Part shown: in pieces, positions 1 to 34,065 of the stretch
Layout of the letters: every line of letters starts with the position of its first letter
Position numbering within the stretch: position 1 is the stretch's first letter
Assembly (NCBI GenBank): GCA_030591505.1
Contig: JAUVAY010000010.1
Coordinates: 1 to 34,065 of the forward strand
From: Flavobacteriales bacterium
Lineage (GTDB): Bacteria > Bacteroidota > Bacteroidia > Flavobacteriales_D > JAHECK01
Direction: 5' to 3'
DNA: 34,065 bases
Program-made: the position numbers and the translations under genes
The notes under the pieces: generated by a model
Database searches by the model: none
What the model saw: only the letters and a program-made list of their open reading frames with translations
Told to the model about the DNA's origin: nothing

Positions 1-2
1 AA

Positions 3-506
3 TTGATGTATAATGTTGTCAAGGTTTACCCTTATGCTCAAATAACAGGTGAACTATTAGAATATTATGATGAAGAATTATCTAAAATAGAAAATGAAGA
101 AGAACGTAAAAAGTTCATGGAAGGTGCGGAAGCTGTACTTAAAGAAGAGTTTAAAGGTGAGATAATGGATCTTACCGTGAGTCAGGGTAAAGTTCTTGTA
201 AAGCTTATTGATAGAGAGACAGGACAAACGTCTTATGAGTTGATCAAAGACCTAAGAAGTGGTTTTACTGCCTTTATGTGGAATTCAATAGCCATTATTT
301 TTGGTAATAATTTAAAATCTAAATATAATCCTGAAGAGGATGCTGATATTGAACAGATCATACAAATGATAGAAAGTGGTCAAATCGTTGTGGCATGGCG
401 TGATGCTACTACAGCAAAAGCACGTGTGGATCTCGACAAGAAAAAGAGAAGAGAATTAAGGAAAAAGGAAAGAAAAGAAATGAAGGAATTAAAAAAGAAA
501 GTCTGA
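3..506 (+). CDS. DUF4294 family protein, 5' end cut by window edge
   Basis: The frame is open at the left edge, so the true start (and any signal peptide) probably lies upstream; the ATG at 6 is internal or fortuitous. The visible 166 or so residues match the Bacteroidota DUF4294 family as I remember it: a VKVYPYA opening, a long acidic helical stretch with YYDEELSKIENEEERKKFME, a DLTVSQGKVLVKLIDRETG core followed by SYELIKDLRSGFTAFMW, and an NNLKSKYNPEEDADIEQI segment. The C-terminus is a highly basic tail rich in KK, RR and KE. The family has no assigned function. The gene is separated from the formate dehydrogenase genes by 238 bases and is probably not co-transcribed with them. Family call is fairly sure; role is unknown. 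Confidence 0.75.
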   Translation: MMYNVVKVYPYAQITGELLEYYDEELSKIENEEERKKFMEGAEAVLKEEFKGEIMDLTVSQGKVLVKLIDRETGQTSYELIKDLRSGFTAFMWNSIAIIFGNNLKSKYNPEEDADIEQIIQMIESGQIVVAWRDATTAKARVDLDKKKRRELRKKERKEMKELKKKV

Positions 507-744
507 TTAGACTCAATTCTTCCATAATCTCCAATTAATTATCAATTACCTATTGCCTATTTAAGGTCCTTTTATGCCTCTGTAATTTTTAAACCAATTG
601 AGTGCCTTGATTTTACAAAATAGATCTATTTGTTACATTAGAGCTATTGATGTAAAACGCTTAATTATCCCTTATTAGGCATTATTTTATTCATCTAATA
701 TTATGTATTTTCGATACTCTTTATATACAGAATAGTACACAAAT
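507..744. other. Intergenic region upstream of formate dehydrogenase
   Basis: AT-rich stretch of 238 bases with no open frame of note. It must hold the promoter of the formate dehydrogenase genes, but I see no exact TAnnTTTG box. The nearest candidates are TATTTTCG (one mismatch) shortly before the ATG and TCTATTTG further upstream. A weak AGTCT/AGACT inverted repeat spans the stop codon of the preceding gene and is too short to call a terminator. Confidence 0.3.
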
Positions 745-2406
745 ATGTCTAAAAACCTAAGTTTTCTTTCCGGAAGGAAAGGATTAGAGAATAATTTGTT
801 TGATCGTATCGGTCAAAGTTCAGAAGAAACGGGTACACCTTCAGCAGAGGATCTGAAAAAGTTAGCTGATGAATTTTTAGTAGGAGATGCTACTACGCTT
901 GGTGCGGCTACTTTCTACGATTTCATGAAACCAGAAAATAAAGGAAAAGAGATCTACATCTGTAATGGTTCTACCTGTATGTGTGCAGGAACACAAGATT
1001 CGCTTAAAGAGGAATTAGAAAAACATGTAAGCCCTGATAAGATCGGTCATATGACCTGCCTTGGAAGATGTCATGAAAACTCAGCATTTCAGTATAAAGG
1101 AAGCAATTACTCAAACTTGAGTAAATCAGAGATCAAAGAGTTATTTAGCCAATCATTTCGACAAAAAGACAGATATAAAGTAGGTAGTCTTGGTCAAACA
1201 ATTTTAACAAATAGCACGGGAGATCTAAAGAGTTATTACTCGCTACTTGATAAGATATTTAGCCTTACACCACATGAAGTTCTAGATGAAATTAAAAGGT
1301 CTGAATTAAAAGGTCGTGGTGGTGCAGGTTTCCCGATGGGAATTAAATTAGACACTTGTGAAAAGACTGTCTCGGATACAAAGTTTATAATTTGTAACGC
1401 TGATGAAGGTGACCCTGGTGCTTATACCGACAGATATATAATGGAGGAACGTCCTCATTCTCTTCTATTAGGAATGATAATTACAGGATATGCTGTGGGT
1501 GCACAATGGGGTGTATTGTATATCCGAGGTGAATATCCTGAATCTACTGTCATTATTGAAAAGGCGATAAAGGATCTTTATGACAATGGCGTTTTACCAT
1601 TAAAAAACGATAAAGGATTTACCTATCAATTTAAAATAATTAAGGCACAAGGTGCATACATCTGTGGCGAGGAAACGGCACTTATTAATTCAATTGAAGG
1701 TCAGCGACCTGAAGTTAGAATAAGACCTCCCTTCCCTGCTGTAGAAGGTTTATTTAATAAGCCAACAATTGTAAATAATGTTGAAACACTGGCCAATACA
1801 CCTTATATCTTAACAAATGGTGGTGAAGCTTTTAAGGCTATAGGTACAGACTTTTCTACGGGCACAAAACTGGTTTCATTAGATAGCTTTTTTAATAACC
1901 CAGGAATCTATGAAGTAGAGATGGGTACCTCGATGAAAATCATATTGGATGATCTTGGTGGAGGTTTTAAGGAGAATGTAAAAGCATTGCATATAGGTGG
2001 TCCACTTGGTGGATTGGTTCCCATTGAAAAGGCCTATGAAATGACCTTGGATTATGAAACCTTTAAGAATAATGGTTTTTTATTGGGCCATGCGTCAATT
2101 GTTTCCATTCCTGAAACTTTTCCTCTTATTAAATACTTACACCATCTATTTGAATTTACATCCTTCGAAAGTTGTGGGAAGTGTTTTCCTTGTCGTTTAG
2201 GGGCTAAGCGTGGTGCAGAGCTGATTGATCGTTCAATAAATTCTGATTATAAAATTGACCCTGAATTATTCGATGACCTTCTTGATACCTTGGAACAAGG
2301 TTCCTTATGTGCATTAGGAGGTGGATTACCTCTACCTGTAAAGAATGCCCTTCAGTATTTTGATAATGAGTTGAACCGTTATTTTGAATCGAAGCAAGAG
2401 GCATAG
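745..2406 (+). CDS. NAD-dependent formate dehydrogenase, fused gamma-beta subunit (NuoE-NuoF-like)
   Basis: Diaphorase subunit that passes electrons from formate oxidation to NAD+ in the cytoplasm. Residues 1-140 form a NuoE/FdsG-like thioredoxin-fold domain with a [2Fe-2S] ligand set: C73-X4-C78 and C105-X3-C109. Residues 145-553 are NuoF/FdsB-like. The FMN/NADH site is visible as GRGGAGFPMG (190-199), CNADEGDPGAYTDR (217-230) and GAYICGEETALI (303-314). A [4Fe-4S] site follows with C477, C480, C483 and C522 (ESCGKCFPC, GSLCALGGG). In classical FdsGBA enzymes gamma and beta are separate proteins; here they are one polypeptide. The alpha subunit gene follows after 28 bases. NuoEF of complex I or HoxF of a hydrogenase is less likely, because the next gene carries the formate dehydrogenase active-site motif. 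Confidence 0.9.
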   Translation: MSKNLSFLSGRKGLENNLFDRIGQSSEETGTPSAEDLKKLADEFLVGDATTLGAATFYDFMKPENKGKEIYICNGSTCMCAGTQDSLKEELEKHVSPDKIGHMTCLGRCHENSAFQYKGSNYSNLSKSEIKELFSQSFRQKDRYKVGSLGQTILTNSTGDLKSYYSLLDKIFSLTPHEVLDEIKRSELKGRGGAGFPMGIKLDTCEKTVSDTKFIICNADEGDPGAYTDRYIMEERPHSLLLGMIITGYAVGAQWGVLYIRGEYPESTVIIEKAIKDLYDNGVLPLKNDKGFTYQFKIIKAQGAYICGEETALINSIEGQRPEVRIRPPFPAVEGLFNKPTIVNNVETLANTPYILTNGGEAFKAIGTDFSTGTKLVSLDSFFNNPGIYEVEMGTSMKIILDDLGGGFKENVKALHIGGPLGGLVPIEKAYEMTLDYETFKNNGFLLGHASIVSIPETFPLIKYLHHLFEFTSFESCGKCFPCRLGAKRGAELIDRSINSDYKIDPELFDDLLDTLEQGSLCALGGGLPLPVKNALQYFDNELNRYFESKQEA

Positions 2407-2434
2407 TCGAACATAATTTATTAAAGAAAGAAAA

Positions 2435-5173
2435 ATGAAAGTCGCTTATATAAATAATGTTGCACATGAAATGAAGGATGGAGAAACCGTACTTTCATTT
2501 TTAAGACGTCATCAGGGTGAGAAGAGTGTTCCAACTTTATGTGACGCGCCTAATCTAGATCCATTTGGATCTTGCAGAGTATGCAGTGTTGATGTTGCGC
2601 TAGAGAAGGGTGGTAAAACAAAAGCCATGGCTTCCTGTCACGCTCCTTTGTACGAAAATTATTACATCTATCCCGACACACCTAATATACAGAAGCTTCG
2701 TAAAAATATTGTTGAGCTTGTTCTTACTGACCATCCATTGGATTGCTTAACATGTGAAGTAAACAACAACTGTGAATTACAAGAAGTTGCAGCACGAGTT
2801 GGTATTCGCGATGTTCGCTATCCAGAAGGGGAGAATCATTTAGATAGGAAGAAAGATTTGAGCCATGCATATATGACCAGTGACCTTTCGAAATGTATTA
2901 ATTGTTATCGTTGTGTAAGAGCCTGTGATGAGGTCCAAGGTCAATTTGTACTATCGATGGCTGGTAGAGGCTTTGACAATCGTATTATAAAAGGCCTTGA
3001 CGTTAACTTTTCTAGTTCTGCCTGCGTAAGTTGTGGTGCTTGTTCACAAGCTTGTCCAACATCCGCTATCTCGGATATATTTGAATCTAAATCTATTATA
3101 GCAAAAGATAAGACAAGAACGATCTGCACCTACTGTGGCGTTGGTTGTAACTTGGAAGTATCTTCTGTAGGTGAAGAAATACTGAGTATTTCAGCACCTT
3201 ACGACGCGGAAGTTAATCAGGGACATACTTGTTTAAAAGGGCGTTATGCATTTTCGTTTTACAATCATCCGGAACGCCTACGCGATCCTATGATCAAGCG
3301 AAATGGTGAATTTGAAAAAGTAAGTTGGGATGAAGCTTATGATTACATCGTTGACAAGTTCACAGCTATAAAAAATGAACACGGTCCAAATGCGCTTGCA
3401 GGAATTTCCTCTTCACGATGTACAAATGAAGAGAATTATTTAATGCAGAAATTCTCGAGGGCAGTTATTGGGACAAATAATATTGATGGTTGTGCTCGTG
3501 TATGCCACTCTCCTACTGCTTTAGGAATGCAACGTTCGTTTGGCACAGGTGCCGCAACCAATTCAATAGATGATATTAAGGACACTAATTGTATGTTGGT
3601 AATTGGAGCGAATCCTACTGCTGCTCACCCGGTAACCGGTGTGAAGATCAAACAACATGCGATGAAAAATAATACGCTTATTGTATTGGATCCTCGTAAA
3701 ACCGAATTGGCTACTTACGCTGATTATCATCTAAAAGTTAGACCCGGAACCAACGTAGCCGTTTTAAATATGATGCTTCATTACATCATCAAAGAAGGCG
3801 TTGAAGATAGTGACTTTATAAGCTCAAGAACTGAAGGTTACGATCAGTTTAAGAAAGAAATACTTGAACTTGATGTAGATGCAATGGAAGCTATTTCCGG
3901 AGTGGATAAAAACCTTGCAAAAGAAGCAGCTTTAGCTTATGCCAAAGCTCCAAATGCCATGTCATTTCATGGCTTAGGTGTTACAGAACATAGTCAGGGT
4001 ACATTTACTGTACAGCTAATATCAGACTTAGCAATGGTAACTGGTAATATAGGTCGACGAGGTGTTGGTGTGAACCCTTTGCGTGGTCAGAATAATGTAC
4101 AAGGAGCAGCTGATATGGGAGTACAACCTCATCAGGGAGCGGGTTACTATCCGATGGGCGATATTGAAATAAATGAAAAGTATCATAAATTTTATGGTGT
4201 TCCAGTTCCTCTTGAAGAAGGCCTTAAAATCCCACAGATGTTCGATGCAGCCTTAGATAATAAGCTTAAAGGAATGTGGATCATAGGTGAAGATGTTGCT
4301 CAAACCGATCCAAATACACAAAGAGTAATTAAGTCATTGGATAAATTAGATATTCTAGTTGTTCAGGAACTATTTATGACAGAAACGGCAAAACTGGCGG
4401 ATGTAATCCTTCCGGGTGCTTCTTTTCTTGAAAAAAGCGGAACTTTTACAAATGGCGAAAGAAGGATACAACGTGTTAATGCAGTTGTAAAACCAATTGG
4501 GAATGCCAAAGTTGATGGTCAGATAATCATAGACCTCATGAATAGAATGGGGTATGAACAAGCTGATTATAATGCAGAAACCATGCTTGAAGAGATCTCT
4601 CAGATCGTTCCTTTCTTTAAAGGAGTTACTTGGGATAGACTAGGAAAGAATGGGTTGCAGTGGCCAGTTTCAGAAGACGGAACAGACACACAGATCTTGC
4701 ATACCGAAGATTTTACAATTGGTAAAGGTCAATTATCCAATTTTGATTTTAAAGAGTCGATGGAGATTGTGGCTCATGGAAAGGAGTTTCCATTCATACT
4801 TACGACCAATCGTGATCTGGAACATTACAATTGTGGAGCCATGACCCGGAGGACCAATAACGTATTGATCAATACGGAAGATGTATTATGGATCAATCCT
4901 ATTGATGCAGAAGGAAAAGGAATCAATGATGGTGATCTGGTTTGTGTTGAATCAGCTCGTGGCAAAGTAGATATCAGGGCAAATGTTACAGAAGATGTTA
5001 GACCTGGTGTATTGAGCACCACCTTCCACTTTCCGGAGATCATGGTAAACAATATCACTTCAGATATACATGATTCTGAAGCCTTATGTCCAGAATTTAA
5101 AGTAGTCTCGGTCGATTTTAGAAAGGCAAAAAATACTGCGTTTAGAAAAGAAGGAGAATTTGTGAAGGGGTGA
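2435..5173 (+). CDS. NAD-dependent formate dehydrogenase alpha subunit (molybdenum/bis-MGD, Cys type)
   Basis: Catalytic subunit that oxidises formate to CO2 at a bis-molybdopterin guanine dinucleotide molybdenum centre. Iron-sulfur ligands appear in NuoG/FdsA order: [2Fe-2S] C36, C47, C50, C68; a H100-C104-C107-C113 cluster; two ferredoxin-like sets at C154, C157, C160, C164 and C197, C200, C203, C207; and the [4Fe-4S] cluster of the molybdopterin domain at C231, C234, C238, C266. The active site reads CARVCHSPTALG, with C357 as the Mo ligand where some relatives use selenocysteine, followed by H358. PLRGQNNVQGAADMG is the conserved formate dehydrogenase loop. A molybdopterin-dinucleotide-binding domain fills roughly the last 120 residues. 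Length (912) is close to other FdsA proteins. The ATG has an A-rich leader (AAAGAAAGAAAA). No fdsD or fdhD/fdsC gene is nearby. Confidence 0.93.
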   Translation: MKVAYINNVAHEMKDGETVLSFLRRHQGEKSVPTLCDAPNLDPFGSCRVCSVDVALEKGGKTKAMASCHAPLYENYYIYPDTPNIQKLRKNIVELVLTDHPLDCLTCEVNNNCELQEVAARVGIRDVRYPEGENHLDRKKDLSHAYMTSDLSKCINCYRCVRACDEVQGQFVLSMAGRGFDNRIIKGLDVNFSSSACVSCGACSQACPTSAISDIFESKSIIAKDKTRTICTYCGVGCNLEVSSVGEEILSISAPYDAEVNQGHTCLKGRYAFSFYNHPERLRDPMIKRNGEFEKVSWDEAYDYIVDKFTAIKNEHGPNALAGISSSRCTNEENYLMQKFSRAVIGTNNIDGCARVCHSPTALGMQRSFGTGAATNSIDDIKDTNCMLVIGANPTAAHPVTGVKIKQHAMKNNTLIVLDPRKTELATYADYHLKVRPGTNVAVLNMMLHYIIKEGVEDSDFISSRTEGYDQFKKEILELDVDAMEAISGVDKNLAKEAALAYAKAPNAMSFHGLGVTEHSQGTFTVQLISDLAMVTGNIGRRGVGVNPLRGQNNVQGAADMGVQPHQGAGYYPMGDIEINEKYHKFYGVPVPLEEGLKIPQMFDAALDNKLKGMWIIGEDVAQTDPNTQRVIKSLDKLDILVVQELFMTETAKLADVILPGASFLEKSGTFTNGERRIQRVNAVVKPIGNAKVDGQIIIDLMNRMGYEQADYNAETMLEEISQIVPFFKGVTWDRLGKNGLQWPVSEDGTDTQILHTEDFTIGKGQLSNFDFKESMEIVAHGKEFPFILTTNRDLEHYNCGAMTRRTNNVLINTEDVLWINPIDAEGKGINDGDLVCVESARGKVDIRANVTEDVRPGVLSTTFHFPEIMVNNITSDIHDSEALCPEFKVVSVDFRKAKNTAFRKEGEFVKG

Positions 5174-5251
5174 TTAAATTGTCAGACACATTCTCATAGC
5201 TACCATTTACACGGGATTACTTGCATTCTATATTTTGTGACGAGTATGTTT

Positions 5252-5281
5252 TTGTTAAAGTTGAATAATAGCTTACTTTTA
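5252..5281 (+). promoter_or_regulatory. Putative promoter of the LRR gene
   Basis: TTG at 5252-5254, a 19-base spacer, then TACTTTTA at 5274-5281, which matches TAnnTTTG at all but the last base. The start codon lies 24 bases further on. Spacing fits the Bacteroidota sigma factor; the -7 box is imperfect. Confidence 0.4.
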
Positions 5282-5305
5282 AAGGGCTAACAAACGACTT
5301 TTACC

Positions 5306-7060
5306 ATGAAAACCAAACGCGCAAAATTAGTTGCAGCATTAAGCCTGTTTTTATTCTTTATTCAGAGTATTGGATATTCCCAAGTTCCTATTGTTGAAAG
5401 AGATGCTTTAATAGCACTTTTTGATTCAACTGATGGAGAAAATTGGACAACAAATACCAATTGGAATACTACTGAACCAGTAAGCACATGGTATGGAGTT
5501 ATAGTTTTAGGCAATCATGTTGGTTATTTAACACTTAACTCAAATAATCTAAACGGAAGTTTACCTAGCGAAATTGGTGATTTAACTTTCTTGATAAATT
5601 TAATGATCACGCAAAATCCACTATTAAGTGGAGAAATTCCAATAGAAATATCAAACTTAACTAACCTCTCTTCTATTGAGCTCGTTAACAATCAATTGAG
5701 TGGTCCAATTCCAAATGAAATTGGAGATTTGGCACAATTAAATCATTTTCGATTGAATGGTAATTTAATTAGTGGTCCAATTCCAAGTGAATTAGGAGCA
5801 TTAACACAATTAACCAATTTGGGATTAAGCTCCAACTTAATTAGTGGGGCAATTCCAAGTGAATTAGGAGATCTAACGCAATTAACTTTTTTAGATTTGA
5901 GTTCTAACTTAATTAGTGGAACAATTCCAAGTGAATTAGGAAGTTTAAGCAATCTTATAAGTTTAAATCTTGGGTTGAATGAATTGACCGGTGAAATTCC
6001 TCCAAGCTTAGGAAATCTGAGTGAACTTGCATACTTAAATCTATATATAAACCAATTAAGTGGAAACATACCGGATGAAATATGGAGTCTTGATAGTCTT
6101 ATAAGTTTAGGACTTGGCGATAATGAGCTAGAAGGATCATTACCATCCACCATTGGAGGTATGAGCAATATTGAATATCTTTATTTGCATAGTAACCAAT
6201 TAACAGGTACAATTCCCACTGAGTTAGGCAGTTTAGTTAATCTAACAGCTCTTTCGTTGCGAAATAACCAATTCACAGGTACAATTCCCTCTGAGCTAGG
6301 TGATTTACTTAATCTGTCAGAACTTAATTTAAGTCATAATCAATTTGAAGGCACCCTACCCTACGAGCTTTCGTATCTATCAAACTTAACGGGTCTTTAC
6401 TTAAATCATAACTTATTTGATAGTATTCCTGATTTTAGTGGAATAAGCAGCTTAGAAAATTTGTACATTAATCAAAATAAACTTGAATTTGATGAAATGG
6501 AACCTCATATTGGAGTTGCAAATTTCATCTATCATCAACAAGCATACGTAAATGGGCTTCCACCTATTACTGCAGCTTATGGAGAAGAACTTAGCTTTAG
6601 TCTACAAGTTGGCGGTAGTGCAAATAATTATCAATGGTATAAAGATGGATCACCTGTTGATGGGCAAACATCGAATATGTTTTATATTGAATCATCAGAT
6701 GCTTCAAACGCTGGAGTATATTATCTTGAAATCACGAACACTATTGCAACTGAAACAATATTATTTTCTGAAATGATTCTTGTTGATATCATTACTGGTA
6801 TAAATGATTATTCAAATGATCTTACTTTTAATACTTATCCCAACCCTGTCCGTGATGTATTAAATATAGAAATGCGAATAGCTTCACAACCCTCATTGCG
6901 GCTTACTATTTTTGATCTTACAGGAAGAGTACACTTTTCAGATCTTTTAAATAGCCAAGAACAAGTCATTGATGTTTCATTTTTACCTTCAGGTTTATAT
7001 ACCATACAATTACAGAGTAAGGAAGGAAATTGGATTAGTAAGTTTGTAAAAAGTGAATGA
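5306..7060 (+). CDS. Secreted plant-type leucine-rich repeat protein with T9SS type A sorting domain
   Basis: Exported protein of 584 residues, probably anchored or released at the cell surface. A signal peptide covers about residues 1-25. A cap region with ALIALFDSTDGENW and NTNWN precedes the repeats, as is usual in bacterial LRR proteins. About twelve 24-residue repeats of the plant-specific form (SGxIPxELGxLxxLxxLxLxxNxL) run from about residue 80 to 370, with one degenerate repeat after them. An Ig-like segment follows (NYQWYKDGSPVDGQ, NAGVYYLEI). The last 80 or so residues are a type A T9SS sorting domain: TYPNPVRDVLNIEM, LRLTIFDLTGRV, LPSGLYTIQL and a basic end. Such LRRs usually bind proteins or glycans; the ligand here is unknown. 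Repeats 3-6 are also very similar in DNA, pointing to recent repeat duplication. Confidence 0.9.
   Translation: MKTKRAKLVAALSLFLFFIQSIGYSQVPIVERDALIALFDSTDGENWTTNTNWNTTEPVSTWYGVIVLGNHVGYLTLNSNNLNGSLPSEIGDLTFLINLMITQNPLLSGEIPIEISNLTNLSSIELVNNQLSGPIPNEIGDLAQLNHFRLNGNLISGPIPSELGALTQLTNLGLSSNLISGAIPSELGDLTQLTFLDLSSNLISGTIPSELGSLSNLISLNLGLNELTGEIPPSLGNLSELAYLNLYINQLSGNIPDEIWSLDSLISLGLGDNELEGSLPSTIGGMSNIEYLYLHSNQLTGTIPTELGSLVNLTALSLRNNQFTGTIPSELGDLLNLSELNLSHNQFEGTLPYELSYLSNLTGLYLNHNLFDSIPDFSGISSLENLYINQNKLEFDEMEPHIGVANFIYHQQAYVNGLPPITAAYGEELSFSLQVGGSANNYQWYKDGSPVDGQTSNMFYIESSDASNAGVYYLEITNTIATETILFSEMILVDIITGINDYSNDLTFNTYPNPVRDVLNIEMRIASQPSLRLTIFDLTGRVHFSDLLNSQEQVIDVSFLPSGLYTIQLQSKEGNWISKFVKSE
5762..5977 (+). 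repeat. Three tandem 72-bp units inside the LRR gene
   Basis: Units begin near 5762, 5834 and 5906 and each carries a near-identical core (TTAATTAGTGG, then CAATTCCAAGTGAATTAGGA). The period is exactly 72 bases, one 24-residue repeat, so copy number can change without breaking the frame. Neighbouring repeats in the same gene are much more diverged in DNA, so this block looks recently amplified. Confidence 0.8.
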
Positions 7061-7181
7061 AAAATGTGATTATTTCTATAATTTTTTTATTAATCGCGCA
7101 GTAAGTTATCTTCAAACAATGCAATAATTGTATTATTAGTAATTACTTTAAACTAGCTACTCATTACTTCCTACTAATTAC

Positions 7182-7189
7182 TATTTTTG
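7182..7189 (+). promoter_or_regulatory. Putative -7 box of menG
   Basis: TATTTTTG is an exact TAnnTTTG match whose last base lies 6 bases before the ATG at 7196. Transcription would then start at or within a few bases of the start codon, giving a leaderless or nearly leaderless mRNA. No clear TTG is seen at the usual upstream distance. Confidence 0.45.
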
Positions 7190-7195
7190 CCACGC

Positions 7196-7927
7196 ATGAA
7201 TAAAGAAGTAACTCCTTACCAAAAACAAGATTCAGGAAAGAAAGAGCAAGTAGCTGAGATGTTTGATAATATCTCGGGTAGCTATGACTTTTTAAATCAC
7301 TTTTTATCCATGGGTATTGATAATTTATGGCGCAAGAAAGCCATAGCACAGTTAGAAGATATTCAACCACAAAAAATGCTCGATGTAGCTACAGGTACAG
7401 GCGACTTTGCTCTCATGGCAAACAAACGTTTATCTCCTCAACTTATTACAGGGATCGATATTTCAGAAGGAATGCTGAAGGTAGGCCTCAAGAAAATGGA
7501 AAACAAAGGATTGACCGATAAGATTCACCTTCAATATGGTGATTCAGAAAAAATGCCTTTTGATGATGATCGATTTGATGCTATTACTGTAGCTTATGGA
7601 GTCAGAAATTTTGAAACACTGCTCAAAGGGCTGAAAGAAATGTATAGGGTGTTGAAAAAGGATGGCAGAACTGTGATACTTGAGTTCAGTAATCCAAAAA
7701 AATTCCCTGTCAAACAAGCCTTTAACCTCTACTTTAAATATATTTTACCGACTATTGGTAAAATGGTCTCAAAAGACAACAGAGCCTATACTTATTTACC
7801 TGAAAGCGTAAAGGCGTTCCCGGAAGGTGAAGCTTTCCTATCTATTCTTAAAGAGGCTGGGTTTATTAATGTTCGACAGGTTAAATTATCTGGTGGTATT
7901 ACAACTATTTATATAGGTGAAAAATAA
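7196..7927 (+). CDS. menG: Demethylmenaquinone methyltransferase MenG/UbiE
   Basis: SAM-dependent methyltransferase that makes menaquinone from demethylmenaquinone, the last step of the respiratory quinone pathway. The class I methyltransferase fold is visible: LDVATGTGDFAL (motif I, near residue 62), GIDISEGML after it, and FDAITVAYGVRNFE (near 127). FDNISGSYDFLNHFLSMG near the N-terminus and YLPESVKAFPEGEAF near residue 199 are UbiE/MenG signatures. Length 243 is typical. I chose the ATG at 7196; a TTG three codons upstream is in frame but is the end of a promoter box (7182-7189). The bacterium most likely uses menaquinone, so menG is preferred over ubiE. porT follows after 27 bases, an arrangement I recall as common in Bacteroidota. 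Confidence 0.92.
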   Translation: MNKEVTPYQKQDSGKKEQVAEMFDNISGSYDFLNHFLSMGIDNLWRKKAIAQLEDIQPQKMLDVATGTGDFALMANKRLSPQLITGIDISEGMLKVGLKKMENKGLTDKIHLQYGDSEKMPFDDDRFDAITVAYGVRNFETLLKGLKEMYRVLKKDGRTVILEFSNPKKFPVKQAFNLYFKYILPTIGKMVSKDNRAYTYLPESVKAFPEGEAFLSILKEAGFINVRQVKLSGGITTIYIGEK

Positions 7928-7954
7928 AAAGTATAATTTGGAGTTTAATCGAGG

Positions 7955-8677
7955 ATGAAACGCATACTATCCATATTATTTATAATAGTTGTAGGAATGA
8001 CTTCTCTTCATGCGCAAAAGCGAAGTAAAGAAAAGATCAAGAATCTTAGTTCATTCGATCTTAATCCTTATCATTTTGGATTTATAATTTCTGTTAATAC
8101 TTCGAATTTGTCAATTAATCTTAAAGATGTCAGGGATTTTAATGATTCATTAATGTCAATTCAAACTATAAGTCAACCAGGATTTAATTTAGGAATGCTT
8201 GCTTCTTTGGACATGACTCCCAATTGGCACCTACGGTTTATTCCAACTTTAACTTTTGAAGAACGAATTTTAGAGTATACTTTTTTGGAAGAAGATGGAG
8301 ATCTTGATGTATTATCAAAGAATGTAAGTTCCACCTTTATAGATTTCCCCTTACTTATTAAATACCGAACAAACAGAATTGGTAATGTGGCGGTTTACGG
8401 TATAGCTGGCGTAGCCTTTAGTTTGGACGTTGCCTCTCAAAAGGATGTAAATAATAACCGGGAAGACGAGGCTATTATTAAAATTGATAACACCAATTAT
8501 TCTGGTTCATTGGGTGTTGGGCTTGACTTCTTTCTCCCCTATTTTAAATTTGGAATTGAATTAAAATCTAATTTTGGTATTAAAAATCTATTAATTGATG
8601 ATGGCACAAAATTCTCCGATCCTATCGAAAGTATTAATACTCGATCTTTTATTATCTCCTTTACCTTTGAAGGATGA
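7955..8677 (+). CDS. porT: PorT/SprT-like outer-membrane protein of the type IX secretion system
   Basis: Predicted eight-strand outer-membrane beta-barrel of 240 residues. The signal peptide is MKRILSILFIIVVGMTSLHA. The mature part shows the PorT pattern: NPYHFGFIISVNTSNLSI, an F-rich run of amphipathic strands, FIDFPLLIKYRTNR, YGIAGVAFSLD, a charged loop (KDVNNNREDE), and a closing strand ending in ISFTFEG. PorT is needed for T9SS function in Porphyromonas and Flavobacterium; its exact role is not settled. Position directly after menG supports the call, since this synteny is conserved in the phylum. The next gene overlaps its stop codon (ATGA). Many Bacteroidota barrels look alike, so sequence alone would give only 'porin family'; synteny raises confidence. 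Confidence 0.8.
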   Translation: MKRILSILFIIVVGMTSLHAQKRSKEKIKNLSSFDLNPYHFGFIISVNTSNLSINLKDVRDFNDSLMSIQTISQPGFNLGMLASLDMTPNWHLRFIPTLTFEERILEYTFLEEDGDLDVLSKNVSSTFIDFPLLIKYRTNRIGNVAVYGIAGVAFSLDVASQKDVNNNREDEAIIKIDNTNYSGSLGVGLDFFLPYFKFGIELKSNFGIKNLLIDDGTKFSDPIESINTRSFIISFTFEG

Positions 8678-10230
8678 TTAAAGAAATAGAATTAAAATTA
8701 TCCGCTGAAAAAGGATTCGACACAAAGCATCATCATTCCCTATTAAAAAATAAATTTAAGAATTTAGAATACAATAGTATTCACTTTGAATTGCTTAAAA
8801 GATCGCTCGATGCGCGAAAACAGCGAATAATCTATGTCCTGAAGTACCGTGTGTACATTGATGAGAAACCCGATGATAAGGGATTTGAGTTAAAAGCAGC
8901 AATGTTAGACTCGAAAAAGAAAGTGATTATAGTGGGTTCAGGTCCTGCCGGATTATTTGCAGCAATTCAGCTTATTGAAGATGGAATAAAGCCTATTATT
9001 ATTGAACGGGGTAAAAATGTGAAGGATAGAAGAAAAGATCTTGTTGATATTACACAAAAACATGAGGTAAACCCTGATTCCAACTATTGCTATGGAGAAG
9101 GTGGAGCTGGGACTTATTCTGATGGAAAATTATATACTCGATCTAAGAAACGAGGAAGTGTAAACAGAATACTGAATATATTAGTCCATTTTGGAGCTAA
9201 TAAGTCTATCCTAGTTGATGCACATCCGCATATTGGAACCAATAAACTCCCTCGGATCATTATTGCTATTAGGAAATTCATTATCGAATCAGGTGGGGAA
9301 ATTCATTTTAATTGCCGTGTTACAGATCTTCTAATAAAAGAGAAGCAAATTAAAGGAGTAATTGATCAGAATGGAGATAAATATGAAGCTGATAATGTAA
9401 TATTAGCCACAGGTCATTCGGCCAGTGATATTTATGAATTACTGTATGAGAAAAAGATTGCGATAGAGGTTAAATCTTTTGCAATAGGAGTTCGAATTGA
9501 GCATCCACAGCACTTGATCGATCAGATCCAGTACCAATGTGATATAAGAGAAGATTACCTCCCTCCTGCTTCTTATTCACTTGTTAACAAAAGAGATGAA
9601 CGTGGTGCATATAGTTTTTGTATGTGTCCTGGTGGAATCATCGCACCTTGTGCAACAAAAAATGGAGAGATCGTAACCAATGGATGGTCACCTTCTAAAA
9701 GAAATAATGAATTTGCCAATTCTGGAATTGTAGTAGCTGTACATCAATCAGATTTTAATGAATTTGAAAAATGGGGTCCGTTATCTGGATTAAAATTCAG
9801 AGAGTCTATAGAAAAGAAGGCATGGGAAACGGCTGGTAAAACTCAAAGTGCACCAGCACAGCGTTTAGTTGATTTTATGCATACCCGAAAATCTAAAGAT
9901 TTACCTGAATGTTCTTATACACCAGGTATTGTCTCAGTTGAGTTACGCGATGTTTTGCCTGACTTTATCGTTAAATCATTAAAACGATCGTTTAAAATTT
10001 GGAGTCGTAATATGCCAAAATACATGGATAAAGATGCTGTGTTAGTTGGTGTAGAAAGCAGAACCTCTTCACCTGTAAGAATCCCTAGAGATCCTGTTAG
10101 CCTTGAGCATATTGAGATAGAAGGCTTATATCCTTCTGGAGAAGGTGCTGGTTATGCTGGTGGAATTATTTCGGCTGCAATAGATGGTGAAAAATGTGCA
10201 TTATCGATAGTAAGCAAGTATCAAGCATAA
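8674..10230 (+). CDS. FAD-dependent oxidoreductase, COG2509 type
   Basis: Predicted flavoprotein of 518 residues. An N-terminal domain of about 80 residues (IKEIELKLSAEKG, ARKQRIIYVLKYRVYI) precedes a Rossmann FAD-binding motif, VIIVGSGPAGLFAA, near residues 84-97. Other family features are YCYGEGGAGTYSDGKLYTR, ILATGHSASDIYELL, ICYS-type cysteines in YSFCMCPGGIIAPCAT, and a C-terminal FAD-contact stretch, YPSGEGAGYAGGIISAA. The substrate of this family is unknown to me. The start codon overlaps the porT stop (ATGA), so translation is probably coupled to porT. No membrane segments. The family call is good; no reaction is claimed. Confidence 0.85.
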   Translation: MIKEIELKLSAEKGFDTKHHHSLLKNKFKNLEYNSIHFELLKRSLDARKQRIIYVLKYRVYIDEKPDDKGFELKAAMLDSKKKVIIVGSGPAGLFAAIQLIEDGIKPIIIERGKNVKDRRKDLVDITQKHEVNPDSNYCYGEGGAGTYSDGKLYTRSKKRGSVNRILNILVHFGANKSILVDAHPHIGTNKLPRIIIAIRKFIIESGGEIHFNCRVTDLLIKEKQIKGVIDQNGDKYEADNVILATGHSASDIYELLYEKKIAIEVKSFAIGVRIEHPQHLIDQIQYQCDIREDYLPPASYSLVNKRDERGAYSFCMCPGGIIAPCATKNGEIVTNGWSPSKRNNEFANSGIVVAVHQSDFNEFEKWGPLSGLKFRESIEKKAWETAGKTQSAPAQRLVDFMHTRKSKDLPECSYTPGIVSVELRDVLPDFIVKSLKRSFKIWSRNMPKYMDKDAVLVGVESRTSSPVRIPRDPVSLEHIEIEGLYPSGEGAGYAGGIISAAIDGEKCALSIVSKYQA

Positions 10231-10252
10231 TTTCAATCTGTTTTTTTTTAAC

Positions 10253-10275
10253 TAGCCCCAAAGGAGTGACATCAA
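10253..10275 (+). repeat. Left-end repeat, outer copy
   Basis: TAGCCCCAAAGG-A-GTGACATCAA, differing from the inner copy at 10308 by one base. The CCCC-AAA-GG(A/G)G core can fold on itself. Confidence 0.8.
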
Positions 10276-10277
10276 GC

Positions 10278-10300
10278 AACTTTGGGAGTAGCCCTAAGTT
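10278..10300 (+). repeat. Imperfect hairpin between left-end repeats
   Basis: AACTTTGGG (10278-10286), loop AGTAG, CCCTAAGTT (10292-10300): 8 of 9 positions pair. It lies 7 bases before the inner repeat, mirroring the hairpin beyond the right-end repeat, and shares the CTTTGGG core with it. Confidence 0.55.
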
Positions 10301-10307
10301 TATCACA

Positions 10308-10330
10308 TAGCCCCAAAGGGGTGACATCAA
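10308..10330 (+). repeat. Left-end repeat, inner copy
   Basis: Direct copy of the repeat at 10253 (22 of 23 bases). Bases 10309-10328 are the exact reverse complement of 10895-10914 on the other side of the transposase. Confidence 0.85.
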
Positions 10331-10441
10331 TCCTAGGTAATTTCTCCTACTGAAAAAATTATGCTTTTCACTTAATTATAAAGAAGTCTACTCAACTAAC
10401 TTTAGTAATTATAATACATCCTTGAACTTGAATATCGCAAT

Positions 10442-10893
10442 ATGCCACAATCACTTGTAAAGAATTACCTACACATTGTATTTAGCACAAAATATAGATT
10501 CCCTTTTATTGATGACTCTATAAAAGATGAGTTATTCAATTACTTAGGAGGGGTTTGTAAATCACTAGAGTGCAATCTTATTATTGTAGGGGCCATAATG
10601 ATCATATTCATATTCTTTGTTTATTATCTCGGAAAATAGCTTTGATGAAGCTTATTGAAACATTAAAGTCGAGCTCATCTAAATGGGTAAAAACCAAAGG
10701 AGTTAGGTATCATAAATTTTATTGGCAAAATGTTTATGGTTCATTTTCTATTAATGAGGATCTAGTTGAAACAGTTAAATTTTATATAAAAAACCAAGAG
10801 GAACATCATAAGAACAAATCATTTAAAAAAGAGTATTTGTACTTTTTAAGAAAGTATAATTTAGATTATGATGAGCGTTATGTATGGGGTTAG
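10442..10893 (+). pseudogene. IS200-like (Y1, HUH) transposase, disrupted by a one-base frameshift
   Basis: The gene starts at ATG 10442 (MPQSLVKNYLHIVFSTKYR, the usual N-terminus of this family) and runs in one frame to about 10592. The rest of the protein continues in another frame to 10893. One extra G in the GGGG run at 10589-10592 would restore VGGHNDHIHIL, with the HUH metal-binding pair in DHIH, and a 150-residue protein, the usual length. The second half has ETLKSSSSKWV, FYWQNVYGSFS and the FYIKNQEEHH segment, whose Tyr is the likely nucleophile, ending YDERYVWG. As it stands the first frame stops at 10639 and loses the catalytic residues. A sequencing error in the G run is possible. 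Confidence 0.8.
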
Positions 10894-10894
10894 G

Positions 10895-10914
10895 GATGTC
10901 ACCCCTTTGGGGCT
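10895..10914 (-). repeat. Right-end inverted repeat
   Basis: Exact 20-base reverse complement of 10309-10328, beginning just after the transposase stop codon. Confidence 0.85.
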
Positions 10915-10929
10915 GGTTGGTTTATGTCT

Positions 10930-10964
10930 ATCAATAACCCAAAGCTCCACTTTGGGTTATTGAT
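10930..10964. repeat. Perfect 15-bp hairpin at right end
   Basis: ATCAATAACCCAAAG (10930-10944), loop CTCCA, CTTTGGGTTATTGAT (10950-10964). The stem is perfect. It could be the subterminal recognition hairpin of the element and could also act as a two-way terminator between it and the convergent trmH-like gene. There is no T run directly after it, so I favour the element role. Confidence 0.7.
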
Positions 10965-11000
10965 GCCCTATGTAATCTAAAAACACTAGCTTCTATCTAT

Positions 11001-11714
11001 TTAAGAAAAGGCCTGACATAGTATTCCGGCTGCTACACTCACGTTTAAGGACTCTGCTTTACCTAAACGGGGAATTGTTACCGGACTATCGATCAGTGAT
11101 AGTAGTTCGTCAGAAACTCCATGTGACTCACTTCCCAATAGTAGTAATCCTGATTTAGGAAATGAAAAACCTCTAAAATCTTCACCTTTCATTACAGCTG
11201 CAATACAAGGTAATGGTGATTCCTCGATCACATTTTTTAAGTCAGCATACCAAACTGGAACTCTGAATAAAGAACCCATACTCGATTGTACGACTTTTTG
11301 ATTGTAAACATCTACACTTGTTGTTGAACAAATAATACCATCAAAAGCAAACCAATCCGCTATACGTATAATTGTCCCTAAATTTCCGGGGTCATTTAAG
11401 GTATCCAATAAAATGTATTTTCCTTTATTAAGGTCAATGGGTCCCCAATTTTTAAACTTTGCAACGGCTAGTATACCAGGTGCCTGTTTAAGTCCTGACA
11501 TAGCATCCATCTCTTTTTTAGAAGCAAGAGACATTGCTATATTATCGTTTGACAAATCAAAAGAGTCTAAAGCATATACATCATCCACTTCAAAATTTGA
11601 GTTGAGTGCTTCTTGTACAATTTTCTCTCCTTCAATAACAAAACAATTATGTGAATAACGTTCCTTTTTAGAACGTAAAGAGCGTACAAATTTTATTTTA
11701 TTTTTGGTTAGCAT
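11001..11714 (-). CDS. TrmH/SpoU family RNA methyltransferase
   Basis: SAM-dependent 2'-O-ribose methyltransferase of rRNA or tRNA, 237 residues, SPOUT fold. An N-terminal substrate-binding domain (KIKFVRSLRSKKER, FVIEGEKIVQEAL) is followed by the knot domain. Motif 1 is DTLNDPGNLGTIIRIADW, with the usual N and R. Motif 2 is LLLGSESHGVSDELL, where the common GxExxG has a Ser before Glu. Motif 3 is VTIPRLGKAESLNVSVA. The target nucleotide cannot be told from sequence. It is divergent from tamL with 6 bases between start codons; I recall this pairing in other Bacteroidota. A near-match promoter box, TATATTCG, lies upstream inside the tamL coding region. Confidence 0.88.
   Translation of the reverse strand: MLTKNKIKFVRSLRSKKERYSHNCFVIEGEKIVQEALNSNFEVDDVYALDSFDLSNDNIAMSLASKKEMDAMSGLKQAPGILAVAKFKNWGPIDLNKGKYILLDTLNDPGNLGTIIRIADWFAFDGIICSTTSVDVYNQKVVQSSMGSLFRVPVWYADLKNVIEESPLPCIAAVMKGEDFRGFSFPKSGLLLLGSESHGVSDELLSLIDSPVTIPRLGKAESLNVSVAAGILCQAFS
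11699..11706 (+). promoter_or_regulatory. Putative -7 box of tamL inside the trmH-like gene
   Basis: TATTTTTG is an exact TAnnTTTG match ending 14 bases before the tamL ATG, so it overlaps the first codons of the divergent methyltransferase gene. No TTG is seen at the expected upstream distance. Confidence 0.45.
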
Positions 11715-11720
11715 AAATAA

Positions 11721-14300
11721 ATGAAGATCAATAATAATCCGAATATACCAAACCTCATTAAAAAGTTGAGAAAAAATAAAAATAGATTAGTTTTTCTCCT
11801 CAATTTATCGGTGACTTTTGTGCTTATTTTTTCATCTTGTAATCCCTCAAAACGTGTGCAGGAAGGAGATTACTTGCTAATGAGTAATAATATTGAGCTG
11901 CTCACAAGTGAAAGCTCGCTAGCTCCAAATAAAAAAGAACTTAAGGAAATTGTTAAGAAGGAAGACCTTTCTAATTTAATTAAACAAGCTCCGAATCGTA
12001 AATTTTTAGGTGTTACGCGAATGTATTTAGGATTTTATAATATGGTCAGTCCTGAAAAATTAGCAAGAGATATTAAAAATAAGCAATTAAAATTAGAGAA
12101 GAAGAATGCTAAAAGGGTGGCCAAAGGAAAATCTGAAAAAGAGTATAAAAAACCACTAAGGGAATGGGCAACGAATGAAATTGGAGAAATACCTGTAATT
12201 TATGACTCAGCACTTACTGTTCGCTCAGTTAATCAGATTGAAAATTATTTGTATAATAAGGGTTTCTTTAATCCTAATGTGAGTTATCAAATAAGTGTTG
12301 ATACTGTTAAACGTAGAATTGAGGTTATTTACAATGTCGAGCCAAAAATACCCTATCGTATCAATCAAATTGATTTCCTCATTCAAAACCCAGAGATCAA
12401 TAAAATAATTAATGAAGCTATTCTAGCTAAGGATTCTGTTATATATAAGGGAGATCGATTTGACCTTAATGATCTTCAACATTACCAAAAAGTATTAACC
12501 CGTGGTATTCGTGAATACGGATATTATCTTTTTAATAGTTCGATGGTTTACTTTCAAGCTGACACAAACCTTAATTCTTATAGTGTCAATTTATCACTTA
12601 ATATTAATGATAACAGAATAAATTCAGAACAAAACGCTAATTCAAGTTATTATAGTAAGTTTTACATTGAGAATATCTATATCAATACAAGTTATCCTTC
12701 TAAAAATTATGATAATGGCCAAGCTATTCCCTATGATACAATTAGCTACAAGGGTAAAGAAATTTTGTACCAACATCATTTTCGTTATAATCCTAAGCTT
12801 TTCCAACGAGCACTTGTAATCTCAAAGGATAGCTTGTACAGCGTTGATGAAACAGAATTGTCGTTTAAAAAGTTATTTGAATTGGGTAATTTTGACCTCG
12901 TAAATATTTCTTATAATCAAACTCAAATGAGTGATAGTGCATCGGATCATTTACCATTAGATGCATTTATTAATTTAAATTCTACAAAGAATCAATCTAT
13001 TAGCTTTGAAACAACTACTACAAACAATGGAGGTTACTTAGGTATATCGGGTGCCATTTCCTATTCTCATAAAAACATTTTTAAAGGAGCAGAAGAGTTA
13101 AGAATTTCTCTATTTGGTGGTGTTGAAGCTCAGCAATTATTAAATGAAGAATCAAGTGGATTATTCGACTTCAATACATTTGAGATTTCTCCCGAGATTG
13201 AAATATTATTTCCACACTTTGTTGCTCCTTTTTCATATAGTCGATTTAGAAGGGTTTTAAATCCAAAGACGTCGATTGCGATAAATTACAATTATCAGAA
13301 TCGTCCTGATTATACAAGAACTACAACTACTTCATATTACGGTTACAAATGGAATTCTAGTAGCAATTTAAATCATCAATTAAATATATTTCAGATCTCT
13401 TTTACTAAAATTCAAAAAGAAGATTTATTTCAGGAATACCTTGATAATCTTAACAATGCTGTTCTGGAAGCGAGTTATACTGATAACGTAGTGCCTTCGA
13501 CAAAGTACATTGGAACATATAATAACCAAAGAAATAGTTTTCAGAGAAACATTTACTATACTCGATTGCTCACTCAAATGGCAGGTGTAGGTACCTACGG
13601 TTTATCGCAATTATTTAATGCCGAACAAGATAGTCTTGGAAGGTATTTATTTAAAGAAATTCCCTTTGCCAACTTTATCAAAGCTGAAGTAGATTTTCGA
13701 TCATTCACACATTTTGATGAAAATAATTCGTTGGCTTACCGTGTTGATGTTGGAGGAGCTTGGACATTAAAAAATTTAGACGTAATTCCTTTTACAGACG
13801 CTTTCTTTGTTGGAGGTTCTAACAGTAATAGAGCATGGAGACCACGAACTTTAGGACCTGGTTCATTCTTTGATAGTACAGGTGTAGAAGCTTACGATAA
13901 AATTGGTGAAATTAAAATTGATCTTTCACTTGAATACCGATTTAATTTGGTCTCATTCATAGATCTTGCTCTCTTTGTAGATGCTTCAAATATCTGGTAC
14001 ATGCCAAAAGAAGGTTTAGACAAAGATTCTCCCGCCGTATTTAATAAAGATCGCTTTATTAGTGAAATCGCCATCGGAACTGGCTTTGGTGTACGTCTTA
14101 ATTTTAATTTCTTTTTAATTCGATTTGATTTTGGGCTTCAAACGAAAGACCCCAGTGCCCACCCGGGAGAACGCTGGCTTTGGGAGCCCAAAACAAAGTA
14201 TAATGCCCGAATTGATGGTATTAATGAATTAGATCAACTTGATTTACAACACTATAAAGCAAAAACGATCTTTAATCTTGCTATCGGATATCCGTTTTAG
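11721..14300 (+). CDS. tamL: TamL, lipoprotein form of TamA (BamA/TamA outer-membrane barrel)
   Basis: Outer-membrane Omp85-family protein of 859 residues, the Bacteroidota counterpart of TamA, which works with TamB in envelope assembly or lipid transport. Residues 1-40 form a lipoprotein signal (LSVTFVLIFSSC, lipid-anchored at C40), which separates TamL from ordinary TamA. POTRA-like segments follow (VNQIENYLYNKGFFNPNV, YRINQIDFLI, GDRFDLNDLQHYQKVLTRGI). The C-terminal half is a 16-strand-type barrel. GGSNSNRAWRPRTLGPGS near residue 705 is the loop-6 Arg motif, and the protein ends in AIGYPF with a terminal aromatic. The start gives a longish 22-residue n-region; a TTG start inside it is possible. 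tamB is not adjacent in this window. Confidence 0.85.
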   Translation: MKINNNPNIPNLIKKLRKNKNRLVFLLNLSVTFVLIFSSCNPSKRVQEGDYLLMSNNIELLTSESSLAPNKKELKEIVKKEDLSNLIKQAPNRKFLGVTRMYLGFYNMVSPEKLARDIKNKQLKLEKKNAKRVAKGKSEKEYKKPLREWATNEIGEIPVIYDSALTVRSVNQIENYLYNKGFFNPNVSYQISVDTVKRRIEVIYNVEPKIPYRINQIDFLIQNPEINKIINEAILAKDSVIYKGDRFDLNDLQHYQKVLTRGIREYGYYLFNSSMVYFQADTNLNSYSVNLSLNINDNRINSEQNANSSYYSKFYIENIYINTSYPSKNYDNGQAIPYDTISYKGKEILYQHHFRYNPKLFQRALVISKDSLYSVDETELSFKKLFELGNFDLVNISYNQTQMSDSASDHLPLDAFINLNSTKNQSISFETTTTNNGGYLGISGAISYSHKNIFKGAEELRISLFGGVEAQQLLNEESSGLFDFNTFEISPEIEILFPHFVAPFSYSRFRRVLNPKTSIAINYNYQNRPDYTRTTTTSYYGYKWNSSSNLNHQLNIFQISFTKIQKEDLFQEYLDNLNNAVLEASYTDNVVPSTKYIGTYNNQRNSFQRNIYYTRLLTQMAGVGTYGLSQLFNAEQDSLGRYLFKEIPFANFIKAEVDFRSFTHFDENNSLAYRVDVGGAWTLKNLDVIPFTDAFFVGGSNSNRAWRPRTLGPGSFFDSTGVEAYDKIGEIKIDLSLEYRFNLVSFIDLALFVDASNIWYMPKEGLDKDSPAVFNKDRFISEIAIGTGFGVRLNFNFFLIRFDFGLQTKDPSAHPGERWLWEPKTKYNARIDGINELDQLDLQHYKAKTIFNLAIGYPF

Positions 14301-14363
14301 AATTATAAATTATCATTTAATAATTTACGAGCACTGTTAAAATTCTATAATTCATTAAAAGTG

Positions 14364-14371
14364 TATTTTTA
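14364..14371 (+). promoter_or_regulatory. Possible -7 box of the NhaC-type gene
   Basis: TATTTTTA, one mismatch from TAnnTTTG, 17 bases before the ATG. No clear upstream TTG element. Confidence 0.25.
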
Positions 14372-14388
14372 GCACAATCGATTAAACT

Positions 14389-16329
14389 ATGAAGAAAGGA
14401 TTACTTACTCTATTATTAATTTTTAGTGTTATAATAAATGGATATACATTTCAGTATAGTAAACCTGATCCATCAAAAATAGATGTCAAAATACCAGAAG
14501 TAGTTTTAAGTGATATTGAAATTAAAATTGAACTTAGTGGAGATTATATTGATTCTGGTGAGCTATTAATTCTCGGCTCCCCCCTAATTTATGTGAACAA
14601 TGAGATGATAGATCTTGTGGTTGATGATGGTCTTTTTTATATACCATATTTAATTAAAGATTCCGATACTGAATTGCATATTAAAATTGACACATGGGAA
14701 TTTAAGAAGGACGTTAACCCTATTCCATTATGGATGTCCATCATTCCTCCTCTTATTGCGATTCTATTAGCATTGGTTCTGCGCGAAGTCATTACTTCCT
14801 TATTTATTGGGATTTTTAGCGGAGCCTTGATCATGGGGCTTTATGGTGATGGCTTAAGCAGTATACTCCCCAGTTTTTTAAGTGTTGTGGATACTTATAT
14901 CATTAAAGCTATCAGTGATTCCTCCCACATTTCTGTTATCCTATTTAGTATGACCATCGCTGCTGTGGTAAGTGTTATTTCACGTAATGGTGGAATGCGT
15001 GGTGTCGTTAACCGATTAGCGCCTTATGCACATGATTCACGGAGTGGTCAATTGGTTATTTGGTTGATGGGAATACTCATTTTCTTTGATGATTATGCCA
15101 ATACACTCGTTGTGGGTAATACAATGCGACCTGTAGCTGATAGACTTAAAATCTCCAGAGAAAAACTTGCTTATATAGTGGACTCTACGGCTGCTCCCGT
15201 TGCTGCTATTGCTTTTATTACAACCTGGATAGGTGCTGAATTAGGATATATTGCTAGTGGTTTAGAAGAAATCTCACAAATCAGCGAAACACCTTATTCA
15301 ATTTTCTTAAACTCATTAGCTTATTCTTTTTACCCCATTCTTACACTGATCTTTATTTTGATGCTAATCTATAAGCAACGAGACTTTGGCTCAATGTATA
15401 CTGTTGAAAAAAATGCACGTGAACATGGAGTTATACATGTTGCACTGGAAGATGCCCCTGATAATAGTCTGAGCGAATTTGATGTAAAAGAAGGTGTTAA
15501 ACCCAAAGCTTATAATGCTATCGTTCCTATATTGGTTATCGTTTTAGGAGCAATTGCCGGTATGTTGTATACAGGTTATTCAGAAAATGTGTGGGCAGAT
15601 ACGGAGTTAGGTTTTTTCAGAAAACTCTCATCAACCATTGGCGCTGCTGATTCGTTTGTGGCGTTATTATGGTCTTCTGTATCTGGATTGTTTGTTGCGA
15701 TCGGAATGAGTATGAGTCAACGTATCTTAAACTTAGAAGAATCGATCAACACCTCCCTTGAAGGTTATAAAACTATGTTACCAGCTATGTTCATTCTTAT
15801 TCTTGCCTGGTCTTTAGCTTACGTAACTGAGGATTTGCATACAGCAAGTTATTTAAAGGGTTTGTGGAGTTCATCACTTTCTCCCGTTTTTATTCCTGCA
15901 GTTGTATTTATTCTTTCAGCCCTCGTTTCCTTTAGTACCGGTTCATCCTGGGGTACAATGGCAATTCTATACCCTTTAATGCTACCGGCAAGTTATCAGA
16001 TAGCTATTGAAAGCGGTATGAGTCCAGACGATGCTCTGTTGATCTTCTATAACGTTGTTTCAGTAATTCTAGCTGGGAGTGTATTTGGAGATCACTGCTC
16101 CCCTATCTCTGATACAACCATCTTAAGTTCTTTAGCTTCCTCCTGTAATCATATTGACCATGTACGAACGCAATTACCTTATGCACTAACAGTTGGAATT
16201 GTTTCCATTCTCTTTGGATCTATACCATCTGCAATGGGTGTTTCATCTTGGATTCTATTCCCTGTTTCGATTGCTATCTTGTATGCGATAATCCATTTTG
16301 TTGGGAAACCAACAAGAGGAAATAGTTAA
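14389..16329 (+). CDS. NhaC-family Na+/H+ antiporter with an N-terminal extracytoplasmic domain
   Basis: Multi-pass inner-membrane antiporter of 646 residues. The membrane part starts near residue 115 (WMSIIPPLIAILLALVLREV) and has the NhaC-family signatures FFDDYANTLVVGNTMRPVAD (near 230), VSFSTGSSWGTMAILYPLM (near 513) and FGDHCSPISDTTILSS (near 566). Before it lies a signal peptide (MKKGLLTLLLIFSVIINGYT) and about 95 residues of beta-rich sequence (IKIELSGDYIDSGELLILGS), probably periplasmic. Most NhaC proteins lack such a domain and are shorter (about 450-500 residues). Substrate could be Na+/H+ or an amino acid/metabolite exchange, since the family is broad. The stop codon overlaps that of the convergent MMPL gene within GTTAAC. 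Confidence 0.85.
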   Translation: MKKGLLTLLLIFSVIINGYTFQYSKPDPSKIDVKIPEVVLSDIEIKIELSGDYIDSGELLILGSPLIYVNNEMIDLVVDDGLFYIPYLIKDSDTELHIKIDTWEFKKDVNPIPLWMSIIPPLIAILLALVLREVITSLFIGIFSGALIMGLYGDGLSSILPSFLSVVDTYIIKAISDSSHISVILFSMTIAAVVSVISRNGGMRGVVNRLAPYAHDSRSGQLVIWLMGILIFFDDYANTLVVGNTMRPVADRLKISREKLAYIVDSTAAPVAAIAFITTWIGAELGYIASGLEEISQISETPYSIFLNSLAYSFYPILTLIFILMLIYKQRDFGSMYTVEKNAREHGVIHVALEDAPDNSLSEFDVKEGVKPKAYNAIVPILVIVLGAIAGMLYTGYSENVWADTELGFFRKLSSTIGAADSFVALLWSSVSGLFVAIGMSMSQRILNLEESINTSLEGYKTMLPAMFILILAWSLAYVTEDLHTASYLKGLWSSSLSPVFIPAVVFILSALVSFSTGSSWGTMAILYPLMLPASYQIAIESGMSPDDALLIFYNVVSVILAGSVFGDHCSPISDTTILSSLASSCNHIDHVRTQLPYALTVGIVSILFGSIPSAMGVSSWILFPVSIAILYAIIHFVGKPTRGNS

Positions 16330-18587
16330 CTGGATGTTGAATGTTTATCTCTAACAATAAACAATAAAAACGGTAGGATTATCAGACCGGTCAACAAAGC
16401 TAGAACTAAGGTTCCACTAACAAGTAAACCGATATAATAGGTTCCTAAAAAGCTAGAAAATAATAAAGAAATGAAGCCTCCAATAAGAATAAACGTTGTT
16501 AAAATTATCGCACGACCTGTAGACAAATAAGTATTTTTTAATGCATAGAGTGTGCTTTTATGTTCCTGCATCGCGAAGCGATATTTACTCATAAAATGAA
16601 TCGTATCATCGACCGATATTCCAAATGCAATCGTGAAGATAACCGAGGTTGAGATCTTTAGGTCTATTCCCATAAACCCCATCAATCCAGCGATTCCAAT
16701 TAAAGGAATGATATTTACCAATAATACGACTGATATCATTTTAAATGATCGGAAAATAAACCCAACAAGCACTGCTATTAATCCAAATGCCGCTAATAAA
16801 CCTAATAAGAGATTACTTGATAACACAGCATTACTCCTATCGATAAGGTAGGCAGATCCTGTAAGTGTATAATCAAAATAGTCTTCAAGACCTTCTTCTT
16901 TCATATACAGTTCAAGTAAAGCATCTTTCTCAATAAAATACTCACTTCCATAATCCTCCACTCTTCCATTGACCCTTGCTACACCAGCTTTTCTATCGAC
17001 AAACGCTTTCATTTCTTTTGCAAAACGCTTCTTTTTAAAAGACTTTGTAATACTTTTTAACTCCTTTTCAGAAGGTAATTTAAAATAGGCAACATCCCCA
17101 TTGTGTAGGTCGAGGTTAACCTTCTTGATCATCATTGATGGAGAAAGTAAATATTCTACATTGTACTCTTCAATTAAGAATTTGTCAAGCTTATTAAATC
17201 GTTGTAAAATTTCATAAGAAAAAAGATCATCATCCCTATCTTTCAACTCTATCGACATCTCAAAAGGGCGCATCGCCACAAAATTGTCATTAAAGTAAGC
17301 GACTTCATTAAGCAATGGACTATCTGCTGGAATATCCTCCATCAATTTATTCTTTTGATCTATCTGGCTTAATCCAATGAAAGCTATAATTACAACAACT
17401 CCAGTATAAACCAATAATCGTTTACCATTACGGATAGTATATACAAAAGCATGACTCAATCGCATCTTCCAAAAATCGGATTGTACTACCTTCGAAAAGT
17501 AGCGTTCGGGACTTAAGGTTAGAAAAGACATAAAGGCAGTAAATGTTACAAAGAAGGTAACCATTACTCCTAAGGCTGAAACGAGTCCAAACTCCTGAAT
17601 AATCGGCACTTTAACAAAGTACAAGGAAGCAAAACCAATCGCCGTTGTTAAAGATGTTAAAAGTGTAGCAATCCCAACATCATTCATTGTTTTTAAAATA
17701 GCTTTTCTCTTAGCCATGCCTTCTCTTTTGAGGAACAGAAATTTTGTATAGAGGTGTACTACATCAGAAATTCCTACAATGAAGATCAAGGTTGGCAATA
17801 CCACCAGCATAATATCAAGAGGTTTATTGAAAATAGTCATAATACCTATCGTCCAAACAGCAGATACCGCCACCAATAAAAGGGGTATAAAGACCGACCA
17901 GAAATTTCGATAGGTCAAAAAGAGAAATATTACAACTAAAAAAGCTCCAATTGACGAGAATTTGAGTAATTCTTCGGTCATTAAATTAACATAAAATGAT
18001 TGAGCAACCGCTCTTCCAGCCATATGATATTCCTGAAAATCATAATGACTTAATACTTCATTAACCGATACGACTAGGGAATCACAGCCCTTTTTACTTA
18101 ATCGTTCTTTATGTTTAATAATTAAACTGATGTTCTTTCCATCTCTTGAAAAAAACACGGGTGTTAGCATAGGATCATTTAGTACTTTCTCTGCATCTCT
18201 TTGTAAGGAAGCATCATCCGAAATTCGTAATAGTTTTTTAGGTATAAGATTGCCACTCAGGGGTTCTCTGCTAATTCTTTTTAATGAAGTGCCACCGAGA
18301 ACATCATTCACGTAATTCAGCTTTTTAAAATCAGCGATCAAGTGCTTGATCTCTTTCAAAAATGCCGTATCCATCACCCCTTCCTCTTCAACAATACCCA
18401 ATACTAGAAAATCATTATCCGTTCCAAATCGATCCCGGAAATCTTCAAAGAAGTCTACTTCATTACTTGATGCCGGGAAGAACTTCTCAAATTCATAGTC
18501 TACACGAGCTTTTGAAGCAAAGTACCCGAAAATAATGGTGAGAATAAATATTGCAATCAAAGTAAATACTGCCCTTCTATCCGTCAT
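16326..18587 (-). CDS. MMPL/RND superfamily transporter
   Basis: Inner-membrane permease of 753 residues with the duplicated MMPL plan: one TM helix, a large periplasmic loop, a block of five or six helices, then the same again. The two repeats carry matching helix-4 motifs: FIVGISDVVHLYTK near residue 270 and GISVDDTIHFMSKY near 662. Their acidic residues are the likely proton relay. The start is MTDRRAVFTLIAIFILTIIFG, with FEKFFPASSNEVDFFEDF after it, typical of the sterol-sensing/hopanoid-exporter-like branch. Substrate is likely a lipid or other hydrophobic molecule, but that is inference. There is no adjacent membrane-fusion protein or outer-membrane channel. The gene is convergent with the NhaC-type gene and divergent from the OmpW/PorT-like gene at 18706. 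Confidence 0.85.
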   Translation of the reverse strand: MTDRRAVFTLIAIFILTIIFGYFASKARVDYEFEKFFPASSNEVDFFEDFRDRFGTDNDFLVLGIVEEEGVMDTAFLKEIKHLIADFKKLNYVNDVLGGTSLKRISREPLSGNLIPKKLLRISDDASLQRDAEKVLNDPMLTPVFFSRDGKNISLIIKHKERLSKKGCDSLVVSVNEVLSHYDFQEYHMAGRAVAQSFYVNLMTEELLKFSSIGAFLVVIFLFLTYRNFWSVFIPLLLVAVSAVWTIGIMTIFNKPLDIMLVVLPTLIFIVGISDVVHLYTKFLFLKREGMAKRKAILKTMNDVGIATLLTSLTTAIGFASLYFVKVPIIQEFGLVSALGVMVTFFVTFTAFMSFLTLSPERYFSKVVQSDFWKMRLSHAFVYTIRNGKRLLVYTGVVVIIAFIGLSQIDQKNKLMEDIPADSPLLNEVAYFNDNFVAMRPFEMSIELKDRDDDLFSYEILQRFNKLDKFLIEEYNVEYLLSPSMMIKKVNLDLHNGDVAYFKLPSEKELKSITKSFKKKRFAKEMKAFVDRKAGVARVNGRVEDYGSEYFIEKDALLELYMKEEGLEDYFDYTLTGSAYLIDRSNAVLSSNLLLGLLAAFGLIAVLVGFIFRSFKMISVVLLVNIIPLIGIAGLMGFMGIDLKISTSVIFTIAFGISVDDTIHFMSKYRFAMQEHKSTLYALKNTYLSTGRAIILTTFILIGGFISLLFSSFLGTYYIGLLVSGTLVLALLTGLIILPFLLFIVRDKHSTSS

Positions 18588-18591
18588 GCTG

Positions 18592-18599
18592 CGAATGTA
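18592..18599 (-). promoter_or_regulatory. Possible -7 box of the MMPL gene
   Basis: Reading on the minus strand, TACATTCG (one mismatch from TAnnTTTG) ends 4 bases before the ATG at 18587, which again implies a leaderless transcript if used. Confidence 0.3.
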
Positions 18600-18705
18600 A
18601 TAATTGAAGATAAATATTGCTTAATATTTAGCAAATAATTAATAATCGTACATTTATTGTAAGGTTTGAAAAACCAACTCAATTAAGCAATCATCTCACC
18701 TGAAT

Positions 18706-19362
18706 ATGAATAAAATGATAAAGAAAGCAAGTTACTTATCAAGTATACTATTTCTGCTAATTTCACTTTCTATTTCGGCACAAACACATATAGGTGTTTT
18801 TGCCGGATTAAACAGCAGTAAACTATCTGGGGATGCTCCAATAAATTCTTCATATAAAAGTTTGATCGGAGCAAATGTTGGTGCTTTAATTGATATCAGT
18901 ATAAGCGATAATTTTATGTTGAGTGCACAACCATCCTATTCACAAGAAGGCACGAGTATTTCTTATATTTTACCTGGAACTGATGAAGAGATCGATAGCC
19001 TTAGCCTACGATTAAATTATTTTTCTATACCACTATTATTCAAAGCCTATACAGCTAATCAGCGCTTTTATGCTATTGGGGGACTTGAATTTGGGGTTTT
19101 GATGAATAGTTTTCAAAAAATAGATGATGTAAAAAGTGATATTCCTGTAGACATTAGTAGCTGGAATCTTGCCTTTCACTTTGGAGCTGGATTGAAAATT
19201 CCCTTAGGCATACCCAATTTGTTTATTGAGTTAAGATATACACAAGGATTAGAAAACCTTACTGATACCCCCGTTGAAGACAATATTATCCCAAGAGTCA
19301 AGACTTCAGGACTAAAGATAATAGCAGGTATTGAAATTCAACTTAAGAAAAACTCAAACTAA
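18706..19362 (+). CDS. Outer-membrane beta-barrel protein (porin/PorT-like family)
   Basis: Predicted eight-strand outer-membrane barrel of 218 residues. The signal peptide ends near LSISAQ. The mature protein begins THIGVFAGLNSSKLSGDA, the usual opening of the Bacteroidota 'porin family protein' group, then alternates strands and loops: SYKSLIGANVGALIDI, LSAQPSYSQEG, LRLNYFSIPLLFKAY and FYAIGGLEFGVLM. It closes with LKIIAGIEIQL. It has no enzymatic motifs. These proteins are usually small surface barrels without known cargo. The next gene begins 6 bases after the stop, so the two are probably one transcript. Confidence 0.75.
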   Translation: MNKMIKKASYLSSILFLLISLSISAQTHIGVFAGLNSSKLSGDAPINSSYKSLIGANVGALIDISISDNFMLSAQPSYSQEGTSISYILPGTDEEIDSLSLRLNYFSIPLLFKAYTANQRFYAIGGLEFGVLMNSFQKIDDVKSDIPVDISSWNLAFHFGAGLKIPLGIPNLFIELRYTQGLENLTDTPVEDNIIPRVKTSGLKIIAGIEIQLKKNSN

Positions 19363-19368
19363 TCGACC

Positions 19369-20313
19369 ATGAAGAAGGTACTGTATATACTACTACTTAG
19401 CTTTTTACACTCCTCTATTCTCTTTGGTCAAAACGAAGATGTAATACCTATAAAAAAAGTTCCAAATCTAAATGGTCATGTTTTCCCTTCTTTCGGGCAA
19501 TTTAAAAGTTCTTTCATAAATACAAATTTGGGTGTTGTAATTGGTGTCGGAAAAACATCAGAGCTTCAATTACCAGGACTCACTATTGGTGAGACTGAAC
19601 TGTTCTCTTTTAAAGGGGAAATTTTATTTGCAGACGTAAATATTAACTACAAACAACGATTTACACCAAGACTTTCATTATACATTTCCTTACATGTTGC
19701 TGGCAGGATTGGTACGGATATATCGACTATGCTTGTAGATGGTGTAAATTCAATAAGTGGTGGTGAAATTGGATGGCTTATTAATATTATCAAAAAAGAA
19801 AAATTTAACTTATCAAGCTCCATTGATGTATCAAAATCCACTGGGAATTTCATCAATGTGTCAGAATATTTGGAGGAATTATTAAATAATAATCCGTATC
19901 CCAGCATCTACAAAAAAACACCTGCTATGGGGGTTGGTATTGGTCTTCAAGGAGCTTATGCCTTTTCTCCAACATTTGGAGCTCAATTTCATTCTGAATT
20001 CACCTATGGTGAATCATTTGTAAGGAACAAAACACGCACTTATTTTACAATGGGAATTGCTGGGGATTGTGATTTTAACCCAAAATATAATGTGCCCATT
20101 AATTTTGGATTTGGTTATAATATTTCATCCTCACCAGAGGTTGTTTTACACGATGGAGGAGTTTCTAATTTATTCTTTGGAAAAATAACTTATTCTGGTT
20201 CAACAGATTTTGAATTAGGTGCACAATTCTCCTATTACGACGTAGAAATCAAAAGCTCTGTGTCTAAACCATATGTGAGCAAAATTGTTCTCGTACTACA
20301 ATTCTATTTCTAA
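19369..20313 (+). CDS. Predicted outer-membrane protein, family not recognised
   Basis: Exported protein of 314 residues: signal peptide MKKVLYILLLSFLHSSILFG followed by QNEDVIPIKK. The mature part is rich in amphipathic strand patterns (LGVVIGVGKTSELQL, LFADVNINYKQRF, LSLYISLHVAGRIG, AMGVGIGLQGAYAF, INFGFGYNIS, DFELGAQFSYYDV). It ends VLVLQFYF, a terminal aromatic as in outer-membrane barrels. I recognise no specific family. It shares a likely transcript with the smaller barrel gene just upstream, so the two may work together, but nothing shows how. The gene ends 46 bases before the convergent end of the DUF4249 operon, with no obvious terminator hairpin between. Confidence 0.65.
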   Translation: MKKVLYILLLSFLHSSILFGQNEDVIPIKKVPNLNGHVFPSFGQFKSSFINTNLGVVIGVGKTSELQLPGLTIGETELFSFKGEILFADVNINYKQRFTPRLSLYISLHVAGRIGTDISTMLVDGVNSISGGEIGWLINIIKKEKFNLSSSIDVSKSTGNFINVSEYLEELLNNNPYPSIYKKTPAMGVGIGLQGAYAFSPTFGAQFHSEFTYGESFVRNKTRTYFTMGIAGDCDFNPKYNVPINFGFGYNISSSPEVVLHDGGVSNLFFGKITYSGSTDFELGAQFSYYDVEIKSSVSKPYVSKIVLVLQFYF

Positions 20314-20359
20314 TTAAACAATATTATTTAGTTGCAAATCAGTTCGTTTAGATTAATAA

Positions 20360-22000
20360 TTACTCAACGCTAAATGACTTTTCTTCAATAGCTATATTTC
20401 CATTTTCATCAATTGATTGAAGCAAAACAACATATTCTCCTTTTAATAAAGGAGCTTCAGTAGATATCGTATTTTGATTTGCTACAGTAGATAAATCAGC
20501 TATCCATAAAATAGTATTATCAAAGGAATTGTATTGATCAGTATCTTGAATTTTATTTCGGGGAAAATTATAAAAATCATAATTAATGTACTCAGCAGAT
20601 TCTGGAAAATTCATTCCGGCAAAATCATTTTTCCGAGAAAATATATTGAGAATTCCACCATAGGTAATCCCTCCATGAATATAAGGTGTAATAATAACTT
20701 CAAAATTATTGATTCGCCTTGGGTCCAATGCTAAAATATGCTCTACATCATCAACTGGAATCCAATCTATCATTATTAACGGCTCATATAATTGTAACGA
20801 AGCTTGTGGTCCATATAAAACAATCTTTCTTTTGCCTTTCTCCACCTTAACTTTCACCCAACTGGGCAGGTCAGTAAAATACTGTGATAAACTATCCAAG
20901 GCAACATAGGAATCGAAATCAACACTTTTATAAGGGTCTCCATAAAAGGCTTGATAAGTTTGTAGGTTTTCATTAAGGCTATCCGTATTCTGATAAAGCC
21001 TTTTAAGTTGATAGGTATTTACCATTTTTAACAAGGCCTCTTTTTCTGAATCGTTTACAGTGAATTCTGGTACTTTTAAGTCAATTTTTCTTGAACAAAA
21101 ATCCTGATCGATCAAAATTTCTACTTCTTCATTCTCAAGAGAAGCGGCGATGGCAAATAGTTCAATCCTACCGTATCTATGTGGTAATGCAATATTGAAA
21201 TCCCCAACTGAATCGCTTAAAACAGCGATAAAATCTTTTTCATTTTCTAAGTGAATGTTAACTTTATGATAAGGTACTTTAGTTTGATCACTTACTCTAA
21301 TTACTTTTCCACTTAGTGTGATACCTTTCGTTTCTGGATAGAATTTCAATTCAGTATAAGCTACAGTTCTTCCATTGCTTAATTGATTGTTAGAAGCTGA
21401 AGAAATAGCTGGAATAATACTCAAACTCGTTTTCGATAGCCCCAAGCGTGTTGAATCAAAGGGCATAAGAATTTGTTCTCCTGGGTTGTAACTTACTTTG
21501 TCTAATGATAAAGTAGCACTATCATCAATTTTATTTATGAGCTCGGCTGAACTGTCTATTAGAGAATCATTGACGAACATCAACTCATCAGTAAAAGGAT
21601 TGATCACTTTTAATCGCACATAAGCATAATCGCTGACATCTCCATTCCGCATCCATTTACTATAGGCACGTAAGAAATAATAGCCGCTTAGAACATCAGG
21701 TGAAACACTTAGCTCACCTTCAAATTTATTTAATTTGGGCTTAAGTTTAGCCTGACTTATTTTTTGCCCATTAGGCAAAATTAATTCAACATATACTACT
21801 TCACTTAGCGTACTTTCATTTTGAGAGATTGATAGATTACCACTAAACTGTATTGACTCCCCACTAATGTATACAAAGCGATCCGTCAATAGAACAACTT
21901 GCTCACTAGGGTAATTGAGTTGTGCAAATGAAAAAACTGGTAGATACAAGCCCACAAGCAACAAAACAAATATTCGATATGTAAAACTCATATTTCTCAT
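20360..22000 (-). CDS. Secreted MG2-like protein with a degenerate plug-like C-terminus, last gene of DUF4249 operon
   Basis: Exported protein of 546 residues. The start is the ATG at 22000, which overlaps the stop of the preceding gene as TAATG; an open frame extends 20 codons upstream but lies inside that gene. The signal peptide ends near VFSFAQ. Residues 28-130 resemble the macroglobulin MG2 domain found in many Bacteroidota surface proteins (VLLTDRFVYISGESIQFSGN, LSGYYFLRAYSKWMRNGD). Residues 230-275 look like a carboxypeptidase-regulatory-like beta-sandwich. Residues 395-465 (PLIMIDWIPVDDVEHILAL, INNFEVI, GGITYGGILNIFSRKN) resemble the end of a TonB-dependent receptor plug, but no barrel follows. 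It is probably periplasmic or surface-exposed, serving the receptor encoded upstream; the function is not known. Confidence 0.7.
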   Translation of the reverse strand: MRNMSFTYRIFVLLLVGLYLPVFSFAQLNYPSEQVVLLTDRFVYISGESIQFSGNLSISQNESTLSEVVYVELILPNGQKISQAKLKPKLNKFEGELSVSPDVLSGYYFLRAYSKWMRNGDVSDYAYVRLKVINPFTDELMFVNDSLIDSSAELINKIDDSATLSLDKVSYNPGEQILMPFDSTRLGLSKTSLSIIPAISSASNNQLSNGRTVAYTELKFYPETKGITLSGKVIRVSDQTKVPYHKVNIHLENEKDFIAVLSDSVGDFNIALPHRYGRIELFAIAASLENEEVEILIDQDFCSRKIDLKVPEFTVNDSEKEALLKMVNTYQLKRLYQNTDSLNENLQTYQAFYGDPYKSVDFDSYVALDSLSQYFTDLPSWVKVKVEKGKRKIVLYGPQASLQLYEPLIMIDWIPVDDVEHILALDPRRINNFEVIITPYIHGGITYGGILNIFSRKNDFAGMNFPESAEYINYDFYNFPRNKIQDTDQYNSFDNTILWIADLSTVANQNTISTEAPLLKGEYVVLLQSIDENGNIAIEEKSFSVE

Positions 22001-23202
22001 TAATAAGGCCAATAATCTGGTTTTTCTGTTACTCCGCCTAAAACAGGACAAAGAACACAATCATCTACCATTGTAGCGAATTGCCAGACTCCATTATCAG
22101 AATAAATAAATGCTGGGTACTCACTTACTGGTATTTCAATAAATCCAAACCTCAAGCCATTGATTATACAAACAGTTGGAAGATCTAATTCTAACTCATC
22201 AATAGGCCATATAAAGATTCTTTTCTTACTTACATTATTTGCCTGAAAAAAGCCTAACACCTCTTTTTCTGGTGTATTGACATTTGTTAAATTACCTTTT
22301 ACAGCAAGAGGTTGAGAAGTATATAATCCCGCTTCTTGTGAAAGGTTTACTCTTAGTTTATCCCAATAATAATAAGCGTTTTCACTTAAGGCCATTTGCT
22401 CTATCATTAAGCTATAAAGTATCTTTAAGCGATAGGTGTTATTTCTAATATAATTTAATGGGTACTTGTCTAAGGCATTTTCTGATAAATTCCCTGTTGA
22501 TAATGTATATATGTCATTTACAACAACCGTTTTCCAACAATACATATAAGAGTAATCAGCTGGAACTACCTGATGAAGTCCTGTTGCATCATAGTAAAAC
22601 TCGCGGGGATACTCAGAATGATATTCCCATGTTTCCGTCAATTTCCATCGATAAAATTTGCTATCCATCTCATCCGCAGAAAAATCAGTATACATCTGAA
22701 TTCCATTCAAGGTATATTCCGGATCATTCGTGGGTATATCCTCAATTTCAAAATATACATCTCCTACTTCATCTGGCCCCAATGGCATCTGATCAAAAGC
22801 TGATTCCAGAATTTCACCATTAGGGAGATGGACGTTTATTTTAAATGAGCGACCAGGAATTAACTCACTATTATTCATCCAAACTCTATACTCCCCATCT
22901 TCATATTGAGTTAATGGAAAATTCTGTCCCAAATCATCAATTATCATTAGTTCGCAATTATTTACGGGAACATATTCGGCTCTACTAACATCAGAAGCAA
23001 TTGACACTTTTACATTTTGCCACCCTTCAATGGAGCTTACACTTCCTTCAATAACATACTTATTAATAGCTTCTGCATTAACATCAGGATTAAAGGGCTT
23101 TATACAACTCCCCAAAAGAATGAACACGAGTAAAAAGCTAATCCATTTGATATGATTCAGCTTAGCTTTTATAATTTGATATGTTATCCTTTTTAATATC
23201 AT
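22000..23202 (-). CDS. DUF4249 lipoprotein, copy 2
   Basis: Predicted lipoprotein of 400 residues. The ATG at 23202 overlaps the upstream stop as TAATG. A lipobox (FLLVFILLGSC) places the lipidated residue at C33. The mature protein starts CIKPFNPDVNAEAINKYV, as in copy 1. DUF4249 hallmarks are an N-terminal beta-sandwich (IEGSVSSIEGWQNVKVSIAS, YEDGEYRVWMNN), an aromatic-rich middle with MYCW, and the family's C-terminal Cys pair before a Gly-Gly and a KPDYW ending (DCVLCPVLGG). Copy 2 is nearly identical to copy 1 over most of its length; differences cluster in the signal peptide and in about 50 residues before the Cys pair. Family function is unknown; members usually sit beside TonB-dependent receptors. 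Confidence 0.85.
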   Translation of the reverse strand: MILKRITYQIIKAKLNHIKWISFLLVFILLGSCIKPFNPDVNAEAINKYVIEGSVSSIEGWQNVKVSIASDVSRAEYVPVNNCELMIIDDLGQNFPLTQYEDGEYRVWMNNSELIPGRSFKINVHLPNGEILESAFDQMPLGPDEVGDVYFEIEDIPTNDPEYTLNGIQMYTDFSADEMDSKFYRWKLTETWEYHSEYPREFYYDATGLHQVVPADYSYMYCWKTVVVNDIYTLSTGNLSENALDKYPLNYIRNNTYRLKILYSLMIEQMALSENAYYYWDKLRVNLSQEAGLYTSQPLAVKGNLTNVNTPEKEVLGFFQANNVSKKRIFIWPIDELELDLPTVCIINGLRFGFIEIPVSEYPAFIYSDNGVWQFATMVDDCVLCPVLGGVTEKPDYWPY

Positions 23203-24368
23203 TAATATGGCCAATAGTCAGGTTTATTAGTCACTCCTCCTAATACAGGACAAAGAACACAATCATTGATCATTGTATTAAGGGTTGGTATGCTATTCAC
23301 AGAATAAACATATGCTGGATACTCACTGGCTGGTATTTCAAGGTAACCAATATTTGGTCTCAATTCATTGATGACACATACAGTTTGTAAGTCTAATTCC
23401 AACTCATCAACAGGCCATACAAAAACTCTTTTCTTGCTTACATTGTTTGCCTGAAAAAACCCTAAAACCTCTTTTTCTGGCGTATTGACATTTGTCAAAT
23501 TTCCTTTTATCGCTAGTGGCTGTGATGTATATAATTCTCCTTCCTGAGAAATGTTTAATCTTAATTTATCCCAATAATAATAGGCGTTTTCACTTAAGGC
23601 AATTTGTTCAATTAATAAGCTATAAAGTATTTTTAAACGATAAGTATTGTTCCCTATATAATTTAATGGATACCTATCTAATGCATTTTCTGATAAGTTA
23701 TTTGTTGCGAGCGTATAAATGTCATTTACAATCATCGTTCTCCAACAATACATAAAAGAATAGTCAGGTGGAAAAACATGATGAAGCCCCGTTTCATCAT
23801 AATAATACTCAATAGGATACTCAGAATGATATTCCCATGTTTCTGTCAATTTCCACCGATAAAATTTGCTATCCATTTCATCCGCAGAAAAATCTGTATA
23901 CATCTGAATTCCATGCAAAGTATATTCTGGATCATTCGTTGGTATATCCTCCATTTCAAAATATACATCCCCTATTTCCTCAGGCCCAGATGGCATCTCA
24001 TCAAATCTTGATTCCAGTATTTCACCATTAGGTAGAAGGACGCTTATTTTAAATGAGCGACCAGGAATTAATTCGTTATTATTCATCCAAACCCTATACT
24101 CCCCATCTTCATATTGAGTTAATGGAAAATCCTGTCCCAAATCATCAATTATCGTTAATTCGCAAATATTTACAGGAATATATTCGGCTCTACTAACATC
24201 AGAAGCTATAGATACGCTTACATTTTGCCATCCTTCAATGGAGCTTACACTTCCCTCAACAACGTACTTATTAATCGCTTCTGCATTAACATCAGGATTA
24301 AAGGGCTTTATGCAACTCCCTAAAAGAATCAATACGAATATGAAGCTAGCCCATTTATAGTGCATCAT
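23202..24368 (-). CDS. DUF4249 lipoprotein, copy 1
   Basis: Predicted outer-membrane lipoprotein of 388 residues. The start is the ATG at 24368, 14 bases inside the end of the receptor gene; a TTG start further upstream is less likely because it would add a non-signal extension. The lipobox is VLILLGSC with C19 lipidated, followed by IKPFNPDVNAEA. The domain layout is as in copy 2: beta-sandwich, aromatic middle (SFMYCWRTMIVNDIYTLA), and a closing DCVLCPVLGG and KPDYWPY. Its position between the receptor and copy 2 suggests a surface partner of the receptor, comparable in place to SusD next to SusC, though I see no SusD features (no TPR-like helical repeats). Ligand unknown. Confidence 0.87.
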   Translation of the reverse strand: MMHYKWASFIFVLILLGSCIKPFNPDVNAEAINKYVVEGSVSSIEGWQNVSVSIASDVSRAEYIPVNICELTIIDDLGQDFPLTQYEDGEYRVWMNNNELIPGRSFKISVLLPNGEILESRFDEMPSGPEEIGDVYFEMEDIPTNDPEYTLHGIQMYTDFSADEMDSKFYRWKLTETWEYHSEYPIEYYYDETGLHHVFPPDYSFMYCWRTMIVNDIYTLATNNLSENALDRYPLNYIGNNTYRLKILYSLLIEQIALSENAYYYWDKLRLNISQEGELYTSQPLAIKGNLTNVNTPEKEVLGFFQANNVSKKRVFVWPVDELELDLQTVCVINELRPNIGYLEIPASEYPAYVYSVNSIPTLNTMINDCVLCPVLGGVTNKPDYWPY

Positions 24369-27120
24369 AATTCCCCAATTTAAATAGCCATGTAACCATA
24401 AATATCGGCACTCCAATTACGGAATACTGATATCCTTGAATCTTGCCATTAACTTCCTCAAAATATACATAGTATGCATTCTTTCTTGCGGTGAGGTTAT
24501 ACACACTAAAATTTAATGTGCTGTGCAAGAATTTTTCTTTTTTCAGGTTTCCTTCAATGGTTAAAGAGATATCCGTTCTAAAATAATCTGGAATTCTAAA
24601 TTCATTTCTATTTGAATAATCCAAATGAAGAATCTCATCATAATAATAGAAAGAAGTAGGAAAAGATGCTGGTTTACCTGTCTGATAGGTGACTGTCGTG
24701 CTGAAAGATACTCTTTTAGTCAGGTGATACATTACTATAGCGTTCACCACATGAGGAATATCAAAATTAGAAGGGTATTGCTTACCATTATTTATTTTAT
24801 CCCAATCATTCTCCCCATCTACAGTCACTAATGACCTGGAAAAAGTGTAGGCCAACCAAAGGTCCATCTTCATCCATGATTTTTTGATTAAAAACTCAGC
24901 TCCATAGCTTGTTAACTCACCTTGTAAAACAGTCGTTTCCACTAATGGAGTACTTAAAAAATCAGCACCATCTTTAAACTCTGTATAATCCTTGGCTTTT
25001 TTGTAAAACCCTTCAATGCTTATTTCCCAGTCTCCTCTTGGAATGGTTCTGAACATACCCAGAGAGAATTGATTTGCTCTACTTGGTACCAAATGATAAT
25101 CTGCTAATTTCCATTGAGTATTGGGTGACAAAGAGATCGTATTATTAAGCATAAACATACTTTGATGCATCTGATTGAATGCAAATTTCAAACTACCGTT
25201 CTCATCTGTCTGATAATTAATTGCTAATCTGAATTCAGGAAAACTATACCATTTGATAGCTTCGCCTGAGTTAAAACTAATAGAATCATTTATTGTGCGT
25301 AGATCTATTGGTCCGTTATCATAGTAGGTATACACTTCTTGAGGTCCAAAAGCAGAGTACATCGATATCCTGAAGCCAGCGTTCAATGAAAGAAGTGGCG
25401 TTAATTCTAGATTATCAGAAACATAGATCGCTGCTTCTAAGCCTTGCTCCTTTCCAAGATCAAGCGGCATTTTATTAGAATTATCTCCATAAGGCAAGAC
25501 CTCTCCTCTATTCAATTGATACCAGTTAGTATTCAATCCAAATTCCAATGTGTTTTTTCGACTAAATACTTTTTTGAAATCGGCCGAAAATTCATATTGT
25601 TCAATTTTAAAATTATGTTCATACTCAGCATTTTCAACCTGTTCATCAATGGTTTTAAACTGGTATTGCGATGCACTAACTGAAAAATCGCCTCGAAATG
25701 CAGGAGCAAAAACATGACCGAAGGAGGCTGATAATCCACTATTAGAGTACCAATAGCTATTGATATTAGAAAACTTGAAATAATCCTGACTGTGATAGCC
25801 AAAAACATTTATCTGAGTGTTTGGCAAATCGTAATCGAGAGAGGCTGTCAGGTCATAAAAAGAAGCCTCTGAGTTCTGAATATCATAATTCTGAATTTGT
25901 CGAAGTATCCAATCTGAATAAGAAGATCTGAAATTGACCAAGAATGAGGCGGTATCTTTTTTTATTGGTCCTTCAATGGTGATGTTAGCAGTTGCCGGAC
26001 TAACACCTCCATGCGCTGTATAATTCTTTTTATTACCTGTACGTGCATTGATATTAAAAATGGATGAAAGTCTCCCTCCATACTTAGAAGGGATATAGCC
26101 TTTATACAGAGAGAAATCCTGAATCACATCGGCATTAAATGCAGGAAAAAAACCAAACAAATGGGAGGTATTGTAAACGGTAATTTTATTAAAGTAGAAA
26201 GCATTTTGATCAAATCCACCTCCACGAACATTCAGCCCTGCAGCTCCTTCACCAACACTAACAACTCCGGGCAACATCTCTGTGACTTTAATGATATCAC
26301 TTTCCCCCATCATCGTTGGCAGTTCTTTGATAGCTTTTACGTTTAGTTTTTCAAGGCCGGGTTCCTTTTCACGAATATCCATTTGCTTATCTCCATAGAT
26401 CTGAACTTCATCTATTTCATAATTTTCTCTTTCTAAAGCTATTTCAAAGCTCCCTTCAGACGCTACTTCGATCTGACAACTAAGCTCTTTTCTTCCAAGG
26501 CAATCAAATTTTGCAGAAAATGTACCTACGGGCAGACTTATCTGAATATTTCCATTTATATCAGATGCAGCACCTTTCTGTAATTCTATGATATATAAAG
26601 TGGCTCCTTCGATGGGTTCACCGGTAGAAACATCAACGACCTTTCCTTTTATATTAATTTGTCCACCTACATTTTTATAAGTGGTCTTTCCTATTTTAAT
26701 CTTTACCCTATCCGCTTTTCTTCCTTTAATAAATCCCGAAGGTTCTGTAATAACTTGTTGTGATTCATTATAAACAGACTCTTGTAAAATGGAATAGTCA
26801 GGAAGTTGTTCAATTAATTCTTCATCTTTAATAATCACAAATTGATCTCCCCATTGTATAACACTAAGCTCATCATTGCTTATTGCTTGTTGGATAATAC
26901 TAAGAACATTCAAATTTTCAGCATTGATCGTTACAAAAATGTCCTTTACCCATTCTTGTTTATACACAACTTTACAAGCGCATTCGTCCTCCAATTCACT
27001 AATAAAATCAGTAAACTCCATATTGGTGGCGGAAATGCTTATTAAACTTCTATCACTTATTTGTGCATTTAGGTTTGAAGCAAAAAACAGAAACAATATG
27101 TAAAGTCTTACCCTATTCAT
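24355..27120 (-). CDS. TonB-dependent receptor with STN and carboxypeptidase-regulatory-like domains
   Basis: Outer-membrane receptor of 921 residues for energy-dependent import. The signal peptide ends near SNLNAQ. Residues 30-100 form an STN (secretin/TonB short N-terminal) domain (FISELEDECACKVVYKQEW, VLSIIQQAISND). Residues 153-232 are a carboxypeptidase-regulatory-like sandwich (NIKGKVVDVSTGEPIEGATL). The plug spans about 255-350 (LPTMMGESDIIKVTEMLPGV, AAGLNVRGGGFDQN, YIPSKYGGRLSSIFNI). The rest is the barrel, with KAFNP-like and YTFSRSLV strands, ending in FMVTWLFKLGN. The start overlaps the upstream gene by ATGA. STN domains usually signal to a FecR-type anti-sigma factor, but none is encoded here. 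Substrate is unknown; siderophore, peptide or glycan are all possible. Confidence 0.9.
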   Translation of the reverse strand: MNRVRLYILFLFFASNLNAQISDRSLISISATNMEFTDFISELEDECACKVVYKQEWVKDIFVTINAENLNVLSIIQQAISNDELSVIQWGDQFVIIKDEELIEQLPDYSILQESVYNESQQVITEPSGFIKGRKADRVKIKIGKTTYKNVGGQINIKGKVVDVSTGEPIEGATLYIIELQKGAASDINGNIQISLPVGTFSAKFDCLGRKELSCQIEVASEGSFEIALERENYEIDEVQIYGDKQMDIREKEPGLEKLNVKAIKELPTMMGESDIIKVTEMLPGVVSVGEGAAGLNVRGGGFDQNAFYFNKITVYNTSHLFGFFPAFNADVIQDFSLYKGYIPSKYGGRLSSIFNINARTGNKKNYTAHGGVSPATANITIEGPIKKDTASFLVNFRSSYSDWILRQIQNYDIQNSEASFYDLTASLDYDLPNTQINVFGYHSQDYFKFSNINSYWYSNSGLSASFGHVFAPAFRGDFSVSASQYQFKTIDEQVENAEYEHNFKIEQYEFSADFKKVFSRKNTLEFGLNTNWYQLNRGEVLPYGDNSNKMPLDLGKEQGLEAAIYVSDNLELTPLLSLNAGFRISMYSAFGPQEVYTYYDNGPIDLRTINDSISFNSGEAIKWYSFPEFRLAINYQTDENGSLKFAFNQMHQSMFMLNNTISLSPNTQWKLADYHLVPSRANQFSLGMFRTIPRGDWEISIEGFYKKAKDYTEFKDGADFLSTPLVETTVLQGELTSYGAEFLIKKSWMKMDLWLAYTFSRSLVTVDGENDWDKINNGKQYPSNFDIPHVVNAIVMYHLTKRVSFSTTVTYQTGKPASFPTSFYYYDEILHLDYSNRNEFRIPDYFRTDISLTIEGNLKKEKFLHSTLNFSVYNLTARKNAYYVYFEEVNGKIQGYQYSVIGVPIFMVTWLFKLGNYDAL

Positions 27121-27809
27121 AATGTACTTAAATAATCAACGATCGTTTGCAAACCAGCATCATCTGCTTTTTGAATTTTCATACCACTACTTTTCAGCCA
27201 TCTCTTAAGATCTGACTGACTATCTAGTGGGTACAGCTTTATTAATGCTTTATTATTCTTAATAACGAAGTAGTTATCTTCTTTATAAAGCCACGTCCTT
27301 TTTTTTAAATTAGAAAACTTACTTCGATTATTCTCAGAGCCCGTTCCTCCATTTAGGCTACGCGTATAATGGATGAGGATTTTATAATCCTTATTTTCAA
27401 TAACTTGAAAGATTCGATAACCTTCATTCTGCCATGGAAGCACTTCAAAATACTTAGTCCCAAGATAAAAGTAATTTACATTGGCCAGTGGAAGCTCAAT
27501 TATTTTTGTAGCATTGATGTCATCTTTAAATGATAATAACACCTTTTGCCCATATACATCATAATTTAGTTGCTGCGCTTTAAAAAGCTGATTTCGAAGT
27601 AGCAAATCACCTATAAAAAACCTCTCAGAAACAAAAAATTGAGTTCCGTCAACGTTCCCTCTGTATACTCCCGAAAACACCCTGCCATTATATAATTCAG
27701 GGTTCATATTATAAACTTCGCTTAATTCACTTTTTAAATCTTGTGCATTCAATGAATTCACAGATGGAAGCAAAAGTATAACAAGTATAATCGTTGTGCG
27801 AAAACTCAT
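27117..27809 (-). CDS. Exported protein of unknown function, first gene of DUF4249 operon
   Basis: Secreted protein of 230 residues; I do not recognise the family. I start it at ATG 27809, giving the signal peptide MSFRTTIILVILLLPSVNSLNA. The longer frame begins with a TTG at 27848 that belongs to the promoter box at 27846-27853. The mature part has several strand-like stretches (RVFSGVYRGNVDGTQFFVSE, YGQKVLLSFKDD, YFEVLPWQNEGYRIFQVIEN). A Lys/Arg-rich segment follows (SKFSNLKKRTWLYKEDNYFV), then a helical end (SDLKRWLKSSGMKIQ, LQTIVDYLSTL). No lipobox. The stop overlaps the receptor start as ATGA, so the two are translationally coupled and probably act in one system, perhaps in the periplasm. 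Confidence 0.7.
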   Translation of the reverse strand: MSFRTTIILVILLLPSVNSLNAQDLKSELSEVYNMNPELYNGRVFSGVYRGNVDGTQFFVSERFFIGDLLLRNQLFKAQQLNYDVYGQKVLLSFKDDINATKIIELPLANVNYFYLGTKYFEVLPWQNEGYRIFQVIENKDYKILIHYTRSLNGGTGSENNRSKFSNLKKRTWLYKEDNYFVIKNNKALIKLYPLDSQSDLKRWLKSSGMKIQKADDAGLQTIVDYLSTL

Positions 27810-28116
27810 TCGTAAAATTACATTCAAGGGCCTTTTTTCTATAACCAAATGTAGCGAATAAAAGGGTTGTTTAATTACCGTTTATCATAATCAAATAATT
27901 ATTATTTATCTTAAAATAATCACTGTTTTTTTTATAAATGTTTTGTAAAAAGCAATTCATACCTCACCTCATATCAATGTAGTTTTAAAATGAGTATAAC
28001 TAAAAAACACTATTTTAGTCATTAAACTACCTTACTTATTTACCAATTGGCAATTTATTTACGACTGATTTAATTGGTCAACCAATAGATTGTTATTGTA
28101 TGAAACAAACCATATT
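27810..28116. other. Divergent intergenic region
   Basis: About 306 very AT-rich bases between the DUF4249 operon (leftward) and the propeller gene (rightward). It holds the operon's -7 box and, near 28073-28086, an imperfect palindrome (AATTGGT-CA-ACCAATA) that could be an operator. I see no exact TAnnTTTG on the plus strand. No RNA gene or open frame is evident. Confidence 0.4.
27846..27853 (-). promoter_or_regulatory. Putative -7 box of the DUF4249/receptor operon
   Basis: On the minus strand TACATTTG matches TAnnTTTG exactly, ending 36 bases before the ATG at 27809. The likely leader is about 30 bases. The nearest TTG upstream is too far to serve as the -33 element, so recognition may need an activator. 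Confidence 0.45.
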
Positions 28117-30951
28117 ATGAAAAAACATGTTACTGTATTCCTATTTTTAATTTTAAATTCTTTTCTCCTTACATCTCAAGATCTTTCTTTATCATGGGTA
28201 AATACCTATAATGGTGGTCATTCACAAGGCGTGGCTGATGAAAATATTCTAGACTTAATTACAGACGCCAATGGTAATCTTATTATAGTTGGATTTTATA
28301 CAGACACTATGGATCTGGATCCAGGTATTGATACGCTAACCTATATTTCTTATAATGAGGCAAGAGAGTTATTTATTATGAAAATGGATTCTTTGGGAAG
28401 TTTAATATGGGTTAAAACGGTTGTAGGCAATAGTGCTGAAACTGTTTATTCTTTGGACCTAGACTCTTCTGGTAATATTTATATGGCCGGTTATTATTGG
28501 GGTACAGTAGATTTTGACCCCGGTTCTGGAGTTGAAAGTAAAATAGCTGCAGGGAATTCAGGTGATAGTTTCATCCTTAAACTAGATGAAAATGGAATGT
28601 TCGTTTGGGTAAAGGTAAATGGTAGTTTAGGAAATGATGGTTGTACTGATTTATTTATCGATAATAATGAATACATCTATGCTTTAGGTAGCTATAAAGA
28701 CTCTATTGATATGGACCCTGGTGATAACATAAGTATGCTTGTATCTCCAAATGTGTATAATAATTACCTTCTAAAACTTGATCTTGATGGAAATTATATT
28801 TGGGCGAAAAACATTACTGAAGGGGGATCTCCTCCTTTTGCGAAAATGTCTCATGATTCAAATGGAAATATCTATTTCGGTGGAAAAAGCTACGGAACGA
28901 TAGATTTTGATTCAGATAGTAATGAAGAAATAGTTGTATCAGATAATTCTGACATTTGTGTTTTAAAAGTTGATTCGAGTGGGAACTTTTTATGGGTAAG
29001 GGTCATGGGAGGAAGTCACAGTGATCGATGTCGAGATATTGTTTGTGATAACAATGATAATGTTATAATCACTGGTGATTATAGAGGTAATTCTGATTTA
29101 GACCCAGGACCTGGTGTTCTTACTCTTCCCGGAATTCAAAACGGATATGAGGTCTTTGTGGCAAAACTTGATTCAACTGGTGATTTACTCTGGGCCAGCC
29201 CAATTTATGGCCCTAGTAGTGAATTCTGCTATTCAGTTGATGTAGATGAGAATAATAATGTTTATACAACAGGTGCATTTCATTCAACTACCGATTTTGA
29301 TCCTAGTTCAGGAGTATATAATATAACCGCTTCTTATTTTGATTGGTTTATTTTAAAATTATCAGAATCTGGCCAACTAATTTGGGTTGAGACCTTTGGT
29401 GATGAAGAATATGAAAGTGGTGGGTACATACATGTTGATAATGATAATATATATGTAACAGGAGGATATGACGATCCTTTCACAATTTATAATAATGATA
29501 GCAGTTTTGCAGAAGTTCAGGGTATTGTTGATATCTTTTTAGCAAAATTCAAGCAATGTTCAGCAACTGATGTCGCACCAGTTCCCCTTATTTCAAACTT
29601 AGCGGAATTAACATTTAGTTGCAGTTTGGAAGAGCTTTCACCTCCTCAAGCTTTGAATAGTTGTGGTGATCCGATAATTGGAACTACGAATGCCGTTTTT
29701 CCTATATCAAGTATAGGTACAACGGTAATTGAATGGACCTACAGTAATTCTTTTGGTACAAGTATTATTCAGGAACAAAATATAATTATTCTTATTGATG
29801 ATGTAGCTCCACTTCCTACTTTAACTAATTTAAGTGATATAATTGCCCAATGTTCTGTTGAAGAACTTACGTATCCCAGTGCTATAGATAATTGTTCTAG
29901 TGTGAGTGTTAGTCATGATGTTATGCTGCCAATTGTCTTGCAGGGATCAACTACCATTACCTGGACCTATACAGATGAAAGCGGAAATATCAGCTCTCAG
30001 ACTCAAACCGTTACCATTGATGATACTGAGGCTCCTGTTCCTAATTTAAATGATTTAAATGATATCGTAAGTGAGTGTAGTTTAGATGAAACACCTGTAG
30101 CACCAACAGCTATAGATAATTGCTCAGGAGATATTATTAGCGGAACAACAGATGCCATATTCCCAATTACAACATTAGGAAGTACTAATATCACATGGAC
30201 CTATATTGATGCTAATGGAAATGAAAGCACACAAATACAAGTTATTATTATTGAAGACTCCCAACTTCCGGTTCCCGAGCAAGAAATACTCATTGATCTT
30301 TTAAGTGAATGTTCAATTGAAATGCCTATTTCACCCACTGCCTTTGATAGTTGTTCCGGTCAAACAATTGTTGGTATAAGTGATGTTACCTTTCCAATTA
30401 CCACTATTGGAATAACAACGATAATCTGGTCATTTGACGACGGAAATGGAAATATAGCAAGCCAAACACAAAATGCAACAATAAGCCCCATTGATAATTC
30501 TTATGAAACATCACAAAATGTAATAAGTGCTAACGCTGAAGGATATACCTACCAATGGATCGACTGCAATAATGGAAATCAGGCAATTGAAGGAGAAAAC
30601 GATCAAAGCTATACAGCTAATACTAATGGAAGTTTTGCAGTGATAATTAGTAATGAGGATTGTTCTGTAAGTTCAGACTGTGTTGAAATTATTTTTAACT
30701 CCATAGATGAATTAGCATTATCAGGTCTCAGTATTTACCCTAATCCTGCATCAGATTTTATTTTTATAGAAAGCAAAATAGATGGTATAATAGATCTTGA
30801 AATTCTTGATCTAAAAGGGAAAATAATTGATCAAATACAAATTCAAGGGAAGCAAAATGAAATTTCAATAAGCGAGCTTGCAACAGGAAACTATATCTTA
30901 AAGGCAACACATAATAATAGTGTGAAACATATCAAGTTTGTGAAGTTATAG
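28117..30951 (+). CDS. Large secreted protein: seven-bladed propeller, four HYR-like domains, T9SS type A sorting domain
   Basis: Exported protein of 944 residues. I use ATG 28117 (signal peptide MKKHVTVFLFLILNSFLLTS); a TTG nine codons earlier is in frame but spoils the signal peptide. Residues 20-470 hold seven repeats of about 55-60 residues of the SBBP beta-propeller type, each with a D-x-x-GN-x-Y/I strand, a glycine turn and often an acidic DFDPG loop (VDFDPGSG, IDMDPGDN, SDLDPGPG). Four HYR-like Ig modules follow (about 490-800), each with one Cys pair (SCSLEE/NSCG, QCSVEE/DNCS, ECSLDE/DNCSG, ECSIEM/DSCSG) and a TWTYxDxxGN turn. The C-terminal type A sorting domain has LSIYPNPASDFIFIE, LEILDLKGKII and LATGNYILK. 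Probably a surface adhesin or structural protein. Confidence 0.88.
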   Translation: MKKHVTVFLFLILNSFLLTSQDLSLSWVNTYNGGHSQGVADENILDLITDANGNLIIVGFYTDTMDLDPGIDTLTYISYNEARELFIMKMDSLGSLIWVKTVVGNSAETVYSLDLDSSGNIYMAGYYWGTVDFDPGSGVESKIAAGNSGDSFILKLDENGMFVWVKVNGSLGNDGCTDLFIDNNEYIYALGSYKDSIDMDPGDNISMLVSPNVYNNYLLKLDLDGNYIWAKNITEGGSPPFAKMSHDSNGNIYFGGKSYGTIDFDSDSNEEIVVSDNSDICVLKVDSSGNFLWVRVMGGSHSDRCRDIVCDNNDNVIITGDYRGNSDLDPGPGVLTLPGIQNGYEVFVAKLDSTGDLLWASPIYGPSSEFCYSVDVDENNNVYTTGAFHSTTDFDPSSGVYNITASYFDWFILKLSESGQLIWVETFGDEEYESGGYIHVDNDNIYVTGGYDDPFTIYNNDSSFAEVQGIVDIFLAKFKQCSATDVAPVPLISNLAELTFSCSLEELSPPQALNSCGDPIIGTTNAVFPISSIGTTVIEWTYSNSFGTSIIQEQNIIILIDDVAPLPTLTNLSDIIAQCSVEELTYPSAIDNCSSVSVSHDVMLPIVLQGSTTITWTYTDESGNISSQTQTVTIDDTEAPVPNLNDLNDIVSECSLDETPVAPTAIDNCSGDIISGTTDAIFPITTLGSTNITWTYIDANGNESTQIQVIIIEDSQLPVPEQEILIDLLSECSIEMPISPTAFDSCSGQTIVGISDVTFPITTIGITTIIWSFDDGNGNIASQTQNATISPIDNSYETSQNVISANAEGYTYQWIDCNNGNQAIEGENDQSYTANTNGSFAVIISNEDCSVSSDCVEIIFNSIDELALSGLSIYPNPASDFIFIESKIDGIIDLEILDLKGKIIDQIQIQGKQNEISISELATGNYILKATHNNSVKHIKFVKL

Positions 30952-30994
30952 AAAACTTAAAAATTTATTAATTGAAAATAGTGTTATAGTGGAC

Positions 30995-31022
30995 TTGTGG
31001 TATTAATTTCTCGCTACCTTTG
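30995..31022 (+). promoter_or_regulatory. Promoter of the DEAD-box helicase genes
   Basis: TTG (30995-30997), 17-base spacer, TACCTTTG (31015-31022): an exact match to the Bacteroidota TTG-N17-23-TAnnTTTG pattern. The ATG lies 26 bases further on. One of the two best promoter matches in the window. Confidence 0.65.
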
Positions 31023-31048
31023 CACTTAACTTCAATTATCAGTCATTT

Positions 31049-32182
31049 ATGTCTTTTCAATCTTTAGGTCTATCAGCTACATTGTTAAAAACACTGGAGG
31101 AGCAGAAATTCACTTCACCCTACCCTATTCAGTTAGCTGCTATCCCAACTATCTTAGAAAAGAAAGATGTATTGGGAATTGCTAAAACAGGATCAGGTAA
31201 AACTGCCTCCTACGTACTCCCTATTCTTACCAATTTGCAAGAATCATCTTCTTTCAAGAATAGAATGGTCAATGTATTGGTATTAGTCCCCACACGCGAA
31301 TTAGCAGAACAAGTACGTGAGGTTTTTCATGTTTTCGCTGAAGGTCTTCCAAAAGGGATAAAGACCATGGCTGTTTACGGAGGAGTTTCGATCAACCCTC
31401 AAATGAAAGCCCTTTATGGGATCAATATATTGGTGGCTACTCCGGGTAGATTGTTAGATCTTGTAGCTTCAAAAGCGGTGCATCTTTCGGGAGTTGAAAC
31501 GCTTGTATTGGACGAGGCAGATAAAATGCTTAACCTTGGTTTTAAGGAGGAGATGAAACAGATCTTTGAGTTATTGCCTCCAAAACGTCAAAATCTCCTT
31601 TTTTCGGCAACGCTAAGTGATGATGTTGAAAGCATGAAGGAAGTGCTTCTTCACGATCCAAAAATAGTAAAGATCACATCCCTTGTCGAAGAGCCCGAAT
31701 TAATAAATGAGACAGGTTATTTTGTAAGTGACGAGCGTAAAGGCCCCCTGCTTCGCCATCTCATTAATAGTAAAGATATGCAGCAAGTTCTAGTATTTGC
31801 AGCATCCGGAAGCAAGGTGGATAAGATTACCGAAAAATTGAAGAAAAATGGCTTTGATGCGGCGGGGATACATGGTAAAAAAAGTCAGGGATCGAGATTA
31901 AATACATTAGAAAAATTCAAATCAGGACAACTTCAAGTACTTGTTGCTACTGACTTGCTTTCGAGAGGGATTGATATTGCCTTTTTACCCTACGTTATAA
32001 ATTATGAGCTCCCTCGTTCCCCTAAAGATTATATTCATCGTATAGGAAGAACAGGTCGTGCTGAAGCTCCAGGAGAGGCAATTTCATTAATAACTCCAGA
32101 TGAGCAACACCATTTTAGAGTCATTCAGAAGAAGAGAGGAAAATGGGTGACGATGATTGAAAGTGAGAGTTTAGATTTTTAA
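31049..32182 (+). CDS. DEAD-box ATP-dependent RNA helicase
   Basis: RNA-remodelling ATPase of 377 residues, essentially the two-RecA core with no C-terminal extension. Motifs in order: Q motif (F-TSPYPIQLAAIP), Walker A AKTGSGKTA (near 45), Ia PTRELAEQ (near 81), TPGR (near 131), II LDEADKML (near 154), III SAT (near 186), V-type ATDLLSRGIDI, VI HRIGRTGRA (near 330). All catalytic residues are present. It is closest in style to short RhlE-like helicases, used in ribosome assembly or mRNA decay; the exact RNA target cannot be told. A promoter lies just upstream, and a paralogous RecA1-only protein is encoded 12 bases downstream, almost certainly on the same mRNA. Confidence 0.93.
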   Translation: MSFQSLGLSATLLKTLEEQKFTSPYPIQLAAIPTILEKKDVLGIAKTGSGKTASYVLPILTNLQESSSFKNRMVNVLVLVPTRELAEQVREVFHVFAEGLPKGIKTMAVYGGVSINPQMKALYGINILVATPGRLLDLVASKAVHLSGVETLVLDEADKMLNLGFKEEMKQIFELLPPKRQNLLFSATLSDDVESMKEVLLHDPKIVKITSLVEEPELINETGYFVSDERKGPLLRHLINSKDMQQVLVFAASGSKVDKITEKLKKNGFDAAGIHGKKSQGSRLNTLEKFKSGQLQVLVATDLLSRGIDIAFLPYVINYELPRSPKDYIHRIGRTGRAEAPGEAISLITPDEQHHFRVIQKKRGKWVTMIESESLDF

Positions 32183-32194
32183 TAGCTAGCTAAA

Positions 32195-32803
32195 ATGACA
32201 TTTAAAAAATTAACTGCATCATTACATAATGCCATAGAACTTAAAGGTTTCGAGGGCCCCTTACCATTTCAAAAAAAAATCATTTCAAAGATAAAAGGTG
32301 GAATAGATCTATATGGAATTGCATCAGAAGGTAGTGGAAAAACAACAGCTTTGATCATTAGTACGCTACAGAAACTAAAAAGCGAAGCCTTTGAAGATGC
32401 ACCACGTGCTTTGATCTTAGTTAAAGATAAAGAAGCTGCATTAGATCTTGAGGAAGAGTTTAAACCCTTTATTCGAGGAACTGACGTGCGAATTCACGCC
32501 ACCTATGCTAGACCTAAAATTCAGGATGAAATTGATGCTATCTATATTGGGGTTGATATTGTAATAGCCACACCAAAATGGATAAGCAAACTCTATTTCT
32601 TAAATGGTATCAATTTAAGTCAGCTGCAACTATTCATTATTGAAGATGCTGAATTTATTTCAAAAAGCGTAGTAAGTGCTGAGATCATCCGTATGACAGA
32701 CAGTATTAAAAAATGTCAGTATATTATCTATACGAAGCAAATGGAGCCTAAATTGGAGAAATTTAGGGATTCGTTTATGGGGAAATCACAAGTGGTTAAA
32801 TAA
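32195..32803 (+). CDS. Stand-alone degenerate RecA1 domain related to DEAD-box helicases
   Basis: Protein of 202 residues that lines up with only the first half of the helicase encoded just upstream. Kept: an N-terminal F...PLPFQ Q-motif (Q26) and a Walker A, ASEGSGKTT (43-51). Altered: motif Ia is LILVKDKEAAL instead of PTRELA; TPGR is TPKW (126-129); DEAD is EDAE (150-153), acidic but permuted; SAT is replaced by YTKQ. RecA2 and motifs IV-VI are absent, so it cannot unwind RNA alone. It still may bind ATP. The end is a normal stop, not a frameshift remnant: I see no continuing helicase sequence in the 128 bases after it. It may regulate or pair with the upstream helicase; that is inference. 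Confidence 0.82.
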   Translation: MTFKKLTASLHNAIELKGFEGPLPFQKKIISKIKGGIDLYGIASEGSGKTTALIISTLQKLKSEAFEDAPRALILVKDKEAALDLEEEFKPFIRGTDVRIHATYARPKIQDEIDAIYIGVDIVIATPKWISKLYFLNGINLSQLQLFIIEDAEFISKSVVSAEIIRMTDSIKKCQYIIYTKQMEPKLEKFRDSFMGKSQVVK

Positions 32804-32880
32804 GCTTGGAAATTCTAATTTTTCCTTTCCTGCAACTTATTTTACTCCATTCATAAAATTAATTACAATAGCTAACTCTC

Positions 32881-32911
32881 TTGCTATAATCGTTTATTGC
32901 AATTACATTTA
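32881..32911 (+). promoter_or_regulatory. Putative promoter of the solute-binding protein gene
   Basis: TTG (32881-32883), 20-base spacer, TACATTTA (32904-32911), one mismatch in the last base of the -7 box. The ATG lies 20 bases on. Confidence 0.4.
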
Positions 32912-32931
32912 TCCTCTACAATACAATAAAA

Positions 32932-33906
32932 ATGAATAGACCTATGACCAAACTATTATTGCTTTCTTTTCTGAGTTTTACATTCGTATTAAATGCTCAG
33001 GAACAGACACTTAATTTATCTTCAGATATATGGCCTCCTTTTACCAATATAGAAGGTGAAAAGGCAATTGCTTTAGACATTGTCGAAACGGCGTTGAATA
33101 GAATAGATATCACAACAAATTATGTGATACAGGATTCTATTGAAATAATGGCTGGTATCAATGATGGTTTATTCGATGGAAGTGCCGCTTTATGGCTTTC
33201 TGATGAAAGGAAAAAAGACTTGATCTTTTCTGAACCATACTTACAAAACCAATTGATTTTGGTTGGAAGAAAAGGAAGCAATGTAGGTGTCACATCTGTT
33301 TTAGAACTTGGTAAAACTCGAATTGGCATCGTAGAAGGCTATGCTTATGGAAAGGCTGCTGCACCTAATGTAGAGTTTATCAGGGGAAAAAGTGACCAGA
33401 AAAATTTAGAAAGACTCCTTACAAAAAAAGTAGATTATATCGTTGTAGATGCCTTGTTGATCCAATATATGTTGAAATACCAAGTAAACGATGTAAGTGA
33501 ATTTTTAGAAATAGGAACTCAGCCGATTAGAACAAAAACACTTCATTTTGCAATAAGTAAGAATATTGAGAATGTTGAACAGATCATGACTCAGTTCAAT
33601 GAGGAAATTAAAAAGATGATCGAAGATGGGACTTACCACGATATCTTAGAACTTAATTGGATCCGGGTTGATGTGGATGGTGATGGTAAATATGAATTGG
33701 TTCTCGATGGAGAGCAGGCTGGAACGGCACCTCCTTCATCAAGTTATGATGTTTTTTACGACGCTGAAGGTGGAACTGATAACCGATACTATATCAATGG
33801 ACAAGTATATGAAAGCTGGGAAGATGTACCGGATGATATAAAAGTACCAATGCCAGAGATGGAACCAACCTACAGAAATACCGGCGGTTTTATTTTTAAT
33901 TTTTAA
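32932..33906 (+). CDS. Orphan family 3 extracellular solute-binding protein with an unusual C-terminal tail
   Basis: Exported protein of 324 residues; signal peptide MNRPMTKLLLLSFLSFTFVLNAQ (a second ATG at 32944 would serve as well). Residues 25-240 follow the amino-acid-type solute-binding fold: SSDIWPPFTN, ALDIVETALNRI, GLFDGSAALWLSDERKKDLI, FSEPYLQNQLILVGRKGS, KTRIGIVEGYAYG, DYIVVDALLIQYML, and LHFAISKNIENVEQIMTQFN. The last 75 or so residues are not part of the fold: an EF-hand-like DVDGDGKYEL (247-256), Pro/Ser-rich linker, then an aromatic tail with INGQVYESWEDVPDD. No permease or ATPase gene is present, so a sensory or binding role without ABC transport is plausible. Ligand unknown. 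Confidence 0.82.
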   Translation: MNRPMTKLLLLSFLSFTFVLNAQEQTLNLSSDIWPPFTNIEGEKAIALDIVETALNRIDITTNYVIQDSIEIMAGINDGLFDGSAALWLSDERKKDLIFSEPYLQNQLILVGRKGSNVGVTSVLELGKTRIGIVEGYAYGKAAAPNVEFIRGKSDQKNLERLLTKKVDYIVVDALLIQYMLKYQVNDVSEFLEIGTQPIRTKTLHFAISKNIENVEQIMTQFNEEIKKMIEDGTYHDILELNWIRVDVDGDGKYELVLDGEQAGTAPPSSSYDVFYDAEGGTDNRYYINGQVYESWEDVPDDIKVPMPEMEPTYRNTGGFIFNF

Positions 33907-33937
33907 TTGAAGGAATTATCCTCCTTCGCTACGTTTG
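33907..33937 (+). promoter_or_regulatory. Promoter match pointing out of the window
   Basis: TTG (33907-33909), 20-base spacer, TACGTTTG (33930-33937): exact match to the Bacteroidota pattern. Only a short frame (stop near 33989) follows inside the window, so the transcript would serve something beyond 34065 or a short RNA. Confidence 0.4.
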
Positions 33938-34065
33938 TGCCTTCGCTAAAGTGCTTGTTGCACAACATCGCTGAACAGAGATTTTGACATCAAGAGACGT
34001 GTTCTAACGTCATTTGTTTTCGTGGCCTTACCACTAGATAATACCGAGTAGATACTTGTTGTTTG

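Follow-up and report, generated by a model that had tools for sequence, protein, structure and literature searches.

The window analyzed here, the whole stretch of 34,065 nucleotides from a Flavobacteriales bacterium, harbors a cassette of five overlapping genes on its minus strand, referred to as g1 to g5 in reading order. The first, g1 (27117..27809), delimited by its open reading frame and start codon, encodes a 230-aa exported protein without a named family. It is followed by g2 (24355..27120), which encodes a 921-aa TonB-dependent outer-membrane receptor recognized by its Pfam CarbopepD_reg_2 and Plug domains, and by two copies of a long-type DUF4249 surface lipoprotein gene, g3 (23202..24368) and g4 (22000..23202). 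The last gene, g5 (20360..22000), encodes a 546-aa exported protein with an MG2 domain and no barrel. The first-pass annotation of this DNA had listed the same five genes, and its coordinates, strand and junctions all match the sequence: an ATGA overlap of 4 nt between g1 and g2, 14 nt between g2 and g3, and TAATG at the two remaining junctions. The g2/g3 overlap becomes 11 nt if the second ATG (24365) is taken as the start of g3. The two TAATG junctions do not count independently: g3 and g4 arose by tandem duplication and share a 3′ end, which makes one junction a copy of the other.

Because the genes on both sides, at 19369-20313 (+) and 28090-30951 (+), run on the opposite strand, the five-gene cassette most likely forms its own transcription unit. 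A candidate Bacteroidetes -7 promoter motif, TACATTTG (TAnnTTTG; 27846..27853, minus strand), was found by pattern match alone 44 nt upstream of the g1 ATG; in the promoter and terminator scan, sigma-70-type promoters were not in excess over shuffled sequence. The product of the adjoining gene at 28090-30951 is secreted and combines HYR and SBBP repeats with a type IX sorting domain. On the other side lies an RND/MMPL-type exporter of the HAE3 family (16326-18587, minus strand), followed on the other strand by two outer-membrane-type proteins, one of the OMP beta-barrel family (18706-19362) and one with no family match (19369-20313).

Domain composition of the cassette proteins

The receptor g2 matches CarbopepD_reg_2 (2.5e-13) and Plug (8.9e-4), and both domains are present in 9/9 of its relatives. 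Its layout comprises an STN-like N-terminus, CarbopepD_reg_2, a TonB-box-like EVQIYG, the plug and the barrel, with the TonB-box-like motif preceding the plug in the close relatives as well. The best solved relatives are SusC homologues, matched in the N-terminal region only. In the first-pass label of an STN receptor, the receptor assignment is confirmed by CarbopepD_reg_2 and Plug, and the STN part is weak, with no Pfam STN match in g2 and matches in 2/9 relatives (best 0.0015).

Both lipoproteins proved to be DUF4249 members, as had been proposed, with Pfam PF14054 matched twice (E=3.1e-27 for g3 and E=7.6e-28 for g4). Long-type DUF4249 proteins of this kind measure ~390 aa and possess four invariant cysteines besides the lipid cysteine, together with a C-terminal KPxFW-type motif; g3 displays a ...LLGSC lipobox and a C-terminal C-x2-C...KPDYW. 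No solved structure related to DUF4249 was detectable by sequence profile. The two genes are the sole DUF4249 genes found in the window's genome and are sisters in the DUF4249 tree, with 83% protein identity, 84% nucleotide identity and a dS of 0.62. Judged by these sequences, g3 and g4 are recent tandem duplicates, and their dN/dS of 0.155 is consistent with purifying selection. The tree contains at least 7 independent tandem duplications of this kind, seen as sister pairs in the window and in L033, L034, L076, L095, L097 and L108.

The protein encoded by g1 has an apparent type I signal peptide (...SLNA|QD) and, as the first-pass annotation had it, belongs to no recognized family: neither Pfam nor NCBIfam gave a match, and the same libraries yielded no convincing family for its relatives. 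Its AlphaFold model is beta-rich with two C-terminal helices (mean pLDDT 82), and a Foldseek search with this model returned no significant PDB match. Every route to a name, through Pfam, NCBIfam, PDB sequence profiles or Foldseek, failed. In the relatives examined, a homologue immediately precedes the receptor gene. At ~3838-4540 of locus L076 (genome G204), stop codons interrupt g1, while the receptor, two DUF4249 genes and g5 look intact, a possible loss of g1 as read from the sequence. Remote g1 relatives were also seen away from any receptor (L092, L098-L104, L119); one of them, at 4316-5083 of L100, has a TonB protein gene directly after it.

The description of g5 as an MG2-like protein holds for its N-terminal part (8.4e-05, though below the Pfam cut-off) and has to be extended by a weak plug-like C-terminus. 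MG2 was found in 14/17 relatives and Pfam Plug in 2/17 (best 0.0018), and profile matches include the complement C3 beta chain (2e-4) and a SusC plug (0.008). The domain order is MG2, a CarboxypepD_reg-like region and the plug-like end, with the barrel absent. The middle region resembles the same region of g2 (hhalign 7e-6); the match of the C-terminus to the g2 plug is statistically weak (hhalign 0.013). Because MG2 is followed by a region matching g2 and then by weak but repeated plug support, g5 resembles the periplasmic portion of a receptor in which MG2 replaces STN and the barrel is absent. Its structure model is of low confidence (pLDDT 66), and Foldseek matched this model many times to complement C3 with TM-scores up to about 0.24, which we read as no more than support for beta-sandwich domains of the MG type in g5. 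Like bacterial alpha-2-macroglobulin, g5 has MG2 and weak similarity to complement/macroglobulin chains; unlike it, g5 is 546 aa long, ends in a plug-like region and lacks the CxEQ thioester motif, with 0/33 g5 proteins matching C[GLAV]EQ. Trapping of the alpha-2-macroglobulin type was ruled out, given the absence of this motif. At 22-6609 of L077, a long DUF4249 gene is adjoined by three MG2-plug paralogues in a row.

Conservation of the cassette across Bacteroidota

The five genes represent a real and ancient gene set across Bacteroidota, composed of a receptor, a lid (in two copies here) and two exported partners. With the receptor alignment as query we retrieved ten public genome loci; DUF4249 as query retrieved no related loci. 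A gene of g1 length directly precedes the receptor wherever the upstream side is present in the sequence, and g5 is present in all ten loci except L033, whose contig ends inside the second DUF4249 gene. Whole-genome searches extend the cassette across the phylum: the order g1, receptor, DUF4249 (1-2 copies), g5 recurs amid unrelated flanks, with L072, where g5 stands before DUF4249, as the single order variant.

A profile search of 297 Bacteroidota genomes (close homologues defined as ≥80 bits for g1 and ≥200 bits for g5) placed 27/27 close g1 and 29/29 close g5 homologues beside a long DUF4249 gene, that is, within 9 kb on the same strand, percentages that are partly circular because the profiles were built partly from cassette members. 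Conversely, 34 of the 39 long DUF4249 genes have both g1 and g5; four stand alone (three in G246, one in G337) and one lies at a contig end. The full set is present in 23 of these genomes. Genus-only queries are free of this neighborhood bias and provide the unbiased evidence: all ~550-600-aa g5 matches whose neighborhood was read lie beside DUF4249, and 6/9 weak non-self g1 matches fall in cassettes. Only remote g1 and MG2-plug relatives lie away from long DUF4249. Pairwise distances among the four families correlate at r 0.84-0.93, against a permutation maximum of 0.33, a correlation that includes shared species history. The first-pass annotation had raised the prospect of homologues of the first and last genes lying mostly away from DUF4249 receptors, which these counts contradict; its proposal of one functional unit that includes both genes is strongly supported by the phylum-wide order and co-occurrence.

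That the cassette is moreover passed on and duplicated as a whole is shown by repeated cassettes in single genomes, with two complete ones in tandem in L108 and three in genome G281. The loci with tandem or repeated cassettes are L108, L067, L068 and L091, the second L067 cassette being without its own g1. In the window's lineage, the cassette was perhaps horizontally acquired. In Flavobacterium-like genomes (L069, L070, L071, L076, L096, L097, L108, L110), it adjoins pnp and/or an rpoD-family sigma gene, a neighborhood that constitutes a fixed chromosomal address and was confirmed in two representatives. A search of 150 genomes from the window's order found close homologues of g1 and g5 only in the window genome and in its congener Ww168, whose cassette has a single DUF4249 gene. 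Such a presence, in 2/150 order genomes, is patchy; the nearest receptor relatives were seen in MAGs labelled Bacteroidales.

From its gene content, the receptor-DUF4249 set is modular, because shorter DUF4249 types pair with the receptor alone or with the receptor and a g5-like protein. In locus L073, a 774-aa receptor is accompanied by a DUF4249 of the short type (260 aa), and neither g1 nor g5 is present. Mid-size DUF4249 proteins (~345-370 aa) accompany the receptor alone in L113, L114, L116 and L118, and the receptor plus a g5-like protein in L111, L112, L115 and L117. Among the loci read, g1 was found only with the long type.

Comparison with described systems

The first-pass annotation regarded DUF4249 as lacking a known function and the system as undescribed. 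For the receptor-DUF4249 pair this holds only in part: a 2023 preprint by Price et al. (doi 10.1101/2023.03.17.533168), whose title proposes ‘lids’ and which is cited in a 2024 paper, proposed that the DUF4249 protein BT2173 works with the TonB-dependent transporter BT2172 (PMC11003636). According to that paper, disruption of BT2172 and of BT2173 in B. theta has similar effects, and their operon is conserved across dozens of genera (PMC11003636). The cassette shares with this pair the adjoining DUF4249 and receptor genes, the proposed joint work and the wide conservation. It differs from BT2172/BT2173, described as a two-gene pair, in that g1 and g5 complete a fixed unit of four parts, and it is set apart from what is described there by long DUF4249 proteins with four conserved non-lipid cysteines and by duplicated lids. 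For the four-part unit, the claim of novelty holds within the literature searched, which took in a minority of the subscription papers and no bioRxiv preprints: neither the unit nor g1 or g5 was found described there. PMC11003636 alone was relevant in the literature on DUF4249, PF14054 and MG2/plug combinations, where the PF14054 matches are apparently Plasmodium gene numbers.

The plan resembles SusCD and the levan and dextran utilisomes, in which a receptor with a carboxypeptidase-reg-like domain and plug, a surface lipoprotein lid and two further components are encoded together (PMC7618045). In those systems, however, the lid is SusD, whereas that of the cassette is DUF4249, and the additional components are surface lipoproteins (a glycan-binding protein and a glycoside hydrolase) instead of non-lipidated exported proteins with no enzymes (PMC7618045). 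The first-pass annotation had described a SusCD-like arrangement devoid of SusD, glycan enzymes, sigma/anti-sigma genes and an inner-membrane transporter, which is correct for the window cassette. Neither Pfam nor NCBIfam matched SusD in any of its proteins, and ORF inspection of the cassette neighbors, which were partly family-scanned, revealed no linked glycan-active enzymes or regulators. A glycan (SusCD/PUL) reading was rejected, as SusD is absent and no linked glycan genes were seen. XusABC and BtuBG use lipoprotein families different from DUF4249, and to our knowledge neither has a g1- or g5-like part. As in the cassette, the receptor of XusABC, for xenosiderophores (PMC13142918), and that of BtuBG, for vitamin B12 uptake (PMC10404256), is encoded with a surface lipoprotein partner.

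Proposed function of the cassette

We consider it probable, with room for doubt, that the cassette is a single operon encoding an uptake machine of the outer membrane, in which g1 and g5 are periplasmic partners. In such a machine, g2 would be the TonB-driven barrel in the outer membrane, and the surface DUF4249 lipoprotein would bind the substrate and cap the barrel as a lid, a part of the model for which analogy and the published pair speak. The slightly different copies g3 and g4 would place two lids on offer. Signal peptides, no lipid anchor, no recognized type IX sorting tail and the receptor-like composition of g5 indicate that g1 and g5 most likely work in the periplasm. There, g5 may dock on the periplasmic face of the receptor, in the manner of a receptor N-terminus minus its barrel, and g1 may be a further partner that takes or passes on the substrate or stabilizes the complex. 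Since neither enzymes nor an inner-membrane transporter are linked to the cassette, we favor a small cofactor, a chelate or a peptide over a polysaccharide as the likelier substrate. Counting against this model are the four lone long DUF4249 genes, which show that the lid can occur without g1 and g5, and the broken g1 in L076.

In a rival account, the receptor-DUF4249 pair imports on its own and g1 and g5 serve envelope maintenance, as a chaperone or in barrel/lid assembly that keeps the receptor folded. Short and mid-size DUF4249 genes with a receptor but neither g1 nor g5 (L073, L113, L114, L116, L118) suggest a core independent of them, and the folds of MG2 and carboxypeptidase-reg-like domains are generic beta-sandwiches. 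Yet g1 and g5 closely track and co-vary with long-type DUF4249, which argues for a specific rather than a general role, and we hold this account to be unlikely. The machine might instead work outward: rather than import a nutrient, a complex linked to TonB would deliver proteins to the cell surface or retain them there. Linked catabolic enzymes, regulators and an inner-membrane transporter are missing, as such a role would allow, and MG-type domains bind proteins in other systems. Against it, the known Bacteroidota pairs of receptor and surface lipoprotein, SusCD, BtuBG and XusAB, are importers (PMC7618045, PMC10404256, PMC13142918), and with no thioester motif in the 33 g5 proteins, trapping of the alpha-2-macroglobulin type falls away; we regard an outward direction as very improbable. 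The smallest share of our belief goes to a sensor, in which the STN-like N-terminus of the receptor would signal ligand capture and g1 or g5 would be its unusual signaling partners in the periplasm. It would account for two otherwise unexplained exported partners and for the STN-like region itself, recognized by Pfam in 2/9 relatives, but inspection revealed no sigma/anti-sigma gene adjoining the cassettes read, and the rpoD-family gene beside the Flavobacterium-type cassettes is of the housekeeping type, not an ECF factor.

A bolder form of the uptake machine, which we advance tentatively and think doubtful, is a class of TonB-dependent machine with a dedicated periplasmic module, made of a barrel-less, receptor-like g5 and a g1 of possibly new fold. 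These two proteins could convey substrate leaving the receptor into the periplasm, or could couple the receptor to TonB. We know of no Bacteroidota receptor system described with such a module.

In Bacteroidota, where DUF4249 systems are common, it is the receptor-lid pair that has so far drawn attention. The conservation described here turns a suspected two-part uptake device into a conserved four-part one: one major DUF4249 subtype occurs as a fixed four-part set, and two new candidate subunits are thereby named. The genomes and loci that carry the four-part set offer material for testing these subunits, and the set prompts one to ask what use a TonB-dependent receptor would have for dedicated periplasmic partners. 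That the lid has been duplicated repeatedly and independently suggests that selection acts on what it recognizes.
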